This document shows, in pieces, positions 1 through 64,000 of a DNA stretch of 64,000 nucleotides. The first letter of the stretch is position 1. Every line of letters begins with the position of its first letter. The notes under the pieces are model-generated. The model saw only the letters and a list, made by a program, of their open reading frames with translations. It had not been told where the DNA came from and ran no database searches. The stretch is from Chamaesiphon minutus PCC 6605 (GTDB lineage: Bacteria > Cyanobacteriota > Cyanobacteriia > Cyanobacteriales > Chamaesiphonaceae). The position numbers and the translations under genes were made by a program. The stretch is taken from assembly GCF_000317145.1 (NCBI RefSeq), contig NC_019697.1:1302001-1366000 (forward strand). The letters are read 5' to 3'.

Positions 1-324
1 AACTAGATAATCTTGTGCGCCCGCTTTAATCGCTTGGACGGCGATCGTTTCGCTACCAACGCCCGTCATCATCACGATCGGGAGCGGCTGCTGAGTTTGC
101 AGGGCAGCAAGAAATTCTAGCCCGTCCAGGTCGGGCAGTTGATAATCTAGCAACACTGCATCGGGCTGGTGCTGTCGCCAAAGATTCAATCCTTCGTTGC
201 CAAAGCTCGCCTCGACGATCGTGTAGTCATAGTCGCGATCTCGCAGCAAATATCGTCGATACATCTCGCGGTCTTCTGGGCAATCCTCCACAATCAAGAC
301 AGTGCGACAAAGTTGAGTGTTCAT
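1..324 (-). CDS. Response regulator receiver protein, C-terminal part outside window
   Basis: Reading the minus strand from the ATG at 324 gives a CheY-like receiver domain. The acidic pair is in LIVEDCPEDRE, the phospho-acceptor Asp is in AVLLDYQLPDLDG and the conserved Thr is in IVMMTGVGS. The frame is open to base 1, so the protein continues beyond the window and may carry an output or kinase domain. Its start codon overlaps the stop of the upstream receiver gene by one base (TAATG), which indicates translational coupling. With the phytochrome gene it forms a minus-strand light-signalling operon. Confidence 0.85.
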   Translation of the reverse strand, partial: MNTQLCRTVLIVEDCPEDREMYRRYLLRDRDYDYTIVEASFGNEGLNLWRQHQPDAVLLDYQLPDLDGLEFLAALQTQQPLPIVMMTGVGSETIAVQAIKAGAQDYLV

Positions 325-854
325 TAGCGTTGCTCCATCGGATCGATAGGCAAAACTGTAGTATTAAACCAGTAGTCGATTAAACTTTCAATACTGTGCT
401 TCAATCGAGCAAAATTCATCGGTTTGACAATGTAGCTGTTAACCCCCTGTCGATAACAGGCTTCAATATCCTTAGGATTGTTGGAAGTTGTAAAGATAAT
501 GACCGGAACTAACTTTAGTGTCTCATCTTGTTTAATTTTTCGCAATACTTCGCGTCCGTCCGTTCCAGGTAAGTTGAGATCGAGCAAAATTAGCCCCGGA
601 CGCGGCGCGCTTTGAGGATCGGCGTAGCGATCGGTGCGATACAGAAATGCCAGCGCGTCATCGCCATTTACACAGCGATAAATCGGGATCGTCAACGGCG
701 ATCGACGAACATAGCGTTGAAATGCTTCAAAATCTTCATTGCTGTCTTCAATCACTAACAAGAGTGGGGGTTGCTCGATCGAGGTTACGGGTGCTTCGCT
801 CCTTGCAGCCGATTTCCACCCATTTCTCAGCTTTGTCGTTGTACTTGATGGCAT
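324..854 (-). CDS. Rcp1-like response regulator paired with the phytochrome
   Basis: A single receiver domain of about 145 residues follows a 25-30 residue N-terminal stretch. Visible motifs are [15 protein letters not shown] (acidic pair), [13 protein letters not shown] (phospho-Asp), VIIFTTSNN (Thr) and YIVKPMNF (Lys). This is the small Rcp1/RcpB type usually encoded just after a cyanobacterial phytochrome kinase. The only ATG start lies inside the phytochrome gene: the first 30 or so codons are the kinase's N-box region read in another frame, and recognisable receiver sequence begins near [12 protein letters not shown]. This suggests that a deletion removed the rest of the kinase gene and the original start of this gene. 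Confidence 0.8.
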
Positions 855-2793
855 TGGTCAGCAGGTTGGTGAATAGCTCGCTGATTTGGGTGCGATCGCA
901 GGAAATCGTCGGCAAGGAGCGAGGCAACCGAAACTCGATCGAGCTTTGCGGCTGGCTGATTCTCAAGGTGTCGATCGCTTGTCGCACCACTTCAGCCAAG
1001 TTGGTGGGTTGACGAGAGAGTTCGGCACGTCCGAGTCGAGAATAGTGCAGCAGCGAATTAATCAGATCTTCCATCCGCTGCGTCAGCCGCACGACGGTAT
1101 TTAGTTTGTCAACGCCATCGGCATCCAACACTCGGGCATAATCCTCCATCAAGATATTGGAGTAGTTATGAATCCCGCGCAGTGGCTCTTTGAGATCGTG
1201 AGATGCAATGTAGGCAAATGAATCGAGTTCGCTGTTGCTGCGCTCTAGCTCCAGGTTAATTTCTGCCAAATCGTCTGCCTGCTTGAGAATCACGCCCACA
1301 ATTAGGCTCCGCAGCTCGGTGACAATTTCGATCTCACAAGCTCTCCAGAGCAAAGAGCAACCCTGCACGGTTTCTTGCCACCGTTCAAAGGATTTGCGCG
1401 GCGATAGCCGTGTTTCTCCATCGTCTGTGATTTCTACAGGTTTGTTAGGGTTGCCGCCCCAGTTCACCGTTTGAATCACCTCTGGACGAAACCAGAGAAT
1501 GTAATTTTGATGGAACGCAGAGATCTCTAGCACCAACACGCCACTGGCAACTGCCTTAAAGGATGCTGCGGCTGGGTAAAGCTGAGCGAGCGAGCGCGTC
1601 TCAAATAGGTTGTGCTGAATCTGGGTTTTGACCCAATCTCGCAGGGCTGGCAATTCGGTCTCTGGGGGTGTTTGACCGACACAAATGATTTGGTCTCCCG
1701 CACAAATTGCCGCTCCTGATGCGCTAACGAGATCGAGCAAATTTGAGTCGAGTTGGAGCAACCCATCCAAAAAACGTTCTGACTGAGACAGCGATTCAAC
1801 TAGCTTGCCTTGCAGCGATTTCAAGCTCATCTTGTAATCTAAGTCTTCATGATTTTCCTTGTTGGTCAGTTCGACTGACATCACCTGCCCCACAAACTCA
1901 CAAATCGTTCGCACGTTATAAGGCACATGGCGAGGGGTCGAATGATGACAGGCAATCAGCCCCCACAGCTTTTGGTCTTGGATCGGCGAAATTGACATGG
2001 AAGCTCCAACTCCCATGTTACTGAGATATTCCAGATGTAAAGGTGATACACTCCGCAGCACCGATAAACTCAAATCTGTGGGGCGATTTTCTACAAGATT
2101 GTGCGCCGGGACTAATGCCACAGACTCATAGGTAGAGTCAGGAATCAACCGCAGCCAGTTGAGGGTATAAAGCTCCTTTGCTTGCTTGGGAATGTCAGTC
2201 GGCGGGTAGTGTAAGCCCAGATAAGGAGTCAGCGCGTGTGCCCGAGCTTCGGCGATCGCTCGTCCGGCTCCTTCTGCGTCAAACTGATAGACCATGACGC
2301 GATCGAACCCGGTGACTTTTCGCACTTCTTTGACCACCGCCTCAGACATCTCTAGCAAGGTGGGAGCCTTTTGAATCTTAGTAATTGCGCCTTTAACCCG
2401 CTGGTAAAACTCAACAAAATCCGCCTTCTGGCTTTTCTGTTTGGGTTCTAGTTCCAAAATAATTAGTGCCTGCTGGCGATGCACAATCCCATCAAACTTC
2501 AGCAATTTGGCTGCACGTTTAATCGAGATATCTAACGGATTCACAGACTCAAAGTCTTCGCTCAAACACTGCCGGATGGTAGCAATTTGCTTGGCAGTGA
2601 GCAAGGCTAATAGCGGTTTACCTAATAGGTCTTTCGGAGGATGACCGATTGACTCAAGCGTGTTGCTACTGACCTGAACGATCGTCAAGTCCGGCTCTTG
2701 CAGCACCAAAAGTACACCATGCGGTTGAATTAGCCCTGGAATGTGAATTTGTTCGCGATCGCAATTGGTCAAATCAACAGCTTGATATGTCAT
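748..2793 (-). CDS. Bacteriophytochrome-type histidine kinase, ATPase domain truncated
   Basis: Domain order is PAS, GAF, PHY, HisKA. The N-terminus has [15 protein letters not shown], the position of the biliverdin-binding Cys in bacteriophytochromes. The GAF site where Cph1 has its Cys reads [10 protein letters not shown], so a biliverdin (CphB-type) chromophore is expected. The PPTDIP motif of GAF and the PRKSF motif of the PHY tongue are present. The phospho-acceptor His is in [11 protein letters not shown]. The protein stops 20-25 residues after the N-box ([19 protein letters not shown]) and has no G1/G2 boxes or lid, so it should not bind ATP normally. The last codons overlap the response regulator out of frame. 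Photosensing may persist; kinase activity is doubtful. Confidence 0.85.
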
Positions 2794-2945
2794 GGATGAT
2801 GTGTACGAGACAAAAGCTCAAAAGCTGTGAATAAAAAGGGGGCATTCAAATGGTTCGTTTCCCCTAAAACCCTATGTACTAAGATACTGTATTTCGCAAG
2901 ACTCGCGAACACACGGAGGCGACGGGGTAGGGGAAACGCATGTGA

Positions 2946-2973
2946 ACTACCCGACTCTCACCCTATCGGGTAG
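2946..2973. repeat. Hairpin at the 3' end of the TnpB element
   Basis: CTACCCGA at 2946-2953 pairs with TCGGGTAG at 2966-2973, flanking and overlapping the tnpB stop codon. Subterminal hairpins are the transposase recognition signals of IS200/IS605 elements, and the same stretch is where a tnpB-derived guide RNA (omegaRNA) would lie. A second inverted pair, GTTTCCCCTA near 2857 and TAGGGGAAAC near 2928, lies further out; the exact right end of the element is not certain. Confidence 0.5.
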
Positions 2974-4159
2974 AGAGCGGGCTTCCAGCTTCGCGGGGAA
3001 CAGCGTCCGACAAGACCGAAATCTTGCCACCACGACTTACATCCCCTCCACTGGCAGCAGCACTAGTTCCTAATGCCAAAAACCGCAAGGCTTCATCTCT
3101 GATGTTTTTTGCCGCATTTACGTCGCGATCGTTTCGAGATTTACATTTAGGGCAATCCCAATGACGAACATCCAATGGCATCTCAGATACTTTGTACAGA
3201 CAATTATTGCAAGTCTTAGAGCTAGGGAAAAATCGGTCAACCTCAATATAGGTTTTCCCATCTTTCTCGGCTTTGTACTTGAGCATTGTTCCGAGCATCC
3301 CCCACCCAGCATCGCTAATTGCTTTGGCTAGACAGTGGTTGCGTACCATACCTTTGACATTTAGATCTTCTACTGCAATAACTTGGTTTTCGTCTACTAT
3401 CTTGCGGGATAGTTTGTGCAGAAAATCTTCACGAACGCGCTTGATTTTAGAGTGGACTTTTGCCACTAATCTTCTGGCTTTATGTCTGGTGCTACTCCCC
3501 TTCTGTTTACGACTGAGTTTTTGCTGTTTGCGCTTGAGATTTTTACTATGTTTCTTGAGGTGACGAGGGTTTTTATACTTACTGCCATCACTAGTTACAC
3601 AGAAGTCAATCAAGCCTACATCTACACCAATTGCCTTGCCGTCTGTATTAGTATCTACACTGGGAATGCCGTCATCAACCAAGATAGAAACAAAATATTT
3701 TCCATCTGGGTTTTTAGATACGGTGACAGTCTTTACCGTGCCATCAAAAGTACGATGAATTTTACAATTCACTTCACCAATGATAGGTAGCTTGATAGAC
3801 TTGTCGCCGACTTTGACATTCTGAGGATAACTGACAGATTGCCGTCCATGCTTTGATTTGAAGCTAGGAAAACCAGCTTTTTTCTCAAAGAAGTTTTGAT
3901 AAGCAACAGATAGGTTTAGAGCTACAACTTGCAAAGACTGCGAGTAAGCACCTTTCTTTAGCCAAGGATATTCTATCTTTAGCTGAGGCAACAGACCTTG
4001 GATCGCACCTCGACTTAGCCCCTTACCAGTAGCCTTGTATGTTTCCTGACAAAGATTTAGGCTGTAATTCCAGAACCAACGCGAACAACCAAAAGCACCA
4101 GCAAAATATTGCTGCTGTTCGGCTGTTGGGTATAGTCGGAATTTGTAAGCTTGGTACAT
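2963..4159 (-). CDS. tnpB: TnpB (OrfB) of an IS200/IS605-family element
   Basis: About 398 residues, close to a full-length TnpB, an RNA-guided DNA nuclease and ancestor of Cas12. The N-terminal helix-turn-helix region starts MYQAYKFRLYPTAEQ. RuvC acidic residues are visible in AIGVDVGLIDF, AVEDLNVKG and SRNDRDVNAAKN. A four-Cys zinc finger is present (CNNC...CPKC). No tnpA is adjacent, so this is a solo tnpB element that would need a transposase in trans. The frame is intact. It sits inside the abiEii toxin gene. The start at 4159 follows family alignments; 4165 is also possible. Confidence 0.93.
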   Translation of the reverse strand: MYQAYKFRLYPTAEQQQYFAGAFGCSRWFWNYSLNLCQETYKATGKGLSRGAIQGLLPQLKIEYPWLKKGAYSQSLQVVALNLSVAYQNFFEKKAGFPSFKSKHGRQSVSYPQNVKVGDKSIKLPIIGEVNCKIHRTFDGTVKTVTVSKNPDGKYFVSILVDDGIPSVDTNTDGKAIGVDVGLIDFCVTSDGSKYKNPRHLKKHSKNLKRKQQKLSRKQKGSSTRHKARRLVAKVHSKIKRVREDFLHKLSRKIVDENQVIAVEDLNVKGMVRNHCLAKAISDAGWGMLGTMLKYKAEKDGKTYIEVDRFFPSSKTCNNCLYKVSEMPLDVRHWDCPKCKSRNDRDVNAAKNIRDEALRFLALGTSAAASGGDVSRGGKISVLSDAVPREAGSPLSTR

Positions 4160-4164
4160 TATCA

Positions 4165-4575
4165 TTAACTAAGGTTGCTGATAATATTGTAATGAATATA
4201 CAAAGAAAAGGCAAGGAAGTTGCTCATCTCCTCATACCCGCTCTCCTTCTCGAAGCAGCGTCGCTTGTCGGGTTTGTCGAGCGGGCAATCGTCGCTTCGC
4301 TCGGCTTTCATCCCGACGCTCATCCGAAACGGATAGAGCGCGGGACTTCCCGCCTGTCCGTTAAAATCTATATCTTCAGAAAATCTTTTAATTAGTTGAT
4401 ACGCTTTACTTAAAGATGTCCCGCCTGAAAAAACTAGCTGAAAGCGAGGATCTTGAATTTTAGATAAAATATCGAGCAGTTGTGTTGTGTACCAATCTTT
4501 TTCAAAAAAACTTGGATCGGCTCTAGTTTTTCTAGCAAGGACATCAATTGTATCAATCGTTAATTTATTTAGCAT
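4165..4575 (-). pseudogene. abiEii: AbiEii-type nucleotidyltransferase toxin, truncated by the TnpB element
   Basis: The first 70 residues match the AbiEii/toxin nucleotidyltransferase family: LVFSGGTSLSKAYQLI carries the GG-T/S motif and RFSEDIDF the catalytic acidic pair. After SEDIDFN the reading frame passes into the left end of the tnpB element and codes unrelated sequence. Family members are usually 230-300 residues and no remainder is found on the other side of the element, so the toxin is dead. The gene overlaps the 3' end of the AbiEi-like gene by 11 bases, the usual antitoxin-toxin coupling. Confidence 0.8.
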
Positions 4576-4984
4576 GTTCGTAAGTTACATAGGTGCCGTC
4601 ATACCCAATTTTTCTATTAGGCTGTTTACCTTTAATGGCTAACCTTCTGCCAGTTGGCACTTGAGTACTTCGCCCTTCTTGCCGTTCTCGTTCGGCTTTA
4701 GATACTACGACTTGATATCCAAGACGAGTTAGTGCCTCGCGAGCTAGTGCTGGCAAAGATTTTGCCTTGGGAATAACTTCTCCTGGGAATAAGTCTGATA
4801 TTTCTGTCAAACAATATAAACCTGAACCCAACCTCAATAATTTACATTCTTTACACAGTTGAGATAAAGCCTTGCCCACTCGATCGTAGTTACCAATGTG
4901 AGCAAAGTCAGAACGCAGAAAAACATCAAAATTGCTCTGTTCCATCTCAGCTAAGATAATCTCTTTTAATTTGCTATTTTCCAT
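4565..4984 (-). CDS. AbiEi-like antitoxin (DUF6088 type)
   Basis: About 139 residues, intact. An N-terminal winged-helix-like region (KLKEIILAEMEQSNFDVFLRSDFAHIG) is followed by a conserved C-terminal block with STQVPTGRRLAIKG and NRKIGYDG. Such proteins repress their own operon and neutralise the AbiEii nucleotidyltransferase encoded next. Here the toxin is truncated, leaving an orphan antitoxin. A start at 4999 is possible, but 4984 (MENSKLKEII) fits the family better. A degraded copy of the same C-terminal block lies at 12233-12380. Confidence 0.75.
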   Translation of the reverse strand: MENSKLKEIILAEMEQSNFDVFLRSDFAHIGNYDRVGKALSQLCKECKLLRLGSGLYCLTEISDLFPGEVIPKAKSLPALAREALTRLGYQVVVSKAERERQEGRSTQVPTGRRLAIKGKQPNRKIGYDGTYVTYEHAK

Positions 4985-5459
4985 CTTAAATTGCTCCACC
5001 CATCGCAGTTATTATTCTACCAAATATTAAATATCATGGCCGATCTTTCTCAATATTTATAATTGGCAGAGTTTTTTTATCGACACGGAGCTTACTTCAA
5101 GATAACTGTTACTAAAGTCTTTAAAATCTTTGCAAAAGAGGCATTACATTCGCTTATTTATTTTTTTGAATTATCAAAGCTTTTAGCTCGGTAGTCTTCA
5201 CTCGTGCAACTTCTTTCTATTAATGCTGTTAGTTTGAGCTAGCGGCACATCTCCATTTTATCCTCATTTTGAGAATCTTGAGTCCGTAATATCCTCATCA
5301 AAGGTAGAATAAGCTAAGACCGCTCGATATGCCAAAATGTAACTTTAGCTCGGCAACGGGGTTACACGGGAGAGCGATCTATCGATCCAGACTCCGTTTG
5401 AGTTCGATCGCTTGAGTTGCTGATGGTATTTACTGAAGATTCCGGTCGATCTGTTCGCC
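4985..5459. other. Intergenic stretch without recognisable genes
   Basis: About 470 bases of AT-rich sequence between the antitoxin gene and the next plus-strand reading frame. I see no convincing open frame, hairpin terminator or repeat. It should contain the promoter of the AbiEi-like gene (minus strand). Confidence 0.4.
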
Positions 5460-6140
5460 TTGAATACCTGCACCTGTATTTCCTTGCGGCTACCGATGTC
5501 CTCTACTGTGGTAAAAAACAGCAATAATCTAACTTTATGCGACCTAACGACCGTAACTAATTATCGGATACGGCAATTAATGGAATTGAGTGTCAATCAA
5601 GCTCCGTTTGACAATCGGTACTATCATCAGCTTGAAATCATGGATGAGTATACTCTGCTGCAAACTGAGGTTTGTGGGCAAGTGCCGATTCTTCACCAGC
5701 GAATGTCGAAATTTCAGGATAACAGATCGGAGTATATTCTAATTTATGCTGATAGAAGGTTGATTGAAGTACTCGATCTAAAAATAGAACGGGTGGTATT
5801 TCGTAATTTTAGCAGTGAGTTTCAAAAATTTTATCAATCTGTCCCAAAATTAAATCCGTTACTGAAATTACCCAAAAAAGAAAAGAGCCATAGTAGCAAA
5901 CTGAGTTTTTTGATTAGAGTCGTACACTGTCCGCACAATGCTGACGATCCATCTGTTTACATCATAGACAATATAGATGAACCAGATTATCAGCCATATA
6001 TTCGTGACAATAAATCTCGTTACATCGGCTCTCCCGCCCATACGGTGATAAGTATTGCTTATTTGAATAATTTCCGTTTCACTCCAATTATTCAAATAAG
6101 CAAGCCAATAGCTTCTCTTTCATTAGATCGAAATTCTTAA
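5460..6140 (+). CDS. Hypothetical protein, unrecognised
   Basis: An open frame of 226 codons; translation may begin at 5496 (MSSTVVKNSNN). The product is soluble, with no membrane segment or signal peptide. It is rich in Tyr, Asn and Ile (DNRYYHQLEIMDEYTLLQ, SEYILIYADRRLIEVLDLKIERVVF). I recognise no family. The central alternation of beta-type segments and the chorismate-lyase-like length could suggest a ligand-binding fold, but that is only a guess. It is the only intact gene between the AbiE remnant and the IS4 element and could belong to either the island or the old chromosome. Confidence 0.5.
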   Translation: MNTCTCISLRLPMSSTVVKNSNNLTLCDLTTVTNYRIRQLMELSVNQAPFDNRYYHQLEIMDEYTLLQTEVCGQVPILHQRMSKFQDNRSEYILIYADRRLIEVLDLKIERVVFRNFSSEFQKFYQSVPKLNPLLKLPKKEKSHSSKLSFLIRVVHCPHNADDPSVYIIDNIDEPDYQPYIRDNKSRYIGSPAHTVISIAYLNNFRFTPIIQISKPIASLSLDRNS

Positions 6141-6200
6141 ATCCATAACTTTGGCGAATTATTAACTTAATTTCTGTTAAAATCGTAGCAAATTTTCCTT

Positions 6201-6209
6201 GTCCTTTCC
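6201..6209. repeat. Target site duplication of the IS4 element, left copy
   Basis: The 9-mer GTCCTTTCC directly precedes the left inverted repeat and is repeated exactly at 7693-7701 after the right inverted repeat. This is the footprint of a single transposition event. Confidence 0.85.
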
Positions 6210-7692
6210 CATTCGTGACAAGTTAAGAAAATCAGAGATTTGTCAAAAGGGTAATAAAAAGATGCCAAACTGTTTCTAGTCAAGAGTTTGAGGGAATAGA
6301 GGCCTGATGACCAGCCGCCGAAGAAGTAACCGCGACCACGCCAAAAAGAACCACCAACCGGGTGTGGAAGATGAGATCATCGCCGCTCAAGTAGAGGCTT
6401 TATTGACACCAGCAATTTTCAATCAAAGTCATTACTACCGACAATTAGGGCTGAGAAATCGGCTGTTAAATTTACCCTTGATGATGGCAGCAGTGCTGAC
6501 GCTACTGTGGCGGAATGTGCCAGGAGTCAGAGAACTAAGCCGAATGTTAGGGCGAGAAGGATTTTTGTGGTGTGAGCCAACACAAGTAAGTCAACAGGCG
6601 ATTGCACAAAGATTTCTGACCTTTCCATCTGAGTTATTTGAGAGAGTGTTTAAGGAATTACTGCCAGAATTTAGAGTGAAGTGGCACCAGAGAAAACAGC
6701 GATTGTTGCCACAAAGCATTGAATTTGCTCAAGCAAAATTTGAGCGGATTTGGGCATGTGATGGCTCCACATTGGAAGCGATATTCAAGAAATTAGATAG
6801 CTTATCTGATGTGCCAATCGGACAACTAGCGGGAAAAATGGGAGTAGTCATAGATTTGGTGACGAGATTGCCGATTGAAATCTGGTTTAGAGAAAATCCC
6901 AAAGCTTCAGATGTTAATTTTGAGAAAGATATCCTGAATTTAGTAACATCGGGCACTTTATTGCTCTTGGATCGAGGCTTCTATCATTTCCAATTTTGGC
7001 AAGAATTAATTAACAGAGATATTCATTTTATTACTCGATTAAAAAAAGGTGCATCGCTACAGATAGAGCGAGTATTTAGCAATAGTTATAGTATCCGTGA
7101 CCGAATAGTGCGGATGGGGTCTGGCACCAAAAAGACTCCATATATAACTGTAAGATTAGTCGAAATTAAAGTGGGTAAAGTCTGGTATTCTTATCTAACT
7201 AGTGTACTCGACCCATTGAATCTTCCTCCCTATGTAGTCGCCGATTTGTACGGAAGACGGTGGCGAATTGAAGAGGCTTTTAATACTGTTAAACGATTGC
7301 TCGGGTTGAGTTATTTATGGACTGGTTCAGTTAATGGAATTAAATTACAGATGTGGGGGACTTGGCTGTTTTAGCAGTTCTAGTCGATTTAGGTGATGCT
7401 GTAGCTGATGAATTATCTCTCCCATTCGACCGCATTTCTTTAGAGATGATTTATCGAGGTCTTTATCACTTTCATGTAGCTCATCATAAAGGTTTAGCTG
7501 CCAATCCAGTCACCTATTTTGCTGCCCCAGAGAATCAAGATTTAGGTATTGTTAAAACTGTTCGTAAACCTAATGTTAAGTTAATTATTGCACCTTTTCC
7601 TGATTCTATGAGTCGAACAGACAATTTTTTCTTCGACTCATCGCCTCAAGCCCGCTTGACAAGTGCGATCGCTTCTTAACTTGTCACTAATG
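6210..7692 (+). mobile_element. IS4-family insertion sequence with matched ends
   Basis: The element is 1483 bp long. Left end CATTCGTGACAAGTTAAGAA (6210-6229) and right end TTCTTAACTTGTCACTAATG (7673-7692) are inverted repeats with 19 of 20 positions matching. The flanks carry the 9-bp duplication GTCCTTTCC. Length, ends and duplication size all fit the IS4 family. Confidence 0.93.
6307..7679 (+). pseudogene. IS4-family transposase, single-base frameshift
   Basis: The DDE residues are visible: WACDGSTLE, LLLDRGFYHF and, for Glu, the IS4 signature Y-x2-R-x3-E-x6-K in YGRRWRIEEAFNTVK. The first frame ends at 7374 (…MWGTWLF, stop TAG) and the rest of the protein (AVLVDLGDAVADELSLPF…) continues in another frame to 7679. 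TTTTAGCAG at about 7370 would read F-Y-A as TTTTATGCAG, so loss of one base explains the break. It lies after the catalytic Glu, in the C-terminal region, so activity is unlikely but not excluded. Ends and target duplication are still perfect, so the lesion is young. Confidence 0.88.
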
Positions 7693-7799
7693 GTCCTTTC
7701 CTTCTGGCAAATTCGTCTAAACTTAATCGCTTAGGCAGCCCCCAGTCTTGCTTGGTGCGCTAAACCGTCGGGAAACAAAGGCGTGCGCGCATCCGCTTT

Positions 7800-8220
7800 T
7801 TTTTAATTTAGCAACTTTATGAAAAATATCTTGGACGGCATTCTCACTCATCTTTTCATTATCACTGACTTGCTTGACGGTTGATTCTTTGACTTTTTCA
7901 TATATATATTCTTGATATCTATTCGTTTGCCTTTGTCTCTTGTTCAACCAAGACAAAGGTTCAGTTGGTGATGTTTTGCAGTTATAACAATAGAACTGAC
8001 GGCGAGGTACTTGTAAGTATACTACCTATCCAAAAACAGATAAATCTCTGACTAAAACCGGACGAGTTTGATGTACATGGCATATGTATTCATTGCAATT
8101 AGGGCAATTAATTCCAGCATTAACTAATTGTAACTTCACAACTATGGCATCTAACGTGCTCGAATAGCTATCGGCAACAATATTAGGTAAATTTAGTAAA
8201 GTATCTAGGTGAAAATCCAT
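7800..8220 (-). pseudogene. ISL3-family transposase, N-terminal remnant
   Basis: From the ATG at 8220 the frame encodes the ISL3 N-terminus (MDFHLDTLLNLPN) with zinc-finger Cys residues (NCPNCNEY, later FYCYNC) and the phrase RPVLVRDLSVFG. An in-frame TAG follows near 8025, after which the same frame continues (VYLQVPRRQFYC, then SWLNKRQRQTNRYQEYIY) and stops matching around KVAKLKK near 7800. Only about 130 of some 400 residues remain and the DDE core is absent. The remnant abuts the truncated 5' end of the CHAT gene, so this element probably removed it. Confidence 0.7.
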
Positions 8221-9689
8221 ATTTGGGATGGGGATAAAATTCCGCTATTGCTACATTTTACCCCATTTGCCCCATATAGGCGGGAGAGCCAAAGAGCTTT
8301 TCTTTTGATGCTACTAGCGGTGGAAGTGGAAGAGAATATTTTGTGTCAGTGGTTCGGTTATAGTACCGAGTCAAATCGCCTCGCTTTTGTGGAAGAACAT
8401 CAAAGTGGATTAGGAGGATTAGTTTCCCTACTCTGTCAATATTTCCCCGATGACAGTGAGAAAATCGCCCAGGTAGCGATCGCAGTTGCACGACGAAAGG
8501 CTTTTGCAGCACAGGCAGAAGTAGAGTTAAACTATCAGCGTTATGGTGACAAATATCCCGATTTAGCTGAAGATTTTCAGGAATTAGCCACCGCTCAGGG
8601 CAAACTTACTCACCTCAATCACACCTATTACCATCACCAAAGCGTAATGGATGATGCGGCGAGGGAGTCTCATCAGCAAATCAAACAAACGCTAACGGAG
8701 CAGATCGATCGATTGGAGCGGAAGCTTTCGGCAAATGTACCGGAATTGCGCCAACTTCAGCAACATGTCACGCTACCAGCGATTTTTGCGGCGTTGCCAG
8801 CGGATAGTTGCGCGATCGAATTTTATCGTTTTGATGTTTATAATTTTGGCAAGCTCCCCAATATGTGGCGTTTATCTTCGCACCTGGGGGGAATGTGAGC
8901 ATGGTGAAATTGGGCGATGTGGGGGAAATCGATGGGTTAATTCGTCGATATCACGATCTGGCTTGTGATGCGAATTTACCGAGTTTTGGGGCGCGTCCAA
9001 ATCCGTCGAATCAACAGCCAAAACCTGTGCCAGAGGTTGAGAAAACATCTATCGATCTGCAATTGTCGCAGCGATTATTAACACCTGTTTTAGAGTCGAT
9101 CGATCCTGAAACTAAGCAGCTAATTTTTATCCCTGATGGTGCATTGCATACTTTACCGAGCGTGAATTTGCTAGTGGGTTCAGATCCCCGAATTCTTGAA
9201 GAAGTCGGGGATCTGGGCGGGCTTCTAAACGATCGATTTGTCTGTACTTATCTATCTACTTTGCGAGAACTTTTAACCCGTACAGATCGCCCAGATCGAT
9301 TCTCCGATGGTGAGGCGCGGCCAACGCTCAATCCATCGATCGCGATCGGTAATCCAAATTATAATTATCTTGCTTCTGCACTCACTCCCCAATTATTTCA
9401 ACCCATTCCCGAAAGTCAATTATTACTCAATTCGCTCAAGTTGCAACTCGATTCAGACGCTCACTTTTTCACTGGCGATCGAGCAACTGAAACCGTTTTA
9501 CTAGAAGCTAAATCACCAAAATTATTAGTTATTATTACTCATGGTGAATTACTGAATAGGGACGGCGATCCAATGCAAAATCATGGATTAGCTTTAACTG
9601 GAGCAAATTCTTGGTTAGCTGGGGAAAAATTACCCGCCGAAATTGGTAAAGGCTTCCTCCTAGCTCGTGATGTCGCCTATCTCGATTAG
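8209..9689 (+). pseudogene. CHAT-domain (caspase-like) protease gene, broken
   Basis: Two overlapping frames together encode the C-terminal half of a TPR/CHAT-type protein. The first (8209-8898) holds a helical region (RRKAFAAQAEVELNYQRYGD…) and the start of CHAT (LPADSCAIEFYRFDVY). The second, from about 8865, continues with VAFIFAPGGNVSMVKLGD, LIFIPDGALHTLPSVNLL and VIITHGEL, which carries the catalytic His. The frame is lost at CTCCCCAATATG near 8858. The second frame ends at 9689 (AYLD, then TAG and TAA), before the ACETG-type segment that would carry the catalytic Cys. The 5' end is also cut by the ISL3 remnant. Active family members cleave proteins in defence systems; this one cannot. 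Confidence 0.75.
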
Positions 9690-9864
9690 CTTTATTAACT
9701 ACTAGTTCCACCCGCAACCACTGGGTTAATATACTTTACCAGTCAAGTTTGGGAAAGTTGGAGCGATCCCGTAGATGGAGAGTAATTGATTCGCCAGAAA
9801 CAACATTAAGCGATCGAGTAAAATAGAGAGGCTTAGTACACCATTGTCCTATGTCTCAAACACC

Positions 9865-10113
9865 ATGAACACTCTCCCCATCACCCTCCCCGCAAGCCTC
9901 ACCACCTACCTCCAAACCCAAATCGAATCCGGTCACTACGCCACACCTAGCGACTACATCCAAGCCCTGATCCAAGCAGACCGCGATCGCCAAGCTCGTC
10001 TCGAAACCCTCGCTCTCGAAGGCATCCAATCTGGCTCCGCCACCCCCATGACTTCTGACGACTGGTCGCAGATCCGCGCCACCGTCCGCCACAACATCAG
10101 TCAAGGCAACTAA
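9865..10113 (+). CDS. parD: ParD-like antitoxin (CopG/ribbon-helix-helix type)
   Basis: Eighty-two residues from the ATG at 9865 (MNTLPITLPASL); a longer frame begins at 9844. The N-terminal ribbon-helix-helix (ITLPASLTTYLQTQIESG) is followed by YATPSDYIQALIQADRD and a C-terminal toxin-binding tail. This is the usual ParD layout: dimeric DNA binding for autoregulation, and a tail that wraps the ParE toxin. The toxin gene begins 3 bases after the stop codon, so the two were cotranscribed. The gene is intact although the toxin is not. Confidence 0.85.
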   Translation: MNTLPITLPASLTTYLQTQIESGHYATPSDYIQALIQADRDRQARLETLALEGIQSGSATPMTSDDWSQIRATVRHNISQGN

Positions 10114-10116
10114 ACC

Positions 10117-10462
10117 ATGCCACAACTGAACAAACGCCCGATCGTCATTCAAGATCTCGTTGAAATTTCCACCTACATTAGCTATGACAATTTAGACGCA
10201 GGCGTTGGCGTAGCCTACCGGAGGTAATCGATTTATCTATGCTGCCGAAGCCACCTTCCAACTCATCGCCAAAACCCCTGGCATCGGCAGGTTGAGCGGT
10301 TTTACTAAGCCAGAAGTCGTACAAGTTCGCCAATACCCTGTCAAAGGATTCCCAAACTATCTCATCCTCTACCAATTGACTGAAGACACCATCGACATCA
10401 TTCGTGTCCTGCATGGCGCACGCAACATAGAACTTACCCTATTTGAAACCGAGAACCAATAA
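10117..10462 (+). pseudogene. parE: ParE-like toxin, frameshifted by a 22-base repeat insertion
   Basis: The start at 10117 encodes MPQLNKRPIVIQDLVEIS and YISYDNLDAG. The frame then enters repeat sequence and stops. Removing 22 bases restores …DAGNRFIYAAEATFQLIAKT, GIGRLSGFTKPEVVQVRQYP, NYLILYQLTEDTIDIIRVLH and GARNIELTLFETENQ, a complete ParE of 107 residues ending at 10462. ParE toxins poison DNA gyrase. The insertion (length not a multiple of three) is a GTTGGCGTAGCC-type short dispersed repeat. Confidence 0.85.
10202..10230 (+). repeat. Short dispersed repeat (GTTGGCGTAGCC type) inside parE
   Basis: CGTTGGCGTAGCCTACCGGA followed by GGTAATCG is repeated base for base at about 48575-48602. 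Related copies lie at 39003-39030, 39236-39260, 39594-39622 and 39955-39985. In parE the net insertion is 22 bases. Confidence 0.8.
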
Positions 10463-10474
10463 TGAACGCTCGAT

Positions 10475-11410
10475 CTAAATACAACTTCCCCAACGCTCAA
10501 AATTACTCAGGATTCGATCGCGGTTAGCCTCCAGCAAGTCTTGAGCAAATTTAGCAGCAAGGGGGCTAATTCGCTCATCAGGGACTCGATCGAAGATAGC
10601 TTCGATTCGATCTAAATCGATCTGAATGAGCCTTTCCAGCCAGATCTTAGCAGCATCAGGGTAGATATTTGCAGCAATCTCAAATGCTTGAATTGGATTG
10701 ACTCGTCCGGCATTATTCCAGAAAGCTGATTTCATTAAATTGGGGTCGAAGTCGCTGGCAGCAATCGTCGCTCTGGTCGATTCACTTAGGTTTCCACCAA
10801 GACTAGATCCGTGGTCGAAACTGGGGACAAGATCTAGTCTGCCATCTCCGAGCATTACTTCCCAGTTATTTGGATGTCGGTCTACTCCCGTACAGACTGC
10901 ATCTAGAGCTAGATAGCCCACAAATAAGTCGGTAGCACGAGCTATTCCTGGTATTCCGGCCCAGTTTTGAGGACAACCCACCTCATTTTGTAACAAAGAT
11001 GTTAGGACATTCTCAACACTATAGCTCGATGGATAACTTGTTTCATAGTCACGAATACTATTTGTCAGGAAGTCTCCACCAGCAATAGATTCAAACCCTG
11101 AAGGCAAGCAGTCGATCGATAAAGAGCCTTCAATAAAACGCTGTCGTTCTTCATTCCAAGCCAGCGCAAATTCATAACGAGCGGCAGGTAAATCTAATAG
11201 CTTTGAGATTTCATAAACCACCTTTTCCGACCAATCATTCCGCACGTTTGGAATTGGCATTCGCGGTGAAGTTGCAGCTTTGAACAAACATAAGCCTAGT
11301 TCTGGATGTTCGTACCAACTTTTATTCAGTACACCTTTTAACTGTTTGGGGCGATCGGTAACTACTTTCATTTCCTCAGTTAGCTGATAAATGGGAAATA
11401 GATCGCTCAT
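10475..11410 (-). CDS. HipA-like kinase-fold protein, cassette copy 1
   Basis: A 311-residue protein whose C-terminal half has the HipA/PI4K-like kinase signature: GYLALDAVCTGVDRHPNNWEV (catalytic loop Asp and Asn) and LVPSFDHGSSLG (metal-binding Asp). The N-terminal part (WYEHPELGLCLFKAAT, WSEKVVYEISKLLDLPAARYEF) aligns with the paralogue at 30809-31717. HipA phosphorylates a tRNA synthetase; the substrate here is unknown. The start ATG overlaps the stop of the upstream HIRAN-like gene by four bases (ATGA), so the two are coupled. Whether it acts as toxin, sensor or modifier cannot be told from sequence. Confidence 0.72.
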   Translation of the reverse strand: MSDLFPIYQLTEEMKVVTDRPKQLKGVLNKSWYEHPELGLCLFKAATSPRMPIPNVRNDWSEKVVYEISKLLDLPAARYEFALAWNEERQRFIEGSLSIDCLPSGFESIAGGDFLTNSIRDYETSYPSSYSVENVLTSLLQNEVGCPQNWAGIPGIARATDLFVGYLALDAVCTGVDRHPNNWEVMLGDGRLDLVPSFDHGSSLGGNLSESTRATIAASDFDPNLMKSAFWNNAGRVNPIQAFEIAANIYPDAAKIWLERLIQIDLDRIEAIFDRVPDERISPLAAKFAQDLLEANRDRILSNFERWGSCI

Positions 11411-12111
11411 GCAGCTAAAACACTTTGTAAAACTTGGTAGTGTGATTCGGTAAATGGTTTGAATTTAACAGTGGCATGACAAAGCAGATGATAATAACGC
11501 CAGCTAGTTTGTGAATTAACTTTAGCAACTTCAATTTCAATCGAACGATCGTGCCCGATCGCATCAGCTAGATATCCAGGGAGTTTCCCTAAAATAGTGT
11601 TTTCATAAGCAATATAGCCAGCCGAATCGACATCTAAAACTGTGCCTACTGAGAGACGATCGATATATTCATGAGTTGAAGCTTGTAATTTCACCAGATG
11701 TTGAGGCAGAAAATAAAAGTGATAGTCCCCATCACCATCAGCGGTAACTTCGGGAAAGAGATCGTAGCCATCAGTATTTGAATACCCACCACTTCTAGAC
11801 GCATAAGCAATTGGGTTAACAGGATATCTGGGTAAGCCAAAAAACTCCAATTCCTCTTGAGCATCTTCAGGACGAGCGATTGGCATCCGCTGGGCGAAAA
11901 TCGCCGGAATGTCCTGAGAAATTTTAACTTCATCAGGTTTAATCAATCCTTTTTCAAATAGCAATCGCATATTGGGACTAACATCGATCGCCTGGAAAAC
12001 TCCATTCACATAACAAGTATGGTAGCCAGCAGCCGTCAAGGACATTTTTCTAATTGGAAACCAGGATTGAGTAATCGGATCTGTCCAGCCCATAAACAGC
12101 GCAGTAATCAT
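11407..12111 (-). CDS. HIRAN-domain-like partner protein, cassette copy 1
   Basis: A 234-residue protein. The N-terminal part (LFMGWTDPITQSWFPIRKMS, CYVNGVFQAI) resembles a small HipA-N-like beta domain. A middle block ends in ASRSGGYSNTDGYDLFPEV. The C-terminal part (RLSVGTVLDVDSAGYIAYEN, LGKLPGYLADAI) corresponds to the HIRAN domain seen more clearly in the paralogue at 30039-30812. HIRAN domains bind single-stranded DNA 3' ends in HLTF/Rad5. Here the gene precedes the kinase; in copy 2 it follows it. The promoter should lie within 12112-12230. Confidence 0.6.
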   Translation of the reverse strand: MITALFMGWTDPITQSWFPIRKMSLTAAGYHTCYVNGVFQAIDVSPNMRLLFEKGLIKPDEVKISQDIPAIFAQRMPIARPEDAQEELEFFGLPRYPVNPIAYASRSGGYSNTDGYDLFPEVTADGDGDYHFYFLPQHLVKLQASTHEYIDRLSVGTVLDVDSAGYIAYENTILGKLPGYLADAIGHDRSIEIEVAKVNSQTSWRYYHLLCHATVKFKPFTESHYQVLQSVLAA

Positions 12112-12232
12112 AAATTTCCTAATTTCAGCAACTATGCCAATTATATGTTAGGTACACCAGTCTTTCTCAAGAAGTATATGGTTGATATTATACTCATCAC
12201 GAATAATTTAGAGCATTTCAAACGATCGCGGT

Positions 12233-12380
12233 TTAATCAAAATACTCATATGTTATATACACATAATTATATCCAATTTTACGATCGACTTTCCTACTGC
12301 CTTTGATGCCCAAGCGTCTTCCAGTGGGCACTTGAGTCGAACGACGATTGTTACGTTCGGGGTCGGCTTGACTAGAAACT
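12233..12380 (-). pseudogene. C-terminal remnant of a second AbiEi-like antitoxin
   Basis: The minus-strand frame encodes SSQADPERNNRRSTQVPTG, RRLGIKG and DRKIGYN, then YITYE. This matches the C-terminus of the antitoxin at 4565-4984 (STQVPTGRRLAIKG, NRKIGYDG, YVTYE). The upstream two thirds are missing or unrecognisable and no toxin gene follows, so it is a relic of a second AbiE-type locus. Confidence 0.7.
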
Positions 12381-12479
12381 AAAAGGATGGAGATCGATCG
12401 AAGTATTGAGAGATCGTGTAACAACAAGTGTTGGCAAGGAGATATCGATCGACTAGCAATCGATCGATATCTTTCGATC

Positions 12480-12923
12480 TTAACAGTGGGTGATAACTCG
12501 ACTGGTCATCATCGTCTCATAATCGGCTTCCTCCAGCCGTGCTTGAACTAGATGCACCAGATAATCTAAGCCATAGTCTTGGCTTTCACTCAAGTACTCC
12601 AAATCAAACACCGCAGGGTCTGAATACCGCCGCATTCCCCGAATTTTAATCTCATACCAATAACCCGTCACCCGTTTGGCGGCACGGTAGGTAATCTCAG
12701 TATCGATCTTCCAAATATTCCGCAGTTGAGCGATATAATCATCCCGCTCCTGGGGGAAATTATAGCCTAGATATACCAGGAACGGCGGTTGTTGATGAGT
12801 TGCATTGCCCCAAGAGTGGGGATCGCCATCGATCGATTCACAGATGACAATTCCAGGGAGAAGTTCTTTACAGGGAAAGTCGGCGGTGTTCTTAAGCGGC
12901 AGTCTACTATCGGCTATGGTCAT
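12480..12923 (-). CDS. Hypothetical protein, unrecognised
   Basis: A 147-residue soluble protein (MTIADSRLPLKNTADFPCKE…). Distinct stretches are PPFLVYLGYNFPQERDDYIA, TGYWYEIKIRGMRRYSDPAV and LDYLVHLVQARLEEADYE. I recognise no family. Its strand and acidic, aromatic-rich composition resemble the next gene upstream (13139-13731), and both may come from a lost operon cut by the IS1 rearrangement. Confidence 0.55.
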   Translation of the reverse strand: MTIADSRLPLKNTADFPCKELLPGIVICESIDGDPHSWGNATHQQPPFLVYLGYNFPQERDDYIAQLRNIWKIDTEITYRAAKRVTGYWYEIKIRGMRRYSDPAVFDLEYLSESQDYGLDYLVHLVQARLEEADYETMMTSRVITHC

Positions 12924-13033
12924 GATTTGTACCTAAGACAAGGTGAAGTAAATAGACCTAACTTTTTATCCGATCGGGCAAAAATAGATAGGTTTTCACA
13001 ATCACTAAGCGAAGCATCTAAACCGACAAAAAA

Positions 13034-13066
13034 CCGATGCAGTCACATTAAGTTTGACTGCATCGT
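13034..13066. terminator. Hairpin between 12923 and 13139, possible terminator
   Basis: CGATGCAGTCA (13035-13045) pairs with TGACTGCATCG (13055-13065) around a 9-base loop. It lies downstream of the minus-strand gene at 13139-13731. No clear U-run follows on that strand, so termination is plausible but unproven. Confidence 0.4.
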
Positions 13067-13138
13067 CGGTGCGAAGCTCGATCGAACAATCAAGGTCGAG
13101 AACTAGATTTCGATCGTTGTTAGACGACGCTTCGATAG

Positions 13139-13731
13139 TTACATCGACAACCCATCATCATCGGCATAAAACTGAGGTTCAGGTTGTTTAGTTGCGAGGT
13201 TAATTCGATTTGGATCGATAGAATGGTCGATTGAAACGGATATTACAGCTCGATCGTCGAATATCGACGTGCAAGCTTCGAGATTATCCATCGGAGAGTC
13301 GTCAAGAGCTTGAATCCCTAATTTTAGACTCGTGCGATCGATGAGTTCGACATCTTTAGGTTGAATATTGGGTAAGCCAACTGGTTGCCAACTACCATCG
13401 GCTTGCATCTGAGCGCACAGCACCACTTTACAGGGGCGATGCCGCAACAAGGTCATTTGTTGGAGTTCGGGGTCATAATCTAGCGTGAGGCGAGTATTTT
13501 TAAACTGTGGTTTACCATCGAGCATCTGCCAGCTAATCTGGGTTAGGCGATCTAACTGAGTCTTTTGATGGCGATCGAGTTTAGCGTTGACTGCATTAGC
13601 CACAGCATTCGCCTGTTGCATCACTTCGAGATCCCATTCTGGCTGGTAGTTGAGTTTGGCGGAAATATCGTTCCAGCCATAGCCTAAATCGCAGCCGCGA
13701 TAAACTTTCCCATCGCACACATAGGAAATCC
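13139..13731 (-). pseudogene. Hypothetical protein, 5' end removed by IS1
   Basis: Coding sequence reaches the IS1 boundary at 13731 without a start codon; the apparent upstream extension is IS1 sequence. About 197 residues remain, including YVCDGKVYRGCDLGYGWNDI, VMQQANAVANAVNAKLDRHQ and RHRPCKVVLCAQMQADG, with an acidic C-terminus (FYADDDGLSM). No family recognised. Nothing on the far side of IS1 continues it: the far side is pglX on the other strand, so the gene was cut by a rearrangement rather than simply interrupted. Confidence 0.6.
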
Positions 13732-14615
13732 GGCGTTGCTGAATTGATGTATGATATAACGATCGAGTGTAAAGTTGACTAAAAACAATGAACAGTAAAT
13801 TAGAGTCGATCGAATGTCCAGAGTGTAAGTCAACTCGTGTTAATAAAAATGGGCATAAAGCAGGCAAACAGAATCATATCTGTGTTGATTGCGGCAGACA
13901 ATTCATAGATTGTTATCAAACTGATCAAGGTTATGGAGAAGAAATTAAAAAAGAATGTCTCCTCATGTATGTAAATGGGATGGGTTTCAGAGCAATTGAG
14001 CGAATTAAGGGAGTACATCATACAAGTATTATTAATTGGGTTAAGCAAGTCGGTGAATTACTCCCAAATGCTTATGCACCAGAAATAATTCCACAAGTAG
14101 GAGAGCTGGATGAACTAGAAACATTTGTTGGCTCAAAAAAAACAAAATCTGGCTCTGGACGGCAGTAAATCACTTTCACCCAGGAATTTTAGGATGGGTA
14201 CTGGGCGACCACAGTGCAAAAACTTTTCAGCCATTATGGGAACTAGTCAGTAGCTGGAAATGCTACTTTTACATCACGGATGGATGGCCAGTCTACCCGA
14301 TATTTATTCCAGATGGAGACCAGATTATTTGTAAAACTTATATGACTAGAGTAGAGGGAGAAAATACAAGGCTTAGACACTATTTAGCCAGACTTCATCG
14401 CAAGACGCTTTGCTATTCTAAGTCGAAAGAAATGCTGGCACATTCAGTTAGATTACTAATTCACTATCTCAAGTTCTGGGATGTTCCCATCCCATATTCA
14501 GCTAACTATTAAATGTAGCTAAAGATTTCATCCTATTTTGAATATTTTTTTGGTCTCGAAGCTTGCGCGCCGCCTAAGCGGCGGTCGCCATATCATACAT
14601 CAATTCAGCAACGCC
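13732..14615 (+). mobile_element. IS1-family insertion sequence at a rearrangement joint
   Basis: The ends are long inverted repeats: GGCGTTGCTGAATTGATG begins at 13732 and its complement ends at 14615, with the match continuing for about 26 bases. The flanking 8-9 bases (GGAAATCC on the left, AACTATTTT on the right) are not duplicated. Left and right flanks belong to unrelated genes of opposite orientation. This points to recombination between IS copies or an adjacent deletion or inversion. Confidence 0.88.
13788..14512 (+). CDS. IS1-family transposase (InsA plus InsB by -1 frameshift)
   Basis: The first frame encodes the InsA zinc ribbon and HTH (CPECKSTRVNKNGHKAG, CVDCGRQFIDC, MGFRAIERIKGVHHTSIINW). 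At GGCTCAAAAAAAACAAAA (about 14135) an A-run allows a -1 shift into the InsB frame, which reads IWLWTAVNHFHPGILGWVLG and ends YSANY at 14512. DDE residues: ELDELETFVG, FYITDGWPVY, and Glu in RVEGENTRLRHYLARL. All appear intact, and the slippery run matches the known IS1 programmed frameshift, so this element may still be active. Confidence 0.85.
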
Positions 14616-15975
14616 AACTATTTTATATACCTTAAACCCAACAGTTAATTTTCAAGTCGGTGATGTAAAACGTCTTCCCCTCTTTCCCATCGAATCCGCA
14701 GATGAAATCTTTGCCCAACTCGATCTCACCTTCACCGAACACGAAGCCGCCCGCGAAACCTCCGTTGAATTCAGACAACCTGGAACCTCCGGCTGGAACT
14801 ATGCCCAAGCCTGGGCACAGCAAGCCGTCGATCGACCTTCCGGTACACCCCTCCCCGACTGGAACCCAGATTACGAACAACCCCCCGCCGCCAATTGGGT
14901 TTCCTACGCCCTCGGTATTGCCCTCGGACGCTTCGGAGCCAGCGGTCAGGGCATTTTGGCCGAAACCCCCGAAACAGCCCTGCCCCACGGCATCCTCTAC
15001 CTCTCCGCCTACTCTGGCGATCGACCCGAATCCACAGACAGCCTCACCCATCCCGCCTGCCAACCCCTCACCACCGCATGGCAACAATACGGTAGCTCGA
15101 TCGCCTCCGCCAAACCCCTCCGCGACTGGCTTCGTCTCAACTTCTTCAAAGACATTCACGTCAAGATGTACGAACAACGCCCAATCTACTTCCCCCTCTC
15201 CTCCGCCAATAAAAACTTCGTCGCCTACATCAGCATCCACCGCTGGACAGACAGCACCCTCTCCACCCTCCTCGCCGAATACCTCCTCCCCGAACTCCGC
15301 CAACTCGAAGGCGAACTCAGCGACCTGATGGACTCCCGCAACCAGGGCGACAAAAAACAGCAGAACCAAGCCGAAGATCGCTACAGCAAAATCCTCCAAC
15401 TCGCCACCGAACTCAAAACCTTTACCGATCTCGTCCAACAGTGCGCCGAACAGGGCGCACCCCCAGCCAAACCCAGCGACACCCTCCGCGAAACCGATGC
15501 CCGCTTCAGCCTCGATCTCGACGACGGCGTAATGGTCAACAGTGCCGCCCTCTGGCCGCTCCTCGAACCCCAATGGACTAAACCCAAAACCTGGTGGTCG
15601 GAACTCTGCACCGCCCAAGGCAAAAAAGACTACGACTGGTCGCACCTCGCCGCCCGCTACTTCCCCCAGCGCGTCGCCGCCAAATGCCAAATTGACCCCT
15701 CCCTCGCCGTCGCCCACGGCTGCTTCTGGCAATACCACCCCGCCAAAGCCTACGAATGGGAACTTCGCCTTCAAGACGAAATCGCGGGGGATTTCACGAT
15801 CGACGAATTAGACTCCGATCGGCTCCGGCAGCAGTTTGAAAGCGATTATCCCGATAAGGTTAAAGAACTCCAAGAAAAAGAAGCCAAACGTCGCGATAAA
15901 AAGCGGAAAAAAGTAGATGATGCGGAAGACTTGGGGCCTTTGTTTGAGGCTGCGGCTGAAGCCGGGGATGAATAA
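14616..15975 (+). pseudogene. pglX: BREX PglX methyltransferase, 3' part only
   Basis: The frame is open from the IS1 boundary to TAA at 15975, encoding about 450 residues of the C-terminal part of a large Eco57I-like adenine methyltransferase. The block LNPTVNFQVGDVKRLPLFPI is the 'genes end in a target-recognition core' motif typical of PglX. It is followed by NFFKDIHVKMYEQRPIYFPL and a charged, Lys-rich tail (KELQEKEAKRRDKKRKKVDD). The catalytic N-terminal part (motif I and NPPY) is missing, cut off at IS1. PglX methylates host DNA to mark self in BREX; this fragment has no start codon of its own and no methylase core. Confidence 0.78.
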
Positions 15976-16015
15976 CACACCCTACCCAACGAGCCGCTCT
16001 GCTGCACGACTGCCT

Positions 16016-16465
16016 TTATAGCGATTTCGAGATCGCAGCAGACCCCTCGATTTCCATAATTATTTCTTTAAAACTTATGCCCAGAGCTTCAAAGACTTCC
16101 CGCAATCGCTCGAAGCTAGCCGAATCATAATGATTAGCTTCATAGCGTTGAATTTGTTGCTCTTTCACGCCAATTTTTTCGGCTAGTTCTTTTTGAGTCA
16201 TGCCGCTAGCAATTCTGGCTTTAATTAAGGCGATTGGTAGTTCGGTGAGGGAAGAAATCTTGAACACCGACTCGCCCTGCTGCAACCCGTCATATTCGGC
16301 AATTTCTGCCTTCAATCGGTCGATCCACACTCTTACTCCCGCTTGCTGAGATTGCCACAGACGTTCGGACAATCCTTCGGGATTAGCGGCTAGATTTGCT
16401 AAAGATTGCTCTAATTCTTTGAGTTTAGAATTAGTGACCTTATATTGATGTTTATTTTGAATCAC
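16016..16465 (-). CDS. XRE-family HTH protein, likely antitoxin
   Basis: A 149-residue protein. A helical N-terminal part (KLKELEQSLANLAANPEGLS) is followed by a Cro/C1-type HTH at about 85-140 (IASGMTQKELAEKIGVKEQQ, QRYEANHYDSASFERLREVF). It is encoded 32 bases downstream of the nucleotidyltransferase-like gene and on the same strand. The pair is wedged between pglX and pglZ and points against them. The arrangement fits a toxin-antitoxin or regulator pair; function inferred from context. Confidence 0.72.
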   Translation of the reverse strand: MIQNKHQYKVTNSKLKELEQSLANLAANPEGLSERLWQSQQAGVRVWIDRLKAEIAEYDGLQQGESVFKISSLTELPIALIKARIASGMTQKELAEKIGVKEQQIQRYEANHYDSASFERLREVFEALGISFKEIIMEIEGSAAISKSL

Positions 16466-16497
16466 GATCGATTATTCCTCGCAGTAATTTGAATTAA

Positions 16498-16845
16498 TTA
16501 GGGGATAGCAGTCGGATCTAAGACGATAATTCCTTTGGGATTGCCATTTTTATCGGTTTGAAAAAACCCTGCCATTGCTGGATTCGGGACTAATTCACCA
16601 CTAAACTTAGTCCGTTGCGCCGCCAGATCCGGTTGCAGAAAAATGGGATCGATCGCCTCTTCGTCGATCCCAAAAATGTCAAAGCAACCATCGTAATCAT
16701 TTGGTCGTTCCTTGTCTGTGATGAAGCTACCGCCAATATATACCCGCCGACAGCCAGCTAGTTTCAGATTTCCCAGAGCCAATCGCAAGCCCGTGAGCAG
16801 TTGTTTAAAGGTAGTTATTGGTGCCAAACCGCTCCCAGAAATCAT
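16498..16845 (-). CDS. DUF6932-like small nucleotidyltransferase-fold protein
   Basis: About 115 residues from the ATG at 16845 (MISGSGLAPITTFKQ); a longer frame begins at 16893 but runs into pglZ. The stretch RVYIGGSFITDKERPNDYDG has the GGS and D-x-D-like spacing of minimal nucleotidyltransferases. Proteins of this type are often paired with an XRE regulator, as here. Its start lies only 3 bases from the pglZ start on the other strand, so its promoter would have to lie inside pglZ. The role as toxin is inferred. Confidence 0.6.
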   Translation of the reverse strand: MISGSGLAPITTFKQLLTGLRLALGNLKLAGCRRVYIGGSFITDKERPNDYDGCFDIFGIDEEAIDPIFLQPDLAAQRTKFSGELVPNPAMAGFFQTDKNGNPKGIIVLDPTAIP

Positions 16846-16848
16846 CCC

Positions 16849-19746
16849 ATGTTGGCTCGTAGATACCTTGGGGGAGATAACCGCGCTCGTCAAATCGCAA
16901 CCACCTTAGAAGAAGAACTGAAGTACGAACTGCGTCAGCATGGCATTGTCGTGTGGCTCGATAAAGACGCGGCGTATAACAGCTATGTCGATCGACTGGT
17001 GGAACGTTACCAGCAAGAGCAATTTCCCTTTCCGGTGATTCCATTTCGGGGCAGCTACCTCGAAATGCTGCTGGCACTAGAACCTTATGGCAACGGCGAA
17101 TTACCCGATCGAGTGTTGATTCACATGCCTGGACATACCACCGAAAGCATTCGGAAAACGCCGATCTTAGAGTTGTATCGCGCTGGCAAATGCTATCGTA
17201 AGGCACTCAATACCCTCATTCGCGAAACTGCTTCAGGGCACGTTAACCCCGACAAGATCGAAGCCTACCTCAACACAGGAGATCTAGACCTGAGTGCCGC
17301 TGACAATTGGCTAGCAGTCGCCTGTAACCAACCGCAAGGCGATCGATCTCAATACCTCGAAAGTCTCGACCTCGAATGGGTGTTAGCTAGCACGATCGCC
17401 ACAGCAGCTACTAGCTTTAAGACCAAATTCAGCGATGCCCAGAGTCTGAGCATCCTCTCCGACTATCTCTACCGCAAGACCGGAATGGATGCAACATTCC
17501 AAACCTTTTATCGCCAATCCACAACCCTCTCCTTCAGCGATCTGGGTGAAACTTTCGTGGCATGGCTGATGTGCGTCGAATATGTCCACGATCTAGCTCG
17601 ATCGCCGATGCTGGACGATCTGAAACGGCTCAAACAACTCTCCGCACCACTCAAACAAACCTGCGATCGGTTGGTCGGTTATCTGCGCGACAGCCATCCC
17701 CAAGCCTATGAAACGATCGCCAGACAAGTAGAAGGACATCTAGAACCGGAGCTAAAAGATCTCCGACCGGAAGATCTGGGTAAAATCGATACCTTCCTGA
17801 GCGAAGAAAATGCCATCTTAGGCGGAGCATTGCAGGCACTCCAGCAGGAAGCCTGGGAAAAAGCTTTGGAGTGGGCGCAAGTTCGGTTAGAGCAGCCCTC
17901 CTTCTGGCTGGCTCGCGATCGGACTCGGCGGATCGAGTGGTTGTTAATTCGGGATGCCGCTACCCTCGGTCTGGCATTGATTCGGCACCCGCAACCGCTT
18001 CAGGGTCGAACTAATCTCACCAGTGCCTTAGAGGGTTACACGCAAACGGGGTGTACGGTCGATCGCGCCCACCGCAAATTCGAGCAACAGCGGGCTAAAC
18101 TTTTAAGCTCGACTCTGCCACATTTTGGTTCGCTTTTGGAAATTTCCGACAAGCTTCGCAGCCGTTATCGGGAATGGGCAGATGACCTCGCCCACAGCTT
18201 CGCCCAGATCTGTGAAAGTGAAGGATTTTTGCCAGTAGAATCCCTGCAACAGCGATCGCTCTACGAGCAAGAGGTGCATCCGCTTACCCAAACCGCTGCG
18301 AAGACCGCCTATTTCATCATCGATGCCTTTCGCTATGAGATGGCCACCGAACTGATCTCCGCTTTTGAAGGCGCAGGCACGAACGTTACCCTCAGAGCGC
18401 GTTATGCGGAGTTACCCACCATTACCGCAGTAGGGATGAATGTCCTCGCTCCGCTGAGTAAAGCTGGAAAACTCACCCTGGGGAGCGATCGGGGGTTCAA
18501 GGGCTTCAAAACGGGCGAATATACCGTCCGCAAGCCAGATGAGCGGGTGCGGGCGATGGGCGATCGCAGCGTGGATAATGTTAATTCCGGTCGGCGGCGA
18601 GTGCGACAGCTTAAATTGAGCGAAGTTTGCGATCGATCGACCGACAGTTTGAAACAAGGATGTGCGAATGCGGATTTAATCGTCGTTCATAGTCAAGAAA
18701 TCGACGATGCGGGGGAAGCCAATCTGGGTTTAATTGCCTTTGAAGAGTGCCTCAAGCAGTTAAAATCGGCATGGAATCGACTCAAAAGCATTGGCATCAA
18801 TGAATTTGTCTTTACGGCCGATCATGGTTTCCTGCTCCAAGACCAGACCACCAAACAAGTAACCTGGGGGACGATCCGCGCTCCGCAACGGCGTTATATT
18901 CTCGACGACCATCCGCGAGCCGAGGCAGAAACCGTCACAGTGTCTCTGGGCGCACTTAATTATGAAGGTCAGACCGGATATTTACTCTTTCGTAAAGATA
19001 CTGCGGTATTTGCAACGGGGAATCCTGGCGCAACCTTCGTTCACGGTGGCAATAGTCTCCAAGAGCGGGTAATTCCGGTGTTGAGCGTATCGCATAATCG
19101 CGATGTCAGCAGTTTCAAAACCGTCAAATACGCGGTAGAAGTCCAAGCGCAACCAGATATTGCCGGATTTAGTCGGCTGAAAGTTCGAGTCAAACCAGCA
19201 CCTGTCGCCCAAGGCGTGCTCAGTTTTACTGGAGCTAAAACGATCGCCTTAGCTCTGAGGGTACCAGATCGTCACGATATCCAAGTGAATATTAAAGATG
19301 TACCCAATGTCGCGATCCAAAATCAGCAGATCCCCGTCCAATTGAATGCAGAATGGGTAGAGGTGGTCTTCGACCTCGCTGGATACCAAGACGAACGAGT
19401 CAGAATCGAGGTTTACCATCCAGATGCTTCAGAAGATGTCGAACCTGCAACTCTAGAGTCGTACTTTAAGGTCGCTGGCACCCTGCGCCGGACGAAAGAT
19501 ACGCCCATTACAGTCCAGACTAGTGGCGATTGGCAAGATAGCTTTGCCGACCCCAATGTGGGTCGAGTTTTTCTCCACCTCCAGCAGCATGGTTCGATCG
19601 CGGAATCCGAACTTGCGATAATTTTAGGCAATCCGCGTCAAGTTCGCCGCTTCGCTGTCGCCTTTGAGGAATACCTCCAGAAAGTACCGTTCTCAGTCAG
19701 GACTGAAGCTACCAGTAGTGGTAAACGCTACGTCAAACAAACCTAA
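16849..19746 (+). CDS. pglZ: BREX phosphatase-domain protein PglZ
   Basis: About 965 residues. The alkaline-phosphatase-superfamily core is visible: AYFIIDAFRYEMATEL at about residue 485 (nucleophile-region Asp), the LPTITAVGMNVLAPLSK segment, and FVFTADHGFLLQDQ at about 655 (metal-binding Asp-His). The N-terminus (ATTLEEELKYELRQHGIVVW) is typical. A beta-rich domain follows, then a C-terminal winged-helix-like domain from about residue 895 (VFLHLQQHGSIAESELAIIL) that recurs in the protein at 50766-52157. PglZ is the universal BREX component; its enzymatic target is unknown. I chose the ATG at 16849 because upstream sequence belongs to the inserted pair. brxD begins 12 bases after the stop. 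Confidence 0.88.
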   Translation: MLARRYLGGDNRARQIATTLEEELKYELRQHGIVVWLDKDAAYNSYVDRLVERYQQEQFPFPVIPFRGSYLEMLLALEPYGNGELPDRVLIHMPGHTTESIRKTPILELYRAGKCYRKALNTLIRETASGHVNPDKIEAYLNTGDLDLSAADNWLAVACNQPQGDRSQYLESLDLEWVLASTIATAATSFKTKFSDAQSLSILSDYLYRKTGMDATFQTFYRQSTTLSFSDLGETFVAWLMCVEYVHDLARSPMLDDLKRLKQLSAPLKQTCDRLVGYLRDSHPQAYETIARQVEGHLEPELKDLRPEDLGKIDTFLSEENAILGGALQALQQEAWEKALEWAQVRLEQPSFWLARDRTRRIEWLLIRDAATLGLALIRHPQPLQGRTNLTSALEGYTQTGCTVDRAHRKFEQQRAKLLSSTLPHFGSLLEISDKLRSRYREWADDLAHSFAQICESEGFLPVESLQQRSLYEQEVHPLTQTAAKTAYFIIDAFRYEMATELISAFEGAGTNVTLRARYAELPTITAVGMNVLAPLSKAGKLTLGSDRGFKGFKTGEYTVRKPDERVRAMGDRSVDNVNSGRRRVRQLKLSEVCDRSTDSLKQGCANADLIVVHSQEIDDAGEANLGLIAFEECLKQLKSAWNRLKSIGINEFVFTADHGFLLQDQTTKQVTWGTIRAPQRRYILDDHPRAEAETVTVSLGALNYEGQTGYLLFRKDTAVFATGNPGATFVHGGNSLQERVIPVLSVSHNRDVSSFKTVKYAVEVQAQPDIAGFSRLKVRVKPAPVAQGVLSFTGAKTIALALRVPDRHDIQVNIKDVPNVAIQNQQIPVQLNAEWVEVVFDLAGYQDERVRIEVYHPDASEDVEPATLESYFKVAGTLRRTKDTPITVQTSGDWQDSFADPNVGRVFLHLQQHGSIAESELAIILGNPRQVRRFAVAFEEYLQKVPFSVRTEATSSGKRYVKQT

Positions 19747-19758
19747 CCTAGATCCGAT

Positions 19759-21078
19759 ATGGCAATCAGCGAAAAAGACACAGAGCATATTTTAGAGAGA
19801 CTCCGTTCAGGCACCGTCCCCGAACGGGGGCTAGAAGCCTTTGCTGTAGGGATCGATAAGCAGCAGACCGAAATCCGTCGTCAACTCAGTCTTGCGGCCA
19901 GTGGGGAAGGAGTATTCAAGTTTCTCAGGGGTGGTTATGGCTGTGGTAAAACATTCATGTCCCGTCTGGCTGTCTTAGAAGCACAGGAGCAAGGGTTTGC
20001 CACTAGCTTTGTCGTAGTCTCGGATAACGACCTGCATTTTTATAAATTTGATGATGTATATCGTAAAGTAGTGCAAGAATTAGGTACCAGTTCTTGCCCC
20101 AGAGGTGCCCTGAGCGACATCATCGATCGCTGGATTGCCAAGGTCGAAGACGCGCTGATTGCTGGCGGTGCTGACGAAGAAAGTGAGGGCTTCGATGCCC
20201 AAGTCCAACAGCGGATGGAAGAAGAATTAGCATCTCTCACTGCCGGAAAAGCTCCAGAAGATATGGCGCGAGTCCTCCGCGCGATTTTTCAACTCAAACA
20301 ACAAGGCGAAGTCGCCGAAGCCAGTGCCTTACTAGCTTGGCTATCCGGTAGTGAAAATGTATCTGCCAGTGCCAAGAAGGTGGCAGGGATTAAGGGTGAC
20401 ATCGGCAGTCGCGAAGCCCTAGATTACCTCCAGGGTATTCTGGAAATCACCAAGGCAGCGGGCTATAAAGGACTGGTGATCGCGATCGATGAAGCTGAGA
20501 CTATTTTGAGAATGCGCCATGATGTGCGCGGTAAATCCCTCAACGGTATCCGCCAGATTTGCGATGCGGCGGATCGCTATCGCGGGTTGCTGTGGTTATT
20601 TACCGGAACCTCGGAATTCTTCGACACCCAGCGCGGCGTTGCTGGACTCCAGCCACTCTACGAGCGGATTAAGTTCCAGGATGAAGGCGGATTTGTCAGC
20701 ACTCGTCAGCCCCAGCTAGAACTCAAACCCTTCGATGCCAATCGGCTGAAGGAAGTGGCACTCAAGTTGAGGGAAATATATCCCGCAGTCGATCGCCACC
20801 GTCTGATGAACAAAGTTACCGTAGACTTTATCGATCGATTAGTGGCAAAAACCACTCAAGGTTTCCAAGGCGATGTGGGTGTAGTCCCCCGTCAGTTCCT
20901 CCGGCAATTCGTCAATGTGCTGGATCTCACCGATGAGAATGAAGACTACGATCCGATGGTAGTGGCAGGCTTCGATCGAACTGCACTAAATGAGATCGAA
21001 CAGAGATTGAGCGCAGGACTTCCCTACCTCGATCCCGAACCAGAGGATGACAAGGGATACTCCCTAGTTGAGTTTTAG
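19759..21078 (+). CDS. brxD: BREX ATP-binding protein BrxD (DUF2791)
   Basis: A 439-residue P-loop ATPase. Walker A is in FLRGGYGCGKTFMSRL at about residues 52-67, and Walker B in LVIAIDEAETILRMR at about 238-252. RGLLWLFTGTSEFFDTQRG is a sensor-like segment. This is the ORC/Cdc6-related DUF2791 family found as BrxD in BREX types that also carry BrxHI. It lies 12 bases after pglZ and 2 bases before brxHI, so the three genes are one transcription unit. The frame is intact. Confidence 0.88.
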   Translation: MAISEKDTEHILERLRSGTVPERGLEAFAVGIDKQQTEIRRQLSLAASGEGVFKFLRGGYGCGKTFMSRLAVLEAQEQGFATSFVVVSDNDLHFYKFDDVYRKVVQELGTSSCPRGALSDIIDRWIAKVEDALIAGGADEESEGFDAQVQQRMEEELASLTAGKAPEDMARVLRAIFQLKQQGEVAEASALLAWLSGSENVSASAKKVAGIKGDIGSREALDYLQGILEITKAAGYKGLVIAIDEAETILRMRHDVRGKSLNGIRQICDAADRYRGLLWLFTGTSEFFDTQRGVAGLQPLYERIKFQDEGGFVSTRQPQLELKPFDANRLKEVALKLREIYPAVDRHRLMNKVTVDFIDRLVAKTTQGFQGDVGVVPRQFLRQFVNVLDLTDENEDYDPMVVAGFDRTALNEIEQRLSAGLPYLDPEPEDDKGYSLVEF

Positions 21079-21080
21079 CC

Positions 21081-23192
21081 ATGACATCCGCCTTCTCCCG
21101 CTTTCCGCCCCGACTCCAAGCCGCGATTGCTTCAAACTTAGGCTGGACATCGCTGCGTCCGGTGCAAGAACTATCGAGCCACGCCTTACTTGACGGCAAA
21201 AATGCGGTCATCCTCGCCCCAACCGCAGGTGGCAAGACGGAAGCAGCGATGTTTCCGCTGCTGGCGAAGCTGATGGCTGACGAACCCAAAGGCGTTGGGA
21301 TGATTTATGTCGCGCCGATTAAAGCTTTGTTGAACAATCAAGCAGATCGATTGGGGCGTTACACCGAGATGGTTGGTTTACGGCGATTCCTCTGGCATGG
21401 CGATATCAAAGCTGCTGACAAAAGACGGTTTCTGAACGAACCTGCTGCACTGCTGATGACCACGCCAGAATCATTAGAAGTCATGCTCCTCTCGGCAAAA
21501 GTGCCCCATGTCCAACTATTTCAAGACTTACGGGCAATCGTCATCGACGAAGTTCACTCTCTAGCTGGCAGCGATCGCGGCACACAGCTTATTTCCGTTC
21601 TGGAGCGGTTGGCAAGATTTACACCGAATGACATCCAGCGGATCGGGCTGAGTGCGACCATCGGGAATCCAGCGGATATCCTGACCTGGATGCAGGGGAC
21701 TTCCCACAGAGAGAGTTGTATTATCGATCCGCCCAAAGTAACTTCGCACAAAGACCTCAGAATTTATCTCCGCGATACCATCGGCAGTATTGCAACAGCG
21801 GCCAGCACCAAAGCTGCCGATCGCAAAAGCCTATTCTTCTGTCAAAGTCGCGCCCTTGCCGAAGACATTGCCGATCGAATGCGCGATCGTGGCACCGATG
21901 TCTTCGTCCACCACAGCTCGGTCTCGCTAGAGGAACGGACTGCTGCGGAAGCTCGATTTCAGTATGGGACAAACGCCTGTATCGTTTGCACTTCAACGTT
22001 AGAACTCGGCATCGATGTCGGCGATCTAGACCTAGTGCTCCAAGCCAATGCACCCTCGACAGTATCCTCCTTTTTGCAGCGGCTCGGTCGCACGGGTCGC
22101 CGTGCCGGACAGCAAGCCAACACCACCTTTTACTGCGAAGATATCGAACCAGTTTTACAAGCGATCTCCATCATCGAGCTGGCAAGAACGGGATGGGTTG
22201 AGTCAGTTCCCGTTCAGACAAGAGCTTGGCCTGTGCTAGTGCATCAGTTACTGGCACTAACGCTTCAGTTTGGTGGTGTGAGCACCGAGCGATGCTGGGA
22301 GTATCTTTCGGTCGTACCTGACTTTAGCGGGATTGCCTACGCAGAATTTGAAACCTTAATTGAGCACATGACTCAGACAGGGTATCTATTTGGATCTGGA
22401 GGATTGCTATCGATCGGCGATAAAGCAGAGAAGGTCTATGGTCGGAAGAACTTTATGGAGCTTTATGCTGTATTTAGTAGCCCGCAGCTTTATAAAGTTC
22501 AAACTAAAGCCAACTATACAATTGGCTCCTTAGAGCAGATCTTCGTCGATAAACTAGTTCCAGAAGTTAGCTCATTCATTTTAGGCGGGAGATCTTGGAC
22601 GGTATTGCACGTCAACCATGCGGAGCGAAGCGTGTTGGTGATACCAGCTCCACGCGGGAAAAAGCCCAGTTGGGGAGGATTCATCCCAGAATTGCTGGGA
22701 TTTGAACTATGTCAGCAGGTTCGGCAAATCATTCTCAGTCAAGATTCGCTCCCTTACCTTGATGAGCAAGCACAGTTCGTACTGGATGAATATCGGCACG
22801 AACTAGCCCCGCTACTAAAGTCCTCTGGCTGGAGTCTTCAATTTGACCCAGATCGAGCCATCTGCTGGACATTTGCAGGTGGTGCCATCAATCACACACT
22901 TAAATATGGACTGCAAGTTTATTCAGACTCAAAAATAGTTGTCGATAATTTTAAATTAAAAATTGAAGGAGATAGTTTTACAATAAATAGTTTGAAACTG
23001 GCGATCGCAGAGATTTCCAAACCTTCATTTTGGCAATCGGCAGCAACTCAAGCTGCTATATCAATCAATTTACCAGAGTATCGACTCAGTAAATTCCAAC
23101 AAGCATTACCGGATATCTATTCTATTGAAATCATTCAAAACTACTTGCTAGATATTTCTAAGTCTATTGAGTTTCTTCAAAGAGTTAAGTAG
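21081..23192 (+). CDS. brxHI: BREX Lhr-like helicase BrxHI
   Basis: A 703-residue superfamily 2 helicase. Motif I LAPTAGGKTEAAMFPL, motif II IVIDEVHSLAG, motif III IGLSATIGNPADIL, motif V CTSTLELGIDVGDLDLVLQ and motif VI FLQRLGRTGRRAG are all intact. The C-terminal 300 residues are an Lhr-type winged-helix and accessory region. With pglX, pglZ and brxD this gives the downstream half of a BREX locus with BrxD/BrxHI (type 2 or type 6 like; type 6 is my preference because pglX-pglZ-brxD-brxHI are contiguous). BrxA, BrxB, BrxC and BrxE are not in the window. Confidence 0.88.
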   Translation: MTSAFSRFPPRLQAAIASNLGWTSLRPVQELSSHALLDGKNAVILAPTAGGKTEAAMFPLLAKLMADEPKGVGMIYVAPIKALLNNQADRLGRYTEMVGLRRFLWHGDIKAADKRRFLNEPAALLMTTPESLEVMLLSAKVPHVQLFQDLRAIVIDEVHSLAGSDRGTQLISVLERLARFTPNDIQRIGLSATIGNPADILTWMQGTSHRESCIIDPPKVTSHKDLRIYLRDTIGSIATAASTKAADRKSLFFCQSRALAEDIADRMRDRGTDVFVHHSSVSLEERTAAEARFQYGTNACIVCTSTLELGIDVGDLDLVLQANAPSTVSSFLQRLGRTGRRAGQQANTTFYCEDIEPVLQAISIIELARTGWVESVPVQTRAWPVLVHQLLALTLQFGGVSTERCWEYLSVVPDFSGIAYAEFETLIEHMTQTGYLFGSGGLLSIGDKAEKVYGRKNFMELYAVFSSPQLYKVQTKANYTIGSLEQIFVDKLVPEVSSFILGGRSWTVLHVNHAERSVLVIPAPRGKKPSWGGFIPELLGFELCQQVRQIILSQDSLPYLDEQAQFVLDEYRHELAPLLKSSGWSLQFDPDRAICWTFAGGAINHTLKYGLQVYSDSKIVVDNFKLKIEGDSFTINSLKLAIAEISKPSFWQSAATQAAISINLPEYRLSKFQQALPDIYSIEIIQNYLLDISKSIEFLQRVK

Positions 23193-23265
23193 GGCTTGCC
23201 GATCGAATCTTCATAGCATCTACTAATATACAAAAATACTTTTGTATATTAGTATTAACTAGATC

Positions 23266-24063
23266 TTAACAGGGGATCGGGTCTTCCTCTTCCACGGGGA
23301 AATCGACCGAATCGTCACAGATCTGTGCGGGTAAGGTTTCAACGGAATTCAGGCTGGGTTGAGATGGGGTACGGGGGGCGGCTAATGCGGGAGTTGCATC
23401 CAGCAGATTGAGGCTACTTTGGCGGAGAAATCGGCTGATTCGAGTGCAAGAGGATAGATATAGGTATGGGTTTTGGGGCGCGGCTAGGTGGATTAGTGGT
23501 TGCCCAGATGTTTCGATTAGTTCGATTTCTTGGGGGTTAGTAATTGTCGCAGGCAAGATCCGCAGATCGATATTATCGGTTAGTAGAGCTGCGGTTGGGA
23601 GGCTGGGATGCCAGAATTTAAAGTTATTATTTTTGACAAAGTGAATTTGCCAGGGCAGAGTACAAATTTCTTGAAAATAGCTTAATCCTTCACTCCGACC
23701 GTTACTGACAAACCAAAATTCACGATCGATATCATCTTGAATAATGCCAGAACTTTCAATCCACTCGAAAAATAGCTGCTGGGAATAGCTAGCTAACTTA
23801 ACTACAAGTACTGGATATTTTTGCGCGATATAGTAAATATCATCAGTCAAGTATTCTTTAAATCCATCGGTGGTAAAGTATCGATCGGGTGAGTATGCAG
23901 CTAATAAGCCTGGATTATACAGTTTTGAAAGTGGCGAACCATAGCTAGTATCGATCGTCACAACTTGGATACCTCGATCGAGATACAGTCCTTCAATCAA
24001 GGCTCTCGCTGTCCAAGATTTGCCAACTTTCGGTAATTGTCCGCCGACCCAATGGATTTTCAT
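23266..24063 (-). CDS. ParA/MinD-like P-loop NTPase, uncharacterised
   Basis: A 265-residue protein with a P-loop at the very N-terminus (MKIHWVGGQLPKVGKSWTAR), then VVTIDTSYGSP as a switch-like Asp. The rest (YYIAQKYPVLVVKLASYSQQ, FWFVSNGRSEGLSYFQEI) fits a SIMIBI-type ATPase that has lost some ParA motifs. The C-terminus is Pro- and Ser-rich and probably disordered. The start overlaps (ATGA) the stop of the small membrane-protein gene that IS982 interrupts. It is the last gene of a minus-strand operon starting near 28.3 kb, and converges with brxHI. Confidence 0.65.
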   Translation of the reverse strand: MKIHWVGGQLPKVGKSWTARALIEGLYLDRGIQVVTIDTSYGSPLSKLYNPGLLAAYSPDRYFTTDGFKEYLTDDIYYIAQKYPVLVVKLASYSQQLFFEWIESSGIIQDDIDREFWFVSNGRSEGLSYFQEICTLPWQIHFVKNNNFKFWHPSLPTAALLTDNIDLRILPATITNPQEIELIETSGQPLIHLAAPQNPYLYLSSCTRISRFLRQSSLNLLDATPALAAPRTPSQPSLNSVETLPAQICDDSVDFPVEEEDPIPC

Positions 24064-24188
24064 CGGATTTTAGCGAAGGTTAAATTAACTTTTGCTCCAT
24101 GTTGAATCTGGAGTTGTTCGATCGTGCCGCGATTAACTTCGATCGCCGCATCATATTGTTGTAAAGTAGCATAAGTCGGACACTTATC

Positions 24189-25528
24189 ACCTGAGTTCGA
24201 TGAGGCTGTGCCTCATCATCAAATCAAGTCTCTGACTGTGCTTGAGTCATAAACATCAATTATTAAAATGAGATATTTCCAAGTCATTATCAATAAGCTT
24301 TGATTATTGATAATGACTTGGAAGTAAAACGTCGATCGATAATTACAAATAATTAACAATTAATAAGTTATTAAAAGTTCTGAGGAGCGGTCGGCAAATA
24401 AAAGTACAAATAGCATTGCAACCCTTATGTATAATCTCTGATTCTGGTTAAATTAATATATATATTAGAAAACCACACTTAGATGATGGACTTAACCGAA
24501 CTATTTTGTGAAATAGATGATTTCTGCCAAGATTGGCTAGCAACTTTTTCATCAATATCTTTCCCTGCCAACGGTAATAGCTTACCAAAACGCTGCGGCC
24601 TATCACTGAGCGAGGTCATGACTATTTCTATTCATTTCCATCAGTCAAGCTATCGAACATTTAAGGATTATTACCTCAAAAATGTTTGTCAAAACTTAAC
24701 TGATTATTTTCCAAAGTTGGTTAGTTACAATAGAATGGTGGAGTTGATGCCAAATGTTTTAATAGCTTGCCTTTATTATCTCAACTCTCGTCAAGGTAAG
24801 GTGACTGGAATTAGTTTCGTGGATAGCACGGCTATTCCAGTTTGTCACCCAAAAAGAATTAAAAGAAATAAGGTTTTCAAAGAAACTGCCAAGCTGAGTA
24901 AGAGTTCTATGGGATGGTACTTTGGATTCAAGCTTCATTTAATTATTAATGATTGCGGAGAGATATTAAGCTGCAAAATCACACCTGGCAATGTCGATGA
25001 CCGCACACATTTGCCATCAATGACACAGGGAATATCAGGAAAAATATTTGGAGACAAAGGATATATTAAGAAAGAACTATTTGAAGAATTATTAAATAAA
25101 GGATTGCAGCTAATTACGCCACTAAAATCTAATATGAAAAACAAGCTCATCTTGATGGATGACAAAATATCACTTCGGAAACGCTCGCTGATTGAAACGG
25201 TAAATGACCAGTTAAAAAATATTTGTTATTTAGTCCATTCTCGCCATCGGAGCTTGCATAATTTCATGCTAAATCTGATTACAGCATTAATTGCTTATAC
25301 TCATCAACCTAAAAAGCCGAGTTTGAAGCTAGATGAGCCTGCTCAAAACTTCTTTAGTATTGTTCCTATTTAGCCGATTATTTATTTATTAACTTAACTC
25401 AATATTTTCAATCATTAATCATCTTAATGATGGGTTTTATCGTGCCAAAATTTACATAAAATTTGCTATTAAGCTGAACATGTTGTCACATCTGAGTTCG
25501 ATGAGGCTATGCCTCATCGAACTCAGGT
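24189..25528 (+). mobile_element. IS982-family insertion sequence
   Basis: Terminal inverted repeats are ACCTGAGTTCGATGAGGC (24189-24206) and its exact complement at 25511-25528. Next to the right end the sequence folds on itself: CTGAGTTCGATGAGGC at 25493 and GCCTCATCGAACTCAG around a 3-base loop. No clear target duplication flanks the element. It interrupts a small gene of the minus-strand operon. Confidence 0.82.
24483..25373 (+). CDS. IS982-family transposase
   Basis: A 296-residue intact transposase. DDE residues are visible in TGISFVDSTAIPVCHPKRI, GKIFGDKGYIKKEL and RSLIETVNDQLKNI. The phrase SSMGWYFGFKLHLIIN is typical of the IS982 family, and the length is as expected. The frame is complete and the ends match, so the element could be active. 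Confidence 0.9.
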   Translation: MMDLTELFCEIDDFCQDWLATFSSISFPANGNSLPKRCGLSLSEVMTISIHFHQSSYRTFKDYYLKNVCQNLTDYFPKLVSYNRMVELMPNVLIACLYYLNSRQGKVTGISFVDSTAIPVCHPKRIKRNKVFKETAKLSKSSMGWYFGFKLHLIINDCGEILSCKITPGNVDDRTHLPSMTQGISGKIFGDKGYIKKELFEELLNKGLQLITPLKSNMKNKLILMDDKISLRKRSLIETVNDQLKNICYLVHSRHRSLHNFMLNLITALIAYTHQPKKPSLKLDEPAQNFFSIVPI

Positions 25529-25643
25529 TTGTAGCCAAATTGGACAGAAGGCAAGAGCGAGAAAAAGGAGATGAGACTTATTGAAAGGTTTTTTATTAGT
25601 TTTGTAAATATTAAATATGTTACGCATCATATTCGTTTTGACC

Positions 25644-26495
25644 TCAACTCCAAATATCGATCTTAGGTAAATTAAATGAGGATGCCTGGATGGAACTAGC
25701 GGGTTGGGCGATGCCTTTGGATTCGTTCTGGATGATTGAAACACCTTCAGGATCGATCGTATAAATGCTGGCTACTTCCAGTTGAGCGGCAAGTAGATCG
25801 TCGATGCCGATTTGAATCGCGGCGGCGGGATTACGGTAGAAGCTACTTTTAGCGGCAACGATCGCGATATGTTCTAGTTCGGCTCCGGTATAGTTATCGG
25901 TTGCTTCGAGGATGTTCATCCACTCTTCACCAGTCATTCGTCCGTGCTCTAAATCTGCATAGGCTCGATCGAATCTCGCGCAGTGGAGTTGCAGAATTTG
26001 TTTTCGCTCTGCATCGAATGGGAAGTCCAGGTAAAATATTTTATCGAATCGACCAGACCGCTTGAGCGGAGTGGGCAGATTCATCAGGTTCATAGTTGCC
26101 AGGACGAATGTTTCGGAGGTTTTTTCTTGGAGGTAGGTGAGGATAATTCCCAGAAATTCGCCGGAGTCATCGCCGATGAAAAATTTGTCGAACTCGTCGA
26201 AATAAATGATGCAGGGTTCGATCGCATCAATTCGGTTTAAAAGTTGCTTGAATTTTTTTGCACCGCCAGATTTAGCGACATCAATGCCAACGCTAATTAG
26301 CGGGAATCCTAAGATTTTGGCGGCTTGCTTGGCGAGATAGCTTTTTCCCGCACCTGGAATCCCGACGAGTAGCCAGCCACGCGGCAAGGGTAGATTTGCG
26401 GCTCTGGCGGCAGGAGAGAAATCCATCTGGACTTGTTTGAGGGCAGTTTTAATATGCTCTAGACCACCAATATCTTTAGTGGTGGTGCCGCTCAT
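25644..26495 (-). CDS. AAA+ ATPase (Ycf46/FtsH-like), uncharacterised
   Basis: A 283-residue classical AAA ATPase. Walker A is LLVGIPGAGKSYLAK, Walker B IIYFDEFDKFF, sensor 1 FVLATMNLMNLP, and the arginine finger is in LKRSGRFDKIFYLDFP. The AAA lid follows (TDNYTGAELEHIAIVAAKSS). The domain begins at DIGGLEHIKTAL without a large N-terminal domain. The separate frame just upstream (26537-26788) may be a detached N-terminal part. It belongs to the unknown minus-strand operon and may power remodelling of a membrane-associated partner. Confidence 0.8.
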   Translation of the reverse strand: MSGTTTKDIGGLEHIKTALKQVQMDFSPAARAANLPLPRGWLLVGIPGAGKSYLAKQAAKILGFPLISVGIDVAKSGGAKKFKQLLNRIDAIEPCIIYFDEFDKFFIGDDSGEFLGIILTYLQEKTSETFVLATMNLMNLPTPLKRSGRFDKIFYLDFPFDAERKQILQLHCARFDRAYADLEHGRMTGEEWMNILEATDNYTGAELEHIAIVAAKSSFYRNPAAAIQIGIDDLLAAQLEVASIYTIDPEGVSIIQNESKGIAQPASSIQASSFNLPKIDIWS

Positions 26496-26536
26496 GAATT
26501 CTAGTCCGTAGGTGGCAAATACTTGATATTTGTACT

Positions 26537-26788
26537 CTAAATGTATAGTCCGGTGCGATTGGTATGCAGCTCGGCAAGTAATCGGACGATCTGAACAGCA
26601 GGGTTGTCAGCGATTGAGACGGCTGTAGATCGATCTAGTGCTTGAAATTCAGCAGTAAACACCGACCAGATTCGAGCGGGACGATCGAGTTCGTTAGCGA
26701 TGAACTGTAACTTTTCAAGCGTATTGCGGCGATCGACGACGGCGATTTCGATCGAGATTATCGGGTATATAGAGATTAGATCGAGCAT
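26537..26788 (-). CDS. Small protein, perhaps the detached N-terminal domain of the AAA+ ATPase
   Basis: Eighty-three residues (MLDLISIYPIISIEIAVVDR, RNTLEKLQFIANELDRPARI, VQIVRLLAELHTNRTGLYI). Ycf46-like ATPases begin with a domain of similar pattern. The stop at 26537 is 41 bases before the ATPase ATG, in a different frame, so this is either a separate subunit or a frameshift product. No homologue recognised with confidence. Confidence 0.5.
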   Translation of the reverse strand: MLDLISIYPIISIEIAVVDRRNTLEKLQFIANELDRPARIWSVFTAEFQALDRSTAVSIADNPAVQIVRLLAELHTNRTGLYI

Positions 26789-26843
26789 TTATTGTTTTAA
26801 AATCAATGTCTAAGAATTAAATATTAAATTAAATGCTTTAGGA

Positions 26844-27068
26844 TTAATTTTCATCTAGTTCCAAGCTGTCACCATTTACATCTGCGGACAGGGGATTAAC
26901 ATGTAGAGGCTGACCGTCCTCTTCATTATCTAAGGTACTTGGATCGCTCGAATTGTTTAGCTCGTCAGCAGCACTTAGATCGGTATTCAGATTTAGATCG
27001 CTCTTGCCATTGACATCAGGCAGATCTATCTCCATATTTTTGGCAAATATTCGACCATGATTTACCAA
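26844..27068 (-). CDS. Small acidic hypothetical protein
   Basis: Seventy-four residues, very rich in Asp, Asn, Leu and Ser (DVNGKSDLNLNTDLSAADEL, NNSSDPSTLDNEEDGQPL). It is probably disordered. It sits in line with the other operon genes, 28 bases after 27097. It could be a DNA-mimic or adaptor protein, but nothing in the sequence proves this, and the frame may not be real. Confidence 0.35.
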   Translation of the reverse strand: MVNHGRIFAKNMEIDLPDVNGKSDLNLNTDLSAADELNNSSDPSTLDNEEDGQPLHVNPLSADVNGDSLELDEN

Positions 27069-27096
27069 TGCTTCTTGAGCTATACCGATCTCTATA

Positions 27097-27819
27097 TTAA
27101 TATGATTCGACTTGTTTGGTCATTAATTGAATTTCTAATGACATCAATGGCGATTGTGGCGATCGAGCTTGTTCTCTTAACGTCTGAGATTTTACCTCAA
27201 TCGCTTCAGTAATTCGATTAGCTATATCCTGCATTTGAGCGAGTTGGGTACTGTTATCTTTAATATCATTAGATGTTTTTAGTGCAAGTTCGATCTGCTC
27301 TTGTTTATTTAGATCTAAATTTGCAATATTTGTATTGACTGACTGAAGTTGTCGATCGAGGGTTTTTAGTTCGTCTCCAACTTTTTCATAGCTAATCGTA
27401 TTCGGATCGGCAGCAGTTAGATCCCAGGCATTCTGACTAGCAGCTTGCTCTATAAACCGATACACTGGGTCGTTGCTGCTAGGGAATTTATCGATGATGA
27501 TTTTGCCATCTTCAGTTTTAGTAAAGTTTGAGACAACCTCATCGACGATCGGGTGGTTGGATTTTTGGGCGGAGAGTAAGGCTCCAAAAGCTTTGCCCAT
27601 TCTTGTCAAATTCTTAATCGCACCGACGATTAATCCAGCAGCAGCTCCAGCTAAAATCAGTTGAGTATCGCGAGTAAATCGGTAAGCTTTGGCTTCTAGA
27701 TCTTGAGATAATGGTTCTTGTTGTTTGCCTTTTGGCTTTTGCTTAGTGCTATTATCCCGATCGTCATCTTCATATTCATCGCGAGTGGATCGGGAGTTGT
27801 TTGCGGCGGTTCTAGTCAC
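27097..27819 (-). CDS. Membrane-anchored coiled-coil hypothetical protein
   Basis: A 240-residue protein. A charged, disordered N-terminus (TRDEYEDDDRDNSTKQKPKG) is followed by one glycine-rich hydrophobic segment (LILAGAAAGLIVGAI, about residues 54-68). The C-terminal half is helical and probably a coiled coil (YEKVGDELKTLDRQLQSVNT, IANLDLNKQEQIELALKTSN). No family recognised. It lies in the middle of the operon encoding the AAA+ and P-loop ATPases and may be their membrane platform. Confidence 0.55.
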   Translation of the reverse strand: MTRTAANNSRSTRDEYEDDDRDNSTKQKPKGKQQEPLSQDLEAKAYRFTRDTQLILAGAAAGLIVGAIKNLTRMGKAFGALLSAQKSNHPIVDEVVSNFTKTEDGKIIIDKFPSSNDPVYRFIEQAASQNAWDLTAADPNTISYEKVGDELKTLDRQLQSVNTNIANLDLNKQEQIELALKTSNDIKDNSTQLAQMQDIANRITEAIEVKSQTLREQARSPQSPLMSLEIQLMTKQVESY

Positions 27820-27884
27820 AGTTAATATCTCTTAATAAAATTCAATCGTCGTTGGATGAAGCGCAAGCCTCGAAATAATTTGAC

Positions 27885-28346
27885 TCAGGCTAAGATTTCA
27901 TTTGCCCGTTGACGGGCAACTAAAAGTTGAAGATTTGCTGCGGTCAAGCCACGTTTGCCGCTCGGTAAAATGCTATAAAGATCGTCATTAGATCGATCTA
28001 ATTGGGCTGGTGGTTTGCTTGGCTGTAGTTGAATTTCGGGCATCGTCCACTGTTGATGGTGTTTGCCCTCGATCGTTGCCAGCTCTAACTCTGGGGTCAT
28101 GTTGTTGAATGTTATTTGCCCCCGATATTCGACCAGGGCGAGTCGATTATCTAGATAATAGAGATGATATTCATAGTCGAGATCGTCGATTATATCGGCA
28201 TAACCGCGTCCGCGATCGATTCGCCACATCCGCCCGTATTCATTGCGGAGTTCGATCGTATTCGGTAATGTGTCGATCTGTCCTTGCCAATGAGATAGAT
28301 CGACTTGGATTTGGATGTCAGCGGCGTTCTGGCTCAAAAGCTTCAT
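27885..28346 (-). CDS. Hypothetical protein next to the IS630 remnant
   Basis: From the ATG at 28346 (MKLLSQNAADIQIQVDLSHW) about 153 residues are encoded. The pattern ELRNEYGRMWRIDRGRGYAD and LDYEYHLYYLDNRLALVEYR is beta-rich. A longer frame to 28382 runs into IS630 sequence. I recognise no family. The start lies within the IS630 remnant end, so the true 5' end of the gene and of the operon may have been lost. Confidence 0.5.
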   Translation of the reverse strand: MKLLSQNAADIQIQVDLSHWQGQIDTLPNTIELRNEYGRMWRIDRGRGYADIIDDLDYEYHLYYLDNRLALVEYRGQITFNNMTPELELATIEGKHHQQWTMPEIQLQPSKPPAQLDRSNDDLYSILPSGKRGLTAANLQLLVARQRANEILA

Positions 28347-28931
28347 AAAATGCGCCCTTGGTATGAGTATTGAGTTGGTCACAAATTAAAATCACTCGCG
28401 GACAATTGGCATAGCGACCTTCTAGCAACCGAGCCATTTCAATATCAGCAGTTGGGGGAATTACCCAGTACTGAATCTGGCGATTGGTCATCCCGTTTTT
28501 TTTAGAGTAGTGCGGATTGTTTCATGGCTGACGGACTCCACCAGCCCCAGTTCGACCACCTTGCGTGAGATTCGCCGTAGTGACCAGTTCGCATAGCCTT
28601 GAGGTGCCTCACCCAGCCGCATCGCAATGATGTGGGCTTCTTGTTTCCCATCGAGCAATTTCGCCCGTGGGGGTGTATTGCGCTGGACACCGTTGAGGGT
28701 TATCTCCAAGCCTTGCTCCACTAATCTGCGGCGAATATTTTCCACTGTCTGCGTTCGGCAGTCAAACGCTGCGGCGATTTGCGCGTCTGTCCAGTTTGCG
28801 CCCTCAATATCTGCTTTGAGTAAAATTTGTGCGCGGCGCACCTTTTGGCTACTACCCCTCAATTTTTTAATTACTTGGCTGAGTTGGGAACGTTCTTCTG
28901 CTGTCAGTCTGACAATATATTTTTTCGCCAT
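28321..28931 (-). pseudogene. IS630-family transposase, internally deleted
   Basis: The first frame (28488-28931, MAKKYIVRLTAEERSQLSQV) encodes the N-terminal HTH part (WTDAQIAAAFDCRTQTVENI). It ends at an A8 run where a -1 shift gives LKKNGMTNRQIQYWVIPP. This second frame then jumps from TADIEMARLLEGRYANCPRV to ILICDQLNTHTKGAFYEAFE, missing about 85 residues including the first catalytic Asp region, and stops at ERR. IS630 proteins are about 340-370 residues. It is a dead remnant that marks the 3' breakpoint of drmA. Confidence 0.75.
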
Positions 28932-28990
28932 CCGCTTGACACTTATTCGCCTAATTTTGCCGATTTTCCTCATTTTAGCAACCCTAAGTT

Positions 28991-29788
28991 TTAATCTTGA
29001 CGCTGCACTAGAGCCGAAACATTATGCCCACAGGCAAATTCATAGTCATCGCGATATTGTAAGTCAGCAATCCGCTCGTCATCGTCTTCAATTTGTCGAT
29101 CGCGTAAATCGGGGCGAGGAATGAAACCATCGCGATTATGGATGGTGAGGTGGGATTGGAAGATATAGCCTGTATCTTTCTCCTCGTCGGGTTTAGGGCA
29201 ACGATGATTGATGAGAAAGATCGAAATTGCTCTAGTGCCAGCGGGTAGCTTGGTAGTGCCGTTAACGGGGCGATTGGAGATGGCTAGTTTGAGTCCGTCG
29301 CTGTGGGGAACATCGAGGGTGACGGGCTTAGTCGAGTCGTTAATAGTAACTGTGAGCCGCTGTAATTGTCGCTGGCGTTGCCATCTGTCAGTTTTGGCTT
29401 TATTTTCGATGCCATCTGGTTTGAGCGGCTGGTAGTCGCCCCAATACACTTCTAGATCTAAACTGGTGGTCTTATCGCTAATCAGGAAGCTAAGTCCGAT
29501 CGATGATGGAAATAGAGCCTTTCTAGCTGATGCAGTTTCTGGCGTATTTTCGTCTTCGCTGGATTTACTCGTAGGAGCATCTATTTCGAGTCCTTCGTCA
29601 GCAGTATCACCGCTCCGATCTTGGACGCTGGCTTCGTAGGGCACCAGAAATCCGGTTAGATACCATTTGCTCGGAGATTGGGAGATGATTTCATCTTGGT
29701 AATGGTAATCAGCAGTGGCATCGGGGCCAACGAGATCGAGGCTGAGGGCTTCTACGAGTTTTTGGCGAACGGCTGCTGATGTGGTCAT
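28991..29788 (-). pseudogene. drmA: DISARM helicase DrmA, N-terminal part only
   Basis: From the ATG at 29788 the sequence MTTSAAVRQKLVEALSLDLV, SQSPSKWYLTGFLVPYEAS, KALFPSSIGLSFLIS and LDLEVYWGDYQPL matches the N-terminal region of DrmA as I know it. It runs to IADLQYRDDYEFACGHNVSA and then stops at 28991, next to the IS630 remnant. Full DrmA proteins exceed 1000 residues and carry helicase motifs; none is present, and drmB and drmC do not follow. The longer frame upstream (to 30022) is palindromic-repeat sequence, not protein. Confidence 0.72.
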
Positions 29789-29898
29789 GTAGCAAGGTTG
29801 TAGAGCACTTCTCAGTATTATTCCCCAGAATGGTGCAGTATCCACCTTGAATTTTGAGAACAATTCAGCAACAACAACTCGTAGTAACTCTTGATTAA

Positions 29899-29965
29899 GC
29901 CCCCCAGCCCCCAATTCTGGGGGAGCAAGTCTCTGGAAGTCCCCCAGAATTGGGGATTTAGCGAC
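29899..29965. repeat. GC-rich palindromic repeat, copy 1
   Basis: CCCCCAATTCTGGGGGAGC followed by AAGTCCCCCAGAATTGGGGA forms an imperfect double palindrome. It belongs to a family of eight copies confined to 29.9-38.5 kb. This copy lies upstream of drmA. Confidence 0.75.
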
Positions 29966-30038
29966 TCGCGCTCTGGAGGTTCCCTCCAGGTTGAGCGAGT
30001 CAAGACAGGGGGCTATCCTCACTAGAAAATCATGTTTT

Positions 30039-30812
30039 TTAGCAACATTCAGCTAGTGTAGGCGTAGGGACGATCGATTGATATTCATCGCCAGAGAATG
30101 GCTGAAATTCTTGTGTCCATTTGGCTGTTAATTTGCACAGCAATCGAAATTGGAGTGGCGTGGGTGCCGGATTGACTTTTTCGACGACTACTTTCACTGC
30201 TTGGGGCTGTTTGCCAACTAATTGGAAAAAGTCTTTGACCAAATAGCGCGGACAGAAACCAATATTGTGTCGATCGATCGTCCGCAGCATTAAGGCGTTA
30301 GCATCGTACTCATTTTGAATGTCGTGCATGAGCATCAATTCTTCACCAATGACACATTCTGCCGCCCGCTGTTGGGCGGAGGCGGGGTAGTGTCTGAGTC
30401 CGTGGGTAAAGAAGTGCATTTCGTATTCCCCAGCAGCGTTGCGCTCTGGCATTGAGAAGACTTCAAGGCTGTCGGTGACTCGTTTTCCGCCACTACGACC
30501 GAGGAGGGTAATCGGATCGATTGATGCAGGGTTGCCGTTTGAGTCGAGATTAAGCCAGTCGATGAATTCTGGGTATTCAGGACGCGATTTGTTGAGAAGA
30601 CGGTTGGCGAATGGCCAGAAAAGTTCGATCGAGGTGTAGGCCCGATCGAATTCTGGGAATGCTAACAGGGGGCGGAAATTCGCTGATAACTGAGCTTGGA
30701 GTGCGCCCTGAATATAGACAAAACCATATCTCTGACCATCATAGGTCAGTTTGCCGATCGGGAACCAGGCGCGGGAAACGGCATCTTGCCAAGTGAGGAA
30801 AAGAGTTTTCAT
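30039..30812 (-). CDS. HIRAN-domain protein, cassette copy 2
   Basis: A 257-residue protein. An N-terminal region resembles a HipA-N-like small domain (LTWQDAVSRAWFPIGKLTYD, FVYIQGALQA, then LLAFPEFDRAYTSIELFWPF), followed by LLGRSGGKRVTDSLEVFSMP. The C-terminal HIRAN domain is clear: CVIGEELMLMHDIQNEYDAN, ALMLRTIDRHNIGFCPRYL. HIRAN domains recognise 3' ends of single-stranded DNA, which suggests sensing of DNA damage or phage replication. It overlaps the stop of the upstream kinase gene by four bases (ATGA). Confidence 0.72.
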   Translation of the reverse strand: MKTLFLTWQDAVSRAWFPIGKLTYDGQRYGFVYIQGALQAQLSANFRPLLAFPEFDRAYTSIELFWPFANRLLNKSRPEYPEFIDWLNLDSNGNPASIDPITLLGRSGGKRVTDSLEVFSMPERNAAGEYEMHFFTHGLRHYPASAQQRAAECVIGEELMLMHDIQNEYDANALMLRTIDRHNIGFCPRYLVKDFFQLVGKQPQAVKVVVEKVNPAPTPLQFRLLCKLTAKWTQEFQPFSGDEYQSIVPTPTLAECC

Positions 30813-31717
30813 GGTAGTTCCTCTTGAAGAGCTAGTAATCGATCTTTGTTAAATGCCAGAATCCCAGCGGCAAACTCTTTGGCTGGTGGAGACATACGAT
30901 CTGCGGGGACTCTGGCTAATAAGCTTTCGACCCACTCTGATGATATGCCAGAGAGTTGCATTAACCAAGCTCTAGCGGCTTGGGGATAGGATTTAGCGGC
31001 AGTTTGAAACGTCGCTAGAGTTGTTAAAGGTTTGCTATCGTTTGCTTGGGCATAAAAAGCTGAGTAGTTCTTCTTTAAGTATGCCCCAACGGTTTTATTC
31101 TGGAGATGTTTTAACCGTTTTTCCTCTGGTAATTCTCGCCCCAGACTGGAAGCATGGTCGTAGGTAGGTGCCAGATGGATGGTGCGATCGATCGTGCTGA
31201 CTAAGCCCCAGTTTTCATGATGTCTGTCCCCATTGCCAATCAAAGCATCGAGTAGCAAGTAACCAACAAATGTATCGGCGGCACTTTCAATCGATGTTGG
31301 TGGTGTCCAGTTGATGGGGATCTGAGTATTGTTGATCGTAATTGCTTGGAACACGACATCTAACGTGTGTTGAGAGACATTGTATAGTTCCTCACGCGGA
31401 TAGCTAGAAACAATTCCAGTTAAGACATCATTACCGTGGATTAGGTCTTCATTTGGCATAATCATGGCTGGAGAGACGGTTCCTCTTTGTCCTTGCCAAA
31501 TTCCTAATTCTTGTTTGGCGTGAGGTAATCCCAGTGCTTCGCAAAGTTCAGCAGCGATTTTTTCTGCCCAGTCCTCACCTGTATTAGGTCGTGCGCTTTT
31601 AAAAAGACAAGTACAAAGTTCGGGGTCGTGGAACCAAAATTTTCGCTTTGTTCCCATTGCTTCTGGTGCTCTCGCCGCATCAGATGGTACTTGAATAACT
31701 GGAAATTCGTCGATCAT
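30809..31717 (-). CDS. HipA-like kinase, cassette copy 2
   Basis: About 302 residues from the ATG at 31717 (MIDEFPVIQVPSD); the longer frame to 31762 includes repeat sequence. The kinase signature is intact: GYLLLDALIGNGDRHHENWG (catalytic Asp and Asn) and LAPTYDHASSLGRE (metal-binding Asp). The N-terminal part (WFHDPELCTCLFKSA, WAEKIAAELCEALGLPHAKQ) aligns with copy 1. It lacks HipA's N-subdomain, which may be supplied by the HIRAN protein. In this copy the kinase comes first. It lies between drmMI and drmA in the same orientation. Confidence 0.75.
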   Translation of the reverse strand: MIDEFPVIQVPSDAARAPEAMGTKRKFWFHDPELCTCLFKSARPNTGEDWAEKIAAELCEALGLPHAKQELGIWQGQRGTVSPAMIMPNEDLIHGNDVLTGIVSSYPREELYNVSQHTLDVVFQAITINNTQIPINWTPPTSIESAADTFVGYLLLDALIGNGDRHHENWGLVSTIDRTIHLAPTYDHASSLGRELPEEKRLKHLQNKTVGAYLKKNYSAFYAQANDSKPLTTLATFQTAAKSYPQAARAWLMQLSGISSEWVESLLARVPADRMSPPAKEFAAGILAFNKDRLLALQEELP

Positions 31718-31745
31718 AGTTAAGTGTATTACTTTACTGATAATG

Positions 31746-31815
31746 CGCCCCCTAGCCCCCAATTCTGGGGGAACCGGATTGGGAAGTCCCCCAAACTTGG
31801 GGGATTTAGGGGGCG
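31746..31815. repeat. GC-rich palindromic repeat, copy 2
   Basis: GCCCCCTAGCCCCCAATTCT, GGGGGAACCGG and AGTCCCCCAAACTTGGGGGA make the same double palindrome as copy 1. This copy fills the gap between the kinase and DUF559 genes. Confidence 0.75.
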
Positions 31816-32204
31816 ATTCTCGCCTGTGCTACTTCAGCTATTTTCTTCAATACTATAGCTAGATTCCCTAAAACCTCATCATTAGTGAATCTCAGCACAA
31901 AATATCCATAGGTTTCTAGAGCTTGCGTTCTTGCCAGATCGTAATCCTGTCGATCGTCATGAATATTACCATCTACTTCGACGACTAGCTTACAACTGGG
32001 ACAATAAAAATCTAGGATAAAATTTCCGACTGGATGTTGAGAGCGGAACCGTAGACCATTTAGTTGTTTACTTTTGAGAGCTTGCCATAGGTATTCTTCA
32101 GCAGGGGTGAGATTTTTTCGCAAATCCCGTGCAGCCTGTTCGACTTGGGGATTGGTGCCGCGAATTCGCTGATTTTGGTTGTGATGAGTGTCCATTCTTT
32201 GCAC
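31806..32204 (-). CDS. DUF559 endonuclease-like protein
   Basis: A 132-residue protein of the DUF559 family, related to Vsr-type PD-(D/E)XK nucleases. Motifs: NLTPAEEYLWQALKSKQLNG, RFRSQHPVGNFILDFYCPSC and KLVVEVDGNIHD, which supply the acidic D…E-x-D residues, then LRFTNDEVLGNL. Its C-terminal codons run into palindromic repeat copy 2. Such genes are common passengers near repeats and defence loci; a role in DISARM is not shown. A start three codons later (32195) is equally possible. Confidence 0.8.
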   Translation of the reverse strand: MQRMDTHHNQNQRIRGTNPQVEQAARDLRKNLTPAEEYLWQALKSKQLNGLRFRSQHPVGNFILDFYCPSCKLVVEVDGNIHDDRQDYDLARTQALETYGYFVLRFTNDEVLGNLAIVLKKIAEVAQARIAP

Positions 32205-32249
32205 TTTATTTCTGTCTCGATCTTAGGGTGCCCGTCTCGGTGGAGATAG

Positions 32250-32346
32250 CCCCCTAAATCCCCCAAGTTTGGGGGACTTTTAATCTGGGTTCCCTCTTGG
32301 GGAACCCTCTTAATCCGGTTCCCCCAGAATTGGGGGCTAGGGGGCA
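32250..32346. repeat. GC-rich palindromic repeat, copy 3
   Basis: AGCCCCCTAAATCCCCCAAG on one side and CCCCCAGAATTGGGGGCTAG on the other flank a shorter inner hairpin (GGTTCCCTCTTGGGGAACC). It lies between drmMI and the DUF559 gene. Confidence 0.75.
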
Positions 32347-32349
32347 CCT

Positions 32350-33582
32350 CTAAAACATATCCAACTGCTCCACATCCGGTGGAATCAGATTAAGCTGCTT
32401 CTTCACAGTCACCCCCTTGAGCTTCTCCGCTTTCACACCTTTTGCTTTGGGCTTTTTAACTTTCTTCTCGGCATGTTTACCACCCAAAATTTCCGCTTCA
32501 TGACGTTGTTGATTTAGTTCTAGCAGACGGGCGAGGACTTCATCGTGGGTGGCTTCTGGCCAGCGGTATCGCCAGGGCTTTTTGCGCTGACGTTTGCCTT
32601 CTGTGGGCTGGGTGTCTGACGGTTCTTCGTCCTCGTAGTCGAGGCGGAATTCGCAGGTGGTGGAGATGTCTGTCCAACCGTAGGCGGCGAGGACGGCGGT
32701 GTCCATTTGGGTGTGGAGTTGGCGCAGTTTGAGGATGTCTGCATCGTCTTCTTCTGGGTCGTGGAATCTGTTGTAGGTGGCGGTGAGTCCTTGGTTATTG
32801 CGAATCATCAGGGCAGCGCGGAATTCGTAGTATTCCTGTCCAATCGATTCTAGTTCGGGGTTGGTTTCCCAGTTTTCGGGGAAGGGGAATGTTTCAAAAC
32901 AATCGGATGGTCTATATCCTTGCCGATCTTCTAATGTTGAGGAGGTAAAAGTAGTCCAAACCTCATGTATTCGGCTGTGAATTATGGGAAAAGCAATTTC
33001 TGATAGTGCAAAAACAACTAAGTTTTCACTATACACATATCCACTCTGTAAAAAAGTGAATACATTGTGTTTGCTAGTTCTAGGCCGAACTAAAACCCGA
33101 TCGAGTGGTTCGATCGTTTTCCATAGTTCAACTCTTTTTTCTCCATGTTGCCACCAGTATCTTCTATAGCCTTCCCGATTTTTTTTCATACGTTCAGGCT
33201 TCACCTTTATCTCAACAATTGACATCAAATCTGGCCACTCGCTGGCTTCATCTTCAGTCATCTCACCAAAATTAATTACATAGCGATTGTGAGTATGGTT
33301 AGGACTAGAATTCACCTCTTCACCACCGATATATGGGAAAATTATATTTTTGTTTCGAGAATTTCGTTCTATCAAATGGTGCATTTCAGCAATTGATGTT
33401 GCAGCAGAGTTGTTATCATCAAAGGTAAATCCCATTCCAAGAACAGTACTACCAATAAAACTCTTACCTTCATTATCAATCATCTTTTCAGGATCGTTAT
33501 TACCACCAGCATGAAATAGAAAAGCGGTGATTTTCTCAACGGGCTTACCATCGAGAATGATGGGCAGATCGATCTTTCTCAT
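32350..33582 (-). pseudogene. drmMI: DISARM methyltransferase DrmMI, C-terminal fragment
   Basis: A 410-codon frame with an ATG at 33582 encodes the target-recognition half of the drmMI methyltransferase: LPIILDGKPVEKITAFLFHA follows directly on VVVSLVHI in intact family members. Other blocks are FIGSTVLGMGFTF, LVVFALSEIAFPIIHSRIHE and DRQGYRPSDCFETFPFPENW. The C-terminus is Lys-rich (KHAEKKVKKPKAKGVKAEKL). The frame is open, so a separate polypeptide could be made, but the two-gene insertion separates it from the catalytic part. Confidence 0.75.
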
Positions 33583-33972
33583 TTATCTCAAATACTCTCG
33601 AATTACGAATAGCTTTTGACTAGATTTCGGTTGATTTTGCCGTTGAACTCGGATCAAGCGGTTGTGGAGTCGATCCACTTGATTCTCTAGATAGTCATGA
33701 AGTGCCTGAGCTTGTCCGAGGTAGTCTCGATCGTCCTTACAGATAATAATCCCAACATGATTTACACCGTTGCGATGTAATGCCACAAAATCATCGCGAT
33801 TGAATGTGATGACACTGCGATCGTTCAGCGTTGCATAGTCCAACACCTCATCATCGGGAATCCCTTGGTTAGCCTGTCCTGCGTCATTGGATGAGAGAAT
33901 ATCGTGGTTGAAGTTGCGAAGTGCTTCGACTAGATCTATCGCCAGATTTTCATTTGAATATAATCTAGCCAT
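33583..33972 (-). CDS. DUF5615 PIN-like protein, probable toxin
   Basis: A 129-residue PIN-like (Mut7-C type) protein: MARLYSNENLAIDLVEALRN with early acidic residues, ILSSNDAGQANQGIPDDEVL, and SVITFNRDDFVALHR. These match DUF5615 proteins, which pair with DUF433 antitoxins. It overlaps the DUF433 gene by 8 bases. Together they form a complete toxin-antitoxin module inserted in drmMI. Nuclease activity is inferred from the fold. Confidence 0.8.
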   Translation of the reverse strand: MARLYSNENLAIDLVEALRNFNHDILSSNDAGQANQGIPDDEVLDYATLNDRSVITFNRDDFVALHRNGVNHVGIIICKDDRDYLGQAQALHDYLENQVDRLHNRLIRVQRQNQPKSSQKLFVIREYLR

Positions 33973-34264
33973 TCGTCAGATCTTCCTCATCATGGGAGGC
34001 AATCAGCCGATCGATTTCAGCTCGATGGGTTGCATAATAAGCCCTGGTAGCTGCCAAATCGAATAGAGTTAGGCTGGGAAAGTTGCGGAGTAATTCTGCC
34101 TCATCTGCGCCTTGATTGTGGAGCGAAACGATCGTCCACACCGGAATTCGAGTATTGCGGATGCGCGCATATCCGCCGCATACACCCTCAGTTTTTTGAA
34201 TATTGCGATCGGTAAGCTGTCCTTGCAACAGCAGATAATCTTCTGAAGGTAGAGCTTCAATCAT
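33965..34264 (-). CDS. DUF433 antitoxin-like protein
   Basis: About 99 residues from an ATG at 34264 (MIEALPSEDYLLLQGQL). A longer frame to 34366 reads drmMI sequence out of frame and is not part of the gene; a TTG at 34297 is another possible start. The DUF433 core is GVCGGYARIRNTRIPVWTIV, SLHNQGADEAELLRNFPSLT and LFDLAATRAYYATHRAEID. DUF433 proteins carry a HTH-like fold and neutralise DUF5615 partners. Confidence 0.8.
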   Translation of the reverse strand: MIEALPSEDYLLLQGQLTDRNIQKTEGVCGGYARIRNTRIPVWTIVSLHNQGADEAELLRNFPSLTLFDLAATRAYYATHRAEIDRLIASHDEEDLTNG

Positions 34265-35246
34265 TTGAACCAAAGATTCTACTAATTTCGTATTCAAGAC
34301 TTGACTGTCTCCTGTATTTTCATAATATGCACCAAACTTACTACCACCGCTGCTAATCCAGGCCACTTATATCGCCGTGTGGCATTGTAGATTAGACCTC
34401 CATTATTACAAATGAACCGCAATCCAGTAGAGCGGGTATCACCTTGGGCGATGGTATTGGTGGAAATCAAACCCATTGTGCCATTCGAGCGTAACAAATC
34501 GAACGATCGCCGAAAGAAGAAGGCAACTAAATCGGAGTTACCGTGAGACTCCGCGTATGTGTCCTTGAGCCAATCGGGATAACCTTCAGCATTGCCGCTA
34601 GTCGTCGTGTTTTTGCCAGCAAACGGCGGGTTGCCGACGATCGCATCAAAACCCCCATTCTCCCTGTCAAATACCTCTGGAAACTCAATCTCCCAATTAA
34701 ACGGCACCACCCGTTCCCGCAACCGCGCTGAAACCGCTATCATTCGCTCCGGCTGCAACTGCACCATCCCCGCATAATCCCGCCGTAGATTCTCCCGATC
34801 CTGCTTATTTTTACCCACCCCATCAAAGAACGCCGCAATCGAAACATCCCCTCGCAGACGCACACCCGCCAAAGCTAACTCCGCCGACTGCCACATTTGC
34901 GCCTTCGCCAACGCCTGAGCATCCGATCGAGTATCCTGTACCTGAATCTCCGATCTAAATAACTTCACTTCCAACAGCTTTTTATTCAACTCTTCCCCAA
35001 TCGGCGAACCCTTTAAAGGTGATTCGATCTGCCCAAACGCATTAATCTCCCGCCGCGTTCTCCCCACTAGGGAATCCCCACATTTGAGGGCATGATCCAA
35101 GAATGTAAATGGCAAATCCCGCGAGAGCGTCACCAACCACAGCGATAATTTCGCTAAATTCACCGCAAACGGATTCTTGTCCACTCCATACAAACACTGC
35201 TATGCCACCAACCGCCGCGCCATTAACAGCGGCTCTTCTTCTGTCA

Positions 35247-35312
35247 GCCCCCCAGCCCCCAAGTTTGGGGGAGCCGGATTTAAGTCCCCCAAACTTGGGG
35301 GATTTAGGGGGC
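35247..35312. repeat. GC-rich palindromic repeat, copy 4, in frame in drmMI
   Basis: CAGCCCCCCAGCCCCCAAGT, GGGGGAGCCGG and CCCCCAAACTTGGGGGATTT. It is read as protein within drmMI (PLNPPSLGDL and PPNLGAGGL) with the frame kept. Confidence 0.8.
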
Positions 35313-35968
35313 TTACTTCCCGATTCCAAGCTGCCACTACCTGCTCCGCCAACTGACGACAAGCCTCGACTAAAAACGCCCCCGAACCCATTGCCAAATC
35401 GCAGACTTTTAGCTCCAAAATCTGCGCCGTCGTGGGTGTATCTCCTAATCCTGCCAAAATTGGGCGGAGGGTATTCTCAACGATCGGTTGAGTCAACTTG
35501 CGCGGTGTATAGTGAGAACCCGATCTGCGCCGTTCCTCTGTAGGTTGGAGATAGAGCGAGCCAACGGGTAATAGCTGTTTAGTTCGTCCCGAAACCCTTT
35601 GCCCGATGGCAGCGATCAGCGCATCGATCGTTTGCGCTTCCTTGACTCCCTTCGCGGCATTTGCCGCCAGTTCGCAGTTTGCCCATTCCTTCAGCAGCTT
35701 GGCACGATCTCCAGACTTAGCTGCCAATAAACTTTCCACATCTACCACCACCGTCGTCGAATGCTTGGAACCCTTGGGCTTACTATTCACGCCGATCGAG
35801 ATCCTGGTAGCGCGATTGACGGTATAGCCCATAATTCCCTCATATACAGAGCCAATCTGCTCCACATCTAGCGATCGATATGACAGCCGCTCCCCATCCA
35901 ACATCAGCAGCTTATCCAATACCCGATAGATTACCCCATCGGGTATCTGGGGTAGTGTTGAGCCGATT

Positions 35969-36105
35969 TGCCCCCCAGTCTGCCCCCCAACCCCCAATTC
36001 TGGGGGAGTTAATTTCTTGAAGTCCCCCAAACTTGGGGGATTTAGGGGGCGAGATCCATGCTGCCCCCCAGCCCCCAATTCTGGGGGAGCCGGATTTAGA
36101 GGGCT
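35969..36105. repeat. GC-rich palindromic repeat, copies 5 and 6, in frame in drmMI
   Basis: Two copies lie nearly in tandem (35969-36051 and 36062-36103). They are translated as PLNPAPPELGAGGQHGS and PLNPPSLGDFKKLTPPELGV inside the methyltransferase, at a point where the family has no such Pro/Gly-rich insert. Confidence 0.8.
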
Positions 36106-36422
36106 ATTCCCCTCCAAAAATGGAAACTCCTGTGGATCGAAAAGTTGCCCATATCGTGCTGGTAAATAATCTGGAGTCGCGCCGCCACCTTCATAAATCA
36201 GCCGAAATAGACTCAATAAGCCAACCCAAGCCCCATAGCGATCGTCCATCGTATCGGGATAACTACTATTGTCCGATCGCAATTGCTCGTACAATCCCGA
36301 TACCGAATAATACTGCTGATACACCGGATCGTTGGGCATAATCCCCTCATCCTCGGCGTAGAGCATAAACACCAACCGCATCAGCGTGGTAATTAAACCC
36401 CCATACAGATGCTGATTCCAAT

Positions 36423-36492
36423 CGCCCCCTAAATCCCCCAATGCTGGGAGACTTTCCATTCCGGTTCCCCCAGCATTGGGGGCTAGGGGGCT
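36423..36492. repeat. GC-rich palindromic repeat, copy 7, in frame in drmMI
   Basis: GCCCCCTAAATCCCCCAATG and CCCCCAGCATTGGGGGCTAG. It is translated as SPLAPNAGGTGMESLPALGD followed by LGGD in the methyltransferase frame. Confidence 0.8.
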
Positions 36493-37096
36493 TCCGCCCA
36501 ATAGTCGCCCATTCGCCGCCCCATCCGCGATCTGAAAACCGCGTAGCAATTCCCACAGCGCATCCACCACCTGCTCGGCTAACTGCTCCGACACCGCCGA
36601 CTGATAATCCCGACTACTCGCCAAAATCTGCGGCAACCGTCGATCGCTCGAACCATTAAACATCCGTTGGGCATTCAAAAGCGTATCCAATGCCCCTAAA
36701 ATTAGCCTTCCAGCCACTTCGCCCATCGCCGCGAGGGGAAATGTCAAATGACCGGAAGATTCGCCCCGTGGCGCATATACAAGGCGTAAAGCTTCGCCAT
36801 TCCACAAGATACCTGTAGGGATTTGACTCGATCGTAATAATCGCTCGAATCGCTCTTGTACCGTCGCATTCCAACTACTATTGGCTGGGCATTTATCCAA
36901 CTCCTGCCCATCAGCGACTACCTGCACCAATACAATCCATTCCTGACTATCGGGATCTTTCACGCCGTAGGTAGGTTGCAATAGTTCGCCATATTCTGGC
37001 AGTGCTAAAGTCATCGAGTCCGGTAGATCGCTCTGTGGGACTAAATCCGCCGCTTCCCAGTCCAAAATCTGCTGGGTAAAAGTGGGGAAATCGATC

Positions 37097-37225
37097 CCTC
37101 AAGATTATGCAGTAATCCTTAACAAGAACCTTGTTCAAGATGCATTACGCAAGGGTACAATACAACAAAGGGATACATTTTTAATAAATAAATAATCTAT
37201 ACTATATCGACAGTGAGGAGTACCA
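37097..37225 (+). promoter_or_regulatory. Promoter and ribosome-binding region of the Panacea gene
   Basis: TTGTTC (about 37131) and TACAAT (about 37156) could be -35 and -10 elements, slightly wide in spacing. A ribosome-binding site, GAGGAG, at about 37213 stands 7 bases before the GTG start at 37226. Sequence is AT-rich compared with its flanks, consistent with transfer. Confidence 0.4.
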
Positions 37226-37852
37226 GTGGCTACAGCCGTACATGTTGCTAATTTCTTCTTGTCTAAGGTTGACAGAGAAGCTGGAGATACCATTACTCAG
37301 CTTAAACTTTACAAGCTAGTGTATTATGCTCAAGCTTGGAATCTTGTTTTTTTGATGAGACCACTATTTGATAGTGATATACAAGCATGGATTCATGGCC
37401 CAGTGCCTATTGAATTAAGATCGTCTTTCTCAAAGTATGGAAATGATTCAATTCCAGAGCCAGAAAGCTCAACTGGTGATTTTGGTCTAGATGAAAAAGA
37501 GTTGAAGGTCTTGGATCTGGTGTGGGAGACATATGGAAATTTGAACGCACACGATTTAAGAAACCTAAGTCATAATGAACTTCCGTGGATAACCGCACGA
37601 GGAAATAGTCAGGAATCTGATTATGTTAATGCTGTTATCGAAAAGTATGATATTCGTGATTATTATGCGGACTATGGCAGCATTTTAAAAGATGGTCGTT
37701 TTTTGATAGATTCTGTCGTTATTGAAGAAGATAAGAGTTCACTTTTCTCTTTTAGTCTGTCTCTAAAAAATGGAACGTCTATTGACGTTCCATTTAACAA
37801 GCTTGAAAAAACTCTTCAAGAATACAGAGGACAACTCACAACACAAAACTAG
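37226..37852 (+). CDS. Panacea-domain (DUF4065, SocA/PanA-like) protein
   Basis: A 208-residue protein with GTG start. The conserved Panacea core is at residues 1-110: VANFFLSKVDREAGDTITQL, KLYKLVYYAQAWNLV, IQAWIHGPVPIELRSSFSKY. It is followed by an extra C-terminal beta-rich part (SLFSFSLSLKNGTSIDV). Panacea proteins act as antitoxins or protease adaptors (GepA, SocA, PanA). No obvious partner toxin is adjacent; the C-terminal extension might replace it. The gene points against drmD and drmMI and sits where the 3' end of drmD and the 5' end of drmMI are missing. Base composition is lower in GC than the neighbours. Confidence 0.83.
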   Translation: MATAVHVANFFLSKVDREAGDTITQLKLYKLVYYAQAWNLVFLMRPLFDSDIQAWIHGPVPIELRSSFSKYGNDSIPEPESSTGDFGLDEKELKVLDLVWETYGNLNAHDLRNLSHNELPWITARGNSQESDYVNAVIEKYDIRDYYADYGSILKDGRFLIDSVVIEEDKSSLFSFSLSLKNGTSIDVPFNKLEKTLQEYRGQLTTQN

Positions 37853-38426
37853 CAAATCCTTTCCGGCTGGGCTTGATAACAGTCGGTAGATTAAGTGATA
37901 AGTGAAACAGATCGGCGCAATAGTTCTGAAGGTTAATCCCTTCTCTCGCCGCATCAGTAGCAATCAAAATTCGCAACGGGTGAGTATGTGGATCGGCATT
38001 AAAAGCGATTTTAATCTGTTCGCGATTCTGTTCGCCCATGCCGCCATGAAAGAATCCCAGCCGTTGGGACGTATTGCCAATCGCTTGTATAAGTTGCCGT
38101 TCTAAATAGCTTTTGGTGTCCAAATATTCAGTGAAAATCAACAGACGGCGATCGTTCCAAACAGCTTGCGGTTGCCCTAAATTTGGACACATATACGCCT
38201 TAATCCAAGCCACCAAATGCTGCACCTTCGCATCCGCCTGATGCCGCGCATTCTGAGCGATATTCCCCATTTCCGCCAATAGTGCCAACTCTTCAGCCCC
38301 AATCTCTCGATTAGTCAGTTGAGTAGCTCTAGTCATCTGAGTATCTTCTTCGGCTTGAACTTCAGCCTCGCTGAGTTCGGCTCGATCGTCATCAGATCCG
38401 ATCGATTGACGCAATAAGGGGAAATC

Positions 38427-38491
38427 GCCCCCTAAATCCCCCAATTTTGGGGGACTTTCTCCTGTTCCCCCAGACTTGGGGGCTAGGGGGC
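38427..38491. repeat. GC-rich palindromic repeat, copy 8, in frame in drmD
   Basis: GCCCCCTAAATCCCCCAATT and CCCCCAGACTTGGGGGCTAG. It is translated inside drmD as PLAPKSGGTGESPPKLGDLG with the frame intact. Confidence 0.8.
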
Positions 38492-39002
38492 GTTCGCTCT
38501 GACGCTGTTTCTCTGCTTGTCTTTCGATCGAGGCTCGATGTACTTTCAACGTCCGTGCAAAGGCTTCGATCGACGAAAGTAACCGTTTTTGCAGAGAAGT
38601 AATTACCAGCTTGGCAGTATTCTGAGTAGACTTAGGCGCGTCTTTGAGTCGTTGCTCCCGACAGGTGCGATATTGCTGGAGCAGTTGGGCGAGAACCAAT
38701 TCTGGAGCATCTACAGGTAAACCCTCGATCGAGATCGGGATAATCTTCCGCTGCGAGAAGTCTCGATCTCCCGTATCTCGCAAATCTTGCTTCAACCGCC
38801 TTACCATCACCGTCTCTAAGGCTTTTCGATGCTTCTCTGGCTCGAATACTCCACGACAGAACCGTTGCGGATCGAGGATTTCGAGCAGGGCTGTGAAGCT
38901 GTTAGAGTGCCCATTATGGGGAGTCGCCGAGAGAAATAACTTATGTTCAAAGCGCGGTGCTAATTCCCGCATAGTTTTGGTGAGTTGAGAATCGAGTCTC
39001 GT

Positions 39003-39030
39003 TCCGAGAGGCTACGCCAACGCATACCGC
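39003..39030. repeat. Short dispersed repeat in drmD, creates a stop
   Basis: TCGTTCCGAGAGGCTACGCC followed by AACGC. On the coding strand this reads GCG TTG GCG TAG, ending the central drmD frame. Frame phase before and after is the same. Confidence 0.75.
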
Positions 39031-39235
39031 GAACCACTCGCTGGCGCAGCATTATGCGCCTCATCCAAAATCAACATCGAACCAGGCGCAAACTCTTCCA
39101 GCCAAATCCGCAAAGGTGCCGCATAAGCTTCATCCCGCACCAAAGCATGAGAAATAATAAACCGATTGTGAGTAGCCCAAGGATTTACCCCATAACCGCG
39201 CTCCCGCCGCTTACTCGCAAAGAACTCGCGATTCT

Positions 39236-39260
39236 CGTTCCGAGAGGCTATGCCAACGAT
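39236..39260. repeat. Short dispersed repeat in drmD, read in frame
   Basis: CGTTCCGAGAGGCTATGCCA followed by ACG. It is translated as VGIASRNE without a stop. The base change from GTAGCC to ATAGCC lies in a phase where neither creates a stop. Confidence 0.75.
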
Positions 39261-39593
39261 TACCTGAAATAGCAGCCCAAATCTGCTCTCCATCTCCTCT
39301 TGCCATTGCCGCACTACCGAAGGCGGACAAGCAATTACCACCCGCCGAATCTTCTGGCGCGTAATCATTTCCCGCAAGATTAGCCCCGCCTCGATCGTTT
39401 TCCCCAAACCCACATCATCAGCAATAAACAGCGACACGCGAGGCATCAACAAAGCCTTCCGCAACGGTTCCAACTGATACGCCTTAACTTCAATCCCCGC
39501 TCGATAAGGAGCCTGAAACAACTTGGGATTGGTAGAGGTAACGCAATTCCAGCGCAGAGTGTGGAGATAAGCCGAGAAGTAGTGAGGTCGATT

Positions 39594-39622
39594 CTCCGAG
39601 GAGACGCTACGCGAACGAATCC
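39594..39622. repeat. Short dispersed repeat in drmD, frameshifting
   Basis: TCCGAGGAGACGCTACGCGA followed by ACGAATCC, a diverged member of the family. The frame before it (WEQVAQRG) and the frame after it (NRPHYFSAYLHTLRW) differ in phase. Confidence 0.65.
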
Positions 39623-39954
39623 CCGTTGAGCAACCTGCTCCCAAGTCGAATTTCCCAAAATCGCCGCATCGATCTCCCGCGCCCAAAAGACTTCTAACAC
39701 TTGCCCCTGAGCATCATCATTCAAGCAAGCCAGCGACACCAATGTATCCCCTTGAGGATGAATCGGTGGAGTAACGGCTTCGACTAAATACTGACGGGCG
39801 CGGACGTTAACGATCTGTCCGATTTCGGGGGTAGCAGGCATGATGGGAGATGGATGCAATGTCCCACAATCTTATCCCAACTTGGTGGAATAGCTCGTCT
39901 GCAATGAACGTTAAAAGCCAACTGACAGAACGCCGCAGCATTATCGTTGGGGAG

Positions 39955-39985
39955 CCTCTTCTCGGCACGAGAGGCTACGCCAACG
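39955..39985. repeat. Short dispersed repeat upstream of drmD
   Basis: CTTCTCGGCACGAGAGGCTA followed by CGCCAACG. It interrupts a short plus-strand frame that starts at 39904 (MNVKSQLTERRSIIVGE), which may be the start of a lost gene. Confidence 0.65.
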
Positions 39986-40018
39986 AAACAAGAATCGCTA
40001 GTTGAAGCTCAATACCAT

Positions 40019-43000
40019 TTACCAAAAATCTTGGGTAAGTTCGGCATTAACATCTTCCTTGGCGGCTTTCTGATTATATCCATTTGCAAGCTTTCTCAAA
40101 ATTGCCGCCGTTTGCGGCCATTTATTCCCAATCTGTTTGGCATCCTTTTCATACTTTTCAGCAAGCACACGTTCTTGTTCGCCACCATCAGTTGACGATC
40201 GACTAGTGACACCTCGATTATTATAGATTTGAGTACGCCAACTATCCTTAACTGTTGAATTTGCCAATTCAATTAAATCTCGGACAACTCTGTGCGGCCA
40301 TGCACCATCTGGATCGGAGGGAGAAAAAGAGAGCCGATACCCAATATAACGATCTGCGATGTTACTTCGATCGCATTCAGCCGCAAGTTCACAAACATTG
40401 ACAACCCAAGATTTCAAAGCAATCTCGTCAACCGTTTCGTCTTCCAGTATTCCAGGTAGTTGCTTCCATCTTTCAAGTAAATGCCAGACTAACTGTGCTA
40501 GCGATCGATTGGGATGTTCATCATTCCCATTAGCTGCGGTTTGATTTTCTGCATGAGAAATGCATTGAAGGGCTTCTACAAAGAATTCAGGGTTCTTTGA
40601 TAATCGATCGAAGAGTATTCGAGGACTACGAGAATGGGTATGAATTTGGAAATACGCTAACTCCAAATTAGCAAGACGATCTCGTGAAAATTCGGTTTTC
40701 TCTAGATAGTTTAGCAACTCCGCTGAGTGATGAGGAAACAAAGTACGATCGAAGCCTTGTCCAGCTTCAGTCTGGGCAGATGATTCAAGAATTTCGGCAA
40801 TGCGATCGAGTGAAAAGAGTTCGGGATTATCTTTCAACACCCAAGAGATTTGGTCAACAGCAAGATGAGGTCTACCGAATTCCAGAAGTTTTGCGAGTAC
40901 CCAGTCAGTTCGCTCTACTCCCAGAAATTCAACATGCTTTACATTACGCCAGAAGTAGCTTTGAGTTTCTGAATGAGCAGCATTCAGCCGATCTATTAAG
41001 CATAAGTTAAATGGCAGACAAAGCAAGAACTTTCCGTACCCTTCTGCGCTCCAGGGTGACAAATTATCCTTTAGACAGTCATCAATCCACAGTTCACCTC
41101 GATCGTAAGCATTACAACGTATATAGCTGCTTGCTAACTCATGTCGCCATAGATCGGGAGATCCAAGATTCTCTCGAAGAAATAGATTTAAGTCGATCGG
41201 TAGCGATTGTGTCTGAGCTAAAGCCACGCCTACAAAACTGGGTGCCCGCACTTGCTGTGCTAATTGTATAACTCCATCCCATCCTTGCAAATTTAGGATT
41301 TCTGCTAATGCTTCTAACCTCGAATTTTCAATAATTCCATCCTCATCCCTAACATACGTGAAAAGCTCACGATGGCGGTATACCAAATCGTCTGGCTCAA
41401 GTTGCATCAAGATTGCGTTGAGTCGCTGAATATTTTCGATCGACATCGACCACTGAGAGTCAAAAAACTTCTGATAATCGGAAATCTCATGCCGTAGGCA
41501 GTCAGATATACTCACCCGCTCTTCAAATGAAAATTGCTGAGATTTGAGTATTTCTAATGAATTTACGATCGCATCCTTTTGGTTGGCAGTCATGAATCTT
41601 GCTCGATCGATTAGGCTACACCACCGAGCAATGTTAACACCTGCATTAGCAATCAATTTCTCTAAAATTGCATCACTTGCATCCATCAAATCTTGACTAA
41701 TAAATGTCGAAGCAGTCTCCGTCACCCAGTCTCGCCATCTCGTCTTGCGTTCCATCAAAGACATATGATAATGGGAGATGAGACTCATCGATAAATTCCA
41801 GGCTATGTCTGGTTCTCGCTGATAAAGCGTGTCTATTGTTTGTAGACAATCGGATAAAGAAGCATTAGCATTTGGATGAAAATAAAGCCACCAAATAAAG
41901 ACAGTTTCTAAACTACTTTTAGGTCTATTACCCAAATTACCACCTGGGTCTAATCGTGTTAGCCGCGCCAGCGACAATGCCGATCGACTCAAGTAGTCAG
42001 GATGCAATGCCAAGCGTTCCATTGCCCACAGCAGTCCAGTATGAGGCGAAGATAAAGCTGAATGCGAACTTCGATCTTGAAATAAACTAATGAGGATGGG
42101 GTTTTCTCCAGATAAACCTTCCTCGATCGCGTCTAACAAGACTTCTGGTGCAGCCTCGGCAATTAGAGGCAGTTTATCGGACAGTGAAGCCCACAATATT
42201 GGATGATCTTTCACCTGTTCCATCAACCGCCAAACTATTCGACTGGCGACATCTTCACCCGATCGATTCGCACCAGATAATAGGATTTCAGAACTTCGAG
42301 TTGCCATCAATGCCAGCATTTCTAGGATGCCCTCTCTCAAGCAATTCGATCGAGTAAGCACTTTTCCATAAATAGTCGCCATCATTCTTTCTTCTGGTGG
42401 CAACTCAAACGCGGGGTTAAGTTCGCTCAACACCTCAACAGCAACATCCTCAAAACGTTTCAGATCGTCATCGGTAAGATAACGTGCAATCAGTATCCAA
42501 GCATCTTCTTGAGAGGCGATTGTCCAAACATCTCCTATTTTGCGAACTGGAGCGTCTGGTTCATTTGCCCAGCGTACTAACTGGGTTTGGATCGCATCAT
42601 AAGATTGTTCTGATAGCTGCTCTAAGACCTTTCGATCGCCGTCCCAAGAGTCGCTCCATGCACTGACAAGTAATGGAGCAAGCAACGCACGGGCCTCGTT
42701 CGGTTTTGCCCATGCTGGTTGCTGAATATTTTTGGCGATCGCTAATTTTCGCCTTAGAGCAGATAGGCTCCGTCGAGAAAGAGTTGCGTAGCTGTGTGAT
42801 TTATTCCTATTCAACCCCATTCCCTGCAAAGCTTTTTCTGCGGCATCATGCACAATGCGAGGCAAAAGATTTTCAAGATCGGAACTCAATCGATCGCATG
42901 AGACGAAAACGTGATGACCATTCTGAATTGCTGTTCCAATACCGTCTGGTTCTCCTAATTCAACAATTAAAATCAGCGGATCGGACGATTCAATTAGTTG

Positions 43001-43396
43001 CTGCCACGATATCTCGCAATTAATCACAACCGCACAACTGAGAATTTTAGTTCGTTCTTCTGGCTCTAATCCCTGCACAACTGCTGCTAAAAAAGCACTC
43101 ACCTCTTTTTGTGGTTCCCCCTGTAATATCAGTACATCAGGATTTCCTCGCAGCCAGCTAATCACACGCTCTCGATCTTTCTCTCGCCCACCGATTACTA
43201 GATCTGGACTGAATGGTGGTTTTGTATCTTGCGACCAGCTTTTCCAGAATCGATCGAGGGTACGAATTTTCTGAGGCGATATGTCAAAGCGTAGAATGAC
43301 TTGCTCGACTTTGGCGATCGCAATTCCACTATTTTGAGCAATATTTTGGCTTCCATCACCAAAACTAGATTGTGAGATACTGTTGGGATCGGTCAT
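40019..43396 (-). CDS. 1125-residue protein with shared N-terminal motif, probable inactive-STAND-like conflict protein
   Basis: The N-terminus (about residues 8-35) reads SSFGDGSQNIAQNSGIAIAK, related to the motif of the two neighbouring proteins. A region at 45-220 resembles a NTPase fold with a degenerate P-loop: DLVIGGREKDRERVISWLRG, DVLILQGEPQKEVSAFLAAV lacks the GKS/T. The remaining 900 residues look all-helical, like a repeat scaffold (LWAMERLALHPDYLSRSALS, LSLARLTRLDPGGN). I know no characterised member. It follows the small helical protein gene by 6 bases, so both are one operon. The frame is intact, in contrast to most defence genes nearby. A sensor or scaffold role is inferred. Confidence 0.7.
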   Translation of the reverse strand: MTDPNSISQSSFGDGSQNIAQNSGIAIAKVEQVILRFDISPQKIRTLDRFWKSWSQDTKPPFSPDLVIGGREKDRERVISWLRGNPDVLILQGEPQKEVSAFLAAVVQGLEPEERTKILSCAVVINCEISWQQLIESSDPLILIVELGEPDGIGTAIQNGHHVFVSCDRLSSDLENLLPRIVHDAAEKALQGMGLNRNKSHSYATLSRRSLSALRRKLAIAKNIQQPAWAKPNEARALLAPLLVSAWSDSWDGDRKVLEQLSEQSYDAIQTQLVRWANEPDAPVRKIGDVWTIASQEDAWILIARYLTDDDLKRFEDVAVEVLSELNPAFELPPEERMMATIYGKVLTRSNCLREGILEMLALMATRSSEILLSGANRSGEDVASRIVWRLMEQVKDHPILWASLSDKLPLIAEAAPEVLLDAIEEGLSGENPILISLFQDRSSHSALSSPHTGLLWAMERLALHPDYLSRSALSLARLTRLDPGGNLGNRPKSSLETVFIWWLYFHPNANASLSDCLQTIDTLYQREPDIAWNLSMSLISHYHMSLMERKTRWRDWVTETASTFISQDLMDASDAILEKLIANAGVNIARWCSLIDRARFMTANQKDAIVNSLEILKSQQFSFEERVSISDCLRHEISDYQKFFDSQWSMSIENIQRLNAILMQLEPDDLVYRHRELFTYVRDEDGIIENSRLEALAEILNLQGWDGVIQLAQQVRAPSFVGVALAQTQSLPIDLNLFLRENLGSPDLWRHELASSYIRCNAYDRGELWIDDCLKDNLSPWSAEGYGKFLLCLPFNLCLIDRLNAAHSETQSYFWRNVKHVEFLGVERTDWVLAKLLEFGRPHLAVDQISWVLKDNPELFSLDRIAEILESSAQTEAGQGFDRTLFPHHSAELLNYLEKTEFSRDRLANLELAYFQIHTHSRSPRILFDRLSKNPEFFVEALQCISHAENQTAANGNDEHPNRSLAQLVWHLLERWKQLPGILEDETVDEIALKSWVVNVCELAAECDRSNIADRYIGYRLSFSPSDPDGAWPHRVVRDLIELANSTVKDSWRTQIYNNRGVTSRSSTDGGEQERVLAEKYEKDAKQIGNKWPQTAAILRKLANGYNQKAAKEDVNAELTQDFW

Positions 43397-43402
43397 TGCT
43401 TC

Positions 43403-43819
43403 TTACTCGTGAATAGTCAAATTGCCAGCAACATTGCCAAATACCTTGCCGCCTAGAACTTGACCGATCGTCTGTACCCCATCACCTGTTGAAAGCTGGT
43501 TAATCGGTGTTCCACTATTGCTTCCAGCCATGATTTTAGCGATCGCTTTCGCCAAATCTGGATTTTCATTCAACAATGTTTCTAATTCTTCCAGAAAGAC
43601 CGCTTTACGTGGCTCACTCTCTGACTTTGCTGCTACCTGCTCTGCTGCTGTTCTAGCATCACCCTTTAGCACAGGTTCAAGTTTTTCCCAGATTTGCTTG
43701 ACCACGATCTCGACACCACTTTTACCAATTTGTGTAACAGCACCACTCATCAACACAGGTAAATAAGGCGCAAGATGAGCCTTTTCGGCTAGTGCAATAT
43801 TTGTAATATGACTGCTCAT
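43403..43819 (-). CDS. Small helical protein with C-terminal amyloid-like motif, probable effector (Bell-like)
   Basis: A 138-residue protein. Residues 10-100 are helical (LAPYLPVLMSGAVTQIGKSG, VEIVVKQIWEKLEPVLKG, then VFLEELETLLNENPDLAKAI), the pattern of the Bell domain reported in bacterial NLR-associated effectors. The last 30 residues are TGDGVQTIGQVLGGKVFG followed by NVAGNLTIHE. Nearly the same motif opens the STAND protein encoded divergently 140 bases away (DSSQVIGLLKDSNVFNNV, VGNVTI). In such pairs the motif is proposed to pass an amyloid fold from receptor to effector, which then attacks membranes. Family names are from knowledge, not from a search. Confidence 0.68.
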   Translation of the reverse strand: MSSHITNIALAEKAHLAPYLPVLMSGAVTQIGKSGVEIVVKQIWEKLEPVLKGDARTAAEQVAAKSESEPRKAVFLEELETLLNENPDLAKAIAKIMAGSNSGTPINQLSTGDGVQTIGQVLGGKVFGNVAGNLTIHE

Positions 43820-43959
43820 ATTTTTTGCCTGATATTTGGAAATAAATTAGCCTCTCTATTATAATATAGTTCGTCTGTTCTATAAAAATTGCAGTGAAAA
43901 GCTGTATCGCTCCGGCAAGTTACATCACACTGTAGTCGTCAATAAGTATTCAGGAATTC
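43820..43959. promoter_or_regulatory. Divergent promoter region between effector-like and STAND genes
   Basis: A 140-base AT-rich spacer between two oppositely oriented starts (43819 minus and 43960 plus). It must hold both promoters. TATTATAATATAG near 43857 has -10-like hexamers on both strands. No clear operator palindrome is seen. Confidence 0.45.
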
Positions 43960-46900
43960 ATGGCAGAGTCAGCCTTTTCAACTTCTAGCGACGATCCAAA
44001 CCTCAACTCTCAAATTCAGCAACATGCTGGGGGTGATAGCAGTCAGGTAATCGGTCTATTAAAAGATAGTAATGTATTCAATAATGTTGTTGGCAATGTG
44101 ACCATTGAGATCCATAACTACCACGACCGAAAAGAGGTAGAGATTAAGATCGATGACACCGCAAAATCTGCTGCCGATCTACTCGCTTGTCCTTATCGCG
44201 GTTTGTTTCACTTTGGGCCAGAGGATGTGGAATATTTCTTTGGTCGGGAAAACTTTGTTGAAGAATTGGTGAGAGCAACACAAACCCGTAATTTTATTCC
44301 TTTACTAGGCGCATCGGGTAGCGGCAAATCTTCAGTAGTTTTGGCAGGATTAGTGCCTAAATTACAACAGGCTGGTCATTGGCAGTTTACCCATTTTCGT
44401 CCAGGTTCTGACCCATTTTATGCTTTGGCTGAGGCACTTGTGCCACTGTACATGTCAGAGCTTGATTCTACTGACAAAATCACTCAAGCGGGTAAGCTGG
44501 CTCAAGCTCTTAAAGATGGAACACCTCTTTCTCGTATTTTTAGCTCGATTCAACGCCAACACCCTAACGATCGAGTGTTGCTAATTGCCGACCAATTTGA
44601 GGAACTCTATACTCTCTGTACTGATGAGGCCACCCGTCGTGATTTCCTCGATCTATTACTAGCTGGTATTGCTGCGCCTGCCGTAGGCAGAGCCTCTCTG
44701 AAAGAGAATCGCATCCATTTTTCCCCAGTACTGGTGGCAACGATGCGGGCAGATTTTTTGGGAAATGCGCTCTCATATCGCCCCTTTGCTGATATCTTAC
44801 AAAATACCGACCTAAAGCTTGGCCCGATGAATCAGGCAGAACTGATGGAGGCGATCGCTAAACCAGCAGAAATGGCAGGGCATCCTCTAGACTTGAGTAC
44901 GATCGATCTATTAATCGAACAAACAGCAGGCAGAGCAGGTGCTTTACCCCTGCTCCAATTTGCGTTGGTGCAGATTTGGGCAGGTCTGGCAGAAGGAAAA
45001 GAACCTGCAGAGACACTCAGGGCGATTGGTGGTGTGGGAGGTGCTCTAGCTGGAGAAGCACAACGTATCTATGTCGGTCTTACCCCCGAACAACAAGGAA
45101 TTGCGCGGCGGGTATTTTTGGGATTGGTGCAGTTGGGTGAGGGTGCGAAAGATACTCGGCGGCGAGTGGAGCTAGAACGGTTGGTATCACATCGGGACGG
45201 TCTCGATCGGGTGAAGCAAGTAATCGATCGCTTTGCAAACCCTGGTACTCGGTTGATTACCCTAGCGAATGATGGAGGCGCGGAGACTGCCGAAGTGACC
45301 CATGAGGCGTTATTTGACAACTGGCAGCAGTTGAAAGACTGGCTCGATGGCAGTCGTAGCGATCTACAGTTTCAAAGGCGACTGGATGAAGCAGTGATGG
45401 TTTGGCAAAATAATGGACGACCAGAAGGGAATTTATGGCGATCGCCCGATCTGGATTTGTTGCGACGTTATCAGCACAGGGCTGGGGACGATCTGACACC
45501 CTTGCAACTAGAATTTTTTCAGGCTGCGGATCGATCTCAATGTGAACAAAAGCGTTTCTGGGGATTTATTAAACTTTCTACCCTCTTATCTCTGGTATTG
45601 ACAACCAGCACCACTATACTTTTAGGCTTACAATTGAGGCAGGCTCAGTCGTTGCAACTGCAAATATTAGGAACCAATGCTGCTAACTTATTAGCCTTTA
45701 ACCAACCTGTAGATAGTACTATTAATGCAATTGCCACCAATAATTTAAGTCAGTTAGCTTGGTTAAAATTTCCCACTCCCGATCGCGCTCAAGTTGCCTT
45801 TATAGATGGAATTTTGTTGGATACTGTTTGGGTTGCCAATCCAGAGCAAAATCAGTTGCAACATGATTCTACTGTTATTTCAGCAGCATACAGTCCAGAT
45901 GGTCAGCGCATTGTCAGTGGCGGTCACGATCGTGCTGTCCGCATTTGGGATGCAAAGACTGGGAAATCCATCGGTAAACCTCTACTCGGTCATACGGAGA
46001 GCGTTTATTCAGTAGCATTTAGTCCAGACGGACAGCAGATCGCTAGCGGTAGTTGGGACAAGACTGTGCGAATTTGGGACGCAAAAACGGGGGAACCACT
46101 CAGTAAACCTTTGCCTTTGCCAGGAGATCGCAGTTGGATTAATTCAATAGCATATAGTCCGGATAGTCAGAGTATTGTCAGTGGTAGTTATGACAAGACG
46201 ATCTGGATCTGGGATGCAAAAACGGGAAAACCCATCGGTAAATCTCTACTCGGTCATACAGAGAGCGTTAGTTCAGTAGCATATAGTCCAGATAGTCAGA
46301 GTATTGTCAGTGGTAGTTATGACAAGACGATCCGGATCTGGGATGCAAAAATGGGAAAACTCATCGGTAAACCTCTACTCGGTCACAGATCTATAGTTAC
46401 TTCAGTGACATATAGCCCCGATGGTCGCAGTATTGTGAGTGGTAGTAGCGATAAAACGATCCGGATTTGGGATGCAAAAACAAGATTGCCGATTGGTGAA
46501 CCAATGGAAGGTCATGAGCTTGCAGTCAAGTCAGTAGCATATAGTCCTGATGGTCAAAATATTGTCAGTGGTAGTGACGATCGAACTGTCAGAATCTGGG
46601 ATGCCAAGACCAGATTGCCGATTGGTCAACCTCTCAAAGGTCATGAGGATGTGCTCAATTCAGTAGCGTTGAGTCCAGATGGCAAGCACATCATCAGTAG
46701 CGGTGACAAGACTGTGCGAATCTGGCAGGGAAAGACATTAGAGCCGATCGTTAAACAGCTAAAAGGCGATCAAGATCTAATTAATTCAGTGGCGTTTAGT
46801 CCGAATAGAGAACGGATTGTCAACATCAAGTCTGACGGGACAGTATGGAGTTGGGATGTTCGGGCAGGAGTAGTAATCGGTCAGCCTCTATTGCTACAAG

Positions 46901-47643
46901 GTAATAGGAGTTATCTAACTTCTGTAGCGGTTAGCCCAGATGGTCAGTGGATCGTTACTGGCAGTTTTAGCGGTGTAGTGCAAGTCTGGAATGCAAAGAC
47001 TGGATCGCTGATTCGCGATCTATGGCAAGAACGGAAGAGTCCGATTCAGTCAGTAGCATTTAGTTTTGACGGTCAACGGATCGTTAGTGGTAGTGATGAC
47101 TTAACCATAAGAATTTGGGATGCCAAAACAGGTTTACCGATCGGTAAACCTTTATTTTTAAAAGGTCACAGAAATTATTTAACTTCAGTGGCATTTAGTC
47201 CAGATGGGCAACGTATCATTACTGGCAGTAAAGACTCAACAGTAAGAATTTGGGAGATAAGAACAGGAGCATAAATCGGCAAACCTTTACAAGGACATCA
47301 TGGTGAGGTCACAGCAGTGGCATATAGTTCAGATGGACAACGCATCATTAGTGGTGGTGATGACTGGAGAATTAGGATTTGGGATGCTGAAACGGGCACA
47401 GCCATTGGCCAGCCGTTATCAGCCCCGATCGGTCAGATTAAATCGATCGCATATAGTCAGGATGGGCAGCACATTGTCAGTGTTAATGCAGACAAGACAG
47501 TCTCAAGTTGGGATGTTTCTGGAACATCTTTGCTGAAAACAGCCTGCGATCGATTGCGCTATCATCCCAGCCTCGACGATCCAAAAACCGATGTTGCCCG
47601 CGAAGCCAAGCAAACCTGTGAACAATACGTGTGGGAAAAATAG
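43960..47643 (+). pseudogene. STAND NTPase with WD40 repeats and N-terminal amyloid-like motif; in-frame stop near the C-terminus
   Basis: The N-terminus (residues about 15-50) carries the motif GGDSSQVIGLLKDSNVFNNV followed by VGNVTIE. The nSTAND NTPase has Walker A FIPLLGASGSGKSSVVLAG at about 120 and Walker B RVLLIADQFEELYTL at about 207. A single membrane-type helix (LSTLLSLVLTTSTTILLGL) at about 545 is followed by WD40 repeats of the type SVAYSPDGQ…IVSGSDDRTVRIWDAKT. Eleven repeats precede a TAA at 47272-47274 (RTGA-stop-IGKPLQGH); two more follow in the same frame to 47643. The truncated product is still 1104 residues. The domain set is that of NLR-like receptors in cyanobacteria. Confidence 0.82.
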
Positions 47644-47721
47644 CGTCTCTATCAAGATAATCGCTCGGTCTAGAATCCATAGAACGTGTAAGAGTTGATG
47701 CAAAAGATAAACTAAAACTTC

Positions 47722-47877
47722 ATGGCTACGCAATCGCCATTCCCGATGTTCGCAATTTATCTTCGTTCTGTCAACATTGTTGAGGGTGCCAAACACGTCA
47801 CCAATCTCACCACTGAACGGTTATGGATTCTCCAGTTCTTTGGTGTTCCTTGCCGCAAATATTACCTTCTTTCCTGA
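47722..47877 (+). pseudogene. Short fragment, possible 5' end of a lost cas gene
   Basis: A frame of 51 codons (MATQSPFPMFAIYLRSVNIV, EGAKHVTNLTTERLWILQFF, then GVPCRKYYLLS and stop). It lies just before the cas8-like remnant, on the same strand, and shows protein-like composition, but I cannot assign it. Sequence from 47878 to 48000 has stops in all frames or no recognisable coding. Confidence 0.35.
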
Positions 47878-48006
47878 TTTACCTGCGGAATGTGGGCTAC
47901 AGGCAAATACAGACGGAATTGATATTAACAATCTTCTGTTTGGTGTAGATGTATTTGATCTATTCAGGAAAAGCATGAAGCACAAATATTAAGTATTCAG
48001 CATTAC

Positions 48007-48540
48007 TTGTCTGACAAAGACACGATCGAAGAACTTACAAAACTAGAGCCGAAAATTTTTAATTCTACCTTTCGGATTCAACACTGGCAAAATTTAATTC
48101 ACAATCGATCGCGGATTTTTGGTTTTGATGCGCTCATACATAATTCACCTACTAAAAAAACTATTGACGATCGTTGGTTCCGTCGAGACTTCCGAACTTT
48201 ATTTCATCCGCAATCTAATCCTATGACACCAGAAGAAACTGATATAGACAAAGCTGAAGACATGGAACCTGCCGAACTATCTGTACCCAAAGAGATATCT
48301 CTAGAAGTGCTTGTCCTGCGGCTATTGAAAAATTACACTCGTCATAAACTCAAGCATCAATTCGGCATTGAGTGGAACAAGGAGTGGAGTAGTCAAAACT
48401 CAGCAAGTCGGAACCAAGACCCAGCATATCAAGCATACAGGCAGAGAAAAGAGCATGTGATAAAAGATCTACACATCGATTTCCGTCGCCATCGTCACCC
48501 TAATGAATTTTTAGCTTTCTTTGCCACCAAAGTGCTTTAA
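48007..48540 (+). pseudogene. cas8: Type I CRISPR Cas8-like protein, C-terminal remnant
   Basis: About 177 codons without a proper start. RSRIFGFDALIHNSPTKKTI and DDRWFRRDFRTLFHP occur first. The C-terminal part (LRLLKNYTRHKLKHQFGIEW; YQAYRQRKEHVIKDLHIDFR; RHRHPNEFLAFFATKVL) resembles the helical end of Cas8 proteins of the I-B/Myxan kind (R-R-x-P/D-x-F-x-x-F-F pattern). Position before cas7-like and cas5-like remnants supports this. The assignment is moderate. Confidence 0.5.
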
Positions 48541-48574
48541 GACAAATGCTGATTATGGAAGGACTCCCATCCAA

Positions 48575-48602
48575 TCGTTGGCGTAGCCTACCGGAGGTAA
48601 TC
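48575..48602 (+). repeat. Short dispersed repeat between cas8 and cas7 remnants
   Basis: CGTTGGCGTAGCCTACCGGA followed by GGTAATCG is identical to the copy inside parE at 10.2 kb, 38 kb away. Confidence 0.8.
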
Positions 48603-48610
48603 GCGCATTA

Positions 48611-48985
48611 ATGATGGTGGCGCACCAAAAGTTGAGTTTATGGACGGCTGCATTAATTAAAGCGATCGGGCAACTAAACAGAGTAGCTGGAGGAGATAGC
48701 GTTAGTCATTTTCAGATGGGACCCAGAAGTATTATTATTCGACTCACACCATCTTTAGTTGCTGGGTATGATAACTACGGATTTCAAGAAGATGGCAGCT
48801 TCAAAGAACTAAATCGACTTGTTAACGGTGAATTGCCAGGGCAAGAATTTTGGTTGGGCGGAGAGATCGTTCGTCAAATGTCTCAAGACATCAAACAAAA
48901 ATTAGCAGATCGCCACGTCCATCTAATAGATAGCCCCCAAAAACTCTTGGCTGAAGTCTCCCAGCAGTTTTTAGGAGGAGCGTAA
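48611..48985 (+). pseudogene. cas7: Type I CRISPR Cas7-like (DevR/Cst2 type) protein, C-terminal remnant
   Basis: About 124 residues: LIKAIGQLNRVAGGDSVSHF and QMGPRSIIIRLTPSLVAGYD follow the DevR/Cst2 pattern (VAGNHARS…P-x-S-I-V-L-R). The rest (FWLGGEIVRQMSQDIKQKLA) ends at 48985. The N-terminal two thirds are missing. It lies 5 bases before the cas5-like start. Confidence 0.5.
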
Positions 48986-48990
48986 AAATC

Positions 48991-49315
48991 GTGGAAAAAC
49001 TCTGGTTGCGCGTTCGTGCTCCGTTCGCTACTTATTCCACATGACGACCGCCCACGCTATGGTTTACCCTTCGCAGGTGATAACAACTATCTATTCGATC
49101 GAATCGACTGCCTCGACGAACCCATTCCATCTCATTGGTTCGTATCGGTTGACTCAAAGCTCGAACAGGAAACAGGTGCCGTTAGCTTAACCGTTGAGAT
49201 CGATCGTCACGCTCCCAGCAAGACTAAAAGTATGCTGTTTTCGGCAACGAAAGATTCTTTAAATTCGCTACCCGATCGTGATTGGCTATCAATGTATGAG
49301 AGGAGAGTTGCGTAG
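48991..49315 (+). pseudogene. cas5: Type I CRISPR Cas5-like protein with internal deletion
   Basis: The GTG at 48991 begins VEKLWLRVRAPFATYST, a typical Cas5 N-terminus. The sequence then jumps, with a frame change near 49040, to DRPRYGLPFAGDNNYLFDRI, a conserved block near the Cas5 C-terminus, and ends DWLSMYERRVA at 49315. About 120 residues between the two are missing. Cas5 binds the crRNA 5' handle in Cascade; this copy is dead. Confidence 0.68.
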
Positions 49316-49320
49316 AAGGT

Positions 49321-49433
49321 AAACCCCGCCTAGAATGAGACCCTAAAACAACCCCAAATACTTGTCTCCGCTATGTCATGGGCACTTAAGAAGCTACTCT
49401 AAAAAACTATGGTTTTCAAGTTAGGCGGGGTTT
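49321..49433. repeat. 12-base inverted repeat with long loop after cas5
   Basis: AAACCCCGCCTA (49321-49332) and TAGGCGGGGTTT (49422-49433) are perfect inverted repeats 89 bases apart. No coding sequence lies between. It could be a small non-autonomous element or a structured transcript. Confidence 0.6.
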
Positions 49434-49691
49434 AGAAGCATTTTTTGCAAGCATCTCCAGGTGTTTAGAGTTATTTTTCAGAAAAAAGCCGTAAACCTTC
49501 ACTCTGTAAGGATTTAGTTCATATTTTATTACGACAGGTGCTTGCAACTGCTGAAACGTAATTCTGGCAGAGGTTTTAAGTCGATATGTGTGAAGTTATA
49601 GCCTCAATATTCTGTAAAATTGGTATGATGTTGACAGGTGCTTGTAATAGTTCGGAGAAACCCTTTGCTGTCAAGCATTCTGGACTCCGCC
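49434..49691. other. Non-coding stretch before the CRISPR remnant
   Basis: No gene seen. GACAGGTGCTTGCAA at about 49533 and GACAGGTGCTTGTAA at about 49636 are a direct repeat about 100 bases apart, and GCAAGCATCTCCAGGTG lies near 49449. The stretch may be an old leader or further decayed array. Confidence 0.4.
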
Positions 49692-49872
49692 CTAAAATCA
49701 CCTTAGATGCCATATGGCGTTAAGCACATGCTATGGGGATTAATGTTCTACCAGTTTATAGAGCTAAAATCACCTTAGATGCCATATGGCGTTAAGCACA
49801 TGACGATCGTTGACACTACCAGCGTGAGCTTACAAACCTTTTCCTCAGATATCGTAAGGTGTTGAGCACTTT
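49692..49872 (+). CRISPR. Vestigial CRISPR array (two identical repeats, one degenerate)
   Basis: A 39-base unit starting CTAAAATCACCTTAGATGCC occurs at 49692-49730 and, unchanged, at 49764-49802, with a 33-base spacer. A degenerate copy (CCTCAGATATCGTAAGGTG, TTGAGCACT) lies at about 49834-49872 after a 31-base spacer. The periods are 72 and 70 bases. The palindrome GCCATATGGC and the ending GCGTTAAGCAC fit cyanobacterial type I repeats. It lies downstream of the cas8-cas7-cas5 remnants. Confidence 0.75.
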
Positions 49873-49892
49873 GAAAACTCATTTGAAAATAA

Positions 49893-50025
49893 AATTTCAG
49901 CTTATGAGTTTTTAGAGTGCTAAAATTTCACGTTATGAGTTACTAATTTCATATTATGTGTAACTTTGCTCATTCAGAACGCTGTTACTTCGTCACTAAT
50001 ATTTCAGCTTATGTGTAAACCGACA
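49893..50025. repeat. Tn7-like transposon end with four TnsB-site-like repeats
   Basis: Read on the minus strand from 50025 the sequence begins TGTCGGTTTACACATAAGCT. Four copies of a 16-base unit follow on the plus strand: AATTTCAGCTTATGAG (49893), AATTTCACGTTATGAG (49924), AATTTCATATTATGTG (49945) and ATTTCAGCTTATGTG (50000). A 5'-TGT terminus with several short direct repeats is the layout of Tn7-like ends bound by TnsB. The opposite end and any tns genes are not in the window. Confidence 0.5.
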
Positions 50026-50031
50026 CGAGCG

Positions 50032-50412
50032 ATGATGTCGGCAGATTTTATCGCTGATTTAGTCGGCATACCAGTATCACTCGATCTAGAGGCATTTATT
50101 CAATTTGGGTTAGAATTTCGGACAGCTTTTCCCGATGGTTGTCATCAGTTTGATGAGGTAATTGAGGAAGATACTAAAGTAGTAACGATCGGTAAATTTC
50201 GCGGTACACATTTGGGTAAATTTCAAGGTTTACCTGCGACAGGGAAATCGGTAGAGATCGAAGTTACTCATATCGATAAACTCATCGACGATCGGCTCGT
50301 CTATCATTGGGGACAAGGCAACCAAGCGGGAATGATGCAACAACTGGGGATTGTGTTCGTTCCAGGCTTATCTTTAATTGCCGCAGCCATCCGCCATCAA
50401 ATCCGAGGTTAA
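50032..50412 (+). pseudogene. SnoaL-like ester cyclase family protein, N-terminally truncated
   Basis: From the ATG at 50032 about 126 residues are encoded. LVGIPVSLDLEAFIQFGLEF, RTAFPDGCHQFDEVIEEDTK, KFRGTHLGKFQGLPATGKSV and DKLIDDRLVYHWGQGNQAG are typical of the SnoaL-like/ester cyclase fold. The first 30 or so residues of the family (up to the first helix and beta-strand) are missing, and the coding similarity starts where the Tn7-like end stops. A shortened protein could be made from the ATG. Confidence 0.7.
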
Positions 50413-50425
50413 ACTAGAATGTGTT

Positions 50426-50455
50426 GGTGTGTTATCGCGTAAGCGATAACACACC
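50426..50455. terminator. Strong hairpin after the SnoaL-like gene
   Basis: GGTGTGTTATCGC (50426-50438) pairs perfectly with GCGATAACACACC (50443-50455) around a 4-base loop. It lies 13 bases after the stop codon. There is no U-run, so it may be a repeat-type stem that helps termination or RNA stability. Confidence 0.5.
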
Positions 50456-50493
50456 CTACAACCTGGGATCTTATTTTCTTGCTATTTCCTCAA

Positions 50494-50637
50494 GCCTAAA
50501 ACCTAAAACCTAAAGCCTAAAGCCTAAAGCCTAAAGCCTAAAGCCTAAAACCTAAAGCCTAAAGCCTAAAGCCTAAAGCCTAAAGCCTAAAGCCTAAAGC
50601 CTAAAGCCTAAAGCCTAAAGCCTAAAGCCTAAAGCCT
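50494..50637. repeat. Heptanucleotide tandem repeat (CCTAAAG)n
   Basis: About 20 head-to-tail copies of CCTAAAG, with a few CCTAAAA variants near the left end. Such heptamer tracts are known as short tandemly repeated repetitive sequences in cyanobacteria. The period of 7 has no coding meaning. It lies between the truncated SnoaL-like gene and the coiled-coil gene. Confidence 0.9.
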
Positions 50638-50765
50638 CACTAATGGGTAATTACACCCCAAATAGTGAGGAGGATCGATTATAATCTCTGTGGAAAGTTG
50701 AACCTATAGGCTGGCGGCTACCTCATTTATCCGCTCGTCAAATCCTCCTACCGTATTCCCCATCA

Positions 50766-52157
50766 GTGTCTACCAAAAAATATTCCATCTTCAAGCAGTG
50801 GTTAACGACTGGCTCAGTCGCCTTTGTAGTAAGCGGGGGTTGTAGTTTACCATTTACTCAGAATCTGGCTCAGTCTGCGTTAATTGGGTTGGCAACGCTA
50901 CCGGGAGTCGCTATCAGTAGACTCATGCGCTCGCGCCAACGCCAACAGCAGGTAAATCGTCAACTGGCGCGGGGAAAACGGCGGTTGAATCAAATGCATT
51001 ACCGAGGCGAAATCCTCAACAATCAGTTGCGAAGTAGGGACAAGGAGCGGCAAGAAATCGAGATTAGGGTAGCACAATTACAGAGTTTAGCAGGTAGTTT
51101 GAAAGCGCGGATCGATACCGATCGCCAGCAATACCAGGAACTAGAGCAACAACTCGCTGCACTTACCCATCACTGTCAGGAACAACAAACCTTTGCAGCC
51201 AAACTCGATCGCAAAATTCAGGAAAAACAAGCTCTTAGCCTCGAAGTCGATACCGAGTTTAACAATCTCAAGCTAGAATTATCTCAACTGCAAGCAGCTA
51301 AATTACAGACAGTTGAAGCGATCGATCGCTTCAAAATATCGCTGAGAAATGTCCAATCCGAAATCGAACGATGTACCGCAACTAAGCAAGAATTGGCAAT
51401 AGAGATTCAGCAGTTGCAGCAGCCACAACAATTAGATAATGCTAGTCTCGATCGAGCAAACGAACAGCATCAACTCATCCACGAACTCGATACAGCAATT
51501 ACTAACCGACAACATACTCACCAAAATCTGCTAGTAGAAATCGATCGATTGGAGCAGATTATTGCCGAAAGATCGACAGAATTAGCCGATCGAGATCGAG
51601 AATTAGTAGCGGCACGACAGCAATTAACTGAAACCGAATTAGAGATCGAAACTAAACAAGCAACATTAGATGAATTAGCAGCAGCAATAGTCGATCGCAA
51701 GGATGAGTTAGAATCATCGTCAGAGTATCTGGCTGAAAGATTGCACCAACGCGAGTTGAAAATAGCTCAATTAGAATTGAGTAGTAGGCAGGCAGAACTA
51801 GATAATTTAGAACTAAAAATTCAGGCTAAACGCCAAGAAATCGATGATATTGGTGTAGAAAAAATTCTTCAAATCTTCGAGCCACAACCACCAAGCATCT
51901 CTCGCGATATTGACTCGATCGCCGGAGCCGGAGCATGGCACGATAAATTTATAGATAATCCTCATCTCCCTGTTTTACAACACATTGAAAAACATGGCAC
52001 CATTACCGAAGCCGAAGCTAGTATTAAACTCGGCAATGCTCGATCGGTCAGACAATTTGCCAATAAATTAGAAGAATATACTCCCGATCTTCCCTTCTCA
52101 ATCAGAGTAGAATCATCACCGAAAGGTAATCGATATATCAAAGAAACTCAAAGTTAA
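50766..52157 (+). CDS. Membrane-anchored coiled-coil protein with PglZ-type C-terminal domain
   Basis: A 463-residue protein. One or two N-terminal hydrophobic segments (GSVAFVVSGGCSLPF; SALIGLATLPGVAISRL) are followed by about 300 residues of coiled coil (QLQSLAGSLKARIDTDRQQY, LVEIDRLEQIIAERSTELAD). The C-terminal 70 residues (PVLQHIEKHGTITEAEASIK, LGNARSVRQFANKLEEY, LPFSIRVE, GNRYIKET) match the C-terminal domain of PglZ almost position by position. The domain looks like a winged helix. The protein could tether DNA or a protein partner to the membrane; function unknown. The upstream region holds the heptamer tract. Confidence 0.78.
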   Translation: MSTKKYSIFKQWLTTGSVAFVVSGGCSLPFTQNLAQSALIGLATLPGVAISRLMRSRQRQQQVNRQLARGKRRLNQMHYRGEILNNQLRSRDKERQEIEIRVAQLQSLAGSLKARIDTDRQQYQELEQQLAALTHHCQEQQTFAAKLDRKIQEKQALSLEVDTEFNNLKLELSQLQAAKLQTVEAIDRFKISLRNVQSEIERCTATKQELAIEIQQLQQPQQLDNASLDRANEQHQLIHELDTAITNRQHTHQNLLVEIDRLEQIIAERSTELADRDRELVAARQQLTETELEIETKQATLDELAAAIVDRKDELESSSEYLAERLHQRELKIAQLELSSRQAELDNLELKIQAKRQEIDDIGVEKILQIFEPQPPSISRDIDSIAGAGAWHDKFIDNPHLPVLQHIEKHGTITEAEASIKLGNARSVRQFANKLEEYTPDLPFSIRVESSPKGNRYIKETQS

Positions 52158-52377
52158 AAGTATCTCGATGAGTCCCTACCAAGAGTGTAAAACCAAATCC
52201 GCTTTACAAAGACTTCTGGCGTTGCTGGTTTTAGGTACGACCGTTATTTTTTACATTCTTCTTCCCCGCTCCCCGCTCCCCGCTCTCTCCTCTAGTTTTT
52301 CATACATCGAGAGAGCAACTACCAAGCTGCGGAGCGGGGCTGGGGCTGGGGGTGAGGGCAACTAATTAGCCGCTCCT

Positions 52378-53625
52378 TCAGGACAAGACTTGCTGAGTTT
52401 TGGCGTCGGGTTTGAGTGCGAAAGTAGCAATTAAGATGCCTAAAATCGAAAGAATTGCCGTTGGAATAAAGGCATTAGTATAACTACCAAAAATATCTTT
52501 GGCACTACCTGCAACTATGGTGCCCACCAATGCGCCTGCCCCATAAGCTGTAAAAACGATGCCATAGTTTTTAGTGTAGTTAGTAGGATTAAACATCGAC
52601 AGTGTGGCAGTAGGGGCGATCGCCAGCCATCCGCCCAGAGATAACCACAGTAGCGCGAAGGCGAAAAAATAATTGGCAACTTGACCTTTGCCAGTATTTA
52701 GCATCACGATCGAGGCGATCAAAATCATTACAAAAGAGAGAATAGCTGCCATTTTGGGCTTGATCCGATCGGTCAACCAACCGAACATGGGGCGACCGAC
52801 ACCGTTAAAGATCGCAAAAATCGATACCGACGCCGTAGCCATATTGGTGTCGAGTCCGACGATCTCTTTGCCGACGTTATTCGCAATTCCCACTGCCATC
52901 AAACCAGCTAGGGTACCGATCGCATAGCAGCTCCATAGGGCAAAAAAGCTGGGCGAACTCAGCAAGCGATCTGGCTCGGTGCTGGCGGGACTGGATGTAA
53001 ACTGGGGGCTGGGTTGCCAGTCTGCGGGTGGAAATCTAAGCTGGGTAGCGATCGCAAGTAAGATGGCGGTAAAAGCTACCCCGAAAATTCTAAATGTGCT
53101 GTCGATACCGTAAGTAGCGATAAAATATCCGGCTAGCGGTGCGGTAATTAATGGCGATAGACCGAATCCGACTACGGTTAAACCGACAGCCAAACCCTTG
53201 CGATCGGGGAACCACTTAGCCGTTACCGCGATCGGGACGCCATAGACAATCCCAATGCCAGCTCCAGCAATCAGACCGTAGGTGATGACCAGTAGGGGAA
53301 TACTGGTGGCGAAACTAGAGAGAAAATAACCCAAGCCGACGATCGATCCCCCCACCGCAGTTACTTTCGATGCCCCATAGCGTTCGATATATCTGCTGGC
53401 GATCGGCATTAAAATGGCAAATACTACCAGCAAGGTGGCGAAGGGGAGTAAGGTATCTGTCGCCCCAATTGTCATGCCTTGCTTTTTAAAAGCTTCTGTC
53501 AGCGGCTTGCGAAAAATGCTCCAGGAATAAACCGTACCCAAACAGAGCATTGCGGTAATGCCTAGGGGTAAAAATAGCCATCGACCTTGCCGTGCGGCTA
53601 AGCCAAATATTTTCAGGTCGTTCAT
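52378..53625 (-). CDS. OFA-family MFS transporter (oxalate/formate antiporter type)
   Basis: A 415-residue protein with 12 predicted membrane helices. The start WLFLPLGITAMLCLGTVYSW followed by SIFRKPL, the loop KWFPDRKGLAVGLTVVGFGL after helix 4, and GRPMFGWLTDRIKPK between helices 6 and 7 are signatures of the OFA subgroup of major facilitator proteins. Members exchange small carboxylates; substrate not deducible. The gene stands alone, convergent with the coiled-coil gene. Confidence 0.9.
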   Translation of the reverse strand: MNDLKIFGLAARQGRWLFLPLGITAMLCLGTVYSWSIFRKPLTEAFKKQGMTIGATDTLLPFATLLVVFAILMPIASRYIERYGASKVTAVGGSIVGLGYFLSSFATSIPLLVITYGLIAGAGIGIVYGVPIAVTAKWFPDRKGLAVGLTVVGFGLSPLITAPLAGYFIATYGIDSTFRIFGVAFTAILLAIATQLRFPPADWQPSPQFTSSPASTEPDRLLSSPSFFALWSCYAIGTLAGLMAVGIANNVGKEIVGLDTNMATASVSIFAIFNGVGRPMFGWLTDRIKPKMAAILSFVMILIASIVMLNTGKGQVANYFFAFALLWLSLGGWLAIAPTATLSMFNPTNYTKNYGIVFTAYGAGALVGTIVAGSAKDIFGSYTNAFIPTAILSILGILIATFALKPDAKTQQVLS

Positions 53626-54017
53626 CGTATTTTATTTTACCTCCATAGTCCAGACATAATTTATCGAGATCGGGGACGATCGCAAAGCGAGTTTTCCCCT
53701 GTTAAGGCACGGTGGTTTCATCCAGAAGAATAAAATTACCACACCTTAGTACTTAGTCATTAACCGCCCGTGATTTATCTACGGGCTACCCCGATCGAGT
53801 CCACTGAAGTGGACTTTAGCTATGAGCACCACACTTAAGTCGCGGGCGGTTGAGAACGATCTTATTGCCTATCATTCGATCGACAATAAGATCGATCTTT
53901 AGCAATCTCTATCGCCGATATTTTTTGACAGAGTCCAATCTTCGACTATAGCAGCTTCTCCTAATCCGACGATCGCAAAATGATAATATTTGTTATCGAT
54001 CGCGCTCGCTCGTCCCA
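53626..54017. repeat. Intergenic region with an inverted-repeat element
   Basis: AACCGCCCG (53762-53770) and CGGGCGGTT (53843-53851) bound a 90-base unit with an inner perfect hairpin AGTCCACT/AGTGGACT at 53798-53815. The sequence CGTGATTTATCTACGGGCTA inside is a common cyanobacterial repeat theme. The rest of the region shows no gene and should carry the promoters of the divergent OFA and TPR genes. Confidence 0.6.
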
Positions 54018-54074
54018 ATGTTTTCAATAATTAGAGCATCCAAAAATCCAACGTCATGGGAGACATGGGCAACA

Positions 54075-54983
54075 ATGAGCGACCATCATGTTTCGATTGC
54101 TGATGCAGCGGCGCGACAGCCGCAGGGAACCGCCAGCAAAGCATCCGATCGGATAGACAGCCAGCCGTTCGATCTCGACACCAAACAAGTTAAAAATTAC
54201 AATCGACAAGGTATAAATAAGCACTCTTCAGGCGATCTAGTCAGTGCGATCGCGGAATACGATCGGGCGATCGAGTTAAATCCTAACTATGCGAAAGCTT
54301 ACAATAATCGCGGCTTGGCAAAAGGACAATTAGGAGATTTGGCAGGCGCGATCGCCGATTACAACCGGGCGATTAATCTCGATCGCAACTATGCCAAGGC
54401 TTACTACAATCGGGGTCGAGCTAGAGTAGAAACTGGTAACATCGCCCCAGCGATCGCCGATTATAGTTGGGCGATTAAACACGCTCCTCATTATGCCAAG
54501 GCTTATTATTATCGGGGTTTAGCCAAGTTAAATGTAGATGACAAACAATCGGCAATTGCCGACTTCGATCGAGCCATTGAAGTCTCACCAAATTATGCCC
54601 CAGCGTATTATCACAGAGGCAATACCAAACACGATGTCGGCGATATTGTTGGGGCGATCGCTGACTTCGATCGATCGATTGAGATCGCACCCGGAGAGAT
54701 CGGTGCTATTTATCATCGCGGTACTATCAAAGGCGAAATAGGCGATAATGCTGGGGCGATTTATGACTACGATCGGGTACTCGCTCTCGATCCCAATTAT
54801 GCCAGAGCTTACTACAATCGCGCTCTCAATAAAGTTAAATTAAAAGATAAACCAGGTGCCATCTTTGACTTCGATCGAGCAGCCACTTTGTTCCACGAAC
54901 GGGGAGAAATAGATGGTTATCGCAGAGCGATTCACAAGCTAGAACGAGAATATAATATTCGGTTTCAATCGAGTAAACACTAA
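54075..54983 (+). CDS. Tetratricopeptide repeat protein
   Basis: About 302 residues from the ATG at 54075 (MSDHHVSIADAAARQ); an ATG at 54018 is also in frame. Seven consecutive TPR units of 34 residues follow a 50-residue leader, for example AIAEYDRAIELNPNYAKAYN and NRGLAKGQLGDLAGAIADYN, and an eighth partial unit ends the protein. No signal peptide is visible. Such proteins are protein-interaction scaffolds; partner unknown. A strong terminator follows. Confidence 0.88.
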   Translation: MSDHHVSIADAAARQPQGTASKASDRIDSQPFDLDTKQVKNYNRQGINKHSSGDLVSAIAEYDRAIELNPNYAKAYNNRGLAKGQLGDLAGAIADYNRAINLDRNYAKAYYNRGRARVETGNIAPAIADYSWAIKHAPHYAKAYYYRGLAKLNVDDKQSAIADFDRAIEVSPNYAPAYYHRGNTKHDVGDIVGAIADFDRSIEIAPGEIGAIYHRGTIKGEIGDNAGAIYDYDRVLALDPNYARAYYNRALNKVKLKDKPGAIFDFDRAATLFHERGEIDGYRRAIHKLEREYNIRFQSSKH

Positions 54984-55008
54984 TTAATTATCTCAGGCAA
55001 ATATCGAA

Positions 55009-55048
55009 ACAGAGCGAGTGTATATTTCTACACTCGCTCTGTTTATGG
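55009..55048 (+). terminator. Rho-independent terminator after the TPR gene
   Basis: ACAGAGCGAGTGTA (55009-55022) pairs perfectly with TACACTCGCTCTGT (55029-55042) with a 6-base loop, followed by TTTAT. It may act on both strands, since the next gene is convergent. Confidence 0.8.
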
Positions 55049-55135
55049 GTACAGCGATCTGCTGTAAAGTTGAAGATCGATTTTGTAAATACCAATTACG
55101 TCCTACTCTGTCTTTTCATAAAGAAGTAGTTAAAA

Positions 55136-55459
55136 TTAACGAATGCTAGGGTCGCGGTATGCAGGGGCATCATCGCGACGTGTAGTAGTGTGAGTTTCCT
55201 CTTTGCGTCGTCCCAATAGTCCGAATAAACCAAGCAAACCAGTCAATCCCCACAAACCTGGATGATTATTGTTTTCGTAATTAGTGGTAGTGGTAGTGCC
55301 AGTGGTGCCAGTAGTTCCAGTAGTACCAGTGGTACCAGTAGTGCCATCAGTTCCACTACCGGATGTTTGAGCCGAAGCAGGTGCAGTCATCGGGATAACT
55401 AAGACGCTGGTGGCGAGGAGACCAGCACTGATGAATTTTACTAAAGATGATTTTTGCAT
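55136..55459 (-). CDS. Secreted WGxxGxxG-type small protein
   Basis: A 107-residue protein. The signal peptide is MQKSSLVKFISAGLLATSVL, then VIPMTAPASAQ with cleavage after ASA. A tract of TGT triplets (GTTGTTGTTGTTG) follows, caused by a 9-base DNA repeat. The C-terminal signature WGLTGLLGLFGLLGRRK is the WGxxGxxG motif: a hydrophobic anchor followed by basic residues, as in sorting tags. It is likely periplasmic or membrane-held. Function unknown. Confidence 0.82.
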   Translation of the reverse strand: MQKSSLVKFISAGLLATSVLVIPMTAPASAQTSGSGTDGTTGTTGTTGTTGTTGTTTTTNYENNNHPGLWGLTGLLGLFGLLGRRKEETHTTTRRDDAPAYRDPSIR

Positions 55460-55841
55460 GAGTTTGAACTCCGGATAGTTGCTATGTGGTCTGTCTTTCG
55501 CAGTAGGCGGTTAAAAACTGCTCGCGAGCGATTTGGGTCGTCAGCTCGATTCCTTACTACTGTAGCCGAGCTAGTTTTTAAACAAATCTGTCTTAAGTAC
55601 CATGTTTAAAAAACTTAGATAGTCCGAAAGGTGTAAGGAAAAAATCGCCAACAATTCTTCGATCGGCTCGAAATTATTGCCAGATACCCAGAGAAATTTA
55701 CTACCGATTGTCGCCCACCATTCACTCACCTAACGTTATTTCTAAGACAGAAGATTGGGTATTTTGCATGATAATCTACACTGTGGCGACGACTCGGCTT
55801 TTTTGTGTTGTTGCATCATCACTCGCTTATCGCCAAAACCC

Positions 55842-58136
55842 ATGTATCAATTTCAGGTTATTGCACATACACAACCTGGTGAAGTCATTGCCCTGGTGGG
55901 TTCTACACCCGAATTGGGAGCGTGGGATATCACCAGATGTATTCGCCTGCATACCAGTGGCGATCGCTATCCTTTGTGGCGGACAAATACCGCCATCGAT
56001 ATCCAGCTATCGGCAGAGTCGATCGATGGCCGAAAAGTAGAATATAAGTATATAAAGATCGACGCGCAGGGCTGTGGACATTGGGAATCGTTCGGGTTCG
56101 ACCGTTGGCTGCCGATCGAGCCTCAGAGTCGCTCGAACACGATCGTGGTCGATGATGGTGCATTTGGGTATTTGCAACCTCATCCCTTTGGCTATATTCA
56201 ATCGCCAACGATCGAAACCGCCGAGCCAGAAGATTCGCAAGGTCTCAAAATTCTGGTCATTGGCAGTTCGGTCGCTGTCGGTCAAAAAGCGTGGTTATTA
56301 GCAGGCTGGACATCGCTATTGGCAGAGTCCGTGCGCCAAAAATACGGACACAGACTGATTAATGTTGCGGAGGCTGGAGCCAACGTCGGTAGAACGATCG
56401 AGCGGTTTGGTGCGGCGGTCGCCCCAGAACAACCAGATGTAGTTATTATTGCCCTGTCGCTGGGGAATGAAGGTCTAGCTCACTGTCCGCCCCACCAACG
56501 CCGAGCCGTACAGCGCAGATTTGAAAGCGGCTTGCAGCAACTCGTGCAAATGACCAGGGCACTGGGCGCACGTCCGATTTTAGGTGGAGTCTATCCACAT
56601 GGCGATTATACTTCCGAACATCACTGGTGGTTGCAAGATACCCACAAGCGGATGCTTAAGTGGGGCGTGCCAGTCCTCGATTGGTTGGGAGTGTTGGATA
56701 ATGGTGGCGGACGCTGGAAAGCAGGGATTTCTTTCGACCCCGCGCATCCCAATACAGTCGGGCACCGTCTGATGTATGAGGCGATCGATTTACAGGTATT
56801 CCAGATCGACAAAGACGAATTAGCCTCAGAGCGACAACGCTTCTGGCAACCCAACGAAGTGCCGCTTTATCTCGATAATGCTGGATTTTCAATCTGTGCT
56901 TGTCTCGCCCAAAAGCGGTTGCGGATTAACAATCCATCCCCCAATAGCTACACCATCGCGCCCTATTGGTTGGAATTACAAACTGTACTCAAAAGTAAAG
57001 CCGGATTGATGCCCGGTATCTATCTTGCCACCGATCGCCAGCCCAGAACGCTCCCTTATTTTGCCGTCGCAGCAGATGGCTCGATCGCGACGACGATCGC
57101 CATTCCAGCAGGAACTGAATGGGAATACAGCGCAGCTTTCAATCTATTCGATTCCAACAACTCCCAAGTTTTGTTTTATGACGAACAATTAGGGATTTGG
57201 CAACAGGACGAGCGTCAATTGTGGGTAATTAACGAATCCGACCACGAGTACAATCTGCAACCGATGTGGACGGAGGTGCAAAACGCACTCAGAGCTTTGC
57301 CAGCAGGTGTATATGCAGATCCACAACATCCCGATCTACCCTTCCGAACGCTGCTGATTGGTGGCAACGGACTAGAGAGTCGGGTCAAAATTCCGGCGCA
57401 GTCTGCCATCATGTTTGAATACCAGTGCGAATTAACCCAAATCGAGCGGGTGGGGATTATTCCACTCGGAGATCGATGTGCGGCGCGGATGATGCTGTAC
57501 AAAATGGGTTACGATGGCCCAGCCTTCCCCTTCGATCTAACGCGGACTACCAATATTGCCGATATCGCCGATATTATCGACAACGGTTTTGATGAGATGT
57601 GGAATCCCAACCTACTACATTTCGATTCATTCATCCGCAGAATTTACCACCAAAAATGGTTAGGATTGTCATTTGCCCACGAGGTAGAAGATAACGAAAA
57701 CCCGATCGACGATCTGTCGATGTCTGTCATTCACGATCGAATGCGATCGCGTTACACCGCACGCGCCCATAGGTTTTGGTATACCCTCAAACATGCCGAC
57801 AAACTGCTATTCATCCGCACCGGAATTGCCGATCGGGGTGGCACGATCGATCTACTCGACAAGCTCGCCAAACACTGTCAGGGCAAGCCATTTCAATTGA
57901 TGCTCCTCTCGCCCCAATCCTCAGATGAGTTTGTCGATCTGCCCGAAGTGTTGCACTACAATCTCGAATTCAATCCCGATCGAATGTATGAAGATGTGGG
58001 ACACTGGCTGTATTGTACGGACATCATGCGCGGCATTCTCGACTCGATCGGGGTTTCTAGCAAAAATCTGTTCTGGTGCCCGCCCAATCCCCCCCAGGAG
58101 CTGCCTAAGCCCGATCTGGTAAGCGGAAACGTTTGA
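55842..58136 (+). CDS. CBM20 / SGNH-hydrolase / DUF1796 fusion protein
   Basis: About 764 residues from the ATG at 55842 (MYQFQVIAHTQPGEV). Residues 1-110 form a CBM20-like starch-binding domain (VGSTPELGAWDI, VEYKYIKID). An SGNH/GDSL-type hydrolase follows at about 140-340: ILVIGSSVAVGQKAWLLAGW with nucleophile Ser, LSLGNEG and the catalytic pair in DPAHPNTVGHRL. The C-terminal 220 residues resemble DUF1796 putative papain-like cysteine peptidases (IPLGDRCAARMMLYKMGYDG, PAFPFDLTRT, WLGLSFAHEVEDN). It may act on glycogen-bound or surface polysaccharide esters. No signal peptide is seen. The fusion order is unusual. Confidence 0.75.
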   Translation: MYQFQVIAHTQPGEVIALVGSTPELGAWDITRCIRLHTSGDRYPLWRTNTAIDIQLSAESIDGRKVEYKYIKIDAQGCGHWESFGFDRWLPIEPQSRSNTIVVDDGAFGYLQPHPFGYIQSPTIETAEPEDSQGLKILVIGSSVAVGQKAWLLAGWTSLLAESVRQKYGHRLINVAEAGANVGRTIERFGAAVAPEQPDVVIIALSLGNEGLAHCPPHQRRAVQRRFESGLQQLVQMTRALGARPILGGVYPHGDYTSEHHWWLQDTHKRMLKWGVPVLDWLGVLDNGGGRWKAGISFDPAHPNTVGHRLMYEAIDLQVFQIDKDELASERQRFWQPNEVPLYLDNAGFSICACLAQKRLRINNPSPNSYTIAPYWLELQTVLKSKAGLMPGIYLATDRQPRTLPYFAVAADGSIATTIAIPAGTEWEYSAAFNLFDSNNSQVLFYDEQLGIWQQDERQLWVINESDHEYNLQPMWTEVQNALRALPAGVYADPQHPDLPFRTLLIGGNGLESRVKIPAQSAIMFEYQCELTQIERVGIIPLGDRCAARMMLYKMGYDGPAFPFDLTRTTNIADIADIIDNGFDEMWNPNLLHFDSFIRRIYHQKWLGLSFAHEVEDNENPIDDLSMSVIHDRMRSRYTARAHRFWYTLKHADKLLFIRTGIADRGGTIDLLDKLAKHCQGKPFQLMLLSPQSSDEFVDLPEVLHYNLEFNPDRMYEDVGHWLYCTDIMRGILDSIGVSSKNLFWCPPNPPQELPKPDLVSGNV

Positions 58137-58298
58137 GCGATCGCATTACTGGATCTCGTTCTAAGCTCGACTTTATCCATCAATCCTTGACGATTTTAAA
58201 CCTGTTGCCATCACTAGTTAGAGTCCCAGTAGGGTGGGCACTGCCCACCATCAAGGTTGCAGGTGATTCTAGCATTCAAAATAAGTATGCTGACCTAC
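58137..58298. other. Short spacer between convergent genes
   Basis: No gene or clear terminator. TAGGGTGGGCACTGCCCACC near 58230 contains a GTGGGCA-CTGCCCAC palindrome often seen between cyanobacterial genes, which may serve as a bidirectional terminator. Confidence 0.4.
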
Positions 58299-59789
58299 TT
58301 AGATCGATCGAAATAGCTCCACCACTGCGGGTTTAGTTACTTTCCCCATCACATTGCGCGGTAACTCAGCGACTACCAGAATTTGAGTCGGTACCTTATA
58401 AACTGCCAATCGTTCCTTTGCCCAACTCCGCAAAGTTGCCAATGTTAACTGGCATTGCGGCTCTAAAACTAACGCCGTACATACCCGTTCGCCCCATTCG
58501 GGATCGACGACACCCACCACAGCACATTCCTGAATGGCTGGATGCGATCGCAATACCTCTTCGATTTCGAGCGCGGAAACCTTATAACCGCCAGTTTTGA
58601 TAATATCGACACTCATCCGCCCCAAAATTCGATAGTTGCCATCCTCTACTACCGCCAAATCCCCGGTGCAAAACCAGCCAGATTGGAAAGCCTTAGCAGT
58701 TGCTGCTGGGTTTTGCCAATATTCTAGAAATACGCCTTGGCTCTTGACTTGAATTTCGCCGGGAGTGCCTGGTGGAACTAGTTCTCCATTCTCGTCCACC
58801 AATCTTACTTCCACTTGCGGTAAAGGTGTCCCGACAGAGCCAGCAGTTCTCTGTCCATGTAATGAGTTCGATATTGCCATGCCAATTTCAGTCATGCCAT
58901 AGCGTTCGAGGAGAAAATGGTTGCTTATCGTCTGCCACTTTTCTAATACTGTCACTGGCAAGGCTGCCGAACCAGATACCATCAGGCGCATTTTGGCGCA
59001 GCTATCAGATAACTGTTGTTGACGCTCTCGATCGGCATGTTCCCACGCATTAATCAACTTTACATAAATCGTCGGTACGGCCATAAATAAGGTTAAATGG
59101 CCTTCACTAATCCGATTCCATACGGTTTCGGCATCGAATTTGGCTAACATCTGACATTCTGCCCCCGCCCATAAAGCACAAGCTAAGACATTGACAATTC
59201 CATGAATATGGTGTAAGGGGAGTACGTGCAAAATGCGATCGCGTGCAGTCCATTCCCAAGCATCGATCAGGCTCGTGACTTGAGCTTGGATATTTTGATG
59301 GGTTGTCACCACCCCTTTGGGTTTGCCTGTGGTGCCGCTGGTGTAGAGGATCAGGGCGCGACGGGTAAGCTCGATCGGTGGAAGTAGTGCGATCGAGTCT
59401 GGCAGCGGTTCTGAAGTAAGGATAAAGCGTAAATTGTGGGCTTGCGCGATCGGACGTAAACTGTCCTCAAAATCTGGATGAGCGATGACGATCGATACAC
59501 CAGCATTGGTAATGACATATTCCAACTCCGGACGCGGATGGACGGTACACAGTGGTACCGCAATCCCGCCAGCTCGCCAAATCCCCCATAGGGTAGCCGC
59601 ATATTCAAACCCAGACGGGATCGTAAAGGCCACTCGCCGCTCCTGCAAATCGGCGTTATTCTCAAGCAGATGTGTCGCAATCTGACTGGATGCGTGCAGC
59701 AAATCCCGATAAGTAAATACTCCCGCTGTAGTAGCGATCGCTATTTGTTGGTCGTAGATCTTAGCACGCTCGATCGCCGGGAGATTCAT
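58299..59789 (-). CDS. AMP-forming acyl-CoA synthetase (malonyl-CoA synthetase/MatB-like)
   Basis: A 496-residue ANL-superfamily enzyme. The AMP-binding motif is LILYTSGTTGKPKGVV at about residue 147; the A5 motif is LERYGMTEIGMAIS; A7 is GWFCTGDLAVVEDGNYRILG; and the hinge continues SVDIIKTGGYKVSALEIEEV. The catalytic Lys is in the C-terminal lid, LPRNVMGKVTKPAV. It activates a small organic acid through an acyl-adenylate to its CoA thioester. Overall pattern and length resemble MatB or related short acid synthetases, but the substrate cannot be read directly. Confidence 0.85.
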   Translation of the reverse strand: MNLPAIERAKIYDQQIAIATTAGVFTYRDLLHASSQIATHLLENNADLQERRVAFTIPSGFEYAATLWGIWRAGGIAVPLCTVHPRPELEYVITNAGVSIVIAHPDFEDSLRPIAQAHNLRFILTSEPLPDSIALLPPIELTRRALILYTSGTTGKPKGVVTTHQNIQAQVTSLIDAWEWTARDRILHVLPLHHIHGIVNVLACALWAGAECQMLAKFDAETVWNRISEGHLTLFMAVPTIYVKLINAWEHADRERQQQLSDSCAKMRLMVSGSAALPVTVLEKWQTISNHFLLERYGMTEIGMAISNSLHGQRTAGSVGTPLPQVEVRLVDENGELVPPGTPGEIQVKSQGVFLEYWQNPAATAKAFQSGWFCTGDLAVVEDGNYRILGRMSVDIIKTGGYKVSALEIEEVLRSHPAIQECAVVGVVDPEWGERVCTALVLEPQCQLTLATLRSWAKERLAVYKVPTQILVVAELPRNVMGKVTKPAVVELFRSI

Positions 59790-59989
59790 TTTGGGTTACG
59801 GTGTTAATAGGTGGGTGATGGGGGATTTAGGTCTAATAAACAAAGTCCAACAAACTTGTAAACACACCGTAGGGTGGAGAGGGGAGTAAGGAACGATCGA
59901 ATTCTAACTTTAAAATCTCGATTGGTAATGATATGGTACTACCAACAGGCAAACCAAGCAGCATATGGCGATGAGCTAACTAGATCTGG

Positions 59990-62449
59990 ATGTCCGATTT
60001 ACCCATTATCTCGCTAACCGAATTACCACTAATTTTAGCAGGGCCAATTCTGCGGCGCACTACGCCCAGGTCGGTCACAGTTTGGGTTGCACTCCAAGTA
60101 GCTTGTCGAGTCGAGCTGCGGGTGTTGGCGACGGAGGATAATGGCAACCAGATCGGGGAGAGTTTGCTATCGGGGAGTCGGGAAACGATCGCCTTAGGCC
60201 CGCACCTACATATTATCGCTGTCACGGCAACGGCAGAGGGGAGTCTAGAATTAGCAGCAGATCGAGTCTACGCCTACGACTTAATCTTCTCGGATGGCAA
60301 TCGTCAGATTCCCGATCGATCGCTACAACAGGCAATCTCTGTGCCGCATGTTTCGCACGATCGAATTAGCTATTTCGCACATGGTTATCCTACCTTTGTC
60401 CTGCCCTCCAGCCAGATTTCAGATTTGCGAATCGTCCATGGCTCCTGTCGCAAACCGCACGGGGAGGGATTCGATGCTTTGTCTATTCTCGATAGTCTCC
60501 TCGCCGAATCGGCAGATCTCCCGTCACAACGTCCCCAGCAACTGTTTCTCACTGGCGACCAAATTTATGGTGATGATGTCGCCGAGCCGTTGTTATGGGC
60601 AGCTAGTCAACTGAGTGAGACGCTATTAGGATGGACGGAACGATTGCCCGTGCGCAATCCCAGCTCGCGTCAGATCGAGTATCGGCTGGTAAATGAATTT
60701 GCCCCTGGGTTGCGCGCCGAGATCGCCACTCGACAAGCGGGCTTTACGGCTGGGTTGCGCGATCGCCGCAAGAAAGTTACCAGTCATTTATTCAGTCTGG
60801 GAGAATATTATGCAGTCTATTTGCTCGCCTGTTCGCCCGTGTGTTGGCCGCAGCGATGGCCATCGGGTGGTGCAGTAACTAAGGATCGTCACGTTGCCAA
60901 ACAGTGGGAGCGGGATTTGAAACAATTGCAGAAATTTGTCGAGGGATTGGGGCGAGTGCGTCGCGCCTTAGCCAATATTCCCATGTATGCCATCTTCGAC
61001 GACCATGATGTTAGCGATGATTGGAATCTCAATCAGGCTTGGTGCCTGCGGGTATTGGGGAAACCGTTGGGCAAGCAGGTGGTGCAAAACGCGCTCCTGG
61101 CCTATGCAATCTTTCAAGGCTGGGGAAATACCCCCGATCGATTTGAGGCGGGTACATCGGGCGGGAAACTACTAGCTGCTGCCCAAAAATGGTCGTTAAG
61201 TAGGGGCACAGATCTTGCTGCCAATTTAGAGATCGCCCGCTTGGTAGGAATGCCCCAGAGCGATTCGCGCACGGGGTTGCCCAAATTTACACTCGATGGG
61301 GAGGTGGCGATCCTCGATCGCGACCCAGAGGCACTCACTTGGCATTATACGATCGCTAGTAATTGTCATGAAGTCATGGTGTTGGATACGCGCACTTGGC
61401 GGGGTTATCATCTCGATCGATCGCCCATCGAGCCGCCGATGTTATTGTCACCGACAGCATTCGAGCGACAGTTAATCGAGCCGCTCCAAGCCAAATCGCC
61501 CACCGCTGCACCTGTAGCCACATTTATCGTCGCACCTACCAATTTATTTGGATTGAAAATCATCGATCGGATTCATAAATGGTCGCTCGAACGCAATCGC
61601 GTATTTGCTACAGATGTTGGCGATGCCTGGAATATCCATACCCCAGCTCTGGCGCAACTGATAACCACGCTCTTTGCCCATCGCGATACCGTAGTGGTGT
61701 TATCTGGAGATATTCACTATGGCGCAGTGGTGCGATTATCCCATCTTCAGCTCGATACGGCAGGGGTGGGGACTAGGGGACGGGGGGACGAGGGGAGGGG
61801 ATTGGGAGGGATTGGGCTTATTGCTAAGACGCATGACTCTAGCTTAGAGTCGTCACAACGTCAGTCATCGTTACTGGTGCAATTAACGGCTAGCGCGCTC
61901 AGAAATGAGGAACCGATTACCAAGCTGCTGCATACACGCTTGAAAGAGTGGTTATTTCCCGAAAAAATTCGGTACTCACTCGGCTGGGATCGGCCACCCG
62001 AAATGTTAGCATTTCGATCGCGACTGTCTCGCCGCGATCGCCAAAACCCCCACGATTGGGAATGCGTTCTGGAATGGATTCCCCGCCAGCAGACTACTGT
62101 GGCTAGTTTTGAGCGCAAAGCTGCGAGGGAGAGAGGGAGACTGACACAGCGCAATGTGGTGGGCGGTCGATTGAGTCATGTAGATCGCGATCGCGTATAT
62201 GCTATGCCTACTCGATCGATTGCTGGAAACTTCCAACTCAAACCCTACGTACAGCGATTGATGTGGTGGAAATCTCGCTGGTTTCAAGATGGTCGCGAGG
62301 TGGTGGGGCTAAATAATTTGGCAGTGGTAAGATGGCAATCGCAGACGATCGTCCAAGATCTCTATTGGCGCGCGCCCTGGCTGCCGACTCCAATCGTCTA
62401 CAGTCGTTTTATCGCTACGCTCGATCGCGATAATAACTTAAGTTGGTAA
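59990..62449 (+). CDS. PhoD-like metallophosphatase family protein
   Basis: An 819-residue protein of the PhoD-like/alkaline phosphatase D superfamily. Metal-binding motifs are LRIVHGSCRKPHGEGFDALS, LFLTGDQIYGDDVAEPLL, AIFDDHDVSDDWNLN and VVLSGDIHYGAVV, in the usual order. The N-terminal beta-sandwich (PLILAGPILRRTTPRSVTVW) precedes the enzyme. No signal peptide is visible. Near 61760 a low-complexity G-rich insert (GTRGRGDEGRGLGG) interrupts the domain in frame. It would hydrolyse phosphodiesters or monoesters; substrate unknown. Confidence 0.85.
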   Translation: MSDLPIISLTELPLILAGPILRRTTPRSVTVWVALQVACRVELRVLATEDNGNQIGESLLSGSRETIALGPHLHIIAVTATAEGSLELAADRVYAYDLIFSDGNRQIPDRSLQQAISVPHVSHDRISYFAHGYPTFVLPSSQISDLRIVHGSCRKPHGEGFDALSILDSLLAESADLPSQRPQQLFLTGDQIYGDDVAEPLLWAASQLSETLLGWTERLPVRNPSSRQIEYRLVNEFAPGLRAEIATRQAGFTAGLRDRRKKVTSHLFSLGEYYAVYLLACSPVCWPQRWPSGGAVTKDRHVAKQWERDLKQLQKFVEGLGRVRRALANIPMYAIFDDHDVSDDWNLNQAWCLRVLGKPLGKQVVQNALLAYAIFQGWGNTPDRFEAGTSGGKLLAAAQKWSLSRGTDLAANLEIARLVGMPQSDSRTGLPKFTLDGEVAILDRDPEALTWHYTIASNCHEVMVLDTRTWRGYHLDRSPIEPPMLLSPTAFERQLIEPLQAKSPTAAPVATFIVAPTNLFGLKIIDRIHKWSLERNRVFATDVGDAWNIHTPALAQLITTLFAHRDTVVVLSGDIHYGAVVRLSHLQLDTAGVGTRGRGDEGRGLGGIGLIAKTHDSSLESSQRQSSLLVQLTASALRNEEPITKLLHTRLKEWLFPEKIRYSLGWDRPPEMLAFRSRLSRRDRQNPHDWECVLEWIPRQQTTVASFERKAARERGRLTQRNVVGGRLSHVDRDRVYAMPTRSIAGNFQLKPYVQRLMWWKSRWFQDGREVVGLNNLAVVRWQSQTIVQDLYWRAPWLPTPIVYSRFIATLDRDNNLSW

Positions 62450-62539
62450 GCGCGCCGCAAGGCGGTCGAAAGTGGTATGGCTTTAGGATGTAAAATATCG
62501 GCAGGAGATCCATCCTTAATTTTTCCAGAGCAGACAACC

Positions 62540-63265
62540 ATGACCCAGACGACCACAGAACTCGATTTTACGACCCTAGATGCCGAACTGAGTACGCAAA
62601 GTCCCCAAGCGATCGTCAAACGGGCATTGAGTTTATTCGATAATATTGCCATTTCATTCAGTGGGGCTGAAGATGTGGTGTTGATTGACATGGCGTACAA
62701 GATTAACCCCAATGTCAAAGTCTTCAGTCTCGATACTGGTCGTCTCCATCCCGAAACATATCAATTTATCGATCGCGTCAGAAAGCATTACAATATCTCG
62801 ATCGATGTCATGTATCCAGAAGCAGCGGCTGTCGAAGCACTGGTCCAAGCCAAAGGTTTATTTAGCTTCTACGAAGATGGACATCAAGAATGCTGTGGCG
62901 TGCGCAAAGTTGCCCCCCTCCGGCGCAAATTAGCCACCCTCGATGCTTGGATTACCGGACAACGCAAGGATCAAAGTCCTTCGACTCGCGCTGCTGTACC
63001 TGTCATTCAAGCTGATGGAGCCTTCGGTACGCCCGAACATCCGTTAGTTAAGTTCAATCCCTTGGCAAACTGGTCGTCTGCGGATGTCTGGACGTATATT
63101 CGCGCCCTCGAAGTCCCCTACAACTCACTCCACGAACGCGGTTTTATTAGTATCGGTTGCGAACCCTGCACCAAACCCACTCTCCCCCAACAACACGAAC
63201 GCGAAGGTCGCTGGTGGTGGGAAGAAGCCACTCAAAAAGAATGCGGTTTACACGCTCCTAAGTAG
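62540..63265 (+). CDS. cysH: Phosphoadenylyl/adenylyl-sulfate reductase
   Basis: About 241 residues from the ATG at 62540 ([20 protein letters not shown]). Signatures: [19 protein letters not shown] (P-loop-like PP motif), [17 protein letters not shown], and the C-terminal KECGLH with catalytic Cys. Two Cys pairs, ECCGVRKV and GCEPCTKP, mark the [4Fe-4S] form, which usually reduces APS. It supplies sulfite for Cys synthesis. The start choice removes 21 codons of upstream non-conserved sequence. A good terminator follows. Confidence 0.93.
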
Positions 63266-63314
63266 GTGTTGTACTTTCGCAAATTAATGTCGTTATTCGC
63301 ACAATAAGGAAAAG

Positions 63315-63356
63315 GAACGCCGAAATAAAGATTATCTGCACTTCGGCGTTCTTTTT
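63315..63356 (+). terminator. Rho-independent terminator after cysH
   Basis: GAACGCCGAA (63315-63324) pairs with TTCGGCGTTC (63342-63351), followed by a T-run (TTTTTG). The loop of 17 bases is long but the stem is perfect. Confidence 0.82.
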
Positions 63357-63407
63357 GTGGGAATCCTGTATTGTACTGTCATTCAATAATCGCTATTTGA
63401 GATTTAG

Positions 63408-64000
<593 letters not shown>

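Follow-up and report, generated by a model that had tools for sequence, protein, structure and literature searches.

A decayed Tn7-like element of Chamaesiphon minutus that probably belongs to a type I-B CAST lineage apart from I-B1 and I-B2

The window analyzed here, a stretch of 64,000 nucleotides from Chamaesiphon minutus PCC 6605 (C1:1302001-1366000), carries the remains of a CRISPR-Cas locus next to a transposon end. The cas and array features all lie on the plus strand. A cas8 (cmx8) remnant (47694-48540) consists of three pieces from the C-terminal half, corresponding to residues 273-300, 347-363, and 373-561 of Cas8 from a related element in the genome G188. It is followed by a cas7 remnant (48611-48985; residues ~191-302 of 306, 63% identity to G188 Cas7) and a cas5 (cmx5) remnant (49016-49315; residues ~136-230 of 233, 61% identity to G188 Cas5). 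A leader region (49440-49697), whose resemblance to the G188 leader was judged by eye, precedes an array that, on a corrected count, holds two full repeats and one diverged repeat. Repeat 1 (49698-49727; TCACCTTAGATGCCATATGGCGTTAAGCAC) and repeat 2 (49770-49799) are identical and of a type common to G188 and another relative, G177; the diverged last repeat (TTCCTCAGATATCGTAAGGTGTTGAGCAC type) occupies 49840-49869. No target was found for spacer 1 (49728-49769) in plasmid and phage collections, or for spacer 2 (49800-49839) in the same collections and, at up to three mismatches, elsewhere in its own genome. Array-directed homing of the window element was dropped, since spacer 2 matches nothing else in that genome. 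The first-pass annotation, which was made from the sequence alone, had described cas8-cas7-cas5 beside an array without cas3, cas1, or cas2. The order and the absences held, the sole cas3-like match in the element being a weak one to a BrxHI helicase, but the genes turned out to be 5′-truncated stumps rather than whole genes.

Four 16-bp repeats follow the array where the annotation had placed them. These putative TnsB sites, located by motif search on the minus strand, are R4 (49894-49909; ACTCATAAGCTGAAAT on that strand), R3 (49925-49940), R2 (49946-49961), and R1 (50001-50016). They lead to a terminus, TGTCGGTTTACACATAAG, which occupies 50008-50025 on the minus strand and starts with TGTCGG at 50025, as had been noted. 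Shuffled sequences gave a mean of 0.66 matches at up to three mismatches, compared to four in the window. Exact matches to the motif ACNCATAANNTGAAAT number nine in the 6.76-Mb genome (three contigs): four at the window end, four at a far end, and one elsewhere. Chance repeats were ruled out by the second end and by this genome-wide count, in which eight of nine exact matches are end sites.

When the genome was searched for the terminus, three sites emerged: the window site, a site at C1:1191836 (plus strand; TGTCGGTCTACACATAAA), and one isolated site. The two tips are alike at 22 of 25 bases, and a simple count gives 8e-4 such matches expected per genome. Each end has four 16-bp sites that face inward, giving paired inverted ends; the sites are about 20 bp apart at C1:1191836 and more loosely spaced at the window end. 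The element thus spans 160,190 bp (C1:1191836-1352025), with its far terminus about 110 kb upstream of the window start. Inside the far end lie tnsA, a frameshifted tnsB, a tnsC without approximately residues 126-218, and a broken tniQ. The proposal that 50025 is a CAST (CRISPR-associated transposon) end was therefore borne out by the matching TGTCG end and by the tnsA, tnsB, tnsC, and tniQ genes sought upstream of the window, mostly broken as they are. The extent suggested at the same time, an island from 2.9 to 50 kb, was mistaken. Because tnsB, tnsC, tniQ, cas8, cas7, and cas5 are broken and neither cas6 nor tnsD was found in a search between the two ends, this copy is a fossil and can no longer move. 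A lone terminus-like sequence at C1:2588185-2588202 is alike at 16 of 18 bases. No cluster of 16-bp sites accompanies it, so it was excluded from the ends, and it could be a relic.

The remainder of the window side of the element (1-47650) is cargo, a patchwork of defense genes, IS elements, and a WD40-ATPase gene between the two ends, which extends upstream of the window to C1 ~1196740. It includes PglZ/BrxD/BrxHI genes (16801-23192), DrmMI and DrmD pieces (34294-39686), and HipA-like PDC-M03A genes (10475-11410 and 30809-31762). Each HipA-like gene is paired with a companion with HIRAN-like similarity, so that the gene pair occurs twice (10475-12111 and 30039-31762). A 6.3-kb PglZ-BrxD-BrxHI module (16895-23186) has a 95% identical copy on another replicon (C3:297992-304283), and an IS element of ~1.34 kb (24187-25530) has more than 12 near-identical copies in the genome. 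The 20 kb of cargo between 16.5 and 36.4 kb had no long collinear match in genomes of the same genus, only scattered pieces.

Beyond the terminus, host DNA begins with a SnoaL-like gene (50026-50412, plus strand), and the annotation was right that this gene starts without its N-terminus; the open reading frame is short by about 24 codons. The intact gene that it had suggested looking for in relatives is present in G003, a genome of the same genus, in which a recombinase gene, a 229-aa open reading frame, and a 151-aa SnoaL-like protein stand together without 16-bp repeats. Where the two proteins overlap they are 90% identical, and the G003 protein includes the N-terminus absent from the window. 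Two outcomes had been named beforehand as speaking against a transposon end, namely an intact SnoaL-like gene accompanied by the repeats and the lack of any other end; neither occurred. G003 also carries TGTGGGTCTACATCTAAATTG 14 bp past its recombinase stop codon (L047 4148-4168), alike at 18 of 21 bases to the end in L057 (Chamaesiphon sp. GL140_3), and this stretch is probably the scar of an earlier, lost element. Just outside the element (50488-50640), a 7-bp unit (CCTAAAG) is repeated in tandem, over a shorter stretch in G003.

The insertion itself is not a simple one. A 5-bp target-site duplication is absent in the window genome (TCTTG versus CGAGC) and likewise in G188 (GTTAT versus AAGGC), and about 830 bp that separate the flanks in G003, comprising the 229-aa gene and the start of the SnoaL-like gene, are missing from the window genome. 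One flank was therefore rearranged, and the absent duplication accordingly weakens the integrity of a single insertion rather than the identity of the element. The left flank was considered as the rearranged one and dropped, since the window genome and L057 have the same recombinase-tnsA junction; for this reason it is probably the SnoaL side that changed, when DNA next to the element was deleted or when tandem elements recombined.

The same facts support the most serious alternative, in which two elements of the family were once neighbors, the first inserted at the recombinase gene and the second in the SnoaL-like gene, and recombination or deletion left the outer end of each. Tandem copies do occur: in G177 (C93; L050 3987-4343), an element end directly adjoins part of a second tnsA, which suggests that elements can insert in tandem even if target immunity exists. 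The decayed 160-kb copy, which may be such a composite, is longer than the 140-kb maximum that one survey gives for Tn7-like elements (PMC8649781). Against a composite, no internal cluster of end-like sites was found in the 182 kb scanned, the tns and cas genes form a single set with each present once, and an adjacent deletion from the right end accounts for the same flanks. We regard a composite as a real but minority possibility.

Relatives in other cyanobacteria, most of them metagenome-assembled genomes, keep tnsA, tnsB, tnsC, tniQ, tnsD, cas6-8-7-5, and the array and have no cas3, cas1, or cas2. When 84,980 species genomes were scanned for TnsB by only two 7-residue patterns, matches were obtained in G188 (Xenococcaceae MO_167.B27), L056 (PMM_0072), L057, and a decayed Chamaesiphon piece. 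A search within the family to which G188 belongs added G177 and G055 and, more distantly, G227 and G281. A class-wide TnsB search returned only a Tn5053-type relative besides the window genome. The G188 element measures 22,588 bp and lies on one contig with both ends, tnsA, tnsB, tnsC, tniQ, tnsD, BREX cargo (brxA, brxB, brxC, pglX, pglZ, and brxL, between tnsD and cas6), cas6-8-7-5, and the array. Its cas6 and cas8 are adjacent with no cas3 between them, and its tnsC and tniQ are fused by a deletion. G177 has intact tnsB, tnsC, tniQ, and tnsD on one contig and cas8 (in two pieces), cas7, cas5, the array, and end sites on another. Separate, overlapping tnsA and tnsB reading frames were found in the window genome, G188, G055, L056, and L057.

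This recurrent layout bears on whether the cas genes serve the transposon at all. Defense systems are common in Tn7-like elements (PMC8649781), and G188 carries BREX, so a defective I-B immune system might ride as mere cargo on a transposon that performs no RNA-guided transposition. Yet cas3, cas1, and cas2 are absent while the array is kept, the cas block lies next to both array and end in each of the three cas carriers, and two TniQ-family proteins are encoded compared with one in cas-free sister elements. The passenger explanation is rather unlikely in our judgment.

The window genome offers a direct yardstick for classification, as it contains a second CAST. After glmS, at C1 ~3593800-3605700, come tnsA, tnsB, tnsC, tniQ, cas6, cas8, cas7, and cas5, the last genes being interrupted by IS elements. 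Within the whole glmS element (C1:3593795-3607654; L013 1795-15654), cas8 and cas7 are cut by IS elements and no tnsD stands beside tniQ. Its TnsB and TnsC score 403 and 295 bits against those of Tn7, and its TnsB is 22% identical to that of the clade described here. The glmS element is a decayed I-B1 CAST, and measured against it the 160-kb element is not I-B1. For the comparisons that follow, this element stood in for I-B1, and PDB chains together with the fused TnsAB of HK-01 stood in for I-B2, in place of the AvCAST and PmcCAST proteins. PF11426, used as an I-B1 probe, had no match anywhere.

By these measures, the transposition proteins of the clade stand apart from those of the known I-B CASTs. 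Clade TnsB scores 238 bits against I-F3, 56 against Tn7 TnsB, and 40 against the fused 898-aa chain 9bw1_M, which the HK-01 fused TnsAB matches with 913 bits; clade TnsC scores 154 bits against I-F3 and 22.6 against Tn7. In the TnsB tree, the six CAST-clade members form one branch (100/100) nested in a cyanobacterial group (99/97) that is placed next to I-F3 (85/91). The unity of the sister group, whose members lack annotated cas genes in their vicinity, is weaker (78/93). The Cascade proteins point elsewhere: Cas6, Cas8, and Cas5 match I-MYXAN models (Cmx8 branch) and not type I-F. Clade Cas7 is 47-54% identical to that of canonical cas3-bearing loci compared with 23% to that of the I-B1 CAST in the same genome, to which Cas5 is also 23% identical. 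Cas7 scores 40 bits against 8fcj-8ff5, which we take to be the Cascade of an I-B2 CAST. An I-B2 structure is mentioned in a review (PMC11406308).

The annotation had assigned the locus to the known cyanobacterial type I-B CASTs, and an ordinary I-B1 or I-B2 element does have points in its favor: the cas genes are type I-B without cas3, cas1, or cas2, the host is a cyanobacterium, the relatives have both TniQ and TnsD, and I-B1 and I-B2 are described as cyanobacterial (PMC11406308). The assignment failed on both halves of the machinery, with TnsB and TnsC far from Tn7/I-B1 and from the fused I-B2 TnsAB, and with a Cascade closer to canonical Cmx8-type loci than to the Cascades of I-B1 and I-B2 CASTs. 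The characteristic features are also lacking. Neither glmS insertion nor Tn7-branch Tns proteins, both I-B1 features, were seen in the clade; TnsA and TnsB are separate rather than fused as in I-B2, the insertion places examined in the clade are not at tRNA genes, the I-B2 homing sites, and the 64-kb window contains no tRNA gene. We consider an ordinary I-B1 or I-B2 CAST quite improbable. A reading of the 16-bp repeats as promoter or regulatory elements unconnected with a transposon, and of the SnoaL-like gene as one that simply starts late, fits their position upstream of a reading frame in the same direction, but it is negligibly probable given four exactly matching sites next to tnsA at the far end, almost none anywhere else, and an intact gene without repeats in G003.

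Collectively, these results make it likely that the window end is the cas- and array-side end of a decayed 160,190-bp Tn7-like CAST whose lineage, nearest to I-F3 in its transposition proteins, is apart from I-B1 and I-B2 and represents a third co-option of an I-B (Cmx8/I-MYXAN) Cascade. With somewhat less assurance, we favor the broader view that a cyanobacterial Tn7-like lineage near I-F3 made this third capture independently, that TnsD homes it to a gyrB or tyrosine-recombinase 3′ end, and that intact members of the G177 and G188 type are RNA guided.

Where the parts survive, as in relatives, such an element would probably work as follows. Cas6 would process the array, and a complex of Cas8, Cas7, and Cas5 with crRNA would bind a matching target, which would stay undestroyed without Cas3. 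TniQ would then couple the Cascade-crRNA complex to the ATPase TnsC. Once bound to the 16-bp sites, TnsA and TnsB would cut at each end of the element and join it to DNA next to the target. A second and longer TniQ-family protein with a C-terminal helix-turn-helix, TnsD, would guide the element to one set place in the chromosome, presumably the gyrB 3′ end in three relatives and, in Chamaesiphon, that of a tyrosine-recombinase gene. The places of insertion are consistent with this scheme. The tnsA end lies 4 bp past the gyrB stop codon in L056 and G188 and close behind it in G055, and it lies 14 and 25 bp past the tyrosine-recombinase stop codon in the window genome and L057, respectively. By analogy with established Tn7 biology (PMC11406308), we infer that TnsD is the homing factor here. 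G177 TnsD has a TniQ domain and, in its C-terminal half, helix-turn-helix similarity. The window-genome element sits at the recombinase gene without tnsD. A full-text literature search returned no Tn7-like precedent for gyrB 3′-end homing.

Two captures of I-B systems by CASTs, I-B1 and I-B2, are counted in a survey from 2023 and a review from 2024 (PMC10293859, PMC11406308). A third, if true, would extend the set by an I-B CAST that is compact (22.6 kb), encodes TnsA and TnsB as two proteins, and apparently homes to the 3′ end of gyrB.

Five known systems lie near the clade. First, the I-B1 CASTs (AvCAST/Tn7743), which are Tn7 relatives at glmS, share cas6-8-7-5 and an array without cas3, cas1, or cas2, as well as TniQ, separate TnsA and TnsB, and cyanobacterial hosts. 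However, their TnsB and TnsC belong to the Tn7 branch, they home to glmS, and their Cas7 and Cas5 have the low identity to the clade given above. Second, clade TnsB and clade Cas7 each score only about 40 bits when compared with the I-B2 stand-in chains. The I-B2 (PmcCAST/Tn7744) and I-D CASTs are likewise Tn7-like and cyanobacterial with a dual TniQ-TnsD arrangement, but theirs is a fused TnsAB with homing to tRNA genes (PMC11406308). Third, the I-F3 CASTs (Tn6677, PseCAST, and Aeromonas L109) come nearest in TnsB and TnsC, encode TnsA and TnsB separately with an overlap of a few bases, and have ends in the four-site style, whereas their Cascade is I-F (csy) and their hosts are proteobacterial; the Cascade of the clade is I-B.

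Canonical cyanobacterial I-B/I-MYXAN (Cmx8) CRISPR-Cas loci encode homologues of Cas6, Cas8, Cas7, and Cas5, with Cas7 the closest match noted above, but they have cas3 between cas6 and cas8, cas4-cas1, and cas2, and no tns genes. Cas-free Tn7-like elements on Allocoleopsis pMIC7113.04, Nostoc N6 pNPM2, HK-01 plasmid1, and Calothrix Cal7716_p2 encode TnsA, TnsB, and TnsC and are the sisters of the clade in the TnsB tree (39-46% identity), but the annotated ones have one TniQ-family protein, and no cas gene is annotated within 15-18 kb. If the third capture is true, these cas-free sisters and the cas3-bearing cousins of the Cascade would form a before-and-after pair for the taming of a CRISPR effector by a transposon.
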